Source of the DNA: Ectothiorhodospira sp. BSL-9 | Lineage (GTDB): Bacteria; Pseudomonadota; Gammaproteobacteria; Ectothiorhodospirales; Ectothiorhodospiraceae | Direction of reading: 5' to 3' | Length of the DNA: 64,000 nt | NCBI RefSeq assembly: GCF_001632845.1 | Contig: NZ_CP011994.1 | Span: 3,048,001-3,112,000, forward strand | Position numbers and translations under genes: made by a program | In this document: positions 1-64,000 of the stretch, piece by piece | How the letters are laid out: the number at the start of each line of letters is the position of its first letter | Numbering within the stretch: the first letter of the stretch is position 1 | Notes under the pieces: generated by a model | Told to the model about the DNA's origin: nothing | What the model saw: only the letters and a program-made list of their open reading frames with translations | Database searches by the model: none

Positions 1-849
1 AAGAATGGATGCGATGCGCCGATCATCACCCGGAGTACGCAGGTCCGCCACACGGCGACAGTAAGAGACTGGAATATCAGGATCCGACGGTTCAACGCCT
101 GATAATTCCTTAGTCATATCCTTTAGCGCCTTGGGAGCAAACTCGGGGATATCCAAACCCACTGGATCCTCCTCCCAAACGCTTCTTTTCCCACCCGAAA
201 CGACTGGATAGGTGTGAAGGTCTGACTGACTCAATGTAGTCGGTCGCTTGATCTTCGCCGTATGTGTGTTCGAGTCATATGCAGTATCTCTTGTCGCCCG
301 AGGAACACCAGGCACCCTGTCTCCTGTGACGAGTCCACGGGCTCGTGTCCATTCGGCATGAGTCAGAGAATTCAGGGATCCTTCCGTTTGCACGCGTTTT
401 TTAAATTCATTACGCAGCTGGCCCGGCCATGGAGACGCTCTCAGGATTTCCTTCAGCGCCTTACGAACGACCAAGCAGTCGTTATAATAGGTATCCGGGC
501 TAGTCAAGTCGACATCTTCCCCAATGGCCTCTCTCCCCAGATAATGAGTAATGACCTCATGCGCCTCAATAACCGGGCCAAAATCCTTACTGATCGCCAG
601 ATGCGCCGCAAAAAGCGGATACGTCGTGTATAGGGCCGATGGCTGATCCTGTTGGATGTGTGCTAAGCGGTCCACCACTTCATTTAATTCAGCCCCCCTT
701 CCTGTCCATTCTGTTACCTTTTTCAGACAGGACCGGCTCACGGGGACACCAAAATCGAAAATGAATTCGATTATGATATTTGGTGGATCTTCAAGCTCTT
801 TCTCCCAGAGTTGCAATACTTCGCTTGGGGTATGGGCGTTAGTGCTCAT
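1..849 (-). CDS. Unidentified protein, N-terminal part (runs off the left edge)
   Basis: An uninterrupted frame reads from an ATG at 849 down to base 1 without a stop, so at least 283 residues are visible and the C-terminus lies outside. The start overlaps the last 11 bases of the upstream gene (839-1657), which suggests translational coupling in a two-gene operon. The protein is soluble-looking, with no signal peptide or membrane segment. It starts MSTNAHTPSEVLQLWEKELE and contains an acidic, helix-rich first half (LYTTYPLFAAHLAIS, HEVITHYLGREAIGEDVDL) and a basic middle (KIKRPTTLSQSDLH). I do not recognise the family. Base composition is AT-richer than the rest of the window, in line with acquired DNA. 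A large recombinase or other island-core protein is possible from context only. Confidence 0.75.
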   Translation of the reverse strand, partial: MSTNAHTPSEVLQLWEKELEDPPNIIIEFIFDFGVPVSRSCLKKVTEWTGRGAELNEVVDRLAHIQQDQPSALYTTYPLFAAHLAISKDFGPVIEAHEVITHYLGREAIGEDVDLTSPDTYYNDCLVVRKALKEILRASPWPGQLRNEFKKRVQTEGSLNSLTHAEWTRARGLVTGDRVPGVPRATRDTAYDSNTHTAKIKRPTTLSQSDLHTYPVVSGGKRSVWEEDPVGLDIPEFAPKALKDMTKELSGVEPSDPDIPVSYCRRVADLRTPGDDRRIASIL

Positions 850-1657
850 CTCTTGACCGCCTTCTGCTACTTATCCAAGTAGCCAAGGACATCGCTATGG
901 ACTTTAACTCTTCAGAGTCCTGCTTATCACACGCATGCTCCCAATACTTATTAGTTAGACGTTCAATCCACTGGTTTTTCTTCTCTTCGAAGATTGTATC
1001 CAGCTCGCCCATAAACTCTTTAAATGAAGGTAGCTTAGGCTCGAAATCTTCCTTTGAATTAAAAATTTTAAGCCTTTCGTAAAGCAAGCGCGCACTTTCT
1101 AAGTTCTTAATACTGGCATCCCTATCCAGCTGCAAGCTTCTTGGGCTAAATCGTCCAAGCATTAATGCGCCAAGGTGTTGAGGTTTTATAACCTTGTCCT
1201 CACTAACTCCACCCAGTACATATCTTCCGACCAATTCCCGGAGCTGCTGATCTGTGAATAGCGGCCTTAATACATAACGGCGACAGTGAGAGTCGAGTAT
1301 TCCAGAGGCGGCTTGAGCGAGATCATGGAGTAAAAATCGGACCATTCTTTCCATACCAGACACATTAAAGAAACTAGTGTCATTGATAACCCAAACGTAC
1401 AATCTATCCGACATAGAAAGACAAGGCGACGGGATGCTGGGAAGCATCCAGTTTAGCTGCTCATCAACCTCATCAATGCGCAAAATAATCGGCGGTGAAG
1501 AGAGTAATACTGGTTCGGGTGAAGGTGGGCGAGATGTATCGATCCATTCCCCTGGAATCCGGCATTCTGCCGCTGAGCGAAGCGCTATCTCTCCAGAAAG
1601 AAATAGCTGTCCAGCAATGTGGATACGTACATTCCCTGATAGCTCCTGCGACAACAT
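839..1657 (-). CDS. Unidentified 272-residue protein, first gene of the left-edge operon
   Basis: A 272-residue frame whose ATG is preceded by a GGGAG ribosome-binding site at good spacing, with an in-frame TAA further upstream. The next gene starts inside its 3' end (11-base overlap). There is no signal peptide or membrane segment. The C-terminal third is charged and helical (FKEFMGELDTIFEEKKNQWI, ending SSRRRSRDEH), and the middle contains a possible globular segment around GMERMVRFLLHDLAQAASGI. I do not recognise the family. AT-rich codon use and its position near a disrupted tRNA gene suggest that it and its neighbour belong to an integrated element. Confidence 0.7.
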   Translation of the reverse strand: MLSQELSGNVRIHIAGQLFLSGEIALRSAAECRIPGEWIDTSRPPSPEPVLLSSPPIILRIDEVDEQLNWMLPSIPSPCLSMSDRLYVWVINDTSFFNVSGMERMVRFLLHDLAQAASGILDSHCRRYVLRPLFTDQQLRELVGRYVLGGVSEDKVIKPQHLGALMLGRFSPRSLQLDRDASIKNLESARLLYERLKIFNSKEDFEPKLPSFKEFMGELDTIFEEKKNQWIERLTNKYWEHACDKQDSEELKSIAMSLATWISSRRRSRDEH

Positions 1658-2010
1658 AAATTCTCCCGTAGTTCTCTTGGCTGCCTTCCTTGGCGACTGC
1701 AGTGCTTATTCACGCGAACCCAAGGACACTTGGGCCGGCATTATTACTGAGCAGATGGACCATAATCCTTCCGACGCTAATCATCACCACACCTCATGGG
1801 TGAATATACAGTCAGCGCCAAAATAAATCAAAGCCCGCCGATCGGACGTCGCGGCACCAGTGGCGCGACAAGTATCTTTCCCGCCAACACTCATATCTCA
1901 GCTGCCCCACGATGTGCCACCATGTGGATGGCTGGCACCGATTTATGGGTGAATCATACCTTTCGTCTACGGAATGGACGTCGGCATCGATGCTGAAAGC
2001 TACGTTCGTT
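1658..2010. other. Gene-poor stretch upstream of the left-edge operon
   Basis: No frame here looks like a real gene on either strand. The segment lies between the start of the 839-1657 gene and the RES relic. It contains two short similar stretches, around 1795-1810 and 1944-1958 (both reading ATGGGTGAAT), but no convincing terminator, tRNA or repeat array. It should hold the promoter of the minus-strand operon, though I cannot point to clear -35/-10 boxes. Confidence 0.4.
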
Positions 2011-2355
2011 TCAACAGCATTCGACAAACTCACCTCGCGAAAGGCTTGCGTCGAGGTGAAGTGGGTTGATCAGTACGTTGCGCTCGACACGCGCGACAAA
2101 GGAGGGAACGAAAAGAACCGCCGTACGTTGGTCCGCAGTCCAGCAGACTCCGTACTCCCGGGCAGCCTCGCAGTCCGGATCCGCCCAGTCGGGCAATAGG
2201 TCTGCGTTCACCATCTCGTAACTGAGCCCACGAGGGAGCGTGATCCGAATGAAGTGCTGGTCCGGGGGCATCAGGCCATCGGCATGAACCAGTTTTTCCA
2301 GCATCGCCGTTGAGTAATTGTTGTTTCCCAGATTATTCCCCGCCCCTTTTCCCAC
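2011..2355 (-). pseudogene. RES-domain toxin relic (both ends missing)
   Basis: The frame carries the middle and late part of a RES-family toxin, the NAD-consuming partner in Xre/RES toxin-antitoxin systems. Visible family features are LVHADGLMPPDQHFIRITLP, the acidic VNADLLPDW segment, the GVCW...RTAVLFVPS stretch and the late NVLINPLH motif. The N-terminal part with the early catalytic arginine region is missing; the first residues (MGKGAGNNLGNNN) do not look native. The C-terminus after NPLH diverges into unrelated residues and stops early. RES proteins are normally about 150-230 residues, so this fragment should be inactive. No Xre-type antitoxin gene is visible next to it. I assign the family from remembered motifs. 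Confidence 0.6.
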
Positions 2356-2480
2356 GCAGATCCTGGCTGCAGGCCGAGGCTTTTCCCGGATTATGCCCTC
2401 GCGCGGAGGATTCCTGGAAGGTGAACGGATGCGGGAGAGCGTAGGCGCGAGCCTTTGGTGACTCGCGCCCGGGAGAGGGT

Positions 2481-2687
2481 TCAGAAGGGATCCTGCTCGT
2501 CGTCGAACAGGGAGGTCTGGCGCAGGCTGAGGGATTGACGCTCGGCGGCCATGGCCTCATGCAGGGCGATGGCGTAGCGATGGCCGATGTGCTCGGTGAG
2601 GATCTCCAGCAGTTCCCACACAGCCAGGACCTGTTCCGGGGTCCAGTGAGCCGGCAGGGGGATGGCGAGGGTGTGATGGTGGGTCAT
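2481..2687 (-). CDS. Small (68-residue) protein of a transposition module
   Basis: A 68-residue reading frame whose ATG overlaps the stop of the preceding ATPase fragment in an ATGA arrangement (2684-2687), so the two genes were translationally coupled. The sequence begins MTHHHTLAIPLPAHWTPEQV, has a predicted helix (LAVWELLEILTEHI) and an acidic tail ending LFDDEQDPF. Small proteins of this look follow ExeA/TniB-type AAA ATPases in some insertion sequences; that association is from memory. Because the ATPase is only a C-terminal stub and no transposase is visible, this is probably a leftover of a decayed element even though its own frame is intact. Confidence 0.55.
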   Translation of the reverse strand: MTHHHTLAIPLPAHWTPEQVLAVWELLEILTEHIGHRYAIALHEAMAAERQSLSLRQTSLFDDEQDPF

Positions 2688-2911
2688 GGTCGCAACTCCT
2701 CCAGGGCGGTCTGCAGGTGGTCGGCGCTGACCCGGTGGACCTGATCCTGGGCGGCGCAGGTCAGGGCGTAATGGGCCAGGCGGCCGACGGGGCGTGGCAT
2801 GCCGTGGGTGGCCTGGTAGAGGCCTTCGATGGCCTCGGGTTCGAACAGGGGCAGTTCGCAGCCGACCCGGCGCAGGCGGTGGGCCAGATAGTCGGGCAGT
2901 TCCTCGCGGGA
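2684..2911 (-). pseudogene. C-terminal fragment of an ExeA/TniB-like transposition ATPase
   Basis: About 75 residues match the lid/C-terminal region of AAA ATPases that assist transposition: YLAHRLRRVGC, then LFEPEAIEGLYQATHGMP, RLAHYALTCAAQ and VSADHLQTALEEL. The Walker A and B motifs lie in the missing N-terminal part, so the product cannot be an active ATPase. Upstream the frame runs straight into the GC-rich REP-like repeat at 2923-2980, which appears to mark the breakpoint. The frame stays technically open to an ATG at 3142, but that extension is repeat-derived and low complexity. Confidence 0.6.
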
Positions 2912-2922
2912 GCCGGCATGGG

Positions 2923-2980
2923 CACCGCGGGAGCTGGCCCTGCCGGCGATGCGCTGCGGCAGCAGCGCCATGGCCATGCC
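2923..2980 (+). repeat. REP-like repeat, copy A
   Basis: This segment is a diverged copy of the 70-base unit found at 3951-4020 and 5741-5810, sharing GAGCTGGC, TGCCGGCGATGCGCTGCG and CAGCGCCATGGCCATGCC. It abuts the truncated ATPase gene and probably accompanied or mediated that truncation. Confidence 0.7.
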
Positions 2981-3009
2981 AAGTGCCAGCCGCTTTCGCG
3001 AGGGGCCCA

Positions 3010-3186
3010 CTACTCCGCCCAGCCGCGCCACCGATACACCCACAACCCCAGATACTCCTTGATAGCCACCGCCCGCGTACTGTCCGCCAGGGCCTGAGCA
3101 CCCGGCAACCAGCGCAGCAGATCCTGCAGGCAGTGGCTCCACCTCAAAATCCGTGGGTGCCCGATCAGGTCGTGCGGGAACGTATT
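3010..3186 (-). pseudogene. Tail of an unidentified protein gene
   Basis: On the minus strand a frame ends in TAG at 3012-3010 after a tryptophan-rich stretch that looks genuinely coding: it includes LIGHPRILRWSHCLQDLLRW and later YLGLWVYRWRGWAE. Upstream it loses support in the AT-rich region. A second, overlapping frame in the same place is glycine-rich and looks like a shadow. I cannot name the family. It may be another piece of decayed mobile DNA truncated at its 5' side. Confidence 0.3.
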
Positions 3187-3197
3187 GTTCGCCGGTA

Positions 3198-3756
3198 AAA
3201 GATGTCCTCAGGCTGATAAATTAAAAGCTCATTTGCTTCAGGTTTTTATAAAATCTTTTCCCTATAAAAGACCATAAAATAAAGATGCTGATTATGATAA
3301 AAACCACTCAACTAGATATATATGAGTCGACCACGATCGTTGACTTTCAGGTCAATCCAAAAGTGATATTATTTTAATAATCGACTTAGTCTTTGGGCGC
3401 AAAGAAAGCCGGCTTTATCTCCAGAAAAAACACGCCGGCCACCCTAAAATCACCCCAAATTCACGCAAATGCGCACGCTAATACATGCATATCTCCCCTT
3501 GCTGGCGCGCATAAATGCATTAGAATTCGGATTTATACGCAGATTTGCGCATCCAAGCGTCATTACCTAAGCGGCAATTTATGAGGTGGTACTCATTCTT
3601 TTGAGTTATTTTCAATGGAGGTCTGAGCCCAAGTGAGCCCAGGGTAGTGCCCAAAAAAACGCACCCAAGCTGGCCTTAAATGACCATACATGAGCTAATG
3701 TGCTGATTTTGCTAGAGAGGGATCTCTGGAGGGGTGTGTGCGCAGAAATGCGCGAA
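3198..3756. other. AT-rich non-coding segment bordering the tRNA-Val fragment
   Basis: No gene is supported here. The composition is markedly AT-rich compared with the chromosome to the right. It contains an inverted repeat (TTGAC/GTCAA at 3340-3356) and at least three related near-palindromic words built on CGCA...TGCGC, at about 3463-3476, 3535-3551 and 3738-3753. Such arrays of short sites next to a broken tRNA gene resemble the arm-type or accessory-factor region of an integrase attachment site. No integrase gene is seen within the window. Confidence 0.4.
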
Positions 3757-3797
3757 CCATGTCAAGGTAGTGCTCTAACCAGCTGAGCTACGCGCCT
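3757..3797 (-). pseudogene. 5' half of a tRNA-Val(GAC) gene
   Basis: On the minus strand, from 3797, the sequence gives an acceptor 5' strand AGGCGCG, the D arm GCTCAGCTGGTTAGAGC, the anticodon 5' stem CTACC and the loop TTGACAT (anticodon GAC), followed by only two bases of the 3' stem. The variable loop, T arm and acceptor 3' strand are absent; unrelated AT-rich DNA follows at 3756 and below. A break just past the anticodon loop is typical of integrase crossover in that loop. The intact promoter lies immediately upstream (3816-3843). Confidence 0.8.
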
Positions 3798-3815
3798 GTC
3801 GTGTTCGAGTTGGGC

Positions 3816-3843
3816 ATTATACAGGCTGTCAGTAATGTGTCAA
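3816..3843 (-). promoter_or_regulatory. Consensus sigma-70 promoter of the broken tRNA-Val gene
   Basis: On the minus strand, TTGACA (3843-3838) and TATAAT (3821-3816) are both perfect consensus boxes with a 16-base spacer. Initiation should fall a few bases before the tRNA 5' end at 3797. The promoter now fires leftwards through the tRNA half into the AT-rich element DNA. Confidence 0.8.
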
Positions 3844-3950
3844 ACGTTTTCTCAGAATTTTGATTTAAAAGGATTTTTTCGTTTCGCAACCCGCCAGCCG
3901 ACCCGATGAGCACGCCAGTTCCACCAGGTTGCGTGAAGGGCCGTCGGAGG

Positions 3951-4020
3951 CACCGTAGGAGCTGGCCTTGCCGGCGATGCGCTGCGACAGCAGCGCCATG
4001 GCCATGCCTGGGTGCCCACC
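3951..4020 (+). repeat. REP-like repeat, copy B
   Basis: A 70-base unit differing from copy C (5741-5810) at a single base. Its head, GTAGGAGCTGGCCTTGCCGG, resembles Pseudomonas-type REP sequences. It sits directly before the palindrome at 4019-4089, downstream of the first AAA/nuclease paralogue. Confidence 0.75.
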
Positions 4021-4089
4021 GCCTCGCAAAAGGGGACAGACACCTTTTCCCGGAAAGGGAAAAGGTGTCTGTCCCCTTTTGCGAGGCGG
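4019..4089. repeat. Perfect 33-bp palindrome with a 5-base loop
   Basis: Arms 4019-4051 and 4057-4089 are perfect reverse complements around the loop GGAAA. The core word is AAAAGGGGACAGACACCTTTT. It lies just past the stop of the 4095-5663 gene and could end transcription from either side, as each arm carries T/A runs. A second copy with 26-bp arms lies at 5854-5910. Confidence 0.85.
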
Positions 4090-4094
4090 CAGCC

Positions 4095-5663
4095 TTAGAG
4101 GGTCTCTATGTCAAACGCCACGATCTGCCGCTGCTCGCTGGAGAACTCCACACCAATGAGGTGGATCGGCTTGCCGCTGGCCCGGTACTTGTCGGCATAG
4201 CCCCTGGCCTTGATCTGCTCCAGCGCCCTGCCCTCGGGAAGCTGCTCCACCACCTTGAACTCGAACAGGTAGATGTGGCCACCGAAGTCCACCGTCATGT
4301 CCACCTTGCCATGGTGGCTTGAGTCTTCCACCGTGATCTGGAGCCCCAGGGCGGCAAAGTGGCTGTAGAACACGCTGGCATAGTGCCCTTCGTACCGGGC
4401 AATCGGGTTGTTGCGATACCAGTCATGGGGCAGGCCGGCGTACAGGGCCTTGAGGTGAGCCTCCAAGCCCGCCAGATCGTGTCGCTGCAGAATGTCCATC
4501 AGGCTCAGCTGGTGGGTCTGGGCCTCGCTGTGGCCGATGCCCAGCACCGGAAGCAGCAGGTCGTTGAGGCTGCTCTCCACCTCCAGGTTGGGGAACCCCA
4601 GCGTGTAGAGCCGGTAACCCAGCATGGGCTCCTGCATCTCCTTGATGGTGATATAGCCGGTTTGGAACAGCAGACCTTCGGTGGTGATGTCATCCACATC
4701 GAAACGCCCGAGCAGCTGGGCCCTGGCCTGGAGCCGATCCAGCTGGGGGGTGAAGATGCCGCGCTGCTTGAGCAGATCAATGAGGAAGGTGGGCGTGGCG
4801 CTCTCGAACCAGTACGGGCCGAACTCGCGCTTCTGGAGCAGCAGCAGCACATCGAAGGGATTGTAGACCGATGTGACCTCGGAGCCGCCCCAGCGGTAGC
4901 CGTTGTACCAGGTGCGTATCGCCTCGCGGTCCAGGCCGGGCAGCTCCGGAGCAAATACCGTGTCGATATCCTCATCGGCATAGCCGCAGATCGTGCTGAA
5001 GGGCGCATCCAGGGTAATGTCGTTGAGGTTGTTCAGCCCCGAGAACAGACTGACCTTGCTGAATTTAGACACCCCGGTGAGCAGCGCCAGGTGCAGGTGG
5101 GGGTCGGCATCCTTGAGAACGCTGTAGAGGTTCTTCAGCCCCTCGCGCAGTTCCCGGGCACGCTCCGGTTCCAGGATGTTGTCCAGGATGGGCTTGTCAT
5201 ACTCGTCAATGAGAACAACGACACCCTGGCCGTAGTGAGCGTGAGCCTGGCGAATGAGCGATGAAAACTCGGCGGAGATCAGCTTGGCAGGGGGATGGGG
5301 CAGCCCGAGTTTTTCACGCTGCGTGTTCAGTTGATGCCAGATGTGGTCATCCAGTTCCTGACGGGTCTTGTGGACGCCATCGGCAAAGCTCAGGCGAATC
5401 ACCGGGTGAGTGTGCTGCCAGTCCCAGCGGTCATGAATGTACAGACCCTCGAAGAGTGACTGACGGCCCTCGAACAGGCAGCGCAGGGTGTCCAGCAACA
5501 GGCTCTTGCCGAATCGCCGGGGCCGGGAGAGAAAGTAGTACTTGTTCTGGTGAACCAGGCGCTCAATGATCGGCGTCTTGTCCACATAGTAGTAGCCCCC
5601 CTCGCGAATCTCGGAGAAGGTTTGAATGCCAATGGGGAGTCTGAGCCGCTGATGGTCAGCCAT
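4095..5663 (-). CDS. AAA-ATPase-like/PD-(D/E)XK nuclease-family protein, paralogue 1
   Basis: A 522-residue protein of the common AAA-ATPase_like plus PDDEXK_9 architecture. The N-terminus has the family signature GGYYYVDKT near residue 25 and a P-loop variant SRPRRFGKSLLLD near residue 46-58; VVLIDEYDKPIL near 150-165 is the Walker B equivalent. The C-terminal 70 residues carry a nuclease-like core, GKVDMTVDFGGHIYLFEFKV, with the D and ExK residues present. The biological role of this family is not established; it is often multi-copy and variable. The gene is one of two tandem copies (the other at 5938-7506) sharing upstream and downstream sequence, offset by 1843 bases. The start is set by the strongly conserved N-terminal MADHQRLRLPIGIQTF shared by both copies. 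Confidence 0.85.
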   Translation of the reverse strand: MADHQRLRLPIGIQTFSEIREGGYYYVDKTPIIERLVHQNKYYFLSRPRRFGKSLLLDTLRCLFEGRQSLFEGLYIHDRWDWQHTHPVIRLSFADGVHKTRQELDDHIWHQLNTQREKLGLPHPPAKLISAEFSSLIRQAHAHYGQGVVVLIDEYDKPILDNILEPERARELREGLKNLYSVLKDADPHLHLALLTGVSKFSKVSLFSGLNNLNDITLDAPFSTICGYADEDIDTVFAPELPGLDREAIRTWYNGYRWGGSEVTSVYNPFDVLLLLQKREFGPYWFESATPTFLIDLLKQRGIFTPQLDRLQARAQLLGRFDVDDITTEGLLFQTGYITIKEMQEPMLGYRLYTLGFPNLEVESSLNDLLLPVLGIGHSEAQTHQLSLMDILQRHDLAGLEAHLKALYAGLPHDWYRNNPIARYEGHYASVFYSHFAALGLQITVEDSSHHGKVDMTVDFGGHIYLFEFKVVEQLPEGRALEQIKARGYADKYRASGKPIHLIGVEFSSEQRQIVAFDIETL

Positions 5664-5740
5664 GCCTGGCCCTCCGGGGACAAGTCGTGTGCCGGCGGCA
5701 GTCTATCATGGCCCGGAAGGCCCTTGTGGGAGCTGGACGG

Positions 5741-5837
5741 CACCGTGGGAGCTGGCCTTGCCGGCGATGCGCTGCGACAGCAGCGCCATGGCCATGCCTG
5801 GGTGCCCACCGCCTTCGCGGGCAAGGCCCGCTCCCAC
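5741..5837. repeat. Convergent REP pair (REPIN/BIME-like), contains copy C
   Basis: A forward REP-like word GTGGGAGCTGGCCTTGCCGG starts at 5745, and a reverse partner whose complement reads GTGGGAGCGGGCCTTGCCCG ends at 5837. The two inverted ends enclose the shared unit 5741-5810. The layout matches REP doublets mobilised by RAYT transposases in Pseudomonas and relatives; no RAYT gene is in the window. Degenerate half-elements (GTGGGAGC) also occur at about 5725 and 7568. Confidence 0.75.
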
Positions 5838-5853
5838 AAAGGCCTGCCACCTC

Positions 5854-5910
5854 GCAAAAGGGGACAGACACCTTTTCCCGGAAAGGGAAAAGGTGTCTGT
5901 CCCCTTTTGC
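5854..5910. repeat. Perfect 26-bp palindrome, second copy
   Basis: Arms 5854-5879 and 5885-5910 are perfect complements around GGAAA and are identical in core to the palindrome at 4019-4089. It lies in the same relative place, just downstream of the second AAA/nuclease paralogue, so it was either duplicated with the gene or inserted at the same target twice. Confidence 0.85.
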
Positions 5911-5937
5911 TGCTCCTCCTGGGAGAAGGAGGCAGCC

Positions 5938-7506
5938 TTAGAGGGTCTCCATGTCAAACGCCACGATCTGCCGCTGCTCGCTGGAGAACTCCACACCAAT
6001 GAGGTGGATCGGCTTGCCGCTGGCCCGGTACTTATCGGCATAGCCCCTGGCCTTGATCTGCTCCAGCGCCCTGCCCTCGGGGAGTTGCTCCACCACCTTG
6101 AACTCGAACAGGTAGATGTGGCCACCGAAGTCTACAGTCATGTCCACCTTGCCATGGTGGCTTGAGTCTTCCACCGTGATCTGGAGCCCCAGCGCGGCAA
6201 AGTGGCTGTAGAACACGCTGGCATAGTGGCCCTCATACTGGGCGATGGGGTTGTTGCGGTACCAGTCATGGGGCAGGCCGGCGTACAGGGCCTTGAGGTG
6301 GGCCTCCAGGCCCGCCAGATCGTGTCGCTGCAGAATGTCCATCAGCATCAGCTGGTGGGTCTGGGCCTCGCTATGGCCGATACCCAGCACCGGAAGCAGC
6401 AGGTCGTTGAGGCTGCTCTCCACCTCCAGATTGGGGAACCCCAGCGTGTACAGCCGGTAACCCAGCATGGGCTCATCGACCTTGCGGATCGTCAGGTAGC
6501 CGGTCTGGAACAGCAGCCCTTCGGTGGTGATGTCATCCACATCAAAGCGCCCGAGCAGCTGGGCCTTGGCCTGGAGCCGGTCCAGCTGGGGGGTGAAGAC
6601 CCCGCGTTTCCTGAGCAGATCAATGAGGAAGGTGGGCGTGGCACTCTCGAACCAGTAGGGGCCGAACTCACGATTCTGGAGCAACAGCAGCACATCGAAG
6701 GGGTTGTAGACCGATGTGACCTCGGGACCACCCCAGCGGTAGCCGTTGTACCAGGTGCGTATCGCCTCGCGGTCCATGCCGGTCAGCTCCGGGGCGAATA
6801 CCGTGTCGATATCCTCATCGGTATAGCCGCAGATCGTTGAATACTCGGGCAATAGCGTGATGTCGCGCAGGTTGTTCAGCCCCGAGAACAGACTGACCTT
6901 GCTGAATTTTGACACCCCGGTGATCAAGACCAGGTGCAGGTGGGGGTCGGCGTCCTTGATCACGCTGTAGAGGTTCTTCAGCCCCTCGCGCAGTTCCCGG
7001 GCACGCTCGGGCTCCAGGATGTTGTCCAGGATGGGCTTGTCGTACTCGTCGATCAGCAGCACGACCGGCTGGTCCGTTTCCTGGTGGGCGAGCTCCAGCA
7101 GGTCGGAGAACTCACCGGGAATATCCGTCTCGGCAGCGGTGGCCTGGGTGAAGCGCTCCCGCTCCTTGCGCAGCTGATGGCGAATGCGCGTGTCCAGCTC
7201 CTCGCGATTGCGCATCACGCCGCTGCCGAAGCTGAGGCGAATCACGGGATGCGTCGTTTGCCAGTCCCACCTGTCATGGAGGTACAACCCCTCGAACAGC
7301 GCCTGACGGCCCTCGAACAGGCAGCGCAGGGTATCCAGCAACAGGCTCTTGCCGAATCGCCGGGGCCGGGAGAGGAAGTAGTACTTGTTCTGCTGAACCA
7401 GGCGCTCGATGATCGGCGTCTTGTCCACATAGTAGTAGCCCCCCTCGCGAATCTCGGAGAAGGTTTGAATGCCAATGGGGAGTCTGAGCCGCTGATGGTC
7501 AGCCAT
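5938..7506 (-). CDS. AAA-ATPase-like/PD-(D/E)XK nuclease-family protein, paralogue 2
   Basis: Also 522 residues, with the same domains as the 4095-5663 gene: GGYYYVDKT and the P-loop variant RRFGKSLLLD near the N-terminus, LLIDEYDKPIL, and the C-terminal GHIYLFEFKV nuclease core. The two copies are almost identical over the first ~85 and last ~150 residues. They differ strongly at about residues 90-150 (this copy reads GSGVMRNREELDTRIRHQLR, the other ADGVHKTRQELDDHIWHQLN) and more lightly around 215-235. That mosaic suggests recombination or selection on the central segment. It probably arose by tandem duplication, since at least 60 bases upstream of the start codon are also shared. Confidence 0.85.
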   Translation of the reverse strand: MADHQRLRLPIGIQTFSEIREGGYYYVDKTPIIERLVQQNKYYFLSRPRRFGKSLLLDTLRCLFEGRQALFEGLYLHDRWDWQTTHPVIRLSFGSGVMRNREELDTRIRHQLRKERERFTQATAAETDIPGEFSDLLELAHQETDQPVVLLIDEYDKPILDNILEPERARELREGLKNLYSVIKDADPHLHLVLITGVSKFSKVSLFSGLNNLRDITLLPEYSTICGYTDEDIDTVFAPELTGMDREAIRTWYNGYRWGGPEVTSVYNPFDVLLLLQNREFGPYWFESATPTFLIDLLRKRGVFTPQLDRLQAKAQLLGRFDVDDITTEGLLFQTGYLTIRKVDEPMLGYRLYTLGFPNLEVESSLNDLLLPVLGIGHSEAQTHQLMLMDILQRHDLAGLEAHLKALYAGLPHDWYRNNPIAQYEGHYASVFYSHFAALGLQITVEDSSHHGKVDMTVDFGGHIYLFEFKVVEQLPEGRALEQIKARGYADKYRASGKPIHLIGVEFSSEQRQIVAFDMETL

Positions 7507-7682
7507 GCCTGGCCCTCCGGGGACAAGTCGTGCGCCGGCGGCAGTCTATCATGGCCCGGAAGGCCCTTGTGGGAGCCCAGCTCCCATAAAGCCCCTCATC
7601 AAAGAGCCTGCCACCTGCGCAGGCCTGGAAGAAAGCGTATGTATGTAGGTTAAAATCAGGGCTCTCAGGTTGGGGTGTGCTG

Positions 7683-8048
7683 ATGAAACGAGTGTACAGC
7701 GCCGCGGATGTGGCTGCCGCCGGCTTTATTCAGGGGGTTTTGGAGAGCGAGGGCATTCGTGCCTACGTCAAGCATGCGCTGTTATGCGGTGCTGCCGGGG
7801 AACTGCCCCCCACGGAATGCTGGCCAGAGATATGGATCATGGAGGATGGCGATGAGGGCCGTGCCCGGGAGATCATTGATGCGGTCACCATGACCGTTAC
7901 CGACGGCAAGGGCTGGACCTGCCAACGCTGCAGTGAGCCCATGGAAGCACAGTTCACCCAGTGCTGGAACTGTGGCGCACAACGGCCTGACAGGGAATGG
8001 CCCTCGTCACCGCCGCCCGGGAAGGACCCTGGCAGCCTGAAGGGTTGA
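7683..8048 (+). CDS. DUF2007-type protein with a C-terminal zinc ribbon
   Basis: A 121-residue protein from the ATG at 7683; a GTG at 7677 is possible, but GGGG at 7672-7675 is better spaced for the ATG. The N-terminal ~70 residues resemble the DUF2007 'putative signal transducing' fold (KRVYSAADVAAAGFIQGVLE, then EIWIMEDGDEGRAREII). The C-terminal part holds two CxxC pairs (CQRCSEP and CWNCGAQ), a rubredoxin-like zinc ribbon. Many proteins of this kind are small cytosolic adaptors without a known target. It stands alone on the plus strand and converges on the BCCT gene. Confidence 0.7.
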   Translation: MKRVYSAADVAAAGFIQGVLESEGIRAYVKHALLCGAAGELPPTECWPEIWIMEDGDEGRAREIIDAVTMTVTDGKGWTCQRCSEPMEAQFTQCWNCGAQRPDREWPSSPPPGKDPGSLKG

Positions 8049-8063
8049 AGCCGCCCTGCCCCA

Positions 8064-9608
8064 TCACCCCCAGGGGGGATTCACTCCCTCCACCCGGTAT
8101 TCCCGGCGCAGCGCGCGCGTCAGGCTGAAGCAGCAGAACCCCAGGATGATCGCCACCGGCAGACCGGCCGTCAGCGAGCCGGTCTGCAGGCTGTCCAGAG
8201 CCCGTTCGCCACCCACGATCAGCAGCGTGGCGGCCACTGCCCCCTCGGTAATCCCCCAGATCACCCGCTGGCGTTTTGGCGAGTGTTTCGAGCCGCGCGA
8301 GATCAGCGCATCGATCACGTAGGTGCCCGAGGCCGATGAGGTGATGAAGTACGTTGCAATCAGCAGCGTGGCCACCCCCGAGGCCAGGGTGGTCCAGGGC
8401 AACTGGGCCAGCATCGCATACAGGGCGACTGTGGTGTCCTCGGCAACCGCTGCCGCAATACCGGCGTTCTCGTCGAACAATTCCATGTGCAGCGCGCTGC
8501 CGCCGAAGATGGCCATCCACGCGAACACGAACAGCGAGGGCAGCGCCAGCACCCCGAAAATGAACTCGCGGATGGTGCGTCCGCGAGAGATACGGGCGAT
8601 GAAGATGCCCACAAAGGGCGACCAGGCAATCCACCATGCCCAGTAGAACATGGTCCAGTCCTTCTGCCACTGGGAGCCGCCGATGGCGTCGGCATGCAGG
8701 GACATTTCAACCAGTTGCTGCAAATAGGTACCGGTGGAGTCCAGGAGGAAGCGCAGGATGAACAGGGTGGGGCCAGCAAACAGCACGAACAACATGAAGA
8801 CGACCGCCAACCCCAGGTTGAACACGCTCACCCACTTCAGCCCCCGGTCCAGGCCCGACAACACCGAGAACACGGCCACCAGGGTGATACCGGCAATGAT
8901 CCCCACCTGATACCAGTGCGACACAGGCAGGTCGAAAAGGACATTGAGCCCGGTATTGAGCTGCATGGCGCCGAAGCCCAGCGATGTGGCCAGACCAAAC
9001 AGGGTGCCGAACACCGCCAGAATATCGATTACATGACCGATCGGACCATAGATGCGATCGCCCAGCAGCGGGTAGAAGATCGAGCGAATCGTCAGTGGCA
9101 GGCGGTGGCGAAAGCTGAAATACGCCACCGACAGCCCCAGCACCACATACACAGCCCAGGCGTGAAGTCCCCAGTGGAAGAAGGTGTAGACCATGGCCTG
9201 GCGCGCGGCCTCCACGGTTTCGCCCTCACCCGTGGGGGGGTGTTGATAGTGCAGGATGGGTTCGGCAACGCTCCAGAAGACCAGCCCGATGCCCATGCCG
9301 GCCGAAAACAGCATGGCGAACCAGGCACCGTAGCCGAACTCCGGCCGATCATCCGGCTGCCCCAGGCGGATGGACCCATAGCGGCTGAAGGCAAGCCAGA
9401 TCAGGAACACCAGAAAGACGGTCACCGCCAGCAGATAACCCCAGCCCAGATACTCGGTGATGAAGCCCTGGATCCCCTCGAACACCTGGCTGGCGGTGGC
9501 GGGAAACGTCACCCCGAAGCCGACGAACGCCAGCACCATGATCGCCGAGGCGATGAAAACCGTGGGATTCACGGTGGCGAAGAATGCTCCCGGACGATAC
9601 TGCCTCAT
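8064..9608 (-). CDS. BCCT-family osmolyte transporter
   Basis: A 514-residue inner-membrane transporter of the betaine/carnitine/choline family, which imports trimethylammonium compounds or ectoine-type solutes with sodium or protons. Typical features are GMGIGLVFWSVAEPILHY near residue 115, the conserved tryptophan-rich segment FYWAWWIAWSPFVGIFIARI around 320-340 and about twelve hydrophobic segments. There is no long C-terminal osmosensing tail like that of BetP. The start at 9608 overlaps the stop of the upstream PEBP-like gene in an ATGA arrangement, which decides it over an ATG 33 bases upstream. The likely role is uptake of compatible solutes in a salty habitat; the exact substrate cannot be read from sequence. 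Confidence 0.88.
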   Translation of the reverse strand: MRQYRPGAFFATVNPTVFIASAIMVLAFVGFGVTFPATASQVFEGIQGFITEYLGWGYLLAVTVFLVFLIWLAFSRYGSIRLGQPDDRPEFGYGAWFAMLFSAGMGIGLVFWSVAEPILHYQHPPTGEGETVEAARQAMVYTFFHWGLHAWAVYVVLGLSVAYFSFRHRLPLTIRSIFYPLLGDRIYGPIGHVIDILAVFGTLFGLATSLGFGAMQLNTGLNVLFDLPVSHWYQVGIIAGITLVAVFSVLSGLDRGLKWVSVFNLGLAVVFMLFVLFAGPTLFILRFLLDSTGTYLQQLVEMSLHADAIGGSQWQKDWTMFYWAWWIAWSPFVGIFIARISRGRTIREFIFGVLALPSLFVFAWMAIFGGSALHMELFDENAGIAAAVAEDTTVALYAMLAQLPWTTLASGVATLLIATYFITSSASGTYVIDALISRGSKHSPKRQRVIWGITEGAVAATLLIVGGERALDSLQTGSLTAGLPVAIILGFCCFSLTRALRREYRVEGVNPPWG

Positions 9609-10069
9609 GATCCGCGATCTGCCTCCGGAGTTGGCATGCATAACGCGCCCGTGAGGCTGGCCTCGGCCAGCACGTGCCCCGACGCGGCGTATTCGAATTG
9701 CGAACGGGTGGCGCCTGCCTGCAATTCAAGCTCGGCATCCAGCGCCAGCAGGCGAAAACGATAATGATGACAACCCTCCGGCGGCACCGGCCCCAGATAA
9801 CCCACCTTGCCGAACGCATCCATGCCGGTCCGGGCCTGGATGGGCAGGTGCAGGGCATCCACGCGTTGGGTCGCCGGGGGTAGATTCCACACCAGCCAGT
9901 GGGTCACTTCGCCCAGAGGGGAATCCAGGTCCTCCAGGAGCAGCGCCAGACTTTGCGCATCTCCCGGCACATCATGGATCTCCAGCGGAGGGAGTTCGTT
10001 GGCGTGGCGGGCCGAGACATCCACGGGCATGGCACCACCGTCCGGGAATGAAGGACTTGTTAGCTGCAT
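9605..10069 (-). CDS. YbhB/YbcL-family (PEBP-like) protein
   Basis: A 154-residue phosphatidylethanolamine-binding-protein homologue. Family marks are MQLTSPSFPDGG at the start, LEDLDSPLGEVTHWLVWNLP, and the later GYLGPVPPEGCHHYRFRLLA, corresponding to the conserved GP.PP...HHY motif at the ligand pocket. No signal peptide is evident, so it is probably cytosolic. The ATG at 10069 places the conserved N-terminus correctly; a longer start at 10084 adds five residues. Its stop overlaps the start of the BCCT transporter gene, so the two are co-translated. The biochemical role of bacterial members is not well defined. Confidence 0.85.
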   Translation of the reverse strand: MQLTSPSFPDGGAMPVDVSARHANELPPLEIHDVPGDAQSLALLLEDLDSPLGEVTHWLVWNLPPATQRVDALHLPIQARTGMDAFGKVGYLGPVPPEGCHHYRFRLLALDAELELQAGATRSQFEYAASGHVLAEASLTGALCMPTPEADRGS

Positions 10070-10134
10070 GACTGTTCCGCCCAAGCTGCCCTCTCAGCCT
10101 CGCATCGTCCCCATTCGTGGCTGCGGGGTCAACT

Positions 10135-10779
10135 TCATGAGCCCTGCTCCAGGCTGTGGCGGGGGGTCAATTGCTCTACCACCCAGTCCACCACCTCACG
10201 ACTCAAGACCTCCATGGCCTGGTTCATGGCGTCCACCACCGCCTCGATGTCCTCGCCCTCGCTGGGCTGGCGGGCCTGAAAACGCCGACTGGCGATGATG
10301 TCGCGATTGACATCTTCCATCAGTTGTACGTCCAGTCGAATAAAGGCCTCGGGGGGGCCATCAGTGCCCTGAGATGGGTACTCACTCTGCAGGGCGCCAA
10401 GCTGACTTACCAGAGAGACCTGGCTGCGCGCGGAGCTGGAATCGCTGATCACCGAGGCCACGCGACCGTCCTGGCGCAGGGCCTCCACCATGTAGGCCGC
10501 CACCAGGGGCGGCGTGCGATCCGCCCAACGGGCACCCCCATAAAAGCTGATCTCCTTGCCGGTGGGCGACACCAGAATGCGGGACGTGGTCAACGGGAAG
10601 GGCGCCTCGGGCTTCTCCACCCTGAGCACCTTGTCATGCACTACCTCGGACGCCGTGTCCTGCTCGGCCGGCGACAGCAGAAACACCCGTTGCGGTGTCT
10701 GTTCAGGCAACAGGGTGCAGCCCGTCAATCCCAAAAGCCAAAGGGCCAGCACGAACACAATGAAGAGTCGGGACATCAC
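10135..10779 (-). CDS. PqiC/ABC-type transport auxiliary lipoprotein
   Basis: A 214-residue outer-membrane lipoprotein, last gene of a four-gene Mla/Mce-type operon. The signal peptide ends in the lipobox LTGC at about residue 21. The mature part has the pattern of the ABC_trans_aux (DUF330) family, including VFLLSPAE near the start, RILVSPTGKEISFYGGARW in the middle and a late SREVVDW. It should sit in the outer membrane and dock the MCE-protein bridge. The start codon overlaps the stop of the MCE gene (ATGA), so the pair is translationally coupled. Confidence 0.85.
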   Translation of the reverse strand: MMSRLFIVFVLALWLLGLTGCTLLPEQTPQRVFLLSPAEQDTASEVVHDKVLRVEKPEAPFPLTTSRILVSPTGKEISFYGGARWADRTPPLVAAYMVEALRQDGRVASVISDSSSARSQVSLVSQLGALQSEYPSQGTDGPPEAFIRLDVQLMEDVNRDIIASRRFQARQPSEGEDIEAVVDAMNQAMEVLSREVVDWVVEQLTPRHSLEQGS

Positions 10780-11714
10780 GGGTTGAACTCCTGAATGCTG
10801 TCCTGACCGATCAGGAAGCGGGTCGGGTTGTCTTCCAGTCGACGGATCACGCGGTTGAGGTTGCGCAGGGTGCTCTTGAGCTCACGCATGGCTGGGTCCA
10901 GTTCACCAAATGACTGCAACCCCTGGTCCAGCGAGCCCTCATGGGTGGCCAGCAAGGACTCCATACGCGAGGCCGTGGCCTCCATCGAGGCCATGGTCTT
11001 GCGGGCATGATCGAGGATGGCCCTGCCCTCCCCGCCCAGCAGGGTGTGGGCCTCATCCCCCAGTCGCTGCAAGGACACCAGGGTCTTTTCCGCCTGCAGG
11101 CTGGCCTGTGTGATGGCCCCCATGGCGCTGGCCAGATCACCACTTTGACCCGCCAGGGCGGAGGTGACCTTTTCCACGTCATCAAGGATACGGGTCACCG
11201 TATCGGCGTTATCGGTGGAGACCATTCGATTGGCGTTGTGCAGCAGCTGCCCCACGGCCTCGATGAGTGTCTCGCTTTCGTCCAGCAAGGTATTGAGCGG
11301 CGAGGGATCCCCTTCAATCCGGGGTGGACTGGAGCGACTGCCCTCCAGCCGCGGGGTATCCGGCGTGCCACCGTAGAGCTGCACACTCATGGCGCCAGTG
11401 ATGTTCACCAGCTTGAGCGTGGCCCGAGTGTCAGCATGTACCGGGATCTCGCTGTCAACCCGAACCAGTACCCGCACCTCGTTGGGATCATCGGGGTTCA
11501 GGCTCAGATCCATCACGTCACCGACGCGAATGCCGCTGAACTGCACCATGTTGCCCTCGGCCAGGCCGCTCACCGCCCGCGTGAAGACAATCTCGTAATA
11601 GTCATATTCCCGGTCCGAGGCGGTCTTGTGCAGCCACAGCCCGAACACCAGGGCCGCCAGAAAGGTGAGCAGGGTGAACAATCCGATCACTACATGATGA
11701 GCTCGGGGTTCCAT
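10776..11714 (-). CDS. MlaD/MCE-domain lipid transport protein
   Basis: A 312-residue membrane-anchored periplasmic protein. A single N-terminal membrane helix (residues ~8-28) is followed by an MCE domain at about 38-115, with the characteristic GNMVQFSGIRVGDV and LKLVNITGAMSVQLYGG. A long helical C-terminal region (~145-300) resembles the needle-like coiled tails of MCE proteins that bridge the periplasm. It carries one MCE domain, as in MlaD, but is longer than E. coli MlaD because of the tail. It lies between the ATPase and the lipoprotein genes. Expected role: substrate-binding or tunnel component of a phospholipid ABC transporter. Confidence 0.88.
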   Translation of the reverse strand: MEPRAHHVVIGLFTLLTFLAALVFGLWLHKTASDREYDYYEIVFTRAVSGLAEGNMVQFSGIRVGDVMDLSLNPDDPNEVRVLVRVDSEIPVHADTRATLKLVNITGAMSVQLYGGTPDTPRLEGSRSSPPRIEGDPSPLNTLLDESETLIEAVGQLLHNANRMVSTDNADTVTRILDDVEKVTSALAGQSGDLASAMGAITQASLQAEKTLVSLQRLGDEAHTLLGGEGRAILDHARKTMASMEATASRMESLLATHEGSLDQGLQSFGELDPAMRELKSTLRNLNRVIRRLEDNPTRFLIGQDSIQEFNP

Positions 11715-11716
11715 GA

Positions 11717-12517
11717 TCAGCGATTCTCCAGAACATCCGCCGCTTCACGGGCGGCGCGGCCACGGGGGCCATGGAAATAGTCACGAATCCATTCATCATC
11801 GGTGTTCTCCACCACATCCAGGCGGTCCGCCACCAGCACCCTGCGCTGCGATAGCACGGCCACCCGATCACAACTGGTATACAGCGTATCCAGATCGTGG
11901 GTCACCAGGAATACACTCAATCCCAGGGCGTCGCGCAGCGTCATGATGAGCCGGTCGAACGCCGCAGCGCCGATGGGATCGAGCCCGGCGGTAGGTTCGT
12001 CCAGAAACAGCACTTCCGGATCCAGCGCCAGGGCCCGGGCCAGCGCCGCCCGTTTGACCATGCCGCCGGAGAGTTCAGCCGGATATTTGAGGGCGGCCTC
12101 CCCCGGCAATCCCGCCAGGGCCAGCTTGATGCGTGCCAGATACTCGGCATCCCGCCGCGACAGGCCGGCGTGCTCCATCAGCGGCAGGGCAATATTCTCC
12201 TGCAGGTTCAGGGAAGTGAACAACGCCCCCCCCTGAAACAGCACGCCAAAGCGCCTTTCCACCTGGGATCGCTCCCGATCCGGCAGGCTTTGCAATTCCT
12301 TTCCAAACACCTCGATGCGCCCCGCCGAGGGCCGCATGAGTCCGACGATGCTGCGCAGGAGCACTGACTTGCCCGTGCCTGATCCACCCACCACGCCCAG
12401 GATCTCGCCGCGGCGGATGTCCAGATCCAGCCCATCGTGTACCACCACGCTGCCAAACCGGTTCTGGAGCCCCCGCACGCGGATCAGTGGAGGCTGTGTA
12501 CCCTGATCGTCCGTCAC
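11717..12517 (-). CDS. ABC transporter ATPase of an Mla-type lipid transporter
   Basis: A 266-residue ATPase with Walker A GGSGTGKSVLLRSIVGL near residue 40, signature LSGGMVKRAALARA near 150, Walker B VLFLDEPTAGLDP near 170 and the switch histidine in VTHDL. The pattern follows MlaF. It overlaps the permease start by four bases (ATGA) upstream and is separated by two bases from the MCE gene downstream, so expression is tightly coupled. It powers phospholipid movement between the inner and outer membranes; the direction cannot be inferred from sequence. Confidence 0.9.
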   Translation of the reverse strand: MTDDQGTQPPLIRVRGLQNRFGSVVVHDGLDLDIRRGEILGVVGGSGTGKSVLLRSIVGLMRPSAGRIEVFGKELQSLPDRERSQVERRFGVLFQGGALFTSLNLQENIALPLMEHAGLSRRDAEYLARIKLALAGLPGEAALKYPAELSGGMVKRAALARALALDPEVLFLDEPTAGLDPIGAAAFDRLIMTLRDALGLSVFLVTHDLDTLYTSCDRVAVLSQRRVLVADRLDVVENTDDEWIRDYFHGPRGRAAREAADVLENR

Positions 12518-13644
12518 CAGCCCATCTCCATGAAGAACAGCGCTGCCAGGGCATTCATGAGAATGACGATGAAGATGGCCTGCACCACGCTGGAGGTGGT
12601 GTGTTCACCCACCGATTGAGCGCTGCCGCTCACCTTGAACCCCTCCAGACAACCCACCACGGCAATCAGAAAGGCAAACACCGGCGCCTTGACCATGCCC
12701 ACCAGGAAATGCTGGAGGGGGATGTCACGCTCGAGAATGATGAAGAACTGGCTGAAGGGGATATCCAGTGAAACAGCGCAGACCACCGCCCCACCCATGA
12801 TGCCGCTCATCATGCCGATGAAGGTGAGCAGCGGCAGGCTGATCATCAAGGCCAGCACCCTGGGTACCACCAGCAGTTCCATGGGGCTCAACCCCTGGGT
12901 GCGGATGGCGTCGATCTCCTCGTTGGCCTTCATGGAGCCGATCTGGGCGGTAAAGGCACTGGCCGTGCGCCCCGCCAGGAGGATGGCCGCCAGCAAGACG
13001 CCAAACTCCCGCAGAAAGGAATAAGCCACCAGGTCCACGGTGTAGACGGTGGCCCCGAATTCCGCAAGCACCGTGGCCCCCAGAAAGGCTACCACGGCGC
13101 CCACCAGGAAGGTCAGCAGGGCCACGATGGGCACGGCGTTCAGCCCGGTTTGATGGAGATGGACCACCAGGGCGGTGAAGCGCCAGCGATGCGGGCGCGG
13201 CAGCAAAGTCAGGATGGTTACCAGCGTCATGCCGATAAACCCCATCAGCAGCCGCTGCTGATGCCATAGTGCCTCGACTGCCTGACCGGTGTCGGCCAGA
13301 AAGTCACGGACCGGTCGCGAAGGGGGAGGCTTGGGCGGGCGGGTCGTCCCCATGGCGCGGGCCACCGTCTCCAGCAGCGCGCGCCGCTCCTGTGGCAGAT
13401 AGGCCGCCTCGGAGGCCAGGGCCTCCAGGCGCGCAGCCCCCAGCAATTCCACCAGCAATGCGGCTCCAGCGGTGTCCAGCTCGCCCAGACGCTCAAGACT
13501 GACCGCACCACCGGCCTCGGTGGTGGCTGATCGCTCCACTTCGCCGCGCAGATCGCGGTAATGGGCCAGCACCCAGTCGCCGACGATACTCAGGCGGTCT
13601 CCTTGCTGGTCGATGCGGCCGGGCGTGGACATCAGGCGGTTCAT
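12514..13644 (-). CDS. MlaE-family permease with N-terminal STAS-like domain
   Basis: A 376-residue permease. Residues ~1-110 form a soluble STAS-like domain (SLERLGELDTAGAALLVELL), fused to an MlaE membrane domain from ~130 onward with GLNAVPIVALLTFLVGAVVA, the conserved coupling region GSMKANEEIDAIRTQGLSPM and several hydrophobic helices. In E. coli the STAS protein MlaB is separate; the fused form is common elsewhere. It is the first gene of the operon permease, ATPase, MCE protein, lipoprotein, and is divergent from the antenna genes with ~290 bases between. A second ATG four codons in (13632) is a possible start. Confidence 0.88.
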   Translation of the reverse strand: MNRLMSTPGRIDQQGDRLSIVGDWVLAHYRDLRGEVERSATTEAGGAVSLERLGELDTAGAALLVELLGAARLEALASEAAYLPQERRALLETVARAMGTTRPPKPPPSRPVRDFLADTGQAVEALWHQQRLLMGFIGMTLVTILTLLPRPHRWRFTALVVHLHQTGLNAVPIVALLTFLVGAVVAFLGATVLAEFGATVYTVDLVAYSFLREFGVLLAAILLAGRTASAFTAQIGSMKANEEIDAIRTQGLSPMELLVVPRVLALMISLPLLTFIGMMSGIMGGAVVCAVSLDIPFSQFFIILERDIPLQHFLVGMVKAPVFAFLIAVVGCLEGFKVSGSAQSVGEHTTSSVVQAIFIVILMNALAALFFMEMGW

Positions 13645-13775
13645 TCCTGTGTAAAGGCATGGGGAATCTGGGATGCTACATGACCGACACCAATGTATGT
13701 AACCCGCACCCGCAAGCCCTCCTGGGGGCTAAACCTGATCTTGCTCAACTTTCTCATCCATTCACGAAAGCGAAG

Positions 13776-13819
13776 TGTTCCGTTACCTTGACATCCAACC
13801 CTGTCAACGTAGACTCACA
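13776..13819 (+). promoter_or_regulatory. Antenna promoter with two PpsR/CrtJ-type boxes
   Basis: A -35 box TTGACA (13788-13793) and a -10 box TAGACT (13810-13815) with a 16-base spacer face the antenna genes. Two TGT-N12-ACA palindromes, the known recognition pattern of the aerobic photosynthesis repressor PpsR/CrtJ, lie at 13776-13793 and 13802-13819. They cover the -35 and -10 boxes and are 8 bases apart, the tandem spacing known from Rhodobacter targets. No ppsR gene is in the window. Confidence 0.75.
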
Positions 13820-13934
13820 CCCAACGCGACAGGCAGGCCGCTGGAACCAAAGGCCACCCGGTCGCAGAGCTTTGGAGTTTTCCATGTCCGGGTCTTGGCG
13901 AGAGGCCTGGTTACAAACCAAGAGGGTGTTATCA

Positions 13935-14132
13935 ATGAGCGAATACAGAGCAAGCAAGCCCAGCAACCCCAAGGACGACTGGAAGCTGTGGCTGGTAGTG
14001 AATCCTGGCACCTGGCTGATGCCCATTCTGATGACCGTGCTGGTTGTCGCCCTGGTTGTACACGCCTTTGTGTACTCCAACGACAGCTACAACCCGCTGA
14101 CCTATGATGCGTCTGCGGAAGTCTCCGAGTAA
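13935..14132 (+). CDS. Light-harvesting antenna alpha subunit
   Basis: A 65-residue bacteriochlorophyll-binding membrane peptide. After a polar N-terminus (MSEYRASKPSNPKDDW) comes KLWLVVNP, the cytoplasmic-interface signature of alpha subunits, and one membrane helix (about residues 26-46) with the chlorophyll-liganding histidine at position 43 in VVHAFVYS. A polar tail of ~15 residues follows. The ATG has a GAGGG site at 13923-13926. VVNP rather than the LH1-type DPRR points to an LH2-like alpha, but type cannot be settled by eye. It precedes the beta gene, the reverse of the usual beta-alpha order. A small hairpin (AGCTC/GAGCT, about 14138-14152) lies between the two genes and may act on the mRNA. 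Confidence 0.85.
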   Translation: MSEYRASKPSNPKDDWKLWLVVNPGTWLMPILMTVLVVALVVHAFVYSNDSYNPLTYDASAEVSE

Positions 14133-14189
14133 TCTCGAGCTCTAACGGAGCTTTAGACTGACTTTTGTCCTAATTAGAGGATATATACC

Positions 14190-14327
14190 ATGAATGACAG
14201 CATTTCCGGTCTGACCGAAGAACAGGCCAAAGAATTCCACGAGCAGTTCAAGACCACCTTCACCGTGTTCATGGTGCTGGCTGCCGCCGCTCACTTCCTG
14301 GTGTACCTGTGGAGACCCTTCTACTAA
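14190..14327 (+). CDS. Light-harvesting antenna beta subunit
   Basis: A 45-residue peptide starting MNDSISGLTEEQAKEFHEQF. It shows the beta-subunit pattern: LTEEQAKEFH near the N-terminus with an accessory histidine, a single helix, the bacteriochlorophyll-liganding histidine in AAAAHFLVYLW, and the terminal WRPFY that resembles the WRPW motif of LH1 beta chains. An AGAGG ribosome-binding site ends about nine bases before the ATG. It is followed within 40 bases by a strong terminator, so the transcript carries only alpha and beta; no reaction-centre genes (pufL, pufM) are attached. With the alpha chain it should form a ring antenna in the photosynthetic membrane. Confidence 0.88.
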   Translation: MNDSISGLTEEQAKEFHEQFKTTFTVFMVLAAAAHFLVYLWRPFY

Positions 14328-14366
14328 GAAGGCGTTTCCCGCTGCACCACTGAAGTAGCGGTATCA

Positions 14367-14410
14367 AGCAGAGGAGGGGTTGGCACATGCCACCCCTCCT
14401 CTGCTTTTTT
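14367..14410 (+). terminator. Rho-independent terminator of the antenna operon
   Basis: An ~18-bp stem (AGCAGAGGAGGGG... paired with ...CCCCTCCTCTGCT, one bulged T) closes on a two-base turn and is followed by TTTTTT at 14405-14410. It lies 40 bases after the beta stop codon and separates the antenna operon from the convergent SulP gene. Confidence 0.9.
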
Positions 14411-14441
14411 GTGTGCGCTGGTATCGACCTCGTGCCAGACC

Positions 14442-16553
14442 TCAGGCGCGCTCGTTGTCACCCTCTTCCCGGTCTGCCTTACCCTCTTCGGCCTTTTGCC
14501 TGGCCAGCCGATCCCGAATGGTGGCAATCGCCCCTTCGGTGGAATGGAACACATTGTCTTCGCCCATGAAGTCCACCAGGTGGGTGCGCTTCATCACCAT
14601 CAACACCTGTGGCTTGATGCCGGCAAACACCAGGGTGGTGCCCCGTGCCCGTAGTCGCTGCACCAGGGAGCGGATCACCTCCTCTCCGGAGGCGTCGATC
14701 TCGTTCACGCCCTGGGTGACCACGATCATGTAACGGGCGTGGGGATAACGGGCGGCCTGCTCCAGCACGGCGTCCTCAAAGTATCCGGCATTGGCGAAAT
14801 ACAGTGAGCGGTCGAACCGCAGCAACCCGATCTCCTCGTCAGCCCTGAGGCCGTAGCGACGTGCCTCGCGCAGCGTGCCGTCCTCGTAGCGTGTCAACTC
14901 GGATACGCGCGGCCGCATGGTGCGGTACAGGAACAGGCCTACCGCCAGGGCCACACCAATGAGGATACCCACATCCAGATTCGGCGCCACCGCCAGGGTG
15001 GCCACGAAGGTCACAATGGCCGCAATACCGTCATGCCGGCTGGCCAGCCAGGCATGCTGGATGGCCTTGAAATTGATCAGCCCCACCACCGCCATCACAA
15101 TGATTGCGGCCAGGACCGCCTCAGGCAGGTGATAAAACAACGGCGTGAAGAACAAGAGCACGAGCAGGATGAATACCGCGGTGAACACGGAAGACAGACC
15201 GGTTCGAGCCCCGGCATTGAGGTTCACGGCCGATCGGGAGAAGGATCCGCTCACCGGGTAGCCCTGGCTCACGCTGGCCGACAGGTTGCCCAGCCCCTGG
15301 CCAATCAACTCCTGGTTCGGATTCAGCCGCTGACCGGTTCGTGCCGCCAGGGCACGGGAAATGGCGACGGCCTCAGTAAACCCCACCAGCGCAATGACGA
15401 AGGCAGCGGTAAAAAGGGCCGCCAATGTAGCGGGCGAGAGATCCGGCATGGCGAGGGACGGCAGACCCGCCGGGATACTGCCGATCACCCGCCCTCCCGC
15501 GTCCATGCGAATCTGTGACCCATCCACCTGAGTCACTCGCCAACTGGGGCGGACCTCCTCCCCCTCATCCAGGGCTTGCGCCGCCACGAAGGCGTCCGGC
15601 TGCCCCTCCTCCCCGGGAAGGCGAGCAAAATGCACATCACGCATCTCTTCCCGGTATCGCTTGAGCACCCGTGCCACATGTTCCTGCCGCAGCGAGAGCA
15701 GCTCCATCTTATATCTCAGCGCTGCCGCCTCGGGGGACTCCGCCGCCTCCAGCCGTGCCTTCTGCTCGCGGATCTGCAGTTCCAGATCGGCTTTCTCTTT
15801 CTTGAAATCGCCCCATTTGAGCAGTTGTTCCGCCACGGCCGGGGGCGACACCTGATCCAGGTGGATATCCGCCTTGCGCTCAAAGCCGATCAGCCAGCTG
15901 ATGGCAGTGGTGAGGATCACGGCGGCCAGCACGCCGGGCACCCGGGGAATGAATCGCTTGAGCCCCACCATGATGAGGATGGCCCCCACGCCAAACAACA
16001 GGGTAGGCCAGTGCAGATAGGCCACATCTCCGAGCATGTCCCAAAGGCCCATGAGGAAATGCCCCCCGGTGTCCACCGGGATGCCCAAAAGCTTGTTGAG
16101 TTGCGACAGGCCGATGACCAGGGCCGCTGCATTGGTGAAGCCCACGATCACCGGATGAGAAATGAAGCTCACCAGGGCGCCCATGCGCAGGATACCCATG
16201 GATAACTGAACCACCCCTACCAAAAAGGCCAGCGCCACGGCCAGGGCCACGTATTCGCTGGAACCCGGCGCGGCCAGAGGGATCAATGCCGTGGCCGTGA
16301 GCAGTGAGACCACCGCCACCGGCCCCGTGGCCAGCTGATTGGAAGAGCCCCACAGGGCCGCCACGATCACCGGCAGGAGGGAGGCATACAGGCCATAGAC
16401 CGGCGGCATGCCCGCCAACTGGGCATAGGCCATGGATTGCGGCACCAACACCAGGGCCACGGCAGTGCCTGCCGCCAGATCGCTCTTGAGAATCTCGCGG
16501 CTGGGCTTTTGCCAGCGCAGGAAGGGAAACAACTGGTAGTGAATGGACCTCAT
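14442..16553 (-). CDS. SulP-family anion transporter with STAS domain and a coiled-coil insertion
   Basis: A 703-residue membrane transporter. The N-terminal half carries SulP hallmarks: DLAAGTAVALVLVPQSMAYA (residues ~25-45) and GMPPVYGLYASLLPVIVAAL. The C-terminal ~130 residues form a STAS domain. Substrates of the family include sulfate, bicarbonate and chloride; none can be assigned here. Unusual is an insertion at about residues 225-355 between membrane segments. It starts with a charged, heptad-like helix (FKKEKADLELQIREQKARLE) and a second one (KMELLSLRQEHVARVLKRYR), then a small globular part. Typical SulP proteins of ~500-580 residues lack it. The gene is transcribed towards the antenna terminator. 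Confidence 0.88.
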   Translation of the reverse strand: MRSIHYQLFPFLRWQKPSREILKSDLAAGTAVALVLVPQSMAYAQLAGMPPVYGLYASLLPVIVAALWGSSNQLATGPVAVVSLLTATALIPLAAPGSSEYVALAVALAFLVGVVQLSMGILRMGALVSFISHPVIVGFTNAAALVIGLSQLNKLLGIPVDTGGHFLMGLWDMLGDVAYLHWPTLLFGVGAILIMVGLKRFIPRVPGVLAAVILTTAISWLIGFERKADIHLDQVSPPAVAEQLLKWGDFKKEKADLELQIREQKARLEAAESPEAAALRYKMELLSLRQEHVARVLKRYREEMRDVHFARLPGEEGQPDAFVAAQALDEGEEVRPSWRVTQVDGSQIRMDAGGRVIGSIPAGLPSLAMPDLSPATLAALFTAAFVIALVGFTEAVAISRALAARTGQRLNPNQELIGQGLGNLSASVSQGYPVSGSFSRSAVNLNAGARTGLSSVFTAVFILLVLLFFTPLFYHLPEAVLAAIIVMAVVGLINFKAIQHAWLASRHDGIAAIVTFVATLAVAPNLDVGILIGVALAVGLFLYRTMRPRVSELTRYEDGTLREARRYGLRADEEIGLLRFDRSLYFANAGYFEDAVLEQAARYPHARYMIVVTQGVNEIDASGEEVIRSLVQRLRARGTTLVFAGIKPQVLMVMKRTHLVDFMGEDNVFHSTEGAIATIRDRLARQKAEEGKADREEGDNERA

Positions 16554-16596
16554 TGAACAAGCATATCAATATTCGCTTATGACATATAGGTCCTTT

Positions 16597-17331
16597 TTAA
16601 CCGCCGATGAGGATCGGTAGCCAGTTGACCGAGGCGGGCAGCAGGAAAGCTGTCATGATGCCCGCCAGGGTCAGGCCCAGGCCGGCGAAGGCTCCGGCCG
16701 TGGCGCTGATGCCGAAGGCCTGGGCAGTACCGAACCCGTGGGCTGACAACCCCATGGCGAATCCCTTCACCCGATCATCCCGGATACGCAGCAAGCGGAT
16801 CAGCCCGGGGGCCAGAATGCAGCCGATGGCTCCGGTCAATAGCACCAGGGCGGCCGTCAGCGAAGGCAGCCCCCCCAGCTTTTCGGACACCCCCATGGCG
16901 ATGGGTGATGTCACCGACTTGGGCGCCAGCGACATCAGCGTGATCCATTCCGCGCCCATCAGATAGGCGATCATCACCGCGCTCAAGGCGGCCGTCGCCG
17001 CACCCGCCAACCCCGAGACCAGCAGTGGCAATAACAGCGCCTTGATCTGCTGGCGATTCTCGTAAAGGGGAATGGCCAGCGCCACCGTGGCCGGCCCGAG
17101 CAGGAAATGGATGAACTGGGCACCATCGAAATAGGTGTCGTAATCGGTGCCGGTGAGCAACAGGATGCTAATCAGAATGGCCATGGAGATCAGCACCGGG
17201 TGCAGCACCGGGCTGCCCCCCAGACGCTTGTTGATCCAAAGGCTGCCCTGAAACACCACCAGGGTCATGGTGAGCCACAGCAAGGGGCTGGCGGCCAGAA
17301 AGGCCCAGATATCCGTGATCTCTTCAGCCAT
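16597..17331 (-). CDS. lrgB: LrgB/CidB-family membrane protein
   Basis: A 244-residue polytopic inner-membrane protein of the LrgB family. Typical segments are GGSPVLHPVLISM near residue 38, FLLGPATVALAIPLYENR in the middle and LAPKSVTSPIAMGVSEKLGG, the most conserved stretch, around 130-160, followed by AHGFGTAQAF. The gene overlaps the end of the lrgA-like gene by eight bases, the usual pairing. Members have been linked to murein hydrolase control, pyruvate handling, and in plastids to glycolate/glycerate transport. In a phototroph a role in small organic acid traffic is plausible but unproven. Confidence 0.88.
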   Translation of the reverse strand: MAEEITDIWAFLAASPLLWLTMTLVVFQGSLWINKRLGGSPVLHPVLISMAILISILLLTGTDYDTYFDGAQFIHFLLGPATVALAIPLYENRQQIKALLLPLLVSGLAGAATAALSAVMIAYLMGAEWITLMSLAPKSVTSPIAMGVSEKLGGLPSLTAALVLLTGAIGCILAPGLIRLLRIRDDRVKGFAMGLSAHGFGTAQAFGISATAGAFAGLGLTLAGIMTAFLLPASVNWLPILIGG

Positions 17332-17692
17332 CTTCTGCGCGCCGACTCCGCAGCCGGATCAACCGACTGAGCAGCAGCATGGTCACCCCCAGTGCCAGGG
17401 CCGTGCTCACCACCAGTCCCAGCAGGATCGGCAGCCAGTCCCGGGCCACCAGGCCAAAATGGACCATCAGGCCCACACCGGCCGGGACGAACAACAGGGC
17501 CAGGTGACGCAACAGGGTGTCAGTGGTTTTTTTGAGATGCTCGGGCACGCCGCCACGAATCAACAGCGCCCCGAACAGGATCAGCATACCCAGCACCGGC
17601 CCCGGAAAGGGCAAATCCAGCCACAGCACGATGACCTCTCCCGCCAGTTGGCAGGTGAGCAGAATGATGATGGCGGTGATCAGTGAGCTCAC
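17324..17692 (-). CDS. lrgA: LrgA/CidA-family membrane protein
   Basis: A 122-residue protein with four hydrophobic segments. The family motif LPFPGPVLGMLILFGALL is at about residues 27-45, and LLFVPAGVGLMVHFGLV near 86-102 is the holin-like core. Translation starts at a GTG (17692) that overlaps the stop codon of the upstream DUF3617 gene (GTGA), so the start is coupled. A basic C-terminus (RLIRLRSRRAEDG) should face the cytoplasm. It is co-transcribed with the lrgB-like gene. Confidence 0.87.
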   Translation of the reverse strand: MSSLITAIIILLTCQLAGEVIVLWLDLPFPGPVLGMLILFGALLIRGGVPEHLKKTTDTLLRHLALLFVPAGVGLMVHFGLVARDWLPILLGLVVSTALALGVTMLLLSRLIRLRSRRAEDG

Positions 17693-18120
17693 TCACACTC
17701 GCCGATGCGCTCCCCCGTGATGTCCGTGCGCATCACCAGCGGACCCATGGGGCTCTCCAGATTGGCCGTCATGTGACCTTCCATGCGATCCCCCATGAAC
17801 TGCAGTTCGGCACGCATGTCCACTTCCATGCCATCCTCCACACAGACCATATCGTAGGTCATGCTGGATGAGGTCATGTCCATATTGGACACCTCGCAGT
17901 TTTCCTCCACCTGAAGGAAGTCCGGCCCACGGGCCACGTCCTCGGCAGTGATGCATTCCGTGCTGGTGTGGGTCTGCTCCGGGAATGGGGTATCACCCTC
18001 CACGCTGGTCACGTTGGTGAATTCCCATTGGCCGGGCTGGATATCCAGTTCGTCGGCCTGAACACCCAACGGCAACAGCAAGGCGACGGCGGCGGTCAGG
18101 ATCAGGGGGCGGATGCGCAT
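17689..18120 (-). CDS. DUF3617 secreted protein
   Basis: A 143-residue exported protein. A clear signal peptide (MRIRPLILTAAVALLLPLGV, cleavage after VQA) is followed by a DUF3617 domain beginning LDIQPGQWEFTNVTS. The mature part is acidic and has four cysteines (CITAED, NCEVSN, MVCVED, and the final GECE), suggesting two periplasmic disulfides. A GGAG ribosome-binding site seven bases before 18120 fixes the start. The function of the family is unknown. It shares a GTGA overlap with lrgA downstream, an uncommon partner that hints at an envelope role. Confidence 0.78.
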   Translation of the reverse strand: MRIRPLILTAAVALLLPLGVQADELDIQPGQWEFTNVTSVEGDTPFPEQTHTSTECITAEDVARGPDFLQVEENCEVSNMDMTSSSMTYDMVCVEDGMEVDMRAELQFMGDRMEGHMTANLESPMGPLVMRTDITGERIGECE

Positions 18121-18191
18121 GAGCTTTCTCCGATACATGAATGTCGGGTCATGGTAGCAGTGAGGCCGGATACTGGCCACCGAAGCCCCCA

Positions 18192-19490
18192 TCAGGTAAT
18201 CACCGGATCCGGGTCCTTTTCGATATCGAACTGCAGCACCGCCAGTGCCTCGTCGTACTTGTCCAGCATGTCTGTCTGATCGCGCCCGCCGATGAACACG
18301 TTGGCGATCTCGAAGCTGTACATATCCTGCCCCTGCAGGTCCTTGAGGTGCTGCCCCGGCTTCACCGGGATCTTCACATAGGTGCCCGGTTGGCGCTGCC
18401 GCAGCTTGTCGATGGCCTTGGCACTGGGAACCCGCACCACCTTGCCGCTCTCCACGGTGCGGAACATGAAGTGGCCAGCCACGTTGAACTGGCCCTTGCG
18501 CTCCATGGGCTTGGGCTTGCGACCCAGGGCCAGATCCACCATCACCGACAGATGCGACACACCGTGCACCTTCTCGAAGATATCCGTATGGGCCTGGGAC
18601 ACCCGGGGGTTGATCTCCAGGAACCACACCTGATCGGATGTCTGGTCGTAGAAGAACTCCGCATTGAAAGCGGAATTATCCAGCCCGAACTGCTGCACCA
18701 CCATGCGTGCCACGTCCATCATGCGATGCTGGATCTCCAGCGGCAGTGAGGAGGGGTATTCATAGCGGGCAAAGGATGAACTGTCCTGCTCGTGCACCGA
18801 GTCCACCACGCCATAGATATGCACCCGTCCGTTGTAGCTATAGCCCTCCAGTGTGCACTGCCAACCGCCGATGGGGCTTTCGGCCACGAAGCGCTCGGGC
18901 ATCTCGGCGATTTCGGGTGGGGCGCCGAAATGACGCATCAGATAAAGGAAGGGTTCGCCCATGAACCCCACCTTTTCCCGGCACAGGGGCATCACCGCCC
19001 TGAACTGACGCTCATCGTTGATCTGGAAGGCCAGGTAGGAGCGGAAGGACTTGATGGGCTTGATCCAGAACGGCGGCAGCAGACCCAGCCCGGCATAGGC
19101 CTCATCATCAAAGGGATCGAAGGCCCGGAACTGGGGAATGTGATCCGGGATCACCTTGCGCTGTTCCAGGCGACTCCAGTACTTGTTCTCGCACTTGAGC
19201 ACCGACTCCAGGGTGGGCCCGGGCAAGCCGAAGCGCTCGGCAAGAATGGGCGTCATCACCGTGCCGGGGAAGTCGTAATAGCTGGTGATCGCATCCACCG
19301 TACCGTCAAAGGCCTCCATGGTGCGTGTGGCCTTGTCGATCAGGTGCTTGATGTCGTACTGATCCACATTGCGGATGTCACTGATATCCAGTGCCGCATG
19401 GAATTCACATTCCTTGGCCTGGGGCAAGCGCTCCAGCTTGTCCCGGTTGAAGTCATCCAGACCGATGATGAAGACGTTTTTCTTGGGCAC
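18192..19490 (-). CDS. ATP-grasp domain protein
   Basis: A 432-residue protein with an ATP-grasp fold. MPKKNVFIIGLDDFNRDKLE is the N-terminal Rossmann-like start; FWIKPIKSFRSYLAF near 150 supplies the ATP-binding lysine; FNAEFFYDQTSDQVWFLEIN near 280-300 carries the metal-binding acidic and asparagine residues, ending EINPR. ATP-grasp enzymes ligate a carboxylate to an amine or thiol; the acceptor here is unknown. It follows the CocE/NonD hydrolase gene by 29 bases and is probably co-transcribed with it. The pairing of a ligase with an acyl/peptidyl hydrolase suggests making and remodelling an amide-containing small molecule, an inference only. Confidence 0.75.
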   Translation of the reverse strand: MPKKNVFIIGLDDFNRDKLERLPQAKECEFHAALDISDIRNVDQYDIKHLIDKATRTMEAFDGTVDAITSYYDFPGTVMTPILAERFGLPGPTLESVLKCENKYWSRLEQRKVIPDHIPQFRAFDPFDDEAYAGLGLLPPFWIKPIKSFRSYLAFQINDERQFRAVMPLCREKVGFMGEPFLYLMRHFGAPPEIAEMPERFVAESPIGGWQCTLEGYSYNGRVHIYGVVDSVHEQDSSSFARYEYPSSLPLEIQHRMMDVARMVVQQFGLDNSAFNAEFFYDQTSDQVWFLEINPRVSQAHTDIFEKVHGVSHLSVMVDLALGRKPKPMERKGQFNVAGHFMFRTVESGKVVRVPSAKAIDKLRQRQPGTYVKIPVKPGQHLKDLQGQDMYSFEIANVFIGGRDQTDMLDKYDEALAVLQFDIEKDPDPVIT

Positions 19491-19519
19491 TGAGTGAATT
19501 CTCCGAAAAAGCGCTGGGT

Positions 19520-21535
19520 TTACACCAGATCCCGGGGGACCGTCTCGTCCCAGGTCTTGGAAAAGACACGAACATCCCCTTCGTAGGCGTCCAGGGTGGC
19601 CCGGATCACGAAACGGGTTCGTGTCGACGTGAGCACCGTGCGGGTGACCGTGCGCACATCCCAGTCGCCGCGGGCAAACTGGCGTTCGTGCGTCACCTCA
19701 CCGCGCAGGGTGTCGTAACGCTCGTTGCTGTAACTGTAACGCTCATGCACCTGACGTCCAAAAGTGAGGTCGATATCGTCCAGGCGAACCTGCGGATCAT
19801 TATTGACCACATTCAGGGCTACCTGATTGCTGGCCAGGTTGTGTACCACCTGCCACTCCCGGTGTGCCGGAGCCATCAAGGTGTTGGGGGGTGTGGGGGC
19901 CTGACGGGGCTGCCCCAGTCCTGGCAGGCTGGCATCGTCGAACCCGGAGCAGCGCTGAGGCAGGCGCAGGCGGCAACCGGCGGTATGCAGCGTCAGCCTG
20001 GCCGGCTCGGGGGCCGGCCAGGCCAGTGGCCAATAGGAACTGGAGATGGCCAGACGGATGCGATGCCCCGCATGAAATCGCTGAGCCACCTCATTCAGGC
20101 GCACGGTCACCCGGTAAGGACGACCCGGCTCCAGCGCCTGTGGGTCTTCATGGCCCTCTCGATGCGTCAGGTTCAGGATGCCGAAGGTCACCCGCGTGGC
20201 GCGGTCATCCGGGGCCAGATCCGAAATGCGCACCGCCACCATGGCCACGGGCTTATCGGCACTGATTTCCAGATCCACCTCGGCGGCCCCCAGCATCTGT
20301 ACATCTTCATGCAGGGGCTGTGTGTCGAACACCAACGCGCCACCGTCCTCCAGACGCTGATCCGAAGGCAGGTCGGTGATCTCGGCATAGGAACACCATT
20401 TACCGGCGAACAGGCCCACGCTCAGGGGGCTCTGGATGGTCAGCGTCTCTGACTCGCCCACAGCATCCTCCGCCGGGACAAGGCGCCCGTTATTGAGCTG
20501 GTAATCCCGGGAGCGAATGGCCGGGCTGGGCCAGTGTGGCTCGGCCACCCAGCCTCCGCTGGTCTCGGGCAGCAGAGGGTTGCGTCGGTCATGCATCCAC
20601 ACCCGCAGCATCGGATCCTGCTCCACCTGCCTGTCGATGCCCTTGAGCCAGTGATCCCACCAGCGCACGCATTCCCCCAGGAAGTCGATGGTGGGCCCTG
20701 GACCGCCCATATGGGGATACTTGTGACCCCAGGGGCCTACCAGACCGCGACGCGGCCCCTTCAGGTGGCGCATGAGACGGAACACGGTATTGGAATAGCC
20801 ATCGGCCCAACCGCTCACCGCCATCACCGGCACCTGTATGGCGTCGTAGTTCTCGCACACCGAGGCGTGACGCCAGAAGTCATCACGGCGCTGATGCTGC
20901 AACCAGTTGTGAATCCACAGACCACTGCCCTCCAGCCGCTCCAGCCACATGTCGCGCCAGCGCTCACCCACCACCTGGGGATCGGGCGGGCAGGAGTTGA
21001 AGCCGAACATGGTGGAGGCCCAGGAGAGGTTGTCGGTGAGCAGGCAGCCGCCCATGTAGTGCACATCGTCGGCGTAGCGGTCGTCCGAGGAGCACACGGA
21101 GATCACCGCCCCCAGTTCCGGGGGCTGCAATGCGGCCAGTTGAAGGCCGTTGAATCCGCCCCAGGACAGTCCGAACAGCCCCACCTTGCCGGAGCACCAG
21201 GGCTGCGCGGCGATCCAGCGAAGGATTTCCAGGCCATCATCCAGCTCCTGCTGCAGGTACTCGTCCCGCAGGATGCCCTCTGAATCGCCGCTGCCACGAA
21301 TGTCCACCCGCACGCCCGCAAAACCCTGGGTCGCAAAAAAACCATGGATTTCCGCATCCCGCAGCGCCTTGTGATCCCGCTTGCGATAGGGAATATATTC
21401 CAGCACCGCTGGCACCGGATGCTCTTCGGCGTCCTCCGGCAGCCAGATTTTTGCCGCCAGACGGCAACCGTCCGCCATGGTGATCCAGGTGTTTTCGATG
21501 AGATGTACCCGGCGCTCGGATGAGGCGTCGTTCAT
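19520..21535 (-). CDS. CocE/NonD-family (S15) hydrolase
   Basis: A 671-residue alpha/beta-hydrolase of the cocaine-esterase/X-Pro dipeptidyl-peptidase family. The sequence begins with WITMADGCRLAAKIWLPEDA and VPAVLEYIPYRKRD, typical of the family. The nucleophile elbow is GLSWGGFNGLQLAAL (Ser in GLSWGG, ~residue 150), and a C-terminal jelly-roll domain follows from ~400 (LVFDTQPLHEDVQMLGAAEV). No signal peptide is present from the chosen ATG at 21535, which has AGGAAC upstream; a longer frame exists but its extra N-terminus is low-complexity. It is longer than typical members (~550-600) because of the C-terminal ~100 residues. First gene of an operon with the ATP-grasp gene. Confidence 0.82.
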   Translation of the reverse strand: MNDASSERRVHLIENTWITMADGCRLAAKIWLPEDAEEHPVPAVLEYIPYRKRDHKALRDAEIHGFFATQGFAGVRVDIRGSGDSEGILRDEYLQQELDDGLEILRWIAAQPWCSGKVGLFGLSWGGFNGLQLAALQPPELGAVISVCSSDDRYADDVHYMGGCLLTDNLSWASTMFGFNSCPPDPQVVGERWRDMWLERLEGSGLWIHNWLQHQRRDDFWRHASVCENYDAIQVPVMAVSGWADGYSNTVFRLMRHLKGPRRGLVGPWGHKYPHMGGPGPTIDFLGECVRWWDHWLKGIDRQVEQDPMLRVWMHDRRNPLLPETSGGWVAEPHWPSPAIRSRDYQLNNGRLVPAEDAVGESETLTIQSPLSVGLFAGKWCSYAEITDLPSDQRLEDGGALVFDTQPLHEDVQMLGAAEVDLEISADKPVAMVAVRISDLAPDDRATRVTFGILNLTHREGHEDPQALEPGRPYRVTVRLNEVAQRFHAGHRIRLAISSSYWPLAWPAPEPARLTLHTAGCRLRLPQRCSGFDDASLPGLGQPRQAPTPPNTLMAPAHREWQVVHNLASNQVALNVVNNDPQVRLDDIDLTFGRQVHERYSYSNERYDTLRGEVTHERQFARGDWDVRTVTRTVLTSTRTRFVIRATLDAYEGDVRVFSKTWDETVPRDLV

Positions 21536-21686
21536 GGTGAGGTTCCTTGACGCGGCGTGTTTGGCTGGCCCGGCGGGCAATGACAGGGCGCGTTCCAGCG
21601 TTATATTATCCTTTAAATGACTCAACACAAATGCCTGGACGCCATGTCTGCTGCCTTGATGATCATTCAGCCTGCGGGAGCACCCC

Positions 21687-22931
21687 ATGAGCATTGATGT
21701 GGCCATCATTGGCGGCGGCCTGTCCGGGCTCGCATGCGCCCTGACGCTGCGTGAACACGGACGCGAGCCTGTCATCCTTGAAGCCTCCGACAACGTGGGC
21801 GGCCGAATCCGCACGGATCATCACGACGGGTTCCTGCTGGATCGGGGGTTTCAGGTTCTGCAGACCTGGTATCCGGAGGCCCAGCGGTTCCTGGACTACG
21901 ATGCGCTGGATCTGCGTGCCTTTCAGACCGGCGCCATGGTGAGGATCAATGGACGCGCCCACCGTGTCAGTGATGTCTGGCGTCAACCCACCCGGTTGCC
22001 GGAAATGCTCTGGTCTCCCGTGGGCCATCTGAGCGACAAGATCCGCTTGCTGCATCTCCGGCACCGCTGCCTCCAGGGCGATCTGAACGATCTTTACCAG
22101 CGCCACGAACGGGATGCGATCACTCACCTGGAGGAACTGGGATTCTCGCAACGGATCATCGACCGTTTCTTCAAACCCTTCTTCAGCGGTGTGTTCTTCG
22201 AGCCGGAACTGCATGTTTCATCCCGGGCCTTCGAGTTCGTGTTCAGGGCGTTTGCCCTGGGTGATACGGCCCTGCCGGCCAGAGGCATGGAACAGATCCC
22301 CCAACAACTGGCCGCCCGCCTGCCGGAGGATACGATACAACTGCACACCCGTGTGGAGCGGATCGAGAACAACCTTCTGCACCTGACCTCAGGCGAGGTA
22401 CTGCGGGCCCGGGTCATCGTCATTGCAACGGAAGGCCCGGAAACCGCTCGACTGCTGGGGCAGAATGCCGCCGATGTACCCACCCGTGGAACCACCTGCT
22501 TTTACTTCTCCGCCAACCAGGCTCCCATCGACGGGCCGTACCTCATGCTCAACGGCGAGGGCAAGGGCTGCATCAATAATGTGCTGTGCCCATCGGGTCT
22601 CTCCGAACACTATGCACCGCCCGGCAAGACGCTGGTGAGCGTCAACGTACACGGCGCTGACCATGAACTGGATCAACTCGAGGGCCGGGTGCGAGGCGAA
22701 TTGACTGCCTGGTTTGGTGATGAAGTCCCGGGCTGGCAACGGCTGGCCGTGTATGCCCTGCCCCATGCCCTGCCGGTGCAGGCACCGCCGGTTCAAAACC
22801 CGGCCGAAGTGCCGCTTCGGCAACGCGCAGACGTCTGGACCTGCGGGGAATACGGTTTCGCCCCCTCAATCCATTGGGCATTGCACCGGGGCCGGCGCAC
22901 CGCGCAGGAGATCGCCGCCACCGGGCACTGA
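21687..22931 (+). CDS. FAD-dependent oxidoreductase (amine-oxidase/desaturase-like)
   Basis: A 414-residue flavoprotein. The N-terminus shows the dinucleotide-binding GGGLSGLACALTLREHG, then VILEASDNVGGRIRTDH and LLDRGFQVLQTWYPEA, matching FAD amine oxidases and phytoene-desaturase relatives. Near the C-terminus, TCGEYGFAPSIHWALHRGRR is the second FAD contact. GGGAG at 21675-21679 supports the start. No signal peptide is present. The substrate is unknown; in a phototroph a carotenoid- or pigment-type substrate is conceivable but not shown. It heads a probable operon with an SRPBCC protein and a short LOV photoreceptor. Confidence 0.82.
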   Translation: MSIDVAIIGGGLSGLACALTLREHGREPVILEASDNVGGRIRTDHHDGFLLDRGFQVLQTWYPEAQRFLDYDALDLRAFQTGAMVRINGRAHRVSDVWRQPTRLPEMLWSPVGHLSDKIRLLHLRHRCLQGDLNDLYQRHERDAITHLEELGFSQRIIDRFFKPFFSGVFFEPELHVSSRAFEFVFRAFALGDTALPARGMEQIPQQLAARLPEDTIQLHTRVERIENNLLHLTSGEVLRARVIVIATEGPETARLLGQNAADVPTRGTTCFYFSANQAPIDGPYLMLNGEGKGCINNVLCPSGLSEHYAPPGKTLVSVNVHGADHELDQLEGRVRGELTAWFGDEVPGWQRLAVYALPHALPVQAPPVQNPAEVPLRQRADVWTCGEYGFAPSIHWALHRGRRTAQEIAATGH

Positions 22932-23011
22932 CCTTACAAGCCTCGGGGTTTTGTCTATACTCAGGGGATTGAACCCCACGGGAAACCCGCACAGCAGGAA
23001 AGGCGCCGCTT

Positions 23012-23482
23012 ATGGTCAAAGCCCAATCCAGGACACTCATCAAACGTCCGCTGGAGCAGGTATTCAGTTTCATCGTGGATGACTTCATCAAGAACTACCC
23101 GCGCTGGTCACCCGAGGTCAAATCCCTGCGTGCACTCACCAGCGGTCCGCTGCGACCGGGTTGGACGGGGCATCAGGTACGCGTGGACCAGGGTCGGCGG
23201 ACCGAGGCCGAGTTTCGCGTAGTGGCACTCGAGCCCGGATCACGCGTCTCCTTTCGCGGCATCAAGGATCCTTTCCGCATCGACTATGAGTTCACCCCCC
23301 GGGATGGACACACCGAACTGACCTTTACCTTTGAACTGGCCAAGCTGGGTTTCGCCATGCGGCCTTTCGAAAAGCTCATCCGCATTGCCGTGCAGGAAGG
23401 TACCGACAGGACGGCGCGGAACATCAAGGGTCTGGCCGAGACCGAGCTGGAACCACTCAGCCCGACCCCACCCCCAGGCTGA
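23012..23482 (+). CDS. SRPBCC-fold protein
   Basis: A 156-residue protein with a START/Bet v1-like (SRPBCC) pattern: an initial strand VKAQSRTLIKRPLEQVFSFI, a helix ending in NYPRWSPEV, alternating strands (RTEAEFRVVALEPGSRVSF, HTELTFTFELAKLGF) and a long C-terminal helix. The fold makes a hydrophobic cavity that binds lipids, polyketides or cofactors; no catalytic residues can be assigned. It lies 80 bases after the oxidoreductase gene and 31 before the LOV gene, so it probably shares their transcript. Confidence 0.75.
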   Translation: MVKAQSRTLIKRPLEQVFSFIVDDFIKNYPRWSPEVKSLRALTSGPLRPGWTGHQVRVDQGRRTEAEFRVVALEPGSRVSFRGIKDPFRIDYEFTPRDGHTELTFTFELAKLGFAMRPFEKLIRIAVQEGTDRTARNIKGLAETELEPLSPTPPPG

Positions 23483-23513
23483 AAATCGATTCTCTTACCG
23501 GAGTCATCGCACC

Positions 23514-23972
23514 ATGCAGTTCACCGCTGAAAAAGACCCGGGTCTGATCCCTTCCGTGCTGGCCCAGATCCTGGACACCTGCGTCAACGGCGTCACCCTG
23601 TCGGACCCGGATCAACCGGACAACCCCATCGTCTATGCCAACTCGGTCTTTGAGCAGCTCACCGGTTACAGCCAGGAGGAGATCCTGGGCCGCAACTGCC
23701 GTTTCCTGCAGGGCGATGAACATGATCAGCCGGGCCTCGACGAGATCCGCAAGGCCCTGGCGGAGCATCGGCAGGTGGAAGTCACCCTGCGCAACTACCG
23801 CAAGGATGGCGCCCTGTTCCACAATCGCCTGAACATCCGACCGTTGTTCGACTCCGAGGGGAACCTCATCTATTACCTGGGGGTGCAATACGACGTCACC
23901 GACCTGGTGGAGGCCCAGGCGGAAGTCGCCCGCCTGGAGGGCCTGTTGAAGAAGGACGCCGGCAAGGCCTGA
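23514..23972 (+). CDS. Short LOV-domain blue-light photoreceptor
   Basis: A 152-residue protein made of one LOV core plus short flanking helices, with no output domain. The photoactive motif GRNCRFLQG puts the flavin-adduct cysteine at position 62. Asn94 (RNYRKDG), Asn104 (FHNRL) and Gln125 (GVQYDVT) sit at +32, +42 and +63 from the cysteine, the same offsets as in Pseudomonas putida short LOV proteins. The C-terminal helix (VEAQAEVARLEGLLKKD) is heptad-like and should dimerise. Blue light should form a cysteinyl-FMN adduct and change this helix. The start is fixed by the domain boundary and by CGGAG upstream. It probably acts on a partner encoded elsewhere or within its operon. Confidence 0.88.
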   Translation: MQFTAEKDPGLIPSVLAQILDTCVNGVTLSDPDQPDNPIVYANSVFEQLTGYSQEEILGRNCRFLQGDEHDQPGLDEIRKALAEHRQVEVTLRNYRKDGALFHNRLNIRPLFDSEGNLIYYLGVQYDVTDLVEAQAEVARLEGLLKKDAGKA

Positions 23973-23975
23973 CCC

Positions 23976-26900
23976 TTACACCGGTTCCTCCTCGATCTCA
24001 CGGGTGCGCCGGCCAAAACCACGGCGCTCCAGGAAGTTCTCCACCAACGAGTAGGCGATGGGGATCAGCAGCAAGGTCAGCACCAGCGCGGCAATCATGC
24101 CGGCGATGATGGCTGCCGCCATGGGCGCATTGGTCTCCGCCCCTGCCCCAAAGCCCAGGGCCGCCGGCAACAGGGCCAGGATCAGGGTCAGTGAGGTCAT
24201 CAACACGGGGCGCAGCCTGATGGGGCAGGCCTCCTGAAGGGCTTCATCCACGCTCAGACCCCGATTGCGACGGTACTGATTGGTGAGATCCACCAGCAGG
24301 ATGCCGTTCTTGGTGACCAGTCCCATGAGCAGCACCATGCCGATCATGGAGAAGATATTGAGGGTGAATCCACCCACCCACAGACCGACGATACCGCCCA
24401 CCAGGGCGATGGGCTGGGCCGCCATGATGATCAACGGCTGGGTGAAGGAATTGAACTGACTGGCCAGCACGATATACACCAGTGAAACCGCCAGGAACAG
24501 CACGAACAGCATGGCGCCAATGGCCCGCTGCATCTCCTCGGCCTGCCCCATCAGTTCCACGTTATAACCCAGGGGCAGCACGTCGTCGCCAATGGCCTGC
24601 AGCTTTTCCACCGCCTCGCCCAGGGGCATGGTCGGGCTGCCATAGAATTCGGCCGAGTAGTTCAGGTTGTAGCGGTTGATCACCGCCGGCCCGATCCCCG
24701 CTTCCATGCGGGCCACGGTATCCAGGCGCACCAGTTCCCCATTGCCCGACCGCAGATACAGTTTCTGCAGATCGTCGGGGCGGGTGAAGGCATCCTCGCG
24801 GCCCTTGAGCCGAATGTCGTAACGCTGGCCGCCATCGTCCGGGTCGTTGAAACGCGCCACGTCGATACCACCCACCATCACCTCCACGGCCTGAGCCACC
24901 TGACGGGCGGTCATCCCCAGATCGCGGGCCCGTTCACGGTCCACGTTCAGGGCCAGTTCCGGGCGCTCCAGGTCCAGTTGCATGTCCAGACGCCCCATGC
25001 CATCCACCTCTTCCAGGCGCGAGCGCATTTCGCGAGCCAGGCTGGCCACTTCGGTCAGATCGGGCCCGGTGACGGCAAACTGCAGCGGATCACCCCGCTG
25101 CCCGGGCACAAACGGCACCTCGGTGGCAAAGGCCCGCACACCCGCCAGTTGCCCGAGCTTGGGCGAGATACGGTCAATCACCTCCTGCTGACTGGCGCTG
25201 CGCTCATTGCGGGGCACCATGCGAATGAATGAGATCCCCTCGTACACCTGCCCCGCATCCCCCAGACCAATGGCCGCGAACATGCGATCCACCTCGGGTT
25301 GATCCAGCACGATCTGTTCAATCTCGGCCATGCGCCGATCGGTGTAATCGATGCTCGACCCCTGCGGGGTCTGGAAGATGACCACGAACTGCCCGGTATC
25401 CTCGGAAGGCGCAAACTCCCCACCCACCCGGGGGAAGATCAGGCTGCCCACCACCACAAGCCCCACCAGCGATGCCGCCAGGACCGACCAGCGCCAGTTC
25501 AACCCCGCAGCAAGGCTTCGCCGATAAACGGATTCCAGACCCCGGAAGCCCTTTTCCAGGGCGTTGTACACCGGGCCATGCTCGGTACGCACCGTCAGGA
25601 ACCGGGAGCACAGCATGGGAATCAGGGTGAGGGCCACGAGACTGGAGGCCAGCACGCCGAAGGTGACCACCACGGCAAAGGATTCAAAGAACCGCCCCAC
25701 CGTCGCCTCCAGGAAGATCACCGAGGCGAAGATGGACACCAGGGCAAGGGTGGAGGCAATCACCGCGAAGAACACCTCCTTCGAACCGGAGATGGCTCCC
25801 TTCACCGGCCCTTCCTTGTATTGCTCCCGATGCCGATAGATGTTCTCCAGCACCACGATGGCGTCGTCCACCACGATGCCGATGAGCAGCAGCATGGCCA
25901 GCATGGTGATGGAATTGAGGGTGTAGCCAAAGAAGTACACCACCGCCACGGCCGCCATCAGCGAGACGGGGATGGACAGGGCAATGATCAGCGTGGAGCG
26001 CAGATTCTTCAGGAACAGCCACATGACCAGCGCCGAGAAAATAATCCCCAGCGCAATGGTGAGGTAAAGCGAGTCGATCTGCTCCAGGATGAACACCGAC
26101 TCGTCGGAGGAGATGGTGATCTGCATCCCCGGCGGCAACTGGGGGCGGATCTGGTCATCCAGGATCTCCTTCACCTCCTCGATGATGGCCACGGTGTTGG
26201 CACCGGAGACCTTGACGATCCCCAGACCCACGGTCGGTTCGCCATTGAAGCGGGCCAGGCCCCGCCGATCCGCCAGTCCGTCGATCACATCGGCCACGTC
26301 CCTCAGGTACACCAGAGAGCCGCCATGAGCGCCGATGACCATCTCCTCCAGTTCCTCGGGGCTGTGGTATTCCAGGTCCAGCTTGAGCTGATCCTCCCGG
26401 TCACCGCCCACCAGAAAGCCCCCGGGCATCTGAACATGCTCTTCCTCGAAGGCGGCCATGAGATCCGGGATGGTCACGCCGAAAGCGTTGAGTCGGTCGG
26501 GGTCGATCTCCACACGGATGTTCCGCTCAAGCCCCCCGCCAATGCGCACCTCGCCCACGCCGTTGATGTTCTCGATCTGCTGGCGAATCTCGTTGCGGGC
26601 GTAGGTATCCAGTTGCTGGCGGGTGCGGTCCCCCTGCAGGGCCAGCCACATGATGGGCTGGGCATCGAACTCCACCTTGTCCACCACGGGTTGATCCGCA
26701 TCGGAGGGCAGTTCCGCCACCACCTGACTCACCTGGGCCTGCACTTCGTTGAAGGCCACGTCCACATCCTTCTCCAGATCGAAGATGATGTTGACGATGG
26801 AGGCCCCCGGCACCGACTGGGAGGTGATGTTGTCGATCCCGGGCACGGTGTTCACCGCTCGCTCCACCTCGCTGGTGATGGCGGAGTCGATGATCTCCGG

Positions 26901-27068
26901 GTCCGCCCCGGTCTGGGTGACGGTGACACTGATCACCGGGAAATCGATATTGGGAATGCGGTCGGTGCCCACGTCCTGCAGCGAGATCAGACCAAACAGC
27001 ACGATCACGGCACTGATCATCACCGCCAGCACGTGCCGGCGAATGGAAAGTTCGGAAAGCGTCATCAT
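23976..27068 (-). CDS. RND-family efflux permease
   Basis: A 1030-residue inner-membrane pump of the AcrB-like/HAE1 type. The first helix, LSIRRHVLAVMISAVIVLFG, is followed by RIPNIDFPVISV and GADPEIIDSAITSEVERAVN, standard for this class; the membrane part contains GIVVDDAIVVLENIYRH with the proton-relay acidic residues. A second large periplasmic loop and a second six-helix bundle complete the usual duplicated plan. The start overlaps the stop of the adaptor gene by four bases. No outer-membrane channel gene is near, so it presumably shares a TolC-like partner. The substrate is not predictable. Confidence 0.92.
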   Translation of the reverse strand: MMTLSELSIRRHVLAVMISAVIVLFGLISLQDVGTDRIPNIDFPVISVTVTQTGADPEIIDSAITSEVERAVNTVPGIDNITSQSVPGASIVNIIFDLEKDVDVAFNEVQAQVSQVVAELPSDADQPVVDKVEFDAQPIMWLALQGDRTRQQLDTYARNEIRQQIENINGVGEVRIGGGLERNIRVEIDPDRLNAFGVTIPDLMAAFEEEHVQMPGGFLVGGDREDQLKLDLEYHSPEELEEMVIGAHGGSLVYLRDVADVIDGLADRRGLARFNGEPTVGLGIVKVSGANTVAIIEEVKEILDDQIRPQLPPGMQITISSDESVFILEQIDSLYLTIALGIIFSALVMWLFLKNLRSTLIIALSIPVSLMAAVAVVYFFGYTLNSITMLAMLLLIGIVVDDAIVVLENIYRHREQYKEGPVKGAISGSKEVFFAVIASTLALVSIFASVIFLEATVGRFFESFAVVVTFGVLASSLVALTLIPMLCSRFLTVRTEHGPVYNALEKGFRGLESVYRRSLAAGLNWRWSVLAASLVGLVVVGSLIFPRVGGEFAPSEDTGQFVVIFQTPQGSSIDYTDRRMAEIEQIVLDQPEVDRMFAAIGLGDAGQVYEGISFIRMVPRNERSASQQEVIDRISPKLGQLAGVRAFATEVPFVPGQRGDPLQFAVTGPDLTEVASLAREMRSRLEEVDGMGRLDMQLDLERPELALNVDRERARDLGMTARQVAQAVEVMVGGIDVARFNDPDDGGQRYDIRLKGREDAFTRPDDLQKLYLRSGNGELVRLDTVARMEAGIGPAVINRYNLNYSAEFYGSPTMPLGEAVEKLQAIGDDVLPLGYNVELMGQAEEMQRAIGAMLFVLFLAVSLVYIVLASQFNSFTQPLIIMAAQPIALVGGIVGLWVGGFTLNIFSMIGMVLLMGLVTKNGILLVDLTNQYRRNRGLSVDEALQEACPIRLRPVLMTSLTLILALLPAALGFGAGAETNAPMAAAIIAGMIAALVLTLLLIPIAYSLVENFLERRGFGRRTREIEEEPV

Positions 27069-28177
27069 TGTTCGTCGTCACCCTCTTGGGGTGAGGCGTT
27101 CACGGAGGCGCCATCGGTGAGGAACCCGGCCCCATCCACGGCGACCTTGTCGCCGGCTTCGAGCCCATCCAGGATCTCCACCCAGTCGGCGGTGCGTTGC
27201 CCCACCTCCACACGTCGGGCCTCCACTGTCTCGTCGTCCGCATCCAGCACGTAAACCGTATCCCCATCGGGTCGCTGCACCAGCGCCTGACGCGGCACCG
27301 TCAGACCCTCCCGCTCCGACAGGATCAACTCCACGTTCACACTGGAGCCGCTGCGCCAGCCGCCGGGGTTCTCCACCAGGGCAATGGCCCGGATGGCGCG
27401 CCCATCCAGGCTGATGGCCGGGCGGATCTCGGTGATCTCGGTTTCCAGTTCGCTCACCCGGGCGGCGCGGTTGCGCACCTTGAGGGGCATGCCGATCTCC
27501 AACTCGGTGGCCAGGGTCTCGGGAAAGGACACCCGCACCTGCAGCATGTCCGAAGTGGTCAAGCGATACAGGGCGGTGCCGGTCTGAACGTAATCGCCCT
27601 CGCTGACCAGGCGCTCATCGATCTCGCCATCGAAGGGGGCCTTCACACGTGTGCGTTCCAGATCCCGCTCTGCGGCACGCAGGGCCAGACGCGAGGCCGC
27701 CAGTTCCTCCCGGGTCACATCCAGTTCCGCCTCCACTTCGTCCAGTTCCTGGGACGACACGTGGTTGTTCTCATGCAGCTCCCGATAGCGCACCACCGTG
27801 AGTTCCTGCAGGGCCGACCGGGCATTGAATCGCTTCACGTCAGCTTCGGCCTGGTCGCGGCGGAGCACGTAGTCCTCTTCATCCAGCTCGGCGATGAGAT
27901 CCCCGGCCTGGACCCGATCCCCCTCGTTCACCAACAGTCGTTTCACCGCGCCAGATACCTCGGCGGCCACACGGGGATCATTCCGTGACCGTAACTCACC
28001 CAGGGCCCGCTGCGTCAGCGTCACCGTTTCTGGTTGCAGTTCCACATAGCTGATGGTCACGGCCTGACCCGAGGGACCCGGCCCTGCTCCGTCGTCGTCG
28101 TCCTCGTCGGCACCGCCCGAACAGGCGGGGAGCACCAGGGCGGCCAGCAGCGCCAGCGGGATTGCCCAGCGAGTCAT
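27065..28177 (-). CDS. RND periplasmic adaptor lipoprotein
   Basis: About 370 residues from an ATG at 28177 that opens a lipoprotein signal (MTRWAIPLALLAALVLPACS, lipobox LPAC). A longer start at 28249 with AGGA upstream would put 24 extra residues before the signal and is less likely. The mature part has the membrane-fusion-protein order: lipoyl half-motifs around VNEGDRVQAGDLIAELDEED and VKAPFDGEIDERLVSEGDYV, a central coiled-coil hairpin (ELDEVEAELDVTREELAASR) and a beta-barrel. It links the permease to an outer-membrane channel. An acidic low-complexity run follows the lipobox. Confidence 0.88.
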   Translation of the reverse strand: MTRWAIPLALLAALVLPACSGGADEDDDDGAGPGPSGQAVTISYVELQPETVTLTQRALGELRSRNDPRVAAEVSGAVKRLLVNEGDRVQAGDLIAELDEEDYVLRRDQAEADVKRFNARSALQELTVVRYRELHENNHVSSQELDEVEAELDVTREELAASRLALRAAERDLERTRVKAPFDGEIDERLVSEGDYVQTGTALYRLTTSDMLQVRVSFPETLATELEIGMPLKVRNRAARVSELETEITEIRPAISLDGRAIRAIALVENPGGWRSGSSVNVELILSEREGLTVPRQALVQRPDGDTVYVLDADDETVEARRVEVGQRTADWVEILDGLEAGDKVAVDGAGFLTDGASVNASPQEGDDEQ

Positions 28178-28405
28178 CAAGGGAGCACCACGAGCACCAG
28201 CGCAAAGGGGTGAGTTGAGGCGGTATTGGGGGTGATCGTCGACTGTCATGTGTCCTGTGACCGTGGTCGGTCCTTGCGGTTCATCGAAATGGATGGGTGA
28301 GCGGGAGGCTTGGCGCTCACTCTGTTATATGGTTATGCTCCTTAAGGCATAATGAAAACATGGGCTGAAACCCCTCCTCTTTTTCACCATAACGGAGAAA
28401 AAACC

Positions 28406-29371
28406 ATGAGTGCCAGTGCCCGCATACCCCATCTTGTCCTGACCGGGCTATTGCTTTCCCCCCTGGCCATGGCCCAGGCGGACGAGGACCGCCCCATTGA
28501 GCACATCCTTGAGCCCCGGGCCATCACGGATCAGATCCATTATTTTTTCGGCTCCCTGGAAAACCGCACCGAGACCAATCTGGGCATGAACAACAACGTG
28601 GGGTTCGTGATCACTGACAAGGGCGTGGTGCTCATCGACAGTGGGCCCAGTCACCATGTGGCGCAGCGTATCGAGCAGGCGGTGGCCGAGGTGACCGACC
28701 AGCCCATCACCCATGTGATCAACCTGGGCAGCCAGGATCACCGCTGGCTGGGCAATGAGTATTTCCTCTCCCAGGGCGCCGAGATCCTGGCCCTTGAGCG
28801 CACTGCCGCCACCCAGGCGGAGTTTGCCCGACAGCATCTGGATCGTCTCACGGATACTCTGGGGGACGCGGCCATGGCGGGCACCGAGCCGCGCCCCGCG
28901 CCCTCACCCATTGCGGGTGATCGCCACGACTTCGAGCTGGGCGGGGTGCGCTTCGAGATGGTCCATGCCGGCGATGCCCACTTCCCTGGGGACATCCTCC
29001 TGCACCTGCCCGATCACCACGTGGTCTTCACCGGGGATGTGGTCTACACCGAGCGCATGCTGGGTATTCATCCCTGGAGCAACCCGGTGGAACAACTCAA
29101 GGCCTTCGAGACGATGGCGTCCTGGGCGCCGGAGGTGGTCGTTCCCGGCCATGGGGAGGCCACCGACCTGGCCACGGCACAGCGGGATACCGGTGATTAC
29201 CTGGCCACCCTGGTACGCGAGGTGCGGGAGGGCCTGGAGAACTGGGAAACCCTGGATGAGGTGGTGGCCCGTCTGGCGGACTTGCCGGAATTCCAGCACC
29301 TGCGCCATTACGATGACTGGCACCGGATGAACGTCAATCGCACCTATCTGTTCATGGAGGCCAATTTCTAA
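28406..29371 (+). CDS. Metallo-beta-lactamase-fold secreted protein with altered zinc site
   Basis: A 321-residue protein with a signal peptide (MSASARIPHLVLTGLLLSPL, cleavage near AMAQA). The fold is recognisable from NNVGFVITDKGVVLIDSGPS, then VVFTGDVVYTERMLGIHPW and EVVVPGHGEATD. At residues 106-117, where zinc-dependent members have NTHxHxDHxGGN, this protein reads NLGSQDHRWLGN, so two of the usual metal-binding histidines are lost. The later histidine (VVPGHGEA) and aspartate (TGDVV) remain. CGGAG upstream of 28406 fixes the start. It lies immediately downstream of, and convergent with, the arx regulator genes. Catalysis is doubtful; a binding role is possible. Confidence 0.8.
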   Translation: MSASARIPHLVLTGLLLSPLAMAQADEDRPIEHILEPRAITDQIHYFFGSLENRTETNLGMNNNVGFVITDKGVVLIDSGPSHHVAQRIEQAVAEVTDQPITHVINLGSQDHRWLGNEYFLSQGAEILALERTAATQAEFARQHLDRLTDTLGDAAMAGTEPRPAPSPIAGDRHDFELGGVRFEMVHAGDAHFPGDILLHLPDHHVVFTGDVVYTERMLGIHPWSNPVEQLKAFETMASWAPEVVVPGHGEATDLATAQRDTGDYLATLVREVREGLENWETLDEVVARLADLPEFQHLRHYDDWHRMNVNRTYLFMEANF

Positions 29372-29382
29372 AGGCCCACCCC

Positions 29383-30705
29383 CTAAAGCCCCAGGCGTTT
29401 CATGCGCTCCCACAGATTCTTGCGGCTGATGCCCAGGGATTCGGCCGTGCGGGCCACATGGCCGCCGTTGGCCTCCAGTGCGCCGACGATGTAGGCACGT
29501 TCACAGGATTGCAGGTGCTCGCTCAAGGTCCATGTCGCGCCTGCAGTCCCCTCCTCGCCCTCGGTGATCAGGGGTTCGTCGAACAACGCCTCCCGGGTCA
29601 GGGTCTCGCCGGGGCTGAGGATGCAGGCCCGCTCGATGGCGTGCTTGAGTTCGCGGATGTTGCCGGGCCAGTCATGGCGCATCAGGGCATGTTCCGTCTC
29701 CGGCGGCAATTGCTTGCGCTCGCCGGTGGCACGCACGAAGGCCTCCAGGAACTGCCGCACCAGCCAGGGGATGTCGTCCCGGCGCTCCCGCAGGGGCGGC
29801 AGCCGCAAGTGAATCACGTGGATGCGGTAATACAGGTCCTCCCGGAAACGTCCCTCGTCCACCAGGGCACGCAGGTCCCGGTGGGTGGCGCAGATCAGGC
29901 GCAGGTTGACCGAAATCGGCTGCTCGCCCCCCACGCGCACCACCTGACGCTCCTGGATGGCCCTGAGTAATTTCACCTGCATCACCAGGGGCATGTCGCC
30001 CACCTCGTCCAGGAACAGGGTGCCTCCGTCGGCCTGTTCGAACACCCCGGGACGGGCCCGCACGGCGCCGGTAAAGGCGCCCTTCTCATGACCGAACAAC
30101 TCGGCCTCCAGCAGGCTCTCCGTGAGACCGCCACAATTCACCGCGATGAAGGGTCGATCCGAGGAGGCAGGATCCAGGCGATGAATCTCCCGGGCCACCG
30201 CCTCCTTGCCCACCCCGGATTCCCCCGTGATGAGGATGGTGCCGGCCTGGGCGGCCAGGCGGGGCAGGAGCCGGCCGATGCGCCGCATGGTGGGGGATAC
30301 ACCCAGCGCCCCGGCGGCCTCCCCCTCCTTGTCCATGGGACCCACCAGGATGCGCAGCTTGTCGATGAGGGCGTCCAGATCGAAGGGCTTGGTGATGTAA
30401 TCGGTGGCACCGGACTTGAGCACGGTCACGGCCCGATCCACGCTCCCATAGGCGGTGATGAAGAGCCAGGGCGGCAGCGGCACCCCCTGCTCGGCCAGCG
30501 ACAGGAACAGTTCATCACCCTGGCCATCGGGCAGGCGGATATCGCTGATCACCGCCGCGTATTCCTGCTCCACCAGGGCGGACCTGGCCTCCCCGGTCTG
30601 CCGGAACCAGTGACAGCCAAAACCCTCCAGTTCGAAGCGGTCACACAGGGATTCGCCCATGATGGGATCATCCTCGATCAGACACAGCCGGGCTGGCGCA
30701 TTCAT
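29383..30705 (-). CDS. arxR: Sigma-54-dependent response regulator of the arx cluster
   Basis: A 440-residue NtrC/DctD-type activator. The receiver domain (1-120) has EDD at 11-13, phospho-acceptor Asp55 in VISDIRLPD, and the late lysine in ITKPFD. The AAA+ domain (~140-370) has Walker A GESGVGKEAVA, the sigma-54 contact loop GAFTGA and LFLDEVGDMP. A Fis-type helix-turn-helix ends the protein (GHVARTAESLGISRKNLWER). It overlaps the sensor kinase stop/start by four bases. With ArxS and the periplasmic ArxX it matches the described arxXSR regulators of anaerobic arsenite oxidation. The matching sigma-54 promoter and palindromic sites lie at 33067-33194. Confidence 0.85.
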   Translation of the reverse strand: MNAPARLCLIEDDPIMGESLCDRFELEGFGCHWFRQTGEARSALVEQEYAAVISDIRLPDGQGDELFLSLAEQGVPLPPWLFITAYGSVDRAVTVLKSGATDYITKPFDLDALIDKLRILVGPMDKEGEAAGALGVSPTMRRIGRLLPRLAAQAGTILITGESGVGKEAVAREIHRLDPASSDRPFIAVNCGGLTESLLEAELFGHEKGAFTGAVRARPGVFEQADGGTLFLDEVGDMPLVMQVKLLRAIQERQVVRVGGEQPISVNLRLICATHRDLRALVDEGRFREDLYYRIHVIHLRLPPLRERRDDIPWLVRQFLEAFVRATGERKQLPPETEHALMRHDWPGNIRELKHAIERACILSPGETLTREALFDEPLITEGEEGTAGATWTLSEHLQSCERAYIVGALEANGGHVARTAESLGISRKNLWERMKRLGL

Positions 30706-32159
30706 GAAACCTCCTGGGAATCCCGGGTCAGGGGCAGATTGACATGAAAACGGGTGTCACCTGGGGAACTCTCCACATGGATCCCGCCGCCCAGTTGCTG
30801 CACCAGCTGGTAGGTCACCCAAAGACCGAGCCCATGCCCCTGACCCTGCCCGGTGAACGGCTCGAACAGATGGGCCATGCGCTCGGGCTCGATGCCGCGA
30901 CCGCCATTGCCCACGATCAGCGACAACACATCGTTGTGGACGCCCAGATCACAGTGGATCACCCCGCCAGCCTCGCTGGCGTTCAGGGCATTGAGCAACA
31001 GATTCAAGAGTGCCTGGCGCACCTGGGTGGATGGCAGGGGCAGCGTCCCGGTGACGGCATTATTCCAGACGACTGTCACCTGTTTCTTGTGGGCATCGGG
31101 CTGGATGAGGGTGTGTATGTCGTCAAGATCCTGGGGCGTCAGATCATGCCCCTCCAGCCGTGACTCCACCAGCAGGGCCCCCACCGTATCCTTGATCTGC
31201 AGCAGCCCCCGCTCCAGTAGCGAGACAGTCCGACCGGCAATGCCCTCCGGCGGGCCATGGCGCTTGTAGGTGCTGATGGCGTTGAGCATGCCCCCCAGTG
31301 GGTTGTTGATTTCATGGGCGATCCCCGAGGTCAGACGGCCGATGGCTGCGAGTCGCTCCGTGGCCACCATGCTCTGCTCCAGGGCCTGCTTCTGGCGCAA
31401 CTCCGCGAGCATGCGCCTGAGCTGGGCCCCGGCCTGACCGATCTCGTCCCGGGACTCATACAAGCGACACTCCTTCTCTTCCGGGATGCGCGAGCCCACA
31501 CGCCCCATGCAGTCCGCCAGTTGCAGCAGGGGCTCGGCCATGCGTCGGCCCCAGTACCAGGACAGGGGCAACAGGATCACCAGCACCAACAGGGTCACCC
31601 AGCCGGCCCGCGAGACAATGCCCAGAAACCGGGGCACGAACAACGACTTGGGGTACTCCATGATCAGGGTCCCCAGATGAACGCCGTCCAGCTGGATGGG
31701 GGCCACCAGATAGAAGTGCCCGGTCTCGGCGATCTCCACGGCGCGGGGCTGGTCCAGGGACAGTGTGGCCAGCCGCGCCTGCAGCCCCGCGTACTGAGGG
31801 CCCAGCGAGTCCAGCCGGGTGAGGATGGGCTGACGCATGGGCTGTGTGGAGACGTACACCCGGTCCCGCTCATCCAGGACCATCAGCAATTCCGCCCCCA
31901 GGGCCGTCTCTTCGCCGGTGTGAAACGGCGTGTTGATGATCTCATAGGTCCGCCACACATCGTCGTGCACCATGGGCGTCACCAGGGTCTCCGCCAGCAC
32001 CCGCCCCAGGCTGGCTGCGTTGTCGAACAGGTCATGGCGTAGTTGCTCATATTCCCGCGCCATGATGGCCCCGGTGACAGTGAACGAGGTGATCAGCACC
32101 AGCACCGTGGCCCGCAGCGGGATCTTGTAGCGAAAGCTCAGGTCGCGCAGTAGCAGCAT
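30702..32159 (-). CDS. arxS: Sensor histidine kinase of the arx cluster
   Basis: A 485-residue membrane kinase. A first helix at about 15-35, a periplasmic sensor region (~36-180, including ETLVTPMVHDDVWRTYEI) and a second helix at ~188-210 precede a HAMP-like linker. The kinase core has the phospho-accepting histidine in GIAHEINNPLGGML, and the ATP-binding domain has NLLLNALNASEAGG, GNGGRGI and GQGHGLGLW. It resembles the DctB/NtrB group that phosphorylates NtrC-type regulators. It lies between arxX and arxR with a two-base gap on one side and a four-base overlap on the other. The sensor domain probably reads arsenite through ArxX. Confidence 0.82.
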   Translation of the reverse strand: MLLLRDLSFRYKIPLRATVLVLITSFTVTGAIMAREYEQLRHDLFDNAASLGRVLAETLVTPMVHDDVWRTYEIINTPFHTGEETALGAELLMVLDERDRVYVSTQPMRQPILTRLDSLGPQYAGLQARLATLSLDQPRAVEIAETGHFYLVAPIQLDGVHLGTLIMEYPKSLFVPRFLGIVSRAGWVTLLVLVILLPLSWYWGRRMAEPLLQLADCMGRVGSRIPEEKECRLYESRDEIGQAGAQLRRMLAELRQKQALEQSMVATERLAAIGRLTSGIAHEINNPLGGMLNAISTYKRHGPPEGIAGRTVSLLERGLLQIKDTVGALLVESRLEGHDLTPQDLDDIHTLIQPDAHKKQVTVVWNNAVTGTLPLPSTQVRQALLNLLLNALNASEAGGVIHCDLGVHNDVLSLIVGNGGRGIEPERMAHLFEPFTGQGQGHGLGLWVTYQLVQQLGGGIHVESSPGDTRFHVNLPLTRDSQEVS

Positions 32160-32161
32160 GG

Positions 32162-33040
32162 TCAGATCCGCCCCAGAGCCTGAGCCATGCGCCGGATCTC
32201 GTCGAACAGTTCGGGCTCTCCGGGGATGAAGCCATCCAGATTCAGGCGTGACATCAGCCGCTCCGTCTCCGGGTCCCGGATTCTGTCCACCAGGGCCGAT
32301 CGCAGGGCCTGAAAATCCCTCTCTGGCAGATCCTTGCGGGTCACGAAAGGGGGAAATCCGAACGGGGGGGAGCGCTCCACCACCCGGGTGCGGTCCGTGA
32401 TCCGGGGAGAGAACTGCGCCAGGGTTTCCCAGACATAGCTATCCACCGCGCCACCCTGCGCCAGCCCCACTGCCGTGGCCTCGATCACCTTGCGATGGGA
32501 CCAGGTGAAAAAACTGCGCCGAAAGAAATGCTCGACCCCCTGTCCCTCCCGCATCAACCGGTACTGCACGAACAGATGACCCGAATTGGACAAGGGGTCG
32601 GAGAAGGCGAAGACCTGCCCCTCCAGATCCATCAACGATCGGGTGCGGGTATCGCTGGCGGGCACCAGCAGATAGGAGCGATACCGGGGTTGTCCCCGGT
32701 ACAGCGGCACGGCCAGCAGCCGCAGGCGATCCTCATGGAGAACATAGGGGAAACCACACAACCACGCTGCGTCGAGGCGACCCTCCAGCAAGAGTTCGGT
32801 TACCTCCCGGTAACTGGCGCGCTGCACAAAGCGCACGGGGCGACCCAGGCGTCGCGACAGGTCCTCCCGCCAACGCTGCAGAAAGGCCGCCTGATCATCC
32901 AGGAACACCGGCGTCAGGCCAATGCGCAGGGTGTCCGCCTCATCCTCCGCCAGGACGCTTCCCCACGGGGTCATACCCACGGCCAGGACGCCGGCGGCGG
33001 CCTTCAGGAAACGTCTTCGTGGTGTGAATTCCCGGGTCAT
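32162..33040 (-). CDS. arxX: Periplasmic arsenite-sensing binding protein (PhnD/AioX-like)
   Basis: A 292-residue protein of the phosphate/phosphonate-binding (PhnD) superfamily. The N-terminus has a twin-arginine signal (RRRFLKAAAGVLAVG), indicating export in folded form. The mature part starts LRIGLTPVFLDDQAAFLQRW, typical of PhnD-like sensors, with LEGRLDAAWLCGFPYVLHED in the ligand cleft region. Its only cysteine in the whole chain is Cys95 in that stretch; in the related AioX a single cysteine is needed to sense arsenite, so this is a likely As(III) ligand. It is the first gene of the arxXSR operon and divergent from arxB2ABCD. Confidence 0.82.
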   Translation of the reverse strand: MTREFTPRRRFLKAAAGVLAVGMTPWGSVLAEDEADTLRIGLTPVFLDDQAAFLQRWREDLSRRLGRPVRFVQRASYREVTELLLEGRLDAAWLCGFPYVLHEDRLRLLAVPLYRGQPRYRSYLLVPASDTRTRSLMDLEGQVFAFSDPLSNSGHLFVQYRLMREGQGVEHFFRRSFFTWSHRKVIEATAVGLAQGGAVDSYVWETLAQFSPRITDRTRVVERSPPFGFPPFVTRKDLPERDFQALRSALVDRIRDPETERLMSRLNLDGFIPGEPELFDEIRRMAQALGRI

Positions 33041-33066
33041 TGTGTTCGAGTCTAACCGTGTCTGTC

Positions 33067-33125
33067 GTTACCAAACGGTAACACTCCACCCCTTAACCAC
33101 CGTCAAGCCGTTACCCATGGGTAAC
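33067..33125 (+). promoter_or_regulatory. Two 16-bp palindromes, candidate ArxR binding sites
   Basis: GTTACC-N4-GGTAAC occurs at 33067-33082 and again at 33110-33125, both perfect, 43 bases centre to centre (about four helix turns). They lie ~105 and ~62 bases upstream of the -24/-12 promoter, a standard place for enhancer sites of sigma-54 activators. On the minus strand a possible sigma-70 promoter for arxXSR (TTGACG 33106-33101, TGTTAC 33083-33078, 17-base spacer) overlaps the first palindrome, allowing autoregulation. Confidence 0.65.
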
Positions 33126-33179
33126 CCCTGGCCTGCCCCTCCTGAAGACAAACCGCTTTCCAGGGCCATTGGGTGGTAT

Positions 33180-33194
33180 TGGCACACTCAATGC
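33180..33194 (+). promoter_or_regulatory. Sigma-54 (-24/-12) promoter of the arx operon
   Basis: TGGCACACTCAATGC matches the consensus TGGCAC-N5-TTGC with GG and GC exactly ten bases apart and one mismatch in the -12 element. Transcription should begin near 33206, about 87 bases before the arxB2 start. It fits the adjacent sigma-54 activator gene. Confidence 0.75.
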
Positions 33195-33292
33195 AGGGTT
33201 TTTGATAAAACACAATATAACCATAAACACCCCCGAGGGCACAGCCCCGGGTCGGTCGAGGGAAGCGACCGGCGCAGCACGGAGGAGGAGAT

Positions 33293-34495
33293 GTGACAGA
33301 CGCGACGACGCGGGCAGCGGCAGCCTATCAGCCCCTGGCCCCACATGCATCCCTGTGGGTGGCGCGCTCAGCCTGCCTGCCCGGACGGTTTCCACGCATC
33401 GCCTGCGATGCCTGTATCGGAGCCTGTCCCACAGGTGCCCTGAGCTGGTCAGCGGAGACATCCGGTGCCCACCTCCAACTGAGCGGCGATGCCTGCGTGC
33501 AATGCGGACGCTGCGTGGCTGCCTGTCCCACTCATGCCCTCACCCTACCGGGACTCCAGGTCGTCCCACCAGACCCGGCCCGCGCCGAGCTGCACCTGGA
33601 CTGCCTGCGCGTCCCACAAGCGGAGTCCCCCGAGGGCGCGGTGCGCGTACCCTGCCTCGGCGGCCTGAAAACCAGTCAATGGCTGGCCCTGGCCGCCACC
33701 GGTGTCGCCGTGAAGTACCTGGACCGTGGCTGGTGTTCCCAGTGCAGCGCCGGGGGCCAAAAGGCCGACCTGCCTGCCCTGGATGCTGCCCTGACACAGC
33801 TTGCCGGGGCGGCCCCGGAGCTGCCCGGCATCCAGCGCATCGAGGCCCCGCTTCCGCCTCGTCTCAGACAGGGCGAGACACCGGACCCGGGGCTTACCCG
33901 CACGGTCAACCGGCGCGCGTTTTTTCGTCAACTGGCGGGAGAGGTGGCCAGCGCCTCGCAAACTGTTCAGGGGATTGAGACCACGTCCCCATCCCTGCCC
34001 AGGCCCGATGGCACACGGCGCATACGGCCCAGCGAACGCCTGGCGCAATTGACCCTGCTCACGCAAATGGCCCGGGATCAGGGCAGCCCATCACTTCAAC
34101 TGAATCTGGCGCACGCCCATATCGACCCGCAGCGTTGCCATAATCACGGCATTTGTGCCCGCGCCTGCCCCACCGCCGCCCTCAGCACCTACAGGGATGC
34201 CGATGAGCGGGGCATCCGATTCGATCCCGTGACCTGCATCCAGTGCGGTGAGTGTCAGGCCCTGTGCCCGGAGCAGGCCATCGAGATCCGCCCGGCCTGG
34301 CCCGAAGACGCCAACCCGGCCGCCCCCCGGACCCTGACCCGCCATGGCACGCGACGCTGCGGTGAATGCGGTCAGGATTTCCCCTGCAACGAGCATGAGC
34401 TATCCGACGAGGCCCTGCCCCTGTGCCCGCAATGCCAGAAGGGCCGTGGCCTTTTCGAAACGGAGCTGCATCGCCTGTTCGGCATGACCCCTTGA
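33293..34495 (+). CDS. arxB2: ArxB2, polyferredoxin of the arsenite oxidase operon
   Basis: A 400-residue iron-sulfur protein starting at GTG with a perfect GGAGGAGGAG site. Four cysteine clusters of the 4Fe-4S ferredoxin type are visible: CDACIGACPTGAL and CVQCGRCVAACPTHAL near residues 38-85, then CHNHGICARACPTAAL and CIQCGECQALCPEQAI near 280-330. A NapF-like organisation is suggested. A C-terminal zinc-ribbon pattern (RRCGECGQDF...LCPQCQ) follows. No signal peptide is seen, so it should be cytoplasmic, perhaps aiding cofactor assembly or electron transfer for ArxA. It is the first gene of the operon, directly behind the sigma-54 promoter, as in described arxB2ABCD clusters. Confidence 0.82.
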   Translation: MTDATTRAAAAYQPLAPHASLWVARSACLPGRFPRIACDACIGACPTGALSWSAETSGAHLQLSGDACVQCGRCVAACPTHALTLPGLQVVPPDPARAELHLDCLRVPQAESPEGAVRVPCLGGLKTSQWLALAATGVAVKYLDRGWCSQCSAGGQKADLPALDAALTQLAGAAPELPGIQRIEAPLPPRLRQGETPDPGLTRTVNRRAFFRQLAGEVASASQTVQGIETTSPSLPRPDGTRRIRPSERLAQLTLLTQMARDQGSPSLQLNLAHAHIDPQRCHNHGICARACPTAALSTYRDADERGIRFDPVTCIQCGECQALCPEQAIEIRPAWPEDANPAAPRTLTRHGTRRCGECGQDFPCNEHELSDEALPLCPQCQKGRGLFETELHRLFGMTP

Positions 34496-34533
34496 TCAGC
34501 CCATCAGCACACCACCCAGGAGAGCCACACACC

Positions 34534-37050
34534 ATGAATCTACTCAAATCCCTCGTCACCCGGCGCCGTTTCCTGCAAGCGGGTGGCGCCGCTGGCGTGG
34601 CCGGTGTCGGCGCCGCCAAGTTCGCCGGTTTCACCGCCCTGTCCACCCGCCCGCAGCCGGCAACGGCCCAGACCCGGGGGGAAACCCGCATCACCAAGAA
34701 CATCTGCGCCCAGTGCCCGGCCCGCTGCGGCATCGACGTGTACACCACCGATGGCAAGGTCACCGCCATCTACGGCGACAAGGGCAACCCCATCGCCAAT
34801 GGCAAGCTGTGCCCCAAGGGCCACCTGGGCGCCTATTTCCTGTATGACCCGGACCGCTTCACCGGCCCCATGAAACGCACCAACCCCAATAAGGGGCGGG
34901 ACGAAGACCCGGAATTCGTGCCCATCTCCTGGGACGAGGCCCTGGACATGGTGGCCGAGCGCATGAACAGCCTGCGTGAGCGCGGCGAATCCCACCGATT
35001 TGCCCATTTCTACGGGCGCGGCTGGGGTTCCTCGGATGCCGGCCTCTACGGGGACTTTGGCAAACTCTATGGCACACCCAACTCGGCCATCGGCCATGCC
35101 TCCATCTGCGCCGAAGGCTCCAAGCGTGCCAAGCAGGCCACCGACGGCAACAACTCCTACAACGCCTACGACTACAGGAACTGCAATTACATCCTGAACT
35201 TCGGCGCCGGCTTCCTGGAGGCCTTTCGACCCTACAACTACCTGATGCAGATGTGGGGCCACATGCGCACCAAGAGTCCGCGCACCCAGGTGACCAGCAT
35301 CGACGTGCGCATGAATCCCACCATGGCGGCCTCGGACCGCTATCTGATGATCAAGCCGGCCACTGACGGGGCCCTGGCCCTGGCCATTGCCCATGTCATC
35401 CTCACCGAAGACCTGTGGGACAAGGAGTTTGTGGGTGACTTTGCCGAGTCGGGCCAGCGCTTCCAGGCGGGACAGCGCATTGAATCCGGCAGCTTCGAGG
35501 AGAAATGGGTGCACGGTCTGGAAACCTGGTGGAACGAGGAACTGCTCGAGCGCACCCCCGAGTGGGCCGCCAGCATCACCGGCATCCCGGCCCGGGACAT
35601 CGTTCGCGTGGCCCGCGAGTTCGGCACCACCCGCCCCGCCATTGCCCTCATGGAACGCGGCCCCACAGCCCACTTCAACGGCACCTACAACGGCATGGCC
35701 ATCCACGCCCTCAACGCCCTGGTGGGCAGCCTGTTTGCCGAGGGCGGCCTGTTCTACCAGATGGGCCCCTCCTACGGCGCCCTGCCGGTGAACGCGGATG
35801 ATTTCATGGACGATCACGCCCGACAGATGCAGGAAAGGATCCGTGACGGCGAGATCGTGCGTATCGACAAGGCGGGTACCGAGGCCTGGCCCATGACCAG
35901 TCACATGATGCAGGAGGTGGCAGGCCATCATCTAGCGGGAGATCCCTACAAGCTCGACACCGCCATGTTCTTCTACACCAACCCCATCTGGACGGCGCCC
36001 GACCCCAAACTCTGGGAAGAGGCCCTGAAGGATGTGTTCATTATCGACACCTCCCCGTTCCCCGGCGAAACGGCCATGTATGCCGATCTCATCCTGCCGG
36101 AGCACACCTATCTGGAGCGCCTGCAGGACTCTCCCACCTATCCCTTTGAAGGCTGGCCCATGGCCGCCCTGCGGGTGCCGGCGGTGGACCCCATCCACGA
36201 CACCAGGCACTTCGGTGACATGCTCATCGAGATCGGCAAGCGCATCAACGGGCCCATGGGTGACTATTACCGGGAACTGGACAGCGTGGAGAACCTGCTG
36301 CGCCATCGCGCCGCCGGTTTTGCCGACGACCCGGGCGACAACGGCGTGAACGACTTCGAAAGCTGGAAGGAGAAGGGCGTCTGGTACAAGAAGCCCTACC
36401 ACTGGCGCCAGTTCAGAGGCGAGTTCTATGCCTGGGATGGCGAGGACTACACCCAGCGGATGAGCCCCGAGGAGGTCAAGGAGAAGCTCATCAAGACCCC
36501 CTCGGGCAAATTCGAGTTCGTCTCTGGCTTCCTTGAGAATCACGCCGCCTATATCCATCGGGAGATGGGCATCCCCGAGGAACGGGTGAGCCTGATCCAG
36601 TGGGTGGAGGCCCGTCACACCGGGGAAGGCAAGCTGCACTTCGTCACCCCCAAGGTGCCCCTGCACGCCGAGGGCCGCAGCGCCAACATCCCCCAGGCCA
36701 TCTCCTACATCCAGCCCATGGCCGGCGGCCGGGGCACGGTTTTCCTGGAGATTCACCCCCAGACGGCCCGGGACCACGGCATCCGTAACGGCGACCGGGT
36801 GCGCCTCACTGCCCAGGTGCGAGGCGAGTCCCAGAGCATCCTGGCCGTGGCGCGTTTCGTGGCCGGCAATCGCCCCGACACCCTGGTGCTGCCCATGGAA
36901 TACGGCCACTGGGCCCAGGGTCGCTGGGCCACGGGCCAGGGCCGTGACCGGTTACCGGGGCATTCCGGGGAAATCACCGAGAACCAGTCCGATCCGATCT
37001 CGGGCCTGGCCTGCTACTACACCGCCACCGTCAACATCGAGCGCGCCTGA
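34534..37050 (+). CDS. arxA: ArxA, molybdopterin arsenite oxidase catalytic subunit
   Basis: An 838-residue periplasmic oxidoreductase of the DMSO-reductase superfamily. A twin-arginine signal (TRRRFLQAGGAAG) is followed by a 4Fe-4S motif C58-x2-C61-x3-C65-x27-C93. The molybdenum ligand is Cys192 in GHASICAEGSKR. At 161-165 the chain reads GRGWG, the motif I recall as diagnostic for ArxA, where arsenate reductases (ArrA) have a GRY-type sequence. The reaction is As(III) to As(V), with electrons passed through ArxB and ArxC to the quinone pool. The ATG at 34534 follows AGGAGA; a longer frame begins inside arxB2 and is a shadow. The alternative, a tetrathionate- or arsenate-type enzyme, is less likely given arxB2, arxD and arxXSR beside it. 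Confidence 0.88.
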   Translation: MNLLKSLVTRRRFLQAGGAAGVAGVGAAKFAGFTALSTRPQPATAQTRGETRITKNICAQCPARCGIDVYTTDGKVTAIYGDKGNPIANGKLCPKGHLGAYFLYDPDRFTGPMKRTNPNKGRDEDPEFVPISWDEALDMVAERMNSLRERGESHRFAHFYGRGWGSSDAGLYGDFGKLYGTPNSAIGHASICAEGSKRAKQATDGNNSYNAYDYRNCNYILNFGAGFLEAFRPYNYLMQMWGHMRTKSPRTQVTSIDVRMNPTMAASDRYLMIKPATDGALALAIAHVILTEDLWDKEFVGDFAESGQRFQAGQRIESGSFEEKWVHGLETWWNEELLERTPEWAASITGIPARDIVRVAREFGTTRPAIALMERGPTAHFNGTYNGMAIHALNALVGSLFAEGGLFYQMGPSYGALPVNADDFMDDHARQMQERIRDGEIVRIDKAGTEAWPMTSHMMQEVAGHHLAGDPYKLDTAMFFYTNPIWTAPDPKLWEEALKDVFIIDTSPFPGETAMYADLILPEHTYLERLQDSPTYPFEGWPMAALRVPAVDPIHDTRHFGDMLIEIGKRINGPMGDYYRELDSVENLLRHRAAGFADDPGDNGVNDFESWKEKGVWYKKPYHWRQFRGEFYAWDGEDYTQRMSPEEVKEKLIKTPSGKFEFVSGFLENHAAYIHREMGIPEERVSLIQWVEARHTGEGKLHFVTPKVPLHAEGRSANIPQAISYIQPMAGGRGTVFLEIHPQTARDHGIRNGDRVRLTAQVRGESQSILAVARFVAGNRPDTLVLPMEYGHWAQGRWATGQGRDRLPGHSGEITENQSDPISGLACYYTATVNIERA

Positions 37051-37083
37051 TCATGGCCTGGATGAATTCGAGGAGTTACCGAC

Positions 37084-37836
37084 ATGCCTAAATGGGGAAT
37101 GGTCATCGACCTGGACAAATGCACGGGCTGTCAGGCCTGCACCACCGCCTGTGCCATGGAAAACAACACTCTGCCGGGGGAATCCTGGCAGGACGTCCTG
37201 TACTACCACGCAGGGGAGTACCCCAGCGCCCAACTCAAATGGCTGCCCAGGCCCTGTATGCACTGTGAAAGCCCCTCCTGCGTACACGTGTGCCCCACCC
37301 GCGCCACCTACAAGGACATGGACGCCGGCGGCATCGTATTCGTGGACTGGAGCAAGTGCATCGGCTGCAAATACTGCATGATCGCCTGTCCCTATGGGGT
37401 GCGCTTCTACACCGACGAGCGCCCCCTGCTCGAACCCGACCTGAAACAGGTCTTCCCGGGGCAGGACGGCCAGCAGTGGAGCCCGCCCTACCAGAACCCC
37501 AACGTGGACTGGCGCCGCGGCATCGGCATCCAGCCCAAGGGGGTGGTCTCCAAGTGCACCTTCTGCCATCACAAGGTCAGCCAGGCCCCCGAGGGCGTGG
37601 CGGACCTGGACGAGGACGACCCGCAGCTGACCGAGTACGTGCCCGCCTGCGTGCGCACCTGCCCGCCCAAGGCGCGCTTTTTTGGCGATCTGGACAATCC
37701 TGAATCCCACGTCAACAAGCTCATCGGCAACAAGAAAGGTGTACGCATGCTGGATCACACCGGCAACCGCCCGCAGGTGTACTACCTGGGTTCGGGGGCC
37801 GGTATTCCCGCCTTCCGCCCGGCGCCGAAATCCTGA
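37084..37836 (+). CDS. arxB: ArxB, four-cluster iron-sulfur subunit
   Basis: A 250-residue electron-transfer subunit of the DmsB/NrfC type. Cysteine motifs appear in the standard order: CTGCQACTTAC near residue 13, CMHCESPSCVHVCPT near 59, CIGCKYCMIACPYG near 97, then CTFCHH and CVRTCPPKAR in the C-terminal part, enough for four 4Fe-4S clusters. It has no signal peptide of its own and is probably exported with ArxA as a complex. It starts 33 bases after arxA with GGAG in the gap, and hands electrons to the membrane subunit ArxC. Confidence 0.9.
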   Translation: MPKWGMVIDLDKCTGCQACTTACAMENNTLPGESWQDVLYYHAGEYPSAQLKWLPRPCMHCESPSCVHVCPTRATYKDMDAGGIVFVDWSKCIGCKYCMIACPYGVRFYTDERPLLEPDLKQVFPGQDGQQWSPPYQNPNVDWRRGIGIQPKGVVSKCTFCHHKVSQAPEGVADLDEDDPQLTEYVPACVRTCPPKARFFGDLDNPESHVNKLIGNKKGVRMLDHTGNRPQVYYLGSGAGIPAFRPAPKS

Positions 37837-37857
37837 TTCCGTTAGAGGACACGCATC

Positions 37858-39051
37858 ATGAGTACAACCGCTGAGCACATGGCCCCGGGTCAGGATCCCC
37901 GGGGCACCCCCGTCGCCATGCTGACGGTGGGAATCCTCTTCACCCTGGTGGGCCTGTTCATCGCCTTCCGCCTGTTCACCGAGGGCCACGCCGCCTTCAA
38001 TGTCTACAGTGACGGTGTGGTCTGGGGCCTGCCCGTCTCCGCCTATGTCTTCTTCGTGCTCTCATCCACGGGACTGACCTTCGTGGCCTCCATGGCCATG
38101 ATCTTTGGTATCAAGTCCTTTTATCCCATCGCCAAACGCTGCGTCTGGCTGGCCATTGCCACCCTGATTGCCGGCTTCATCTCCCTGGGGCTGGAGATCG
38201 GCAACCCGGTGCGCATGATCTGGGCCATCCCCCTGAACATGCAGATACGCTCCCCCATGTTCTGGATGGGGGCCTTCTACTTCCTCTACCTGGCCCTGCT
38301 GGTGTGGAAGTTCACCTTCCTGCACCGTGGCGACTGGAACAGCAGGAGCAGCCGCAACGTGGGCATCGCCTCGGTGGTCACGGTGATCATCGCCCACGCC
38401 ACCCTGGGGCTGGTGTTCGGCATGATGGCCATGCGCCCCTTCTGGTATGGCTCCTTCGTGCCGGTGTACTTCCTGGCCACCGCGGCCCTGTCGGGGCTGG
38501 CCTTTGCCACCCTGTTCACCTACTTCTCCTACGGCATCCGCACTCAGCGTATGAGCACCTCCATGCGCACGCTCATGGAAGGACACCTGCCCAAGGCCCT
38601 GCTCACGGTGCTGGGCATCGTGCTGGTCTTCAACATCAGCCGCACCATCACCGGTCTGTGGAGCAACAACCCGGAGATCAGCCTGGTGATGCAGCATCAG
38701 GTGGGTACGTTGCTGTTCCACGTGGAATTCTGGCTGGGGATGGTCCTGCCCTTCGTGCTGCTGCTGATCCCTGCCCTGAGAGCCCTTCCGGTGGTTCAGA
38801 TGGCCAGCGCGGCACTGATCCTGATGGCAGTGTTCATCGGGCGTTATGAGTACGTGGTGGGCGGTCAGTTGGTGCCACTGTGGAAAGGAACCTGGTCACA
38901 GACACTGAGCACCTACAGCCCCTCCATGGCCGAATGGGGCCTGGTGGTACTGGGCGCCGGCATCGGTCTGTTGATCTACGCCTTCGGCTCCTGGAAATTC
39001 AACCTGCGGGCCTTCCCGACGAACGGCGATCATCGCGATAGTCGGCTCTGA
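37858..39051 (+). CDS. arxC: ArxC, NrfD-type membrane anchor and quinone-reducing subunit
   Basis: A 397-residue polytopic membrane protein with about ten hydrophobic segments, of the NrfD/PsrC family. Typical stretches are YSDGVVWGLPVSAYVFFVLS (residues ~45-65), SLGLEIGNPVRMIWAIPLNM and RSPMFWMGAFYFLYLALLVW. Family members hold no haem and exchange electrons between the iron-sulfur subunit and the quinone pool. It starts 21 bases after arxB behind AGAGGA. In this pathway it should deliver arsenite electrons to quinone, and so to photosynthetic electron flow. Confidence 0.88.
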   Translation: MSTTAEHMAPGQDPRGTPVAMLTVGILFTLVGLFIAFRLFTEGHAAFNVYSDGVVWGLPVSAYVFFVLSSTGLTFVASMAMIFGIKSFYPIAKRCVWLAIATLIAGFISLGLEIGNPVRMIWAIPLNMQIRSPMFWMGAFYFLYLALLVWKFTFLHRGDWNSRSSRNVGIASVVTVIIAHATLGLVFGMMAMRPFWYGSFVPVYFLATAALSGLAFATLFTYFSYGIRTQRMSTSMRTLMEGHLPKALLTVLGIVLVFNISRTITGLWSNNPEISLVMQHQVGTLLFHVEFWLGMVLPFVLLLIPALRALPVVQMASAALILMAVFIGRYEYVVGGQLVPLWKGTWSQTLSTYSPSMAEWGLVVLGAGIGLLIYAFGSWKFNLRAFPTNGDHRDSRL

Positions 39052-39161
39052 AAAGGGCCTGCAAGGGCTGACAGACCTCCCGGGGGCATGGGTCGCCAAG
39101 GGCAGCATCACGGATGCGCCTTCACGGCCCTCGCCCCCGGGGCGACGTTGAGGACATGACC

Positions 39162-40082
39162 ATGCTGACCACATCCCCTTTACCCACCACGCCCACCAAG
39201 GATCTGCAACCCTGGGCGGAGACGCTGCTGTGCCTCGGACAGGCCTTTTTGCCACCACGGGACCCCTCGTTTCAACACGCCATCATCCATGACCTGCCCC
39301 GTGACCTTCAGGATCTCAACGACACACTGGGCTTCACCACCAACGCCGCCCTGGCCCAATGGTCGGAGCATCTGGGGCATTGGGCAGACGATGAACAGGC
39401 CCTGCTCAAGTGCTACAGCCGGCTGTTCCTCTCGCCCCCCACCCCGGCCTCGCTCAACGCCGGACGCCACCTGGACGGCCAGCTCATGGGTCCCAGCGCC
39501 GTGGAGATGGAGCAGGTCTACCAGGCCCACGCGCTGGCCCGGGATCCCAACCTTCACCAGTTGCCGGATCATCTGGCCCTGCAGCTGCAATTCGTGGCCT
39601 TCCTCCTGGCCGAGGCCCCGACGGCGGCTGATCCCGAGACCTATCTTCACGACGCCCGGGGCTTTACCAGCCGGTATCTGCGCGGCTGGCTGAAGAATCT
39701 GGTCAGCCAGTGCCAGACGGGCGAGGCCGCCTACCACCTACCCCCCGTCTACAGCCAGCTTGCCGACTTCACCCATCAGGCCATCCTGCGGCTGCTGGAA
39801 CAACTGCCCCAGCGGGAAGCCGCCCCCCAACCCACGGATCAGGCACCCCCACCGGTTCGGGACAATCCCTTCACGGGGAAAGAGGCCGACAAGAACGCCG
39901 GGGACACCCACCCGATCACCTGTTCCCGTTGTAGTGAACCCTTCATGGCCGAGGGTGAGCTGGCTGGCATCATCGCCGCCTTGCACGCCAATGATGTGAG
40001 CGCCGCCCACCTGTGCATCTGTCCCGATTGCCGGGCCGGGGCCATGGGCATGACGGCCATGAAACCCCCGGAGGTTCGATGA
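39162..40082 (+). CDS. arxD: ArxD, TorD-family chaperone with C-terminal zinc-ribbon extension
   Basis: A 306-residue cytoplasmic chaperone that should bind the ArxA twin-arginine signal and guard cofactor insertion. The TorD-like all-helical domain covers about residues 10-215 (ALLKCYSRLFLSPPTPAS, later YLRGWLKNLVSQCQ). After a proline-rich linker comes an extra domain with CSRCSEP and CICPDCRAG, a two-CxxC zinc-ribbon pattern not present in ordinary TorD proteins (~200 residues). GAGG at 39150-39153 favours the ATG at 39162 over 39156. Its stop overlaps the mobB start, so the two are coupled. Confidence 0.8.
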   Translation: MLTTSPLPTTPTKDLQPWAETLLCLGQAFLPPRDPSFQHAIIHDLPRDLQDLNDTLGFTTNAALAQWSEHLGHWADDEQALLKCYSRLFLSPPTPASLNAGRHLDGQLMGPSAVEMEQVYQAHALARDPNLHQLPDHLALQLQFVAFLLAEAPTAADPETYLHDARGFTSRYLRGWLKNLVSQCQTGEAAYHLPPVYSQLADFTHQAILRLLEQLPQREAAPQPTDQAPPPVRDNPFTGKEADKNAGDTHPITCSRCSEPFMAEGELAGIIAALHANDVSAAHLCICPDCRAGAMGMTAMKPPEVR

Positions 40083-40639
40083 CCATGAGCACCCTGCCCT
40101 TGCTGGGCTTTGCCGCCTGGAGCGGCACGGGAAAGACCACCCTGCTGGTGCAACTCATCCCCCTGCTCAAAAACCGTGGACTGCGCATCGCCATGATCAA
40201 GCATGCCCATCATGCCTTTGATGTGGACAAGCCGGGCAAGGACAGCTTCGAGCTGCGCAAGGCCGGCGCGGCGCAGATGCTCATCGCTTCCCGTCACCGC
40301 TTTGCCCTGATGGTGGACGAGCAGGAACCCCACGAGCCGGATCTATGGACCCTGGTGGAACACCTGGACCCGGCACGCTCGGACCTGATCCTGGTGGAGG
40401 GTTTCAAGTCGGAGTGCTTTCCCAAGATCGAACTGCATCGACCCTCCCTGGGTCAACCGCTGCTACACCCGGACGACCCGGACATCATCGCCGTGGCCAC
40501 GGATGCGCCCGACTCGCTCAACGCCCACCTGCCGGTCCTGGATTTGAACGACCCGGAGGCCATTGCTCAGTTCATTCTGGAGTGGATACCGGCTCGGGAG
40601 CATCCCTTGCCACAGGCCCAGCAAGTGGGGCGAATCTGA
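40079..40639 (+). CDS. mobB: MobB, molybdenum cofactor guanylation GTP-binding protein
   Basis: A 186-residue P-loop protein. Walker A is WSGTGKTTLLVQLIP near residue 14, followed by AMIKHAHHAFDVDKPGKDSF with the conserved histidines, and a late LILVEGFKSECFPKIE, all typical of MobB. It assists conversion of molybdopterin to the bis-MGD form needed by ArxA. It is the last gene of the arx operon, joined to arxD by an ATGA overlap, so cofactor maturation is co-regulated with the enzyme. It converges on the hybrid kinase gene with only nine bases between stops. Confidence 0.88.
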   Translation: MTMSTLPLLGFAAWSGTGKTTLLVQLIPLLKNRGLRIAMIKHAHHAFDVDKPGKDSFELRKAGAAQMLIASRHRFALMVDEQEPHEPDLWTLVEHLDPARSDLILVEGFKSECFPKIELHRPSLGQPLLHPDDPDIIAVATDAPDSLNAHLPVLDLNDPEAIAQFILEWIPAREHPLPQAQQVGRI

Positions 40640-40648
40640 GCGCGAACG

Positions 40649-43210
40649 CTATTCAAGCCAGGTATCCACCTCGGCCAGGAAGTCCTCCACGTCCAGGGGC
40701 TTGGTGAGGTGCCCCTGAAAGCCGGCCTCACTGAGCTTGGCCGAGTCCCGCTCCGAGGCATAGGCCGTCAGGGCCAGCACCGGGATATCGAACGTTTCAG
40801 GGTGCTGCTTCAGGCGATCGAGCACCTGGAAGCCGTTCATGTGCGGCATGTTGATGTCCATGAGGATCAGATCCGGTCGCTGCGCGCGAGCCAGTTCCAG
40901 CCCCGTACCCGAGGTATGCGCCCCGATGAGCCGCACGCCCCGGCGACGCCGTTTGAGGATCTGCTCCACAAGGTTGAGGTTGGAGGGGTTGTCATCCACA
41001 TAGAGCACGGTGCGGCGGGCTGCCTGATCTTCCGTCTTGTGATGCGGGTCTGGAGTCCGTGCGGTACTGCCCCCCCCTGTTGTCTCCAGATGGTCGTCCT
41101 CGGGTATGGGGAGTTCAATCCAGAAGGTGCTGCCCTCATCCGGTGTACTGATGACACCGATCTGGCCACCCATGGCCTGGATCATGCTGCGCGACAGGGA
41201 CAGCCCGATGCCGGTCCCCTCCATGCCGGTGGCATCCGCCCCCAGTCGGTTGAAAGGTTCGAACAATTGGGCCTGGCGGGCCTGGCTGATACCTGGACCC
41301 GTATCCTCAACGCCGATACGCAGCGTCCTTTCGGGCTCCTTGAGCCCATAGTGAAGTTGAATCCGGCCGCCATCCCGGTTGTACTTCACGGCATTGGATA
41401 GCAGGTTGATCAGCACCTGCTTGAGTCGCACCCGGTCGGCCCATACACGGCGGCCAGCCGGTTCTCCCACATCCACGACGATGCCCCGCTGATCCGCCAG
41501 AGGCATGACCAGTTGCGCACATTCTTCCACCACGTCTTCCAGCCCCAGATTTTCGGGAGACAGATCCATGCGTCCCGATTCCACCTTGGCCAGATCCAGC
41601 ACCTGATTGATCAGGGCCAACAGATGCCGCCCCCCCTTGAGGATCTCCTGAAGGTTTTCCTGTTGCTCCTCTCCCAGGCTGGGATCGGCTTCCAGCAGTT
41701 GCGAGAAACCCAGGATGGCATTCATGGGGGTACGCAACTCGTGGCTCATGGCGGACAGAAACTCCGACTTGGCCCGGTTGGCATACTCGGCTTCATCCTT
41801 GGCCTGGCGCATGGCCGTCTCGGCACGCTTGATCTCCGAGACATCCACATGGCTGACCACCACATGCTCTGGTTGCTCCGCCTCGTGCCGCAGCGATGAG
41901 ACCCGCAGGATGTAGTAGTCATTGCCCATCTCATAGTCCGCCTCGTAGGCATTCCTGCTGCCCGAGAGCACCTCGCGGATCCCGTCAGCGATCGTCCGAA
42001 CGCCCTCCTCACCCTCGGCAATGGCCCGATCACAGATCTCCAGGTAGTTCACGCCCTCGGCCACACGGCCGTTCACCCCCCCGTTGCTATTGGCAAATTC
42101 CCGCCAGGCACGATTAACGGTAATGATGTCCCCGCGACGATCCAGCACGCAGATGCTGGACTTGAGGGAATCGATGATGGACTGGGTGAATAGCAGATCC
42201 CGGTGTTCGCGATCGCGCAGGGACTGTTCGGCCCGCCGGCGCCGGGTGATGTCCCGGTTGACGGCCCGACGCCCCAGGTATTCACCGCACTCAGCCACCA
42301 CCGGAAGGCATTCGTGCTCGATCCAGCGCTCTTCCCCATTGCGATGGCGGATGCGAAACTCCATCTGATGTCTGGGCAACGAGGCGCCATTGGCGTTGAT
42401 TTCGTCCATGTGGGCCTGCCAGCGCACAGCGTCCTCGGGGGGCATGAGCCTCTGGAGCAGATCCGGGTCCTTGAGAAAGTCCTGCCGGGTATAGCCGCTC
42501 ACGACCTCACAGGCTGGAGAGACATACTTGAGGCTGCCATCGGCGCCATACCAGTAATCCCAGTCCGGCGAGTAATCGGCGGCAATGCGGTAGCGCCGCT
42601 CGCTGGCCTCCAGGGCCTGCAGGGCTGCCTCCAGACGGGCTTCGGCATCCTTGTGGACGCTCAGGTCCACCACCACGCAGGCAAAATCCGAATCCCGCCC
42701 GTCTCGTCCAGGGAGCCGATGCACATGCAGATCCCCCGGAAAGGTACCCCCGCCCTGATGCCTGAGCTCTATGCCCCTGAGCACGGCCTCACCCTCGCGG
42801 CCCGCCTCCTCGAGAGTGCGGTTCACATGGTCCAGCCCCTGCACATGGAACAGACGCCGCAGCAGTTGTCCGCGCATCTGTTGGGTGGAAAGCCCGAACT
42901 GCTCCACGGCCCGCTGGTTGGCATCCAGCATGATACCGGTGGGATCCACCACCAGGGCCGGCAGGGGCAGGCCGTGGAACAGGGCGGAATAGCATCCCTG
43001 AAGCTTCCAGGAGGTGAGCTGACTCTCGCGCAGTTCCGCGTTCTGGGTTTCCAGCTCCACCTGATAGGTGCGCAAGGTCTCGGTAAGCCGCGCCAGATCC
43101 ACATCGCCCGAAGCCAGGAGGCGTTCGGCCAGTTCGAAATCCCCTGCCTTCAGGGCCTGTGCCGCCTGCTCCCTGACCCGCTTGTCCCGCCTGTCATCGG
43201 GTTCGTTCAT
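40649..43210 (-). CDS. Multi-PAS hybrid sensor histidine kinase
   Basis: An 853-residue cytosolic kinase without membrane helices. Order: a charged N-terminal helix (~1-75), three PAS domains (the second includes DYSPDWDYWYGADGSLKYVS), a coiled coil, HisKA with AMSHELRTPMNAILGFSQLL, a HATPase with NLLSNAVKYNRDGG and GTGIGLSLSRSM, and a C-terminal receiver with phospho-accepting aspartate in LILMDINMPHMNG. The ATG at 43210 has AAGG upstream. There is no HPt domain or DNA-binding output, so a downstream partner is expected elsewhere. It is the last of three adjacent minus-strand signalling genes (binding protein, cyclase, kinase); gaps of 90 and 14 bases suggest one operon. Confidence 0.87.
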   Translation of the reverse strand: MNEPDDRRDKRVREQAAQALKAGDFELAERLLASGDVDLARLTETLRTYQVELETQNAELRESQLTSWKLQGCYSALFHGLPLPALVVDPTGIMLDANQRAVEQFGLSTQQMRGQLLRRLFHVQGLDHVNRTLEEAGREGEAVLRGIELRHQGGGTFPGDLHVHRLPGRDGRDSDFACVVVDLSVHKDAEARLEAALQALEASERRYRIAADYSPDWDYWYGADGSLKYVSPACEVVSGYTRQDFLKDPDLLQRLMPPEDAVRWQAHMDEINANGASLPRHQMEFRIRHRNGEERWIEHECLPVVAECGEYLGRRAVNRDITRRRRAEQSLRDREHRDLLFTQSIIDSLKSSICVLDRRGDIITVNRAWREFANSNGGVNGRVAEGVNYLEICDRAIAEGEEGVRTIADGIREVLSGSRNAYEADYEMGNDYYILRVSSLRHEAEQPEHVVVSHVDVSEIKRAETAMRQAKDEAEYANRAKSEFLSAMSHELRTPMNAILGFSQLLEADPSLGEEQQENLQEILKGGRHLLALINQVLDLAKVESGRMDLSPENLGLEDVVEECAQLVMPLADQRGIVVDVGEPAGRRVWADRVRLKQVLINLLSNAVKYNRDGGRIQLHYGLKEPERTLRIGVEDTGPGISQARQAQLFEPFNRLGADATGMEGTGIGLSLSRSMIQAMGGQIGVISTPDEGSTFWIELPIPEDDHLETTGGGSTARTPDPHHKTEDQAARRTVLYVDDNPSNLNLVEQILKRRRRGVRLIGAHTSGTGLELARAQRPDLILMDINMPHMNGFQVLDRLKQHPETFDIPVLALTAYASERDSAKLSEAGFQGHLTKPLDVEDFLAEVDTWLE

Positions 43211-43300
43211 GTTTCGCCTTCTTGCTCCGTTCCAATACCCACCGCAGTCACACAAAAGCCTGCTGCATCGCAGCATTCTGACACCAGTGCAAGCCCCAGA

Positions 43301-44899
43301 CTAGCCAGTGTCGAAGAAATGATAGCGGTTCCTGCCCGACTCCTTCGCCCGATACATGGCCTGGTCCGCATGTCGCAAAAGCGTATCCGGGTCGGCCTGG
43401 TCCGTGGGATAAAAGGTCACACCCACACTGGCGGAAATCTCCAATCGCTGACCTTCGATGGTCACCGGCGCTGCCACTGCCTCCAGTAACCGGGAGAGGG
43501 CCTGATCCGCCTCCTCCATGGTATGCAGGTTATTGAAGAGGATAACGAACTCGTCCCCTCCCAGGCGCGCCAGGGTATCATCGGCCCGCAGCAGGTTGCG
43601 CAGACGCCCCGTGATGGCCAACAGCAGTTGATCCCCCACGGCGTGACCATAACGATCGTTGATGGGCTTGAAGCCATCCAGATCCAGGTAGCAGACCGCC
43701 AGGGGGCAACCATTGCGTCGGCTGCGTGCGATGGCCTGATCCATGCGGTCAGCCAACAGACGTCGGTTGGGCACCCCGGTCAGCGGATCATAGTGGGCAA
43801 TCCTGTCCAGCTCCGTCTGATGCTTGCCGATGCGCTCGATCAGATCATTGAACGCCCCCACCACCTGCCCCAGTTCATCGTAACGATGCATGCGGGGAAC
43901 CGCCAGGGGACTGAAGGGCCCCGCGGGGGATTGTTGGGTCTGCACGGAGAGTTCCCGCATGGGAATGGCAATGGACCGGGTGAGAAACACCAGCAACCCG
44001 CCCATCACCAGCAAAATGAGTGCGCCCAGCATGGAAACGGTTCGAATGAGGATGGACGCCTCCTGGCCAGCGCCCCCCGTGCTCATGACGATGCCGACAT
44101 CCGCCTCGACCCTGTCCGGTTCGAGCATTCGCCAGGCCACGCGGCACTCATCCAGTATCCCGATCTGCTCCGGAGCGCCGATGGGCACATCCTCAAGTGT
44201 TGCAATCTGCAAGGCCACCGCCGAAGGGCCGGGAAACAGCTGCCCGTCCAGCACCAGCGCCAAACCAGTAAGATTTGCCCGGGCGCGAATCTCCGTAAAC
44301 AGGGAAACCCGTTCCGAGAGCGCCACCAAACCGAGTAACTGGCCCACCAGCCGACCCGAGTCCGGATCCCGGAAGCTCCCCTGAGTGACCAGCGCCATGA
44401 TGGACTCGCCCTCTCCCGTCTCGACCGCCACCAGCCTGCTGGGGCTGGCGACGGTGGCCTGTTCCTGATGCGCAAGCCATCGAATCAAAGGCTCGCTGTG
44501 GCGAAGGGCAAACCCGCCCGACACCCAGGGGCGTTCGTCCTCACGTGTAATCACCAGGGCGTCAAACAGGCTGCGCCCCTGCAGGCGATCGTGAAGGTTG
44601 ATCAGGCGCATGGCCGTTTGCGCATCACCGGCATACACCGCCTCTCGCAATGCCGGAAGCCTCACAAGCTCACTGGCCACCCGCTCGGCGGATTCGATCT
44701 CCTTGTCCATGATCAGGGAGGCAATGGCGGCACTGCCGTCGAAACTGCGATGCACCTCCTGCAGGTTGGCCTGACGGGCCCCCTGAATGGTCAGCATCAC
44801 CGCCAGTCCGGCGATCAGCATCATTGCCAGCCCCACGGCCAGGATGATGGTCCGGGTCAGTGTGGGGCGACAAAGTTGGGTCCCGAGAGAGGCGAACAT
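43301..44899 (-). CDS. Membrane diguanylate cyclase with periplasmic sensor and HAMP
   Basis: A 532-residue protein. A membrane helix (~18-38), a periplasmic sensor region (~40-285), a second helix (~288-310) and a HAMP segment lead to a GGDEF domain. The active site is LARLGGDEFVILF, with an RADD inhibitory I-site five residues before it, so c-di-GMP synthesis with product feedback is likely. It is preceded by the gene of a periplasmic sugar-type binding protein 14 bases upstream, and followed by the hybrid kinase. The layout suggests that the binding protein docks on this periplasmic domain, as LuxP does on LuxQ. Confidence 0.86.
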   Translation of the reverse strand: MFASLGTQLCRPTLTRTIILAVGLAMMLIAGLAVMLTIQGARQANLQEVHRSFDGSAAIASLIMDKEIESAERVASELVRLPALREAVYAGDAQTAMRLINLHDRLQGRSLFDALVITREDERPWVSGGFALRHSEPLIRWLAHQEQATVASPSRLVAVETGEGESIMALVTQGSFRDPDSGRLVGQLLGLVALSERVSLFTEIRARANLTGLALVLDGQLFPGPSAVALQIATLEDVPIGAPEQIGILDECRVAWRMLEPDRVEADVGIVMSTGGAGQEASILIRTVSMLGALILLVMGGLLVFLTRSIAIPMRELSVQTQQSPAGPFSPLAVPRMHRYDELGQVVGAFNDLIERIGKHQTELDRIAHYDPLTGVPNRRLLADRMDQAIARSRRNGCPLAVCYLDLDGFKPINDRYGHAVGDQLLLAITGRLRNLLRADDTLARLGGDEFVILFNNLHTMEEADQALSRLLEAVAAPVTIEGQRLEISASVGVTFYPTDQADPDTLLRHADQAMYRAKESGRNRYHFFDTG

Positions 44900-44913
44900 G
44901 ATCCCCGATCGCC

Positions 44914-46068
44914 CTAGCGGCTCGTTAAATCGGGCACACCGGAGTAACGGAAGGCCCGCTGCATCAAGGCCTCCAGTTTCTCGGCAGACGTGTCCCTGGT
45001 CACCAGATGCATCCCCCCCGAATAGATCTGCGGTACATCGCCCCCCATGCCGCGAACCTGGAGTGCGATGGCCTCGGCCATGGCCACGCCCGCGTCATCG
45101 TTCAGGCGCATGACCGTTGCGAACAGGGTTCCTTCACGGATGGCCCGCAGCTCTGCGCTGCCCCCACCCCAACCGGTCACCTGCACATCGGAGCGCGCCC
45201 GGGAGGCAAGCGTGCGCACCGAGGCCAGGGCCGCATCCGTGGTACACGCATAAATGAATCGCAAATCCCGGTGGCGCGCCAGGGCATCCAGCGTCGCCTT
45301 CTCGGCGATATCCACATCCTGATCAGTCAGATAGGTATCACGCAGTCGTGGCGCCGAGGCATCCGTGAAGGATCGGGTCAGGGTATCTCCACGGGCGCGG
45401 CTGACATAGCCATCCGTGCCATACAGCACCACGATCTCATCGCCTTCCCGGGCCTGGGAACGAATATGCTCCACGAGCAGGCGCGAGCCTTGAAGATGAT
45501 CGAAACCCACGTACAAGAGCGGCTGCAGACCATTCCAGGCACGCACCGGGGTGGTGATGTTCTGCAGGATGATATGGGGCCCATCCGCCCCAGGGGCCCG
45601 CGCCAGCAACCGATCAATCAAGGCCATGTGCGCGGGGGTATCCAGGGTGTAGATCAGGAAGTCCGGTTTGTTGGCCAGGGCCTCACGCAACTGCTGCGCC
45701 TGCAGGACAGCCTGATCCCCGGCACCACCACTGAAATACACCTGCAGATCCAGAGTCAGACCCAGCTCGTGGGCCCGACCCTCGAAGGCCATCAGGTTAC
45801 GTCGCCAGTAGTCGGAGATCTGTAATCCCGGGTAAACCACCGACACCCTCACCGGGGCATGGGGTCTCTGCTCGGCGGGTATCGATCTGCCTGGCTCGCT
45901 CACCCGGCGTTCAAAGGCTTCCATCAACGGGCGCTGTTCGGCATGCCGTTCCAGAAAGACTTCCATCGACCAGTATTCACGCAGATCCTGGGCGCTGGCA
46001 GGCAAGCCCAGGCCCAGCAGCATCAGCGCCAGGAAACAGCGTTCCAGGAGGCCTCTCCCCTTCTGCAT
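44914..46068 (-). CDS. Periplasmic sugar-type (LuxP-like) binding protein
   Basis: A 384-residue exported protein. The signal peptide (ERCFLALMLLGLGLPASA) ends near residue 26. The mature chain resembles periplasmic binding proteins of the RbsB/LuxP class: VRVSVVYPGLQISDYWRRNL, LANKPDFLIYTLDT, LYVGFDHLQGSRLLVEHI, then FIYACTTDAALASVRTLASR and VTGWGGGSAELRAIREGTLF. No ABC permease or ATPase is nearby, so it is probably a sensor subunit rather than a transport component. It is co-directional with, and 14 bases from, a diguanylate cyclase with a large periplasmic domain. The ligand is unknown; AI-2 or a sugar is plausible. Confidence 0.8.
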   Translation of the reverse strand: MQKGRGLLERCFLALMLLGLGLPASAQDLREYWSMEVFLERHAEQRPLMEAFERRVSEPGRSIPAEQRPHAPVRVSVVYPGLQISDYWRRNLMAFEGRAHELGLTLDLQVYFSGGAGDQAVLQAQQLREALANKPDFLIYTLDTPAHMALIDRLLARAPGADGPHIILQNITTPVRAWNGLQPLLYVGFDHLQGSRLLVEHIRSQAREGDEIVVLYGTDGYVSRARGDTLTRSFTDASAPRLRDTYLTDQDVDIAEKATLDALARHRDLRFIYACTTDAALASVRTLASRARSDVQVTGWGGGSAELRAIREGTLFATVMRLNDDAGVAMAEAIALQVRGMGGDVPQIYSGGMHLVTRDTSAEKLEALMQRAFRYSGVPDLTSR

Positions 46069-46213
46069 CGGACTCGTCTCCCCGCAGGGTGGTGGCTCAC
46101 CATATTAAAGCAACGGCAAGCGTTTGACAGACCCGCGGATCGCATCCCCCATGGGGACTACCGGGCCCATGGCCTGCCCGCGGCGGGGCCGGGTAAAGGC
46201 CCATGATCCCGGC

Positions 46214-47665
46214 TCAGTGCCGCCAGAAGGCCGGCGTCAGCAACACCAGCAAGGTAAAGACCTCCAGACGCCCAAGCAGCATGGCGAACATGAGCACCCA
46301 CTTGGCCAGGTCACTGATGGCCGCATAGTTCTCCGCCACGGCGCCCAGGCCCGGGCCCAGGTTGGTGATGGTGGCCGCCACCGCTGAAAAAGCCGTCACC
46401 TGATCCAGCCCGGTGGCCATCAAGGTGAGCATCATCAGGGCGAACAGGGCGATGTAGGTGGCGAAAAACCCCCACACTGCATCGATCACGCGATCCGGCA
46501 CCGGTTTGCCACCCACCTTGATGGGCACCAGGGCCTGGGGATGAATCAGACGGATCACCTCACGGTAGCCCTGCTTGATCAACAGCATGAAGCGGATCAC
46601 CTTGATACCGCCGCCGGTGGACATGGCACAGCCACCGATGAAGGCCACCATCAACAGCAGCACGGGCAGAAACACCGGCCAGCCGTCGAAGTTCTGGGTG
46701 GTAAAGCCGGCCGTGGTGCCAATGGACACCGCCTGGAAGATGCCGTGATGCACGGCATTCCCCCAATGGCTGTAATGCTGCTGAACCAGCAGGGTGATGA
46801 TGACCACGGTGATGAGGATCGCCATGATGCCGAGGAACCAGCGCACCTCGGGTTCCTTCAGATAATGCGTGAGGGACCGGGTACGCCAGGCCATGAAATG
46901 CATGGCAAAGTTGATGGCGGCGATCAGCAGGAAGACGACACAGATCATGGAGATCACCGGGTTGTCGAAATGCCCGATGCTGGCGTCGTAGGTGGAGAAT
47001 CCACCGATCGCCACAGTGGAAAAGCTGTGGCCGATGGCGTCGAACCAGTTCATCCCCGCCAGCCAGTAAGCCGAAGCACAGGCCACTGTGAGTGACAGAT
47101 AGATGTACCAAAGCGCCTTGGCTGTCTCGGCGATGCGGGGGGTGAGTTTGGTGTCCTTGACGGGGCCCGGGGTCTCGGCCCGGTAAAGCTGCATGCCCCC
47201 CACCCCGATCATGGGCAGGATGGCCACGGCCAGCACGATGATGCCCATGCCTCCCAGCCATTGCAGTTGCTGGCGGTAAAAGCGAATCGATTCCGGCAGG
47301 TCATCAATGCCCACCAGCACCGTTGCGCCGGTGGTTGTAAGCCCGGACATGCTCTCGAAGGCCGCATCAGTGAACGATACGGCGGGGGCCTGGGACAGGC
47401 TCAGGGGCAAGGCCCCGGAGAGGCCCAGCACGGTCCAGAAGAGCACGACAATGAGAAAACCATCCCGGGTACGCAGGTCCTGGCGGGACCGGCACACCGG
47501 CAGCCAGAGCAGCAATCCCAGCACGAGCAGCACACCGAAGGACACCACAAACGGCAACAACCCGCCGTCGTCATAGATCAGCGAGATGATGGCCGGGGGC
47601 AGCATGGTGCCGCTGAAAATCATCAGCAGCAGCCCAACGACGCGCAGCACGGAAGCCCAGTGCAT
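46214..47665 (-). CDS. trkH: TrkH-family potassium uptake protein
   Basis: A 483-residue potassium channel-like transporter subunit. Four pore-loop repeats are visible with the selectivity glycines: GLTTTGATVLVG, STVAIGGFSTYD, SIGTTAGFTTQN and ATITNLGPGLG. The helix-pore-helix units between them and the N-terminal two extra helices match TrkH. It works with a cytosolic TrkA regulator, which is not in the window. Potassium uptake supports salt and alkaline stress tolerance, in keeping with the osmolyte transporter elsewhere in the window. It stands alone, divergent from the Fn3-like membrane protein gene. Confidence 0.9.
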   Translation of the reverse strand: MHWASVLRVVGLLLMIFSGTMLPPAIISLIYDDGGLLPFVVSFGVLLVLGLLLWLPVCRSRQDLRTRDGFLIVVLFWTVLGLSGALPLSLSQAPAVSFTDAAFESMSGLTTTGATVLVGIDDLPESIRFYRQQLQWLGGMGIIVLAVAILPMIGVGGMQLYRAETPGPVKDTKLTPRIAETAKALWYIYLSLTVACASAYWLAGMNWFDAIGHSFSTVAIGGFSTYDASIGHFDNPVISMICVVFLLIAAINFAMHFMAWRTRSLTHYLKEPEVRWFLGIMAILITVVIITLLVQQHYSHWGNAVHHGIFQAVSIGTTAGFTTQNFDGWPVFLPVLLLMVAFIGGCAMSTGGGIKVIRFMLLIKQGYREVIRLIHPQALVPIKVGGKPVPDRVIDAVWGFFATYIALFALMMLTLMATGLDQVTAFSAVAATITNLGPGLGAVAENYAAISDLAKWVLMFAMLLGRLEVFTLLVLLTPAFWRH

Positions 47666-47880
47666 GAAAAGGACCGGATGGTGAACGGGCGCATAATGTA
47701 CGCCACCCGGACCGCCCGGGCAAAGGCGGCAGCCCGGGCGGCCGCACCAAACGCCATGTCCCGCGCTTGACCCCCGAAGAACACATGACTAGGGTAAGAA
47801 CACAAGACATCGCCTCGATCGAATGCAGGCGGGCCGACTCGTCCAGGCGCCATGCGTGCTCGCGACGGCCCTCTCATGGC

Positions 47881-48411
47881 ATGACGGTGGCCCCGTGGCC
47901 CAAGGAGCGTGACTTGCCCCGATCCTCCCCACATTCCGGCCGTTGCACGCCCGCCGTTCTGACGGTGGCCTGTGCGGTACTGGCTCTGCTCCTCGCTCCC
48001 GCCCCCCTCCTGGCCAACGCCCCGAAACCTGACCTGGAGAGCACCACGGACCTGGCGCGGGCCGGCTACTTTCAGTTGCGCTGGTCACTGGATGAGGCCG
48101 AGGTGGATCATTTCCGCCTGGAAGAAGCCACGGATGAGGATTTCTCCGACGCCCGGGTTTTCTACGAGGGGGCCGATGGCGCCTCGGTGATCAGCGGCCG
48201 CAGCAATGGCACATTCCATTACCGGGTGCGGGCTCAACTTGACGACGGCACACAGACCGACTGGAGCGAGACACAAAGCGTTGAGGTCAGGCACCACTCC
48301 ATCGCCCAGGCCTTCGGGATCTTCACCCTGGGCGGGGTAGTCTTTCTGGCCACCGCCGCCGTCATCGCCTTCGGCACCCGGGCCAACCGGATCATCCCCA
48401 AGGATTCATGA
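47881..48411 (+). CDS. Fn3-like membrane protein next to a sodium:solute symporter
   Basis: About 176 residues from the ATG at 47881; a TTG at 47914 with GGAG six bases upstream is an equally good start. A signal/anchor helix (VLTVACAVLALLLAPAPLLA) precedes a fibronectin type III-like domain with FQLRWSLDEAEVDHFRLEEA, FYEGADGASVISGRSNGTFH and YRVRAQLDDGTQTDWSE. A C-terminal membrane helix (GIFTLGGVVFLATAAVIAFG) and basic tail end the chain. The protein should present an Fn3 domain in the periplasm. It lies 58 bases before the symporter gene and is probably an accessory subunit; no function is established. Confidence 0.65.
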   Translation: MTVAPWPKERDLPRSSPHSGRCTPAVLTVACAVLALLLAPAPLLANAPKPDLESTTDLARAGYFQLRWSLDEAEVDHFRLEEATDEDFSDARVFYEGADGASVISGRSNGTFHYRVRAQLDDGTQTDWSETQSVEVRHHSIAQAFGIFTLGGVVFLATAAVIAFGTRANRIIPKDS

Positions 48412-48469
48412 CGCCGACCACGGTACATTCAGGGTCCGCCTGCTGGCGGATCCGGCATGAGGAGCGCCT

Positions 48470-49906
48470 ATGAACGTCCAGGAGACCGCCATCCTGGAGC
48501 CAGGAATTGCCTGGCTGCTGATCGCCCTGTTCACTGCCCTGTATGTGGGGCTGGGCTGGTATTTTGGTCGCAAGGACAAGGAACTGGATCAGTTCGTTCT
48601 GGCGGGCCGCAAGGTGGGGCTGGCCGTGGGCACCGCCACCGCCATGGCCACCTGGGTGACCAGCAACACCACCATGATGGCGCCGCAGCTGGCCTATCAG
48701 ATGGGCATCTGGGGCATGGTGGGGTATTCCCTGGGGGCCGTGGGTCTGCTCCTGTTTGCCCCCCTGGCCAAGCGCATCCGCACCCTTATGCCCAATGGCT
48801 ACACCAGTGGCGATTTTGTGCGCCTGCGCTATGGCAACGTGGCCTGGCGGGTCTTTCTGGGCATTTCCATCTTCTACAGTTTTGGCTGGCTGGTGAGCCT
48901 GGGCATGGCCGGCGGTGTGCTCACCCACGCCCTCTCCGGCATTCCCTACTGGCAGGGGATGACCGTGATCCTGGGGGCCTGCGTGGCCTATACCCTCATT
49001 GGCGGTTTCCGGGCGGTCATCGGTACCGACTTCATCCAGTCCATTCTGATCCTCATCGGCCTGGTGGTGCTGGCCTGGCTGGTCATTGGGGGTATCGGCT
49101 TCGATGAAATCCACTTCAGTCTGGAGCTGGAACGCCCCGAGCTGCTCACCCTGATGATGCCAGCGGCCATCATGTTCCTGTTCAACAACCTGCTGTTCGG
49201 CATGGGGGAGATCTTCCATTCCAACGTCTGGTGGACACGCGCCTATTCCTTCCGCGAAGGCGTGGGTATGTGGGCCTACCTGCTGGCCGGCCTGTTCTGG
49301 GCTCCCATCCCCATTGTGGCTGGCTTCATCGCCCTGGCGGGCCCCGCTCTGGGGACCAACATCCCGGCTGCGGACATGGTGGGCCCCATCATCTCCGCCG
49401 AGTTGCTGGGTCTGGCGGGGGCCATCATCGTGCTGATCATGGTGTTCGCCGCGCTGGCCTCCAGTCTCGACTCCCTGCTGGCGGCCACCGCCATGCTGGT
49501 GGTGCGGGACATCTATTACCGCCATCTGCGGCCCCACGCCAGTGCCGATCATCTACGCAACGCCACCAAGGTGACCATCCTGTTATTGGGGGTGGTCACC
49601 TGGCTGTTGTGTCTGCCCCGCATCACCACCCTGGCGGAGCTTCTGTACTTTACTGGTGCATTCGTGGCCAGCACCATCTGGCCCATTGCCGCCGGCCTGT
49701 ACTGGCGCCGCACCAACCGGTGGGGCGCCACGCTGGCCATGGTGGCCGGCAGCGCCGCCGGGATCACCGCCTACTTCCAGATCGGGTTCTACGTGGGTGC
49801 CCTGGTGGGTGCAGCCGTCTCCATGGTGATCGTGCTGCTCACCACCTGGCTCAGGCCCCAGGAGTTTGACTGGGAACAGCTTAAAGAACCCCCGCCAAAA
49901 CACTGA
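48470..49906 (+). CDS. Sodium:solute symporter family transporter
   Basis: A 478-residue member of the SSS family with about thirteen hydrophobic segments. N-terminal LYVGLGWYFGRKDKELDQFV and the conserved core WVTSNTTMMAPQLAYQMGIW and GGFRAVIGTDFIQSILILIG are family marks; ALASSLDSLLAATAMLVVRDIYY near the sodium-site helix is also typical. The substrate is unknown; it is closer in feel to a nutrient symporter than to ActP, encoded at 53566-55221. GAGGAGC upstream supports the ATG. It is flanked by an Fn3-like membrane protein and a 39-residue membrane peptide, probably one transcription unit. Confidence 0.85.
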   Translation: MNVQETAILEPGIAWLLIALFTALYVGLGWYFGRKDKELDQFVLAGRKVGLAVGTATAMATWVTSNTTMMAPQLAYQMGIWGMVGYSLGAVGLLLFAPLAKRIRTLMPNGYTSGDFVRLRYGNVAWRVFLGISIFYSFGWLVSLGMAGGVLTHALSGIPYWQGMTVILGACVAYTLIGGFRAVIGTDFIQSILILIGLVVLAWLVIGGIGFDEIHFSLELERPELLTLMMPAAIMFLFNNLLFGMGEIFHSNVWWTRAYSFREGVGMWAYLLAGLFWAPIPIVAGFIALAGPALGTNIPAADMVGPIISAELLGLAGAIIVLIMVFAALASSLDSLLAATAMLVVRDIYYRHLRPHASADHLRNATKVTILLLGVVTWLLCLPRITTLAELLYFTGAFVASTIWPIAAGLYWRRTNRWGATLAMVAGSAAGITAYFQIGFYVGALVGAAVSMVIVLLTTWLRPQEFDWEQLKEPPPKH

Positions 49907-49924
49907 TCGAATGGGGTTAATCTC

Positions 49925-50044
49925 ATGGCATCTGTCGAAGTTCTTTCCATTGTCGTCACAGTGGCGACCATCATGACCACGCTGTGCATCTTTGTGCTGA
50001 TCGGCCTTGTGATCAGGGACTGGCGCAACGGCACCCTTTGGTGA
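49925..50044 (+). CDS. 39-residue single-helix membrane peptide
   Basis: A short frame starting ATG at 49925 and ending TGA at 50044. The product is one membrane helix (about residues 7-29, VLSIVVTVATIMTTLCIFVL) with a short basic/aromatic cytoplasmic tail (RDWRNGTLW). GGGG lies eight bases before the start. It begins 19 bases after the symporter stop. Small single-helix subunits occur in several transporters (for example KdpF and cytochrome bd CydX), so a stabilising subunit of the symporter is a reasonable guess. It is too short for routine annotation and could be missed. Confidence 0.6.
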   Translation: MASVEVLSIVVTVATIMTTLCIFVLIGLVIRDWRNGTLW

Positions 50045-50139
50045 AAGGCACGGGGGACCCCCTCCCGCAGGTTCGATGATGCGGACGGGGTCGCAACAAT
50101 TAAATTTTTTCCCCTTGATCGGCGTTATCGGGGTACATC

Positions 50140-50154
50140 CGGCACGGTTTCTGC
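50140..50154 (+). promoter_or_regulatory. Candidate sigma-54 promoter of the GGDEF/EAL gene
   Basis: CGGCACGGTTTCTGC matches the -24/-12 consensus TGGCACG-N4-TTGC at all but two positions, with GG and GC ten bases apart. Start of transcription would be near 50166, 100 bases before the coding start at 50266. No activator gene is adjacent. Confidence 0.5.
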
Positions 50155-50265
50155 TTTAACCTTCACGCAGCAGGGATTTACTGCAACCCGAGTGAAGATG
50201 CGACTCCCCCCCGGAGCTCAGGGCACCACGGGGCAGACGCGAGGTAAACCAGGAGTAGCCCCAAC

Positions 50266-52842
50266 ATGACGCGCATCCCGCTGCGCTATCTGACGGTCCT
50301 CATCCTGCTGGTGTTCATCGCCCTGAGCAGCCTTCTGGCCTACCGACTCGGCCTCAACGCGGCCGCCAATCATGTGGAAACCTCCGAGGCACGCCACCTC
50401 AAGGCACTGACCCAGCGCTTGCAGGATCACGCGGCGGACATGCTGGCACGGGGCGAGCACATGCGCTTGCAGCAGACATTGCAATCCATGAGCGAGGCGC
50501 TCGATGTCAATCTGGCCGTGATCCTGGGCGCGCAAGGCAAGATCCTTGTGGGGATGGATGGCCAACGCGTGGGAGAGCCCTGGGAAACCCTGAGCCCGCA
50601 TCCCCTGAACCCGGCCCGCTATCCCGACCTGTCGATCGCGACCCTGCTCGAGGATACCGGCCATGTCGGTAAAGTTTTCACCAGCGAATCCCGCAACGCC
50701 CTCCTGGCCGCCTTCCCGATCAACCAGGTATCCGACACACCCAGCCTCGCCGCGCAGGCGCCATCACAGGGGCTGATGCTGGTCCAACTGGACCTGGTCC
50801 CGGCAAAGACAGTAGCCCAGAGCAATGTGCGCGAACTCGTCCTCCAGTTCATTGGCTACCTGGCGCTGCTGGCCATCCTTGGGCTGATCTTCTTCCACTG
50901 GACAGTGACCAAGCGTGTGGAGCGTCTGGCCCGGGCCACGCGACAGTTTGCCGAAGGCGATCTGAATTCCCGCAGTGGCGTCACCGGGGGAGACGAACTG
51001 GCGGATCTTGGGCGCACCTTTGATCAGATGGTCACGCGCGAGGAAGCCGTCTTCAATGCCAAGGAGCGCGCCCAGGTCACCCTGGACTCCATTGGCGATG
51101 CGGTGGTCACCACCGATGCCGATGGACGCGTGGACTACCTCAATCCGGCGGCCGAAGCACTCACCGGCTGGCCAATGCTGGAGGCCCGTGGCAAGCGCCC
51201 GGACGAAATGTTCCAACTGGTCAATGAAACCAGCGGCGCCACGGTGCGTACCCCCTTGCACGCCTGTCTGCGGGAGGGTCGCAATGTGGGTCTGGCCAAT
51301 CACATCGTCATGATCACCCGGGATGGTCGCACCCGCGCCATCGAGGACTCCGCCGCACCGATCCGGGACCGTCAGGGGAATACCATCGGCGCCGTGCTGG
51401 TCTTTCATGACGTCACAAAGCCCCGGCAAATGGCGCGCAAGCTTTCATGGCAGGCCACCCATGATCCCCTCACCGGGCTGTTCAACCGGTTTGAATTCGA
51501 GCGCCGCCTGCAGGTGGCGCTCAAGCAGACCCGCGAACTCGAGGCCCACCACGCCCTGCTCTACATGGACCTGGACCAGTTCAAGGTGGTCAACGACACC
51601 TGCGGGCATGTGGCCGGAGATGAATTACTCAAGCAACTGGCCTTCACCCTCCTGGCCAAGATTCGTGACTCCGACACGCTGGCGCGCCTGGGCGGTGATG
51701 AATTCGGGGTCCTGCTGGAGCATTGCCCTCGCGAAAAGGCCCTGGAGATCGCCAATAACCTGCGTCAGACGGTGCGTCAGTTCCGGTTCGTCTGGCAGGG
51801 GCGGGTTTTCGAGGTGGGTATCAGCATCGGCGCCGTCATGCTCGAATCCACCGCCGAAGACATGACGGCAGTCCTCAGCGCCGCCGACATGGCCTGTTTC
51901 GCGGCCAAGGAGCGTGGTCGCGACCGCATTCATGTTTATCACCCTGACGATCAGGAGCTCATCCAGCGGCACGGAGAGATGGAGGCGGTCTCGCGGATCA
52001 ACCAGGCACTGGCGGAGCATCGCTTCAGGCTTTATGTGCAGCCCATCGTGCCCGTCACTGATCAGCAACACCCCCCGCACCAGGAGATCCTGTTGCGCAT
52101 GCTCGATGAGGAAGGCCGGGTGGTCATGCCAGGCGCCTTCATTCCCGCAGCGGAACGCTTTGGCCTGATGCCGGCGGTGGACCGCTGGGTGGTGCATCAT
52201 TTCTTCAGCCAGTTCGCCCATGTATTGAAGGAGGATCCTCGCCATGCATCCTCTTCCGACGGAACCCTCTATGCCATCAACCTCTCCGGCGCATCCTTGA
52301 ATGATGAGCAACTCCCCGGCTTTGTCATCCAGCAACTGGAGCGCTATCAGATCCCTGCCTCACGCATCTGTTTCGAGATCACCGAGACGGCGGCCATCGC
52401 CAACCTGACCCGGGCCAGACTGTTCATGAATGAACTGCGCCAGCGGGGTTGCCGTTTCGCCCTGGATGACTTCGGCACCGGCCTGTCGTCGTTCACCTAT
52501 CTCAAGCAACTTCCGGTGGACTACCTCAAGATCGACGGCAGCCTGGTGAGGGATATCGCCCGGGACCCCATCGATCGTTCCATGGTGGACGCCATCGCCC
52601 GCATCGGCCGGGTAATGGGCCTGCATACCATTGCCGAGTTCGTGGAAGACGATGCGGTGCTGGCCACCCTGGCCGAGCTGGGCGTGGATTTTGCGCAAGG
52701 CTACGGCATCGCACGGCCCGCGCCCCTGTCCCAGGCCACCCCACTTCAAGGGCCGCCTCGCCAGTCATCGGGCCCCGCAGTATCCGATCACCCAGGCCGC
52801 AACACCCTGGCGCGATCCCATTTGCCAAATCCCGAAGTTTGA
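50266..52842 (+). CDS. Membrane GGDEF/EAL c-di-GMP enzyme with HAMP and PAS
   Basis: An 858-residue protein. Two membrane helices (~6-26 and ~198-216) enclose a periplasmic sensor region; a HAMP segment, a PAS domain (~265-385) and then GGDEF and EAL domains follow. The GGDEF site is LARLGGDEFGVLL with an RDSD I-site before it, so cyclase activity is likely. In the EAL domain the signature reads EILLRM instead of EALLR, but the other catalytic stretches, FEITETAAI, DDFGTGLSSF and LKIDGSLV, are intact, so phosphodiesterase activity is also likely. AGGAG at 50251-50255 supports the start. It may be driven by the sigma-54-like promoter at 50140. Confidence 0.88.
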   Translation: MTRIPLRYLTVLILLVFIALSSLLAYRLGLNAAANHVETSEARHLKALTQRLQDHAADMLARGEHMRLQQTLQSMSEALDVNLAVILGAQGKILVGMDGQRVGEPWETLSPHPLNPARYPDLSIATLLEDTGHVGKVFTSESRNALLAAFPINQVSDTPSLAAQAPSQGLMLVQLDLVPAKTVAQSNVRELVLQFIGYLALLAILGLIFFHWTVTKRVERLARATRQFAEGDLNSRSGVTGGDELADLGRTFDQMVTREEAVFNAKERAQVTLDSIGDAVVTTDADGRVDYLNPAAEALTGWPMLEARGKRPDEMFQLVNETSGATVRTPLHACLREGRNVGLANHIVMITRDGRTRAIEDSAAPIRDRQGNTIGAVLVFHDVTKPRQMARKLSWQATHDPLTGLFNRFEFERRLQVALKQTRELEAHHALLYMDLDQFKVVNDTCGHVAGDELLKQLAFTLLAKIRDSDTLARLGGDEFGVLLEHCPREKALEIANNLRQTVRQFRFVWQGRVFEVGISIGAVMLESTAEDMTAVLSAADMACFAAKERGRDRIHVYHPDDQELIQRHGEMEAVSRINQALAEHRFRLYVQPIVPVTDQQHPPHQEILLRMLDEEGRVVMPGAFIPAAERFGLMPAVDRWVVHHFFSQFAHVLKEDPRHASSSDGTLYAINLSGASLNDEQLPGFVIQQLERYQIPASRICFEITETAAIANLTRARLFMNELRQRGCRFALDDFGTGLSSFTYLKQLPVDYLKIDGSLVRDIARDPIDRSMVDAIARIGRVMGLHTIAEFVEDDAVLATLAELGVDFAQGYGIARPAPLSQATPLQGPPRQSSGPAVSDHPGRNTLARSHLPNPEV

Positions 52843-52933
52843 TGTATCTTTGCGCACCTTGTCAGGCGGGGTCTCCCGTCAACCTGACATACACCCTTGC
52901 GACCCGGACTTCCCGGCCAGGGTGACGCACTTT

Positions 52934-53024
52934 GGAGAGGTGGCCGAGCGGTCGAAGGCGCACGCCTGGAAAGTGTGTATACGGTAACCCCGTATCGAGG
53001 GTTCGAATCCCTCCCTCTCCGCCA
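52934..53024 (+). tRNA. tRNA-Ser (GGA)
   Basis: A class II tRNA of 91 bases including an encoded CCA. The acceptor stem GGAGAGG pairs with CCTCTCC, the D arm reads GGCCGAGCGGTCGAAGGC, and the anticodon loop CTGGAAA holds GGA. A long variable arm (GTGTATACGGTAACCCCGTA region) typical of serine tRNA follows, then the T loop GTTCGAATC. A terminator follows 12 bases later. Confidence 0.93.
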
Positions 53025-53036
53025 ATTTTGCATGCC

Positions 53037-53066
53037 AAAAGCCACCGTTACGACGGTGGCTTTTTT
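53037..53066 (+). terminator. Rho-independent terminator after tRNA-Ser
   Basis: GCCACCGT (53041-53048) pairs perfectly with ACGGTGGC (53053-53060) around TACG, preceded by AAAA and followed by six T residues at 53061-53066. It ends the tRNA-Ser transcript. Confidence 0.9.
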
Positions 53067-53260
53067 GTTCGCTGCCTGCTTTTTGGCTGCCTGCCCGCCG
53101 CCAAACCTTGACCCCGCGCAGCAAAAGCCGCAATGCGCCGTGGCCGCCTTGCAACGCGCCTCCCGATGTAAGAACATCCGCCCGTTTGATTATTGCATTT
53201 ATACCCACATAAAAAGCATAAGGGTATATCCATTCTTCTGTGCACAAAGCGGGAGCATTC

Positions 53261-53569
53261 ATGGACCAAAGCACCATCGACCGCATCAAGGCGGATCCCA
53301 ACTTCCAGAGGCTGGTAAAAAAACGCTCACGCCTCGCCTGGAGCCTGAGCGCCATCATGCTGCTGGTTTACTACAGCTTCATCATGCTGGTGGCCTTCCT
53401 GCCTGATGTCCTGGCCATCCGTCCCTTTGGCGACAGCATCATCACCCTGGGCGTGCCCATGGGCGTAGGTATCATCCTGTTCGCCTTCATGCTCACCGGC
53501 ATCTACGTGTACAAGGCCAACACAGAATTTGACAAGCTGACCGCCGCCGTTAGGGAGAACGCTGAATGA
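53261..53569 (+). CDS. DUF485 membrane protein (YjcH-like), partner of ActP
   Basis: A 102-residue protein with two membrane helices ([20 protein letters not shown] and [20 protein letters not shown]), typical of the DUF485 family that precedes actP (E. coli yjcH-actP). The N-terminus [20 protein letters not shown] is the conserved start; GGGAG at 53250-53254 supports the ATG at 53261 over one seven codons upstream. The stop overlaps the actP start by four bases (ATGA), so the proteins are made in step. Its precise role in acetate uptake is not known. Confidence 0.88.
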
Positions 53570-55221
53570 AGCCCTTGATCACCTTTATCCTGCTAGCCAT
53601 CCTGATCACCTGCGGGGTGGCCCTGGCGCAACCGGCTGATGTGACCGAGGCTGTGGGCGGCAGCAGCTGGACCTCCAGCATCATGTTCATCCTCTTCGTG
53701 GTCGGCACCATGGGCGTCACCTACTGGGCCTCGCGTCGCACCAAGACCGCCTCGGACTTCTACACCGCGGGTGGCGGCATCACCGGTTTCCAAAATGGCC
53801 TGGCCATCTCTGGCGACTACATGTCGGCGGCCTCCTTCCTGGGGATCACCGCGCTGGTGTACACCTCCGGCTTCGACGGCCTGATCTACTCCATCGGCTT
53901 CCTGGTAGGCTGGCCAGTGATCATGTTCATCATGTCCGAGCGCCTGAGAAACCTGGGCAAGTTCACCTTTTCTGATGTGGTGTCCTTCCGCTTTCAGCAG
54001 ATCCCCATCCGGGTGTTCTCCGCCTTTGCCGGCATCACCATCGTGCTGCTGTACCTGATCGCCCAGATGGTGGGCGCTGGCGCCCTGGTCCAGACCCTGT
54101 TCGGCATGAGCTTTGAGGCCGCCGTGATCATCGTCGGCATTCTGATCATCGGCTATGTGACCTTCGGGGGCATGCTGGCTACCACCTGGGTGCAGATCAT
54201 CAAGGCCGTGCTGCTGCTCTCTGGCGCCACCTTCATCGCCGGGATGTCGCTTTACTTCTACGGCTTCAGCCTGGAGGGCCTGTTCCAGGGGGCCTCCGAC
54301 CGTCATGCCCTGGGTGAGGACATCTTCAAGGTGGGCGGCCTGGTGAGCGACCCCATCTCCGCCATCTCGCTGGGTATTGCCCTGATGTTCGGTACCGCCG
54401 GTCTGCCGCATATCCTGATGCGCTTCTTCACGGTGCCCAGTGCCAAGGAAGCACGCAAGTCGGTCTTCTACGCCACCGGCTTCATCGGCTACTTCTATGT
54501 ACTGACCTTCATCATCGGCATGGGCGCCATCGCCTTCGTCATGGGCAACCCGAACTACTTCGACGAGACCGGGCGCATGTTCGGCGGCGACAACATGCCG
54601 GCAGTCCACCTGGCCCATGCCCTGGGTGGCGATCTGTTCCTGGGCTTCATCTCAGCTGTAGCCTTCGCCACCATCCTGGCAGTGGTGGCCGGCCTGACCC
54701 TGGCGGGCGCCTCGGCCATCTCCAACGACCTGTATGCCAATGTGATCAACAAGAATGCCACCAGCCAGCAGGAGATGCGTGTCTCCCGGGTGGCCACGAT
54801 CATCCTGGGCATCATCGCCGTGCTGCTGGGAATTGCCTTCCAGAGTCAGAACATCGCCTTCCTGGTGGGCCTGGCCTTCACCATCGCCGCCTCCACCACC
54901 TTCCCGGTGCTGATCATGTCCATGTACTGGCATGACATGACCACCCGCGGAGCGGTGATCGGTGGCTCCCTGGGTCTGATCTCCGCCGTGATCATGGTGG
55001 TACTCAGCCCCAACGTGTGGGTACAGGTCCTGGGCAATGAAGAGGCCATCGTGCCCTACAGCAACCCGGCATTGTTCACGGTGGCCATCGCCTTCCTGGG
55101 TATCTGGGTCTTCTCCAAGCTGGACCGCTCCAAGCGGGCTGCCGAGGACCGTCGCCGGTTCGAGGCCCAGTACATCCGCTCCCAGACGGGCATTGGCATC
55201 AACAAGGCCGCGGAGCATTGA
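53566..55221 (+). CDS. actP: Cation/acetate symporter ActP
   Basis: A 551-residue SSS-family transporter with a cleavable signal peptide ([15 protein letters not shown]) as in ActP. Marked stretches are [60 protein letters not shown] and [20 protein letters not shown], all typical of acetate/glycolate symporters. It is the second gene of the DUF485-actP pair. Together with isocitrate lyase and AceK further on, it indicates growth on, or photoassimilation of, acetate. Two stem-loops follow directly after the stop (55229-55293) and probably end the transcript. Confidence 0.92.
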
Positions 55222-55228
55222 TGCCCCC

Positions 55229-55293
55229 GGCGTGACCCTTGAGGTCACGCCAACCGGCGGGTGGGGCATGGCATACTGAGATAGCCATGCCCC
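55229..55293 (+). terminator. Two consecutive stem-loops after actP
   Basis: First hairpin: GGCGTGACC (55229-55237) with GGTCACGCC (55243-55251). Second: GGGGCATGGC (55263-55272) with GCCATGCCCC (55284-55293). Neither has a T run, so they may act as Rho-dependent or mRNA-stabilising structures rather than simple terminators. The remaining 55294-55557 holds no other gene; a short palindrome (CCTGCC/GGCAGG, about 55335-55353) is the only further structure seen. Confidence 0.5.
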
Positions 55294-55557
55294 TGCCCAC
55301 CACCTATTCATCATTCATCCATCTGCGTCGCCCCTGCCGCATCCAGGCAGGGCGACTTACCCCGCATCGATTGCCCACTGGCTGGCATGCCCATGCCGGC
55401 AGCGCATGGCGTCACCTGGACGCGCGCAAGGGGCCCAGGGCTCAAGACCCTCCATCACCCATCAAAAGGCAGACGCGACTTCAACGACCGCGAAGGTGGA
55501 TCGACGCGCGCCCAGCCATTACCCTTGAAAATCTCCACCGCCCTGACGAGGATCCCC

Positions 55558-57018
55558 ATGCCCCCATCCGCCACCATCCCATCTGCCCGCCGACGCGCCA
55601 CCCTGCTTGTACTGGCCCTGCTGCTTGGCCTGGCAATGCTCATCCTGGGAGCCAACCACCTGGTGCACCGGGCGGGTGCGGATCAGGTGGAGGCCACGCT
55701 GCAGGCATGGCAGGATCAGGACCCGGATGTCCCGGGCCTGCATTTGCGCTGGGCTGATTACGATCGCGACAGTGGCGATCTGCAGTACCGCGTGCGCTAC
55801 GTCCCCGAGGCCAACAGCCTGCCATGGCAGCTATTGGCGGACCTGCAGGGAACCAACACCCCCAGGCTGGAGACCTCAGGCAGCGCCCAGGTCACCACCC
55901 GCGGCCTTGTCGGCCTGCTGGGTACGGCCGCCCAGGTGGAAGGCGCCCTCGGGGTCTCCGACACCTGGCGGGCCATCCTGCCCGATTTTGAAGGCCAGGA
56001 GTGGCTTCGCTACCACGTGAATGTGGACACCCGCGGGCGACACCAGCTCGTTCTGGCTGGCCTCCCCTATGAAGGTGACATCATGGACGACCGGGGCAAA
56101 CGCACCGGCGAGACCACATGGCGACCCTGGTCCCTTGAGACCCGACTGGCCAGCGAGGATCGTATCGCGCATCTTGAAGCCTCCCTGCCGCGGCTGTGGC
56201 TCAGGGAGCAAGGTGGCGAACTGGATACCCTGGTAGAAAATCTGACCCTGCGGATGGAAGATGCATTCCTGGAAGAAGGCCTGCTGACCCTTGGCGCCGC
56301 CAACCTGTCCGTGGGGCAATTTTCCCTGGAGGACCCGGATAACACGCTGGTCCTGAGAGACTTGGCCATGAACTGGCACAACCACCGCGACAAGGACCGG
56401 TTCCGTGACCGCATGGATCTCTCCCTGGGGCGGGTGAACATCAATGGCGACCGGGTTCTGGATGAGGCGCGCCTGCAACTGAGCTCCGATCTTGGGTTTG
56501 AGCCCTTGCGTGACCTGATGACCCTATCGGAAAGCCTGGACCTGGAGGGTGATCTGAGTCAGCGCGAAGCCGAGCGACTGGCGGCAGCCTTCACCACCCT
56601 GCTTCGCCAGGGGGGCGAGATCAGACTGGAGCAGCTGTCATTGACGCAGGAAGCGCACGGCAGTTTCAAAGGCCATGCAGCCCTGGGACTGACGAAGAAC
56701 CCAGAATTCACCCTGGGTGGCGAACTCCAGCAGCTGGACAATCTTTACGGGGATGTCCGGCTCACCTTTGACGAACCCCTGGCCCAGTCACTCATGGAAC
56801 GATCCATCCGCGCCCAATGGCCCCACGTCAGCGAGGCGCACGTGGAGCAGATGGTGGCGCAGCAATGGCGGGAATGGTCGGCCATCCTGGGGATGATGCC
56901 CTTTGTCACCGCATGGGAGGATGAGCGCATCACCCTGGCGCTGGAACTGGAGGCCGGTGTACTCAAGGTGGAGGGCCGCCAGGTGATGAACCTGCGGGAC
57001 GTGATGGGGATGTTCTAG
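55558..57018 (+). CDS. DUF945 (YdgA-like) membrane-anchored protein
   Basis: A 486-residue protein with one N-terminal membrane helix (TLLVLALLLGLAMLILGANH) and a large periplasmic part. The pattern fits the DUF945 family (E. coli YdgA and YihF): a repeated beta-rich architecture with segments such as LVHRAGADQVEATLQAWQDQ, WLRYHVNVDTRGRHQLVLAG and LSLTQEAHGSFKGHAALGLT. Function is unknown; it is assumed to act in the envelope. The ATG at 55558 has GAGG upstream; a longer frame starting at 55387 has an unlikely extension before the membrane helix. It converges on purU with eight bases between the stops. Confidence 0.75.
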   Translation: MPPSATIPSARRRATLLVLALLLGLAMLILGANHLVHRAGADQVEATLQAWQDQDPDVPGLHLRWADYDRDSGDLQYRVRYVPEANSLPWQLLADLQGTNTPRLETSGSAQVTTRGLVGLLGTAAQVEGALGVSDTWRAILPDFEGQEWLRYHVNVDTRGRHQLVLAGLPYEGDIMDDRGKRTGETTWRPWSLETRLASEDRIAHLEASLPRLWLREQGGELDTLVENLTLRMEDAFLEEGLLTLGAANLSVGQFSLEDPDNTLVLRDLAMNWHNHRDKDRFRDRMDLSLGRVNINGDRVLDEARLQLSSDLGFEPLRDLMTLSESLDLEGDLSQREAERLAAAFTTLLRQGGEIRLEQLSLTQEAHGSFKGHAALGLTKNPEFTLGGELQQLDNLYGDVRLTFDEPLAQSLMERSIRAQWPHVSEAHVEQMVAQQWREWSAILGMMPFVTAWEDERITLALELEAGVLKVEGRQVMNLRDVMGMF

Positions 57019-57026
57019 CAGGCGGC

Positions 57027-57890
57027 CTAGCTGAACACCACCGTCTTGTTGCCATGAATCAGCACCCGGTCCTCCAGGTGGTAGCGCAGCCCCCTGGAGA
57101 GCACCGTGCGCTCCACATCCCGTCCCAGGCGCACCAGGTCATCCACCGTATGGTCATGCCCCACCCGGATCACATCCTGCTCGATGATGGGCCCTTCATC
57201 CAGCTGATCGGTCACATAGTGGCAGGTGGCTCCGATCAGCTTCACACCCCGCTCGAAGGCCTTGTGATAGGGCCTGGCGCCCACGAACGACGGCAGGAAG
57301 CTGTGATGGATATTGATCACCCGCCCGGCAAAGCGCTGGCACATATCCGGCGGCAGGATCTGCATGTACCGGGCCAGCACGACCACATCCGCCCGGGCCT
57401 CCTCCACCAGGGATGAGACCCGCTCAAAGGCCGCCTCCTTGCGTTTTGGCTCCACCGGCACGTGGTAATAGGGGATGCCATGCCACTCCACGTAGTCCCG
57501 CATGGTGTCGTGATTGGAGATCACGCAGGGGATCTCCAGAAACATCTCCTGACTGCGCCAGCGATAGAGCAGATCCGTCAGGCAATGATCCAGACGACTC
57601 ACCAGCGGCACCACCCGGGGTGGCCGGCAGGCATCGGTGACCTGCCAGCGCATCCCATAAGACTCGGCGATGGGTGCAAAGGCCTCCCTCAGGCCCTGGA
57701 CATCGAAGGGTAGCGTGTCGGCATCGATCTCGTAACGCATGAAAAACCAGCCCGCCACCGGATCACAGTGCTGACTCGCCTCCGTGATGGACCCACCATG
57801 GCCCGCCAGAAACCCGCTCACCGCAGCCACGATGCCCACCCGATCCGGGCAGGACACCGTGAGGCGAAAACGACGCGGCATGCAGGACAT
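57027..57890 (-). CDS. purU: Formyltetrahydrofolate deformylase PurU
   Basis: A 287-residue enzyme that hydrolyses 10-formyltetrahydrofolate to tetrahydrofolate and formate, balancing one-carbon pools. The N-terminal ~85 residues form an ACT regulatory domain (FRLTVSCPDRVGIVAAVSGF, SITEASQHCD). The catalytic formyltransferase fold follows, with the catalytic Asn-His in VINIHHSFLPSFVGARPYHK and the aspartate in GATCHYVTDQLDEGPIIEQD. Length matches E. coli PurU (280). An ATG nine bases downstream (57881) is another possible start. Confidence 0.93.
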   Translation of the reverse strand: MSCMPRRFRLTVSCPDRVGIVAAVSGFLAGHGGSITEASQHCDPVAGWFFMRYEIDADTLPFDVQGLREAFAPIAESYGMRWQVTDACRPPRVVPLVSRLDHCLTDLLYRWRSQEMFLEIPCVISNHDTMRDYVEWHGIPYYHVPVEPKRKEAAFERVSSLVEEARADVVVLARYMQILPPDMCQRFAGRVINIHHSFLPSFVGARPYHKAFERGVKLIGATCHYVTDQLDEGPIIEQDVIRVGHDHTVDDLVRLGRDVERTVLSRGLRYHLEDRVLIHGNKTVVFS

Positions 57891-57901
57891 GGGCAGGGCC
57901 T

Positions 57902-58669
57902 TCAGCAGCGTGCACCAAAGGTCAGATCAGGGCAGGAACGGGTCACCGACTTGCCCGACTCGATCCAGCCCATGATGCCCTCGGTCACATTGTGAACCCG
58001 TTCGTACCCCCCCTGCTCTGCCATGGCCTGGGAGAGAAAGGCGGTACGATTGCCCACCCGGCAGATGATCACAAAGGGCTCATCCCGATCCACCAGGCGA
58101 TCCACCTCCCCAGGAAACTCCGGGTTGAAGCGCCCTTGCTCGTCGAAGGCCGTGAGAAGCACACTGCCCTCCACCACCCCGGTCTGCTGCCACTCATCGG
58201 GACGGCGGATATCGATCAGGGTCACCCCCGACTCCAGCAGGGCCTCCAGCTCAGCATTGCTCACGTTCGAGTAAGCAGGACCTTCCATGCGAACCAGCTC
58301 CACCTCAAAGCGCAGCGTGGCGTCCGGCGGAATCACACCACCGGCCCCACGGGAGCCATAAGCCAGATGGGGCGGGATCACAAGCTCCCGCTTGCCGCCC
58401 TCCTTCATGCCCTCAAGCCCCATCTCCCAACCCGGAATCACCTGACCCTGGCCCAGCACGAGGCGCAGCGGCTCACCCCGGTCATGACTGGAATCAAACC
58501 GGGTGCCATCCTCCAGCCAGCCGGTGTAATGCACATGCAACGTATGGTGCATCTGTGCCCGATCACCCTCGCCCGCCTCGATCTCCTTGATCTGAACCTC
58601 CGCCGAGGCATACCCCGCAGCCAGCAACAAGGCAGCACACAGCACAGCGAAAAGACGTCGGATCAGCAT
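57902..58669 (-). CDS. Exported FKBP-type prolyl isomerase fused to a rhodanese domain
   Basis: A 255-residue periplasmic protein. A signal peptide ([20 protein letters not shown], cleavage near ASA) leads to an FKBP domain (~25-130): [40 protein letters not shown], and [21 protein letters not shown] rhodanese domain follows (~135-245), with [10 protein letters not shown] and the active-site loop CRVGNR, cysteine intact. Both domains look catalytically complete. Prolyl isomerases with a rhodanese tail are unusual; in a sulfur bacterium this could couple envelope protein folding to sulfane-sulfur handling. It lies 11 bases from purU on the same strand. Confidence 0.85.
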
Positions 58670-58695
58670 GGTTTCACCTCAAAAACGGGTCATAA

Positions 58696-59187
58696 TCAGC
58701 CAGGGCGCACCACAATACCATCTTCGTCCGCGAACAGCAGATCCCCCGGTCGGAATTCCACGCCCGCAAAGCGCACGGGGATATTCTCCTGCCCCACGCC
58801 CATCTTCCGGCTCTTGAGCGGATGCGTGGCCATGGCCTTCACCCCCAGGGACAACTCACCGCAGGCCCGGGAATCCCGGATACAGCCATACATCACCACA
58901 CCCGCCCAGCCGTTCTTCACCGCCAGGATGGCCAGCTGATCCCCCAGCATGGCGCAGCGCATGGAGCCCCCGGCATCCACCACCAGCACCTTGCCCCGTC
59001 CATCGGTGCCCAGCATCTCCCGTACCTTGGAGTTATCCTCAAAACACTTCAAGGTCACGATCTCGCCGCAAAAGGCCTTCTCGCCGCCAAAATCCCGAAA
59101 GATCGGCTCACACACCTGGATATCGCCGTCCTCGTGCTCATCACACAGATCCGCCGTACCCTGAAAATTCAATCGCTCAGATGCCAT
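58696..59187 (-). CDS. rraA: RraA-family protein
   Basis: A 163-residue protein with the RraA fold. Key stretches are [60 protein letters not shown], and [14 protein letters not shown], the last being the substrate/metal-binding region in aldolase members. Proteins of this length in gammaproteobacteria are usually called ribonuclease E activity regulator A, though many homologues are 4-hydroxy-4-methyl-2-oxoglutarate/oxaloacetate aldolases. The metal-binding Asp after GCIRDS is present, so both roles remain open. A TCAGGAG element lies just before the ATG. Confidence 0.88.
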
Positions 59188-59236
59188 CTACACACTCCTG
59201 ATTTTTTCAGCCCAAGTCTGTCAGCCCAAAATGTAA

Positions 59237-59356
59237 GGGCCAGGGTGGGGCCGGGTGGCCTGTAAGCGGGTGTCAGCCGCATGGATGCGGCTGTCAAGCC
59301 TACAAGGACGTATTCACGGCGTCCCGCGGTCAGGCCACCCGGCCCCACCCTGGCCC
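59237..59356. repeat. 120-base element with perfect 26-bp inverted ends
   Basis: Arms 59237-59262 and 59331-59356 are exact reverse complements. Between them is a second hairpin (AGCCGCAT/ATGCGGCT, 59275-59292) and the word GGACGTATTCACGGCGTC, which I recall as recurring in intergenic repeats of many proteobacteria. The whole resembles a MITE- or REP-type mobile repeat, lying between rraA and aceA. It is not related to the repeats at 4-6 kb. Confidence 0.75.
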
Positions 59357-59390
59357 GTTCGCAAGCCCGCATAGCAATGGGCTGCCAAAC

Positions 59391-59427
59391 AAAAAGGCCG
59401 CATCCCCCGTTCCCGGTTGATGCGGCC
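59391..59427 (-). terminator. Rho-independent terminator of aceA
   Basis: On the minus strand GGCCGCATC (59427-59419) pairs with GATGCGGCC (59404-59396), followed by five T residues (AAAAA at 59391-59395 on the plus strand). It begins 40 bases after the aceA stop. Confidence 0.88.
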
Positions 59428-59467
59428 CTTGAAGATCCCGTTCAGGTCGGGTCAGCCCAGGCAGGCC

Positions 59468-60781
59468 TTAGCCGCTGAACTGATCTTCCTCGGTGGAACC
59501 CTTCAGCGCGGTCACCGAAGAGGTGCCACCCTGGATCACCGTGGTGATGTCGTCGAAGTAACCGGCACCCACCTCCTGCTGGTGAGACACAAAGGTGTAA
59601 CCCTTGTCGCGTGCCGCGAACTCAGGCTGCTGCACCTTCTCCACATAATGCTTCATGCCCTCGCCACGGGCATAGTCATAGGCCAGATCGAACATGTTGT
59701 ACCACATGTTGTGGATACCGGCGAGGGTGATGAACTGGTACTTGTACCCGTACTCGGACAGCTTCTCCTGGAAATGAGCGATGGTCTTGTCGTCCAGGTT
59801 CTTCTTCCAGTTGAAGGAAGGCGAGCAGTTGTAGGCCAGCAACTGGTTCGGGTTCTTGGCGCGCACAGCCTCGGCGAACTCACGGGCAAAGCCCAGGTCC
59901 GGCGTACCGGTCTCACACCACACCAGATCGGCATACGGGGCATAGGCCACGCCACGGGAGATGGCCTGCTCCAGACCATTCTTCACCCGGTAGAAGCCCT
60001 CTGCAGTGCGCTCGCCGCTGACGAACGGACGATCGTTCTCGTCAAAATCAGAGGTCAGCAGGTTGGCTGCTTCAGCATCGGTACGGGCCAGCAGCAGGGT
60101 GGGCACACCCATCACGTCGGAGGCCATGCGGGCCGCGATCAGCTTGTGAACCGCTTCCTGGGTGGGCACCAGCACCTTGCCGCCCATGTGGCCACACTTC
60201 TTCACCGCAGCCAGCTGATCTTCGAAGTGCACGCCGGCAGCGCCAGCGGTGATCATGTTCTTCATCAACTCAAAGGCGTTCAGCACGCCACCGAAGCCGG
60301 CCTCGGCATCCGCCACGATAGGCAGGAAGTAATCGATACCGTCCTTGTCCTCCGGGCTCAGACCACGGGACCACTGGATCTCGTCGGCGCGCTTGAAAGC
60401 ATTGTTGATGCGGCGCACGACCGTGGGCACGGAATCATAGGCGTACAGGGACTGATCCGGATACATGGTTTCGGAGGTGTTGGCATCCGCCGCCACCTGC
60501 CAGCCGGACAGGTAGATGGCCTCGATACCGGCCTTGGCCTGCTGTACGGCCTGACCACCGGTCAGGGCGCCCAGGCAGTTCACGTAACCCTTCTTGGCGT
60601 CGCCATTGACCAGCTTCCACAGCTTCTCGGCGCCGCGACGGGCCAGGGTGTGCTCAGGCTGAACGGAGCCACGCAGGCGCACCACATCTTCGGCAGTGTA
60701 GCCGCGCGTCACATCCTTCCAGCGCGGATTCTCTGCCCAGTCCTTTTCGAGCGCCTTGATCTGTTCATCTCGGTTCATCAT
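59468..60781 (-). CDS. aceA: Isocitrate lyase
   Basis: A 437-residue enzyme that splits isocitrate to succinate and glyoxylate, the first step of the glyoxylate shunt. The active-site motif KKCGHMGGK near residue 190 contains the catalytic cysteine. [32 protein letters not shown] and the C-terminal [13 protein letters not shown] are family hallmarks. AGAGG seven bases before 60781 decides the start; a longer frame to 61150 runs through the promoter region. The gene is divergent from aceK and has its own terminator (59391-59427). Malate synthase is not in the window. It supports net carbon gain from acetate imported by ActP. Confidence 0.95.
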
Positions 60782-61068
60782 GCCTAATCCTCTGTCACTA
60801 TATCGTTGTGGCCCGTATCCCGGGCGGGGGTCTCTCGGTCCGGACAGGACAACGTATGGCCGAACTTTCTGGTATGGGCCCCGGTGACGCAGACCGGAAA
60901 CCCGCTTATCTGCTGACCCGACGACTCCACCCGACTTTTCGAATGGAGGGGCCAAGCGTAGTCTAGACTCAGACAAAAGCCAGCAAGAAATTTCAATAGT
61001 AACCATTTGCTGGTGCAATGCAACATAGCAACTGATGCAAACAGAGTAAATACTGTAGTAAATTCGAC

Positions 61069-62874
61069 ATGACGACGGCACACACCGCTCAGGCGACCAA
61101 AGGCGACCAGCAGACCATGAATGACCGCGCGCGGCAGATCGCCCGCTCAATCCTCACGGGTTTTGAACGCCACTTCTCTTTCTTCCAGGAAATCACCAGC
61201 AGCGCTCGGGAACGCTTCGAGCATGCCGACTGGGAGGCGGTACGGGCCGCGTCAGTCAAGCGGATCAGCTCCTATGACGGACGGGTACAGGAAACCCTCT
61301 CCAAGGTTCGCGCCACCTTCGGCATCAATGGCCTGGAGGAACAACTGTGGCAGCGGGTGAAGATCTCCTACATGGACCTGCTCCAGCACCACTCCCGCCC
61401 GGAACTGGCAGAAACCTTCTACAACTCGGTGTTCTGCCGCCTGTTTGAGCGCAAGTACTACAATAACGACATGATCTTCCTGGAATCCGTGGCCAACCGA
61501 CAGGAACTGGCCGAGCGCTACCGGGGCTACCTATCCTTCCACACACGCGATGGTGGGGTGGAGACCTGCATTTGGGAGATCCTCTCTGCCTTCTATTTCA
61601 ATCTCCCCCACGCCGATCTGTCCCAGGACGTGAGCAACATCACCGAGGCCCTGATCGAACGATCCGCATTCGGCCCCGAAGCCATGTCGGACCTGCGCAT
61701 CGACGTGCTGGAGTTCCCCTTCTTCCGCAACAAGGCCGCCTACCTGATTGGCCGCGTGGTACACGAGGGGCACTGCCACCCATTCATCGTGCCGCTCACC
61801 AACAATGAACAAGGCGGCATCGTCGCCGATGCGCTGCTCACCACCGAAGAGGAGGCCGAGGCGGTGTTCAGCTTTGCCCGGGCCTACTTCCTCGTGAAAA
61901 CTCCGGTCCCCGCTGCCACCGTGGCCTTCCTGCAGGACCTGATGCCCAACAAGGCGGTAGCCGAACTGTACATGAGCCTGGGCTTTCACAAACAGGCCAA
62001 GAATGAATTCTACCGGGACTTCCTCCACCACTTGGCCGACAGCGATGACCTGTTCACCCTGGCCCCGGGTACGCCGGGCCTGGTGATGATGGTCTTCACC
62101 CTGCCCTCCTACCCGTATGTATTCAAGGTCATCAAGGACCGCTTCCCGCCACAGAAGGATGTCACCCACGAATTGATCGAGCGGCGTTACCTGCAGGTGA
62201 AGATGCACGACCGGGTGGGCCGCATGGCCGATACCCTGGAGTTTTCCGAAGTGGCCTTCCCCCTGTCGCGGTTCTCACCGGAACTGCTGGAGGCCCTGCA
62301 AAACGAGGTGGGCTCCCAGGTGGAGGAAAGCGACGGCATGCTGGTGATCAAGCACCTGTACATCGAAAAGCGCATGCTGCCGCTGGACGTCTTCCTGCAA
62401 AGCGCCAGCGAGGAAGAAGCACGTCATGCCCTGCATGAATGGGGATTGGCGGTGAAGCAGCTGATGGGCGTGAATATCTTCCCCGGCGATCTGCTGTTCA
62501 AGAACTTCGGGGTCACCGACAGCGGCAAGGTGGTGTTCTACGATTACGATGAGATCTGCTATCTCACCGAGTGCCATTTCCGCAAGATCCCCGAATCCCC
62601 CTTCCCGGAGGACGAACTCAGTTCGGACGCCTGGTATTCAGCCGGCCCCAACGAAGTCTTCCCCGAGGAGTTCCCCACCTTCCTGAGCACCGACCCCAGG
62701 GTGCGACGCACCCTGATCAAGCTGCACCCCGACCTGTTCGACTACCGCTACTGGCAGGCGCGACAGGAGGACGTGAAGAAAGGCATCCATGGCGATGTCT
62801 TCCCGTATCGCCAGTCGGTACGCTTCGAAAAATCGGCCGCTCAGCGACCCGCGGCCCAGGCCGCCTCCGCCTGA
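61069..62874 (+). CDS. aceK: Isocitrate dehydrogenase kinase/phosphatase
   Basis: A 601-residue bifunctional enzyme that phosphorylates and dephosphorylates isocitrate dehydrogenase, steering isocitrate to the TCA cycle or to isocitrate lyase. Family stretches include [20 protein letters not shown], the ATP-binding [20 protein letters not shown] with the catalytic lysine ([12 protein letters not shown]), and [20 protein letters not shown] with the metal-binding aspartate. E. coli AceK is 578 residues. ATGs at 61069 and 61117 are both possible; neither has a strong ribosome-binding site. Unlike the aceBAK operon of enterics, aceK is divergent from aceA here, sharing a 287-base intergenic region. 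Confidence 0.93.
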
Positions 62875-62888
62875 ACCGATGGCTCAGG

Positions 62889-63440
62889 CTACTCGCTGAT
62901 GCGCATGGCTGCACGCAGGTAGTGGAACATGGACCACAGGGTGAGGCCAGCAGCCACGTAGAGCAGGACCATGCCAATGCTCATGCTGGGCAGACCGAGG
63001 ATGGGCTGGCCATAGAGCAGCAGGAAGATGGCCACCATCTGCGCGGTGGTCTTGAGCTTGCCGATCCAGGACACCGCCACCGCCCCCGACTGCCCCAGCT
63101 GCGCCATCCACTCCCTCAGGGCGGAGATGGCGATCTCCCTGCCGATGATCACCACGGCCGCCAGGGCGAGCAGGACGCCACCCGGGTTGTCCACCAGCAG
63201 CACCAGGGCCGTGGCCACCATGAGCTTGTCGGCCACCGGGTCGAGAAAGGCACCAAACTGGGATGTCTGCTCCAGGCGCCGCGCCAGGTAGCCATCCAGC
63301 CAGTCCGTCACCCCCGCCAGGGCGAAGATGAGGGCACTCACCGGCCCGGAGAGCGGGTGGGGATAGTAATATGTGACCACGATCAACGGGATCAGGGCGA
63401 TCCGCAGCCAGGTCAGCAGATTGGGGATGGACAATGTCAT
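62889..63440 (-). CDS. pgsA: Phosphatidylglycerophosphate synthase PgsA
   Basis: A 183-residue inner-membrane enzyme joining CDP-diacylglycerol and glycerol-3-phosphate. The CDP-alcohol phosphatidyltransferase motif is complete: DWLDGYLARRLEQTSQFGAF followed by LDPVADK, giving D-G-x2-A-R-x8-G-x3-D-x3-D. Four to five membrane helices are visible. It starts three bases after the uvrC stop, the same uvrC-pgsA order as in E. coli, so it is co-transcribed. It converges on aceK with 14 bases between stops. Confidence 0.93.
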   Translation of the reverse strand: MTLSIPNLLTWLRIALIPLIVVTYYYPHPLSGPVSALIFALAGVTDWLDGYLARRLEQTSQFGAFLDPVADKLMVATALVLLVDNPGGVLLALAAVVIIGREIAISALREWMAQLGQSGAVAVSWIGKLKTTAQMVAIFLLLYGQPILGLPSMSIGMVLLYVAAGLTLWSMFHYLRAAMRISE

Positions 63441-63443
63441 GAA

Positions 63444-64000
63444 TCAGTCGTCGTGTAGCGAATCGAATATCTGCTGCGCCAGCTTGCGACTGATGCCGGG
63501 CACCTTGGCGAGCTCTTCCACCCTGGCACTGCTGACGCCCCTCAAGCCACCAAAATGCTTGAGCAGCTGCTGGCGACGCTTGGGCCCCATACCGGGAATC
63601 TGCTCCAGCGGTGAGGTATTGCGTGCCTTGGCACGCTGCTGACGGTGTCCCGTGATGGCAAACCGGTGCGCCTCGTCACGGATCTGCTGAATCAGGTGCA
63701 GTGCCTTTGAGCTGGGCGGCAGTATAGACGGGCCGCGTTCATCGCTCAATATAAGCGTTTCCAGGCCCGGCCGGCGATCCTCGCCCTTGGCCACGCCGAC
63801 CACCATCACACCCTCCACCTGTAACGCCTCCAGCACCTCCAGGGCCTGACGCACCTGACCCTTGCCACCATCGATGAAAAGGATGTCGGGCAGACGCGCC
63901 TCACCCTCCTTGAGACGGGTATAGCGCCGGTGCAAGGCCTGGTGCATGGCCGCGTAATCATCCCCCGGGGTGATGTCGCGGATATTGAAGCGCCGATAAT
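63444..64000 (-). CDS. uvrC: UvrC, C-terminal part (runs off the right edge)
   Basis: The frame is open to the window end, so the gene's N-terminal part (GIY-YIG nuclease and UvrB-binding domains) lies outside. The visible ~185 residues begin [18 protein letters not shown], then [18 protein letters not shown] with the catalytic aspartate of the C-terminal RNase H-like nuclease, the late catalytic histidine in [13 protein letters not shown], and a tandem helix-hairpin-helix domain ([32 protein letters not shown]). It makes the 3' and 5' incisions in nucleotide excision repair with UvrA and UvrB. It is followed at once by pgsA. Confidence 0.93.

Follow-up and report, generated by a model that had tools for sequence, protein, structure and literature searches.

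In Ectothiorhodospira sp. BSL-9 the arsenite oxidase operon arxB2ABCD and the divergent operon arxXSR, which encodes a periplasmic sensor, a histidine kinase and a response regulator, face each other across one intergenic region, and the question that this locus raises is which of the two operons that region controls and through which regulator. In passages of two 2019 papers, control of arx by arxXSR is described as undemonstrated (PMC6549141, PMC6683785). For Alkalilimnicola ehrlichii MLHE-1, excerpts of an earlier study propose an RpoN promoter together with a site for ArxR (PMC5908839); the operon and its proposed control are the same as those considered here. We analyzed the 64,000-nucleotide stretch that contains the locus (hereafter the window; 3,048,001-3,112,000 of the single genome contig) together with related loci from other genomes.

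The arx locus and its control region

The features of the locus, in window coordinates, are as follows.

29383..30705, minus strand: arxR, response regulator and sigma-54 activator (GAFTGA) with a Fis HTH containing ISRKNLWERM
30702..32159, minus strand: arxS, sensor histidine kinase
32162..33040, minus strand: arxX, periplasmic phosphonate-binding-like (AioX-type) sensor, named from synteny and from passages of PMC5908839
32799..32814, no strand: third exact palindrome, GTTACCTCCCGGTAAC, a possible auxiliary ArxR site inside arxX
33067..33082, no strand: UAS1, predicted distal ArxR site, GTTACCAAACGGTAAC, an exact GTTACC-N4-GGTAAC also present before arxB2 in relatives
33110..33125, no strand: UAS2, predicted proximal ArxR site, GTTACCCATGGGTAAC, an exact GTTACC-N4-GGTAAC
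33180..33194, plus strand: predicted sigma-54 -24/-12 promoter of arxB2ABCD, TGGCACACTCAATGC, whose place downstream of the sites is conserved
33206..33206, plus strand: predicted transcription start, placed by spacing 12 bases past the -12 GC
33293..34495, plus strand: arxB2, Fe-S cluster protein with a GTG start, first gene of the controlled operon
34423..37050, plus strand: arxA, arsenite oxidase large subunit, named from literature and homologs; its true start is probably later
37084..37836, plus strand: arxB
37858..39051, plus strand: arxC, probable membrane subunit, assigned by position
39114..40082, plus strand: arxD, probable TorD-like chaperone, assigned by position

A mobB gene for molybdopterin guanine dinucleotide synthesis (40013-40639) lies directly 3' of arxD. 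ArxR contains a receiver domain (Pfam: PF00072), a sigma-54 activation domain (PF00158) with the GAFTGA motif and a Fis HTH (PF02954), the combination that places it among the group I bacterial enhancer-binding proteins (NtrC type). The genome also encodes RpoN (PF04552, E 1.8e-67).

UAS1 and UAS2 lie 43 bp apart, start to start, and the centres of UAS2 and UAS1 are 62.5 and 105.5 bp 5' of position 33180. The two palindromes are 183 and 226 nt 5' of arxB2, the latter slightly past the published AioR-type range of 100-200 nt, and all three palindromes of the window, whose G+C content is 62%, fit the AioR-type pattern GTTN10AAC. Compared with TGGCAC-N5-TTGC, TGGCACACTCAATGC has the exact GG/GC spacing of 10 bp and a single mismatch, ATGC instead of TTGC. 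Matches to TGGCACNNNNNTTGC with at most one mismatch show no excess over chance in the window (4 found, 7.35 expected), and we therefore rejected the -24/-12 motif by itself as evidence; the element, whose match lacks significance in the window when taken on its own, draws its support from positional conservation across loci.

On recheck, the letters, coordinates and distances given in the earlier note on this DNA for two palindromes and a -24/-12 element were all correct. Its description of the palindromes as perfect applies to the arms, since the AAAC spacer in the first site breaks the symmetry, and its pair was not the full set, the third exact copy within arxX having been missed. The note had also called arxR the neighbouring gene and a GAFTGA-type activator; the motif is confirmed, but arxR comes third in the divergently transcribed arxXSR operon, 2.4 kb off the sites.

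Distribution of the palindromes

Exact GTTACC-N4-GGTAAC occurs three times in the whole genome (3,550,080 bases), each time in the arx locus, and a reversed-pattern control has no exact copy genome-wide. Outside the arx locus the whole genome holds four palindromes with one mismatch, and the control likewise four. We therefore rejected the idea that ArxR has a larger regulon in this genome, and the predicted regulon here is the arx locus only.

Our comparison set comprised 81 rows, namely the window and 80 named arxA loci (the best 80 of 144 relatives) from genome contigs, and matches of at least 10 of 12 letters within 400 bp upstream were counted as sites. Forty-three rows have arxXSR, 14 do not, and 24 were set aside, half of them being cut within 400 bp upstream and half unjudgeable for arxXSR. 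Among the 43 loci with arxXSR, 37 have GTTACC-type sites, five have GTTCGG-type sites and one (L093) has neither; 34 of the 37 have at least two GTTACC-type sites. Sites of either type are found in none of the 14 loci without arxXSR in their flanks (at least 5.5 kb on each side, absence referring to the flanks only), one of which, L087, has a partial ArxR match of 27%, below the cut. Eleven of the 12 unjudgeable rows have no site and the other, L030, has a pair. In shuffled upstream sequences at least one site arose in 1.2% and two sites in 0 of 3450. The loci are related, so these counts are not independent. Arx operons such as those of the Halomonas, Nitrincola and Marinospirillum loci are accordingly predicted to lie outside ArxR control.

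Within the family of the window, 12 of 47 genomes encode ArxA at E 1e-150 or better. The earlier note had proposed a search for the palindrome upstream of arx in other Ectothiorhodospiraceae; all 11 arxA-bearing family relatives have at least two sites (at least 10/12) before arxB2, and 10 of the 11 retain them under a stricter GTT-N10-AAC filter, at least seven of the 11 being the same genomes as loci in the 80-locus set.

The sigma-54 element across loci

We scored as strict any sigma-54 element with fixed GG and GC and at least five of the six other consensus letters. In the 150 bp that follow the proximal site such an element is present on the coding strand in 26 of the 37 loci with GTTACC-type sites and on the opposite strand in none; upstream of the sites the corresponding counts are 0/37 and 3/37. 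Controls gave 5/740 shuffles and none of the 14 loci without nearby arxXSR. With a looser cut (4/6) the downstream counts are 33/37 on the coding strand and 3/37 on the opposite strand, those upstream are 2/37 and 5/37, and the controls are 25/740 shuffles and again 0/14. A strict match is thus missing in 11 of the 37 site-bearing loci, and four of the 37 (L058, L085, L096 and L104) have no match even at the looser cut.

Spacings cluster, with 43 bp the commonest value and others at 30-34, 41-45, 60, 90-91 and 182. When all values are used, 0 of 2000 random sets are equally regular; with unique values, 76/2000 are for site to site and 3/2000 for site to promoter. The typed spacing list omits the near-copies L088, L100, L101, L104 and L106, and the promoter spacing list omits the near-copies L100, L101 and L106 and the match-less L058, L085, L096 and L104, with L030 added. 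In view of the unique-value counts and of a best period of 11.3-11.6 bp instead of 10.5, we rejected these spacings as proof of helical phasing.

The operon served by the sites and its regulator

Loci in which arxXSR lies apart from arxB2 bear directly on the choice of target. In L060 and L061 (Thioalkalivibrio AKL19 and ALMg11) arxX starts some 7 kb further downstream on the same strand, and the pair is still before arxB2; the distant arxXSR has no site of 10/12 or better in its vicinity. In L079 (Thiocapsa UBA6158) roughly 1 kb separates the sites from arxX, and in L099 the distance is 11.8 kb, to an arxX that has its own weaker pair. Since the sites stay with arxB2 where arxXSR is separated from it, they serve arxB2ABCD, an added effect on arxXSR being compatible with this where the two operons adjoin. 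The earlier note had suggested a double duty for the palindromes, with ArxR on the first site also repressing arxXSR from a promoter that overlaps it. UAS1 does sit 27 bp before arxX begins, a place at which bound protein could obstruct a promoter, and passages on Rhizobium NT-26 report a predicted AioR site upstream of an RpoD promoter of aioXSR (PMC6011840). However, the same passages describe aioXSR of NT-26 as unresponsive to arsenite, a consensus scan of both strands of 32900-33400 yielded no sigma-70-like promoter, and the only arxX promoter candidate found by eye, TTGACG-N17-TGTTAC, agrees with the consensus at 8 of 12 bases, and the A and T typical of a -10 are missing. Moreover, across 33 divergent loci the distance from the distal site to the arxX start takes values between -19 and +195 bp (starts extrapolated from alignments). 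With this distance unconserved and arxXSR apart in L060, L061, L079 and L099, the overlapping promoter and the self-repression both go unsupported, and we consider a second, repressive role unlikely.

A further alternative is that the sites activate in both directions, the divergent gene being served by a second sigma-54 promoter. This has some footing in L060 (6341) and L061 (6342), where a conserved minus-strand sigma-54-like TGGCCCGATGGTTGC faces a gene for an FKBP-type isomerase, and in L104, which has one strict sigma-54 match toward arxX. No such match points toward arxX in the window, though, and the rarity of strict matches on the arxX side, given above, argues in the same direction; we regard a shared enhancer as quite unlikely. 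The palindromes might instead bind a regulator other than ArxR, such as one that responds to phosphate or redox state, given that ArxR binding is inferred. Against this stand the presence of sites in 42 of the 43 loci with arxXSR and in none of the 14 without it nearby (best 80 of 144 plus the window), the way in which site class tracks the helix of the XSR regulator (see below), and the fact that the closest footprinted relative is AioR, all of which render another regulator highly improbable.

We conclude that the region is very probably the enhancer and sigma-54 promoter of arxB2ABCD, driven by ArxR. Conservation of both sites and promoter supports the proposal of the earlier note that arx is under sigma-54 control from this region, with a pair of activator sites matching ArxR, and ArxR activation of a predicted sigma-54 arx promoter is well supported by the comparisons. 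At NtrC-family sigma-54 enhancers, activator dimers bind upstream of a -24/-12 promoter, as proposed here for arx, which differs from such enhancers in general in its site sequence and its arsenite input. In the proposed mechanism, periplasmic ArxX loaded with arsenite would stimulate ArxS, which would phosphorylate ArxR; ArxR dimers would then occupy the two adjacent GTTACC-N4-GGTAAC sites and form an AAA+ ring, and this ring would remodel sigma-54 RNA polymerase poised at 33180-33194, with transcription starting near 33206. Arsenite would thereby induce the operon in this strain.

Two site classes and the ArxR recognition helix

The recognition helix of ArxR is presumed to lie where it does in Fis-type HTH domains generally. 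Among 40 ArxR tails, 34 have SRK[NST] or TRKT, five, all alphaproteobacterial, have [GS]RTT, and one (L040) is cut. GTTACC-type sites accompany 33 of the 34 SRK[NST]/TRKT tails, the exception being L093 with no sites; all five [GS]RTT tails go with GTTCGG-type sites and none with GTTACC-type sites within 400 bp. Helix and site class are thus both readable and in agreement in 38 of 40 ArxR rows.

We added 24 XSR loci in two sets, 16 judged with five of six arm letters palindromic and eight with a cut-off of 10/12; L131 repeats L039, and the AioR of L148 is the same as that of L147. Sixteen of these 24 loci have RK-type regulators, of which 12 have GTTAC-type sites; the ArxR-like regulators of L130, L132 and L136 have none, nor does L137, where the contig is cut. 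The seven RTT-type loci all have GTTCGG-type sites, in L163 a single one of 10/12. The remaining locus, L169, has the helix SRST and a pair of GTTCGG-like matches (10/12 each, spaced by 34 bp) some 1.3 kb beyond the regulator. Four further loci, L140, L143, L144 and L145, were not counted because their helices differ and they gave no arxX hit. Among the XSR loci, L134, L135, L138, L146-L148 and L162-L165 have aioBA operons; therefore site class goes with the regulator and not with the enzyme. L092 and L096, alphaproteobacterial bins with RK-type ArxR, have GTTAC-type sites, and the arx site of alphaproteobacterial L103 is letter-identical to the AioR site GTTCGGATTTCCGAAC, which according to excerpts of PMC5335332 was footprinted in Agrobacterium GW4 and carries the GTTN10AAC motif.

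The correspondence has finer and looser parts. The three TRKT loci (L059, L092 and L168) all have GTTACG, which also makes up 18 of 106 half-sites in SRKN loci. In addition to GTTACC sites, RK-type L082, L097, L100 and L106 each have one GTTCGG-like match (10/12 or better, within 400 bp), and L092, L166 and L167 have GTTCGG-like matches of 10-11/12 elsewhere. When the HTH is left out of the ArxR tree, RTT maps to one change, and the association of helix and site therefore rests on one evolutionary event.

Sites within coding sequences

Sites of at least 11/12 occur inside arxB2 in eight of the 37 loci, whereas synonymous shuffling predicts 0.11 and none of 300 shuffles reached that number. Five of the eight belong to one Aromatoleum/Azoarcus clade, leaving about four independent groups. 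No internal sites of at least 11/12 were found in arxS, arxR, arxA or arxB of the 37 loci, and an internal arxX site is present only in the window. That site falls on the conserved ArxX peptide SYRE[VI], which by itself yields 7-9 of the 12 letters in many relatives: among 44 rows aligned at the peptide, the window has 12/12, L016 has 11/12 and the remaining 42 have at most 9/12. We therefore judge it somewhat more probable than not that the arxX palindrome is a functionless accident of coding. Against an accident stand the dependence of the exact match on the sole GTA valine codon of the gene, the recovery of an exact site in just 37 of 20000 synonymous shuffles of the window arxX, and the recurrence of intragenic sites in the arxB2 genes of other lineages.

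A joint reading of helices and intragenic sites, to which we give an even chance, is that a recognition code spans the arx and aio XSR regulators and that additional intragenic ArxR sites act as auxiliary enhancers. Under the code, SRK[NST] would read GTTACC, TRKT GTTACG and [GS]RTT GTTCGG, whatever the enzyme; several lineages, perhaps including this one, may have evolved ArxR sites in arxB2 and possibly in arxX.

Sites beside other genes

Several further sites and neighboring genes were observed. L024 has two ArxR-like site pairs in one genome, one (3340-3398) between an FKBP-like gene, whose Pfam score is just below the cut-off, and a gene with a metallo-beta-lactamase fold, the other (4612-4671) before arxB2, where the sigma-54 match is CGGCATGTCCCTTGC at 4725. 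A gene with the latter fold lies at 28352-29371 of the window, convergent with arxR, and the L024 relative is 51% identical; as this relative has its own upstream ArxR-like pair, the window gene may be an arx accessory. Relatives of the FKBP gene of L060 and L061 occur in 23 other loci of the 80 (best 80 of 144), mostly about 3 kb past arxA.

L079 has two ArxR-like sites, both imperfect and separated by 32 bp (14702-14749), near the start of a moaA-type gene, a molybdenum cofactor gene, that adjoins arx. L129 (3942-4026) combines XSR genes, GTTAC-type sites and a sigma-54-like match toward a molybdoenzyme that shares only 28% identity with ArxA and may be a different kind of enzyme under XSR control. 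L027 (2522) and L057 (1130), both Ectothiorhodospiraceae bins, have a single 11/12 site in the start of the gene adjoining arxR; the L027 protein has Sel1 repeats, and its L057 counterpart is similar by eye only.

Relation to known systems

The earlier note knew of no earlier description of these sites. None was found for these particular sites among the matches listed in the open-access literature, and the same scope yielded nothing on GTTACC-N4-GGTAAC as an ArxR motif, on the pairing of recognition helix and half-site, or on sites inside arxB2; a GTTACC string in PMC5370401 was ruled out as a prior ArxR motif, being a 16S primer. For the layout as such the statement of the earlier note is too strong, as passages of three papers show, one with the MLHE-1 prediction (PMC5908839) and two with the equivalent AioR arrangement (PMC3834237, PMC5335332). 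The published ArxR site of MLHE-1, gtaacaattcaagc, is non-palindromic, unlike the window sites, and GTAAC within it could be the right half of the GTTACC-N4-GGTAAC motif (PMC5908839). The published MLHE-1 promoter string was found in 0 of the 47 genomes searched.

For AioXSR/AioR, with Agrobacterium GW4 and 5A, Rhizobium NT-26, Herminiimonas and Thiomonas as comparison systems, excerpted descriptions of aioBA control agree with the arx locus in having a periplasmic sensor, a kinase and an NtrC-type regulator, and a palindrome pair upstream of a -24/-12 element that is confined to XSR loci (PMC3834237, PMC5335332, PMC2848651). One excerpt reports palindromes and -24/-12 elements in all 12 aioBA operons with aioXSR and their absence from those without (PMC3834237), which the linkage of arx sites to arxXSR mirrors; another gives a mapped aoxAB start and the promoter TGGCACGCAGTTTGC (PMC2848651). 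In contrast to AioR, ArxR would control the Arx oxidase, and its own operon usually points away from that of the enzyme; the window half-site GTTACC differs from the GTTCGG of alphaproteobacterial AioR, although the beta- and gammaproteobacterial AioR loci L134, L135 and L138 also have GTTACC.

The layout is of a kind already described for the other arsenite oxidase type; its occurrence at arx is well supported and brings a clearer ArxR motif and a testable specificity code. Exact conserved sites are now offered for testing, with control of arx separated from self-repression of arxXSR, and the helix-to-site code could aid in finding arsenic regulons or in building arsenite sensors.
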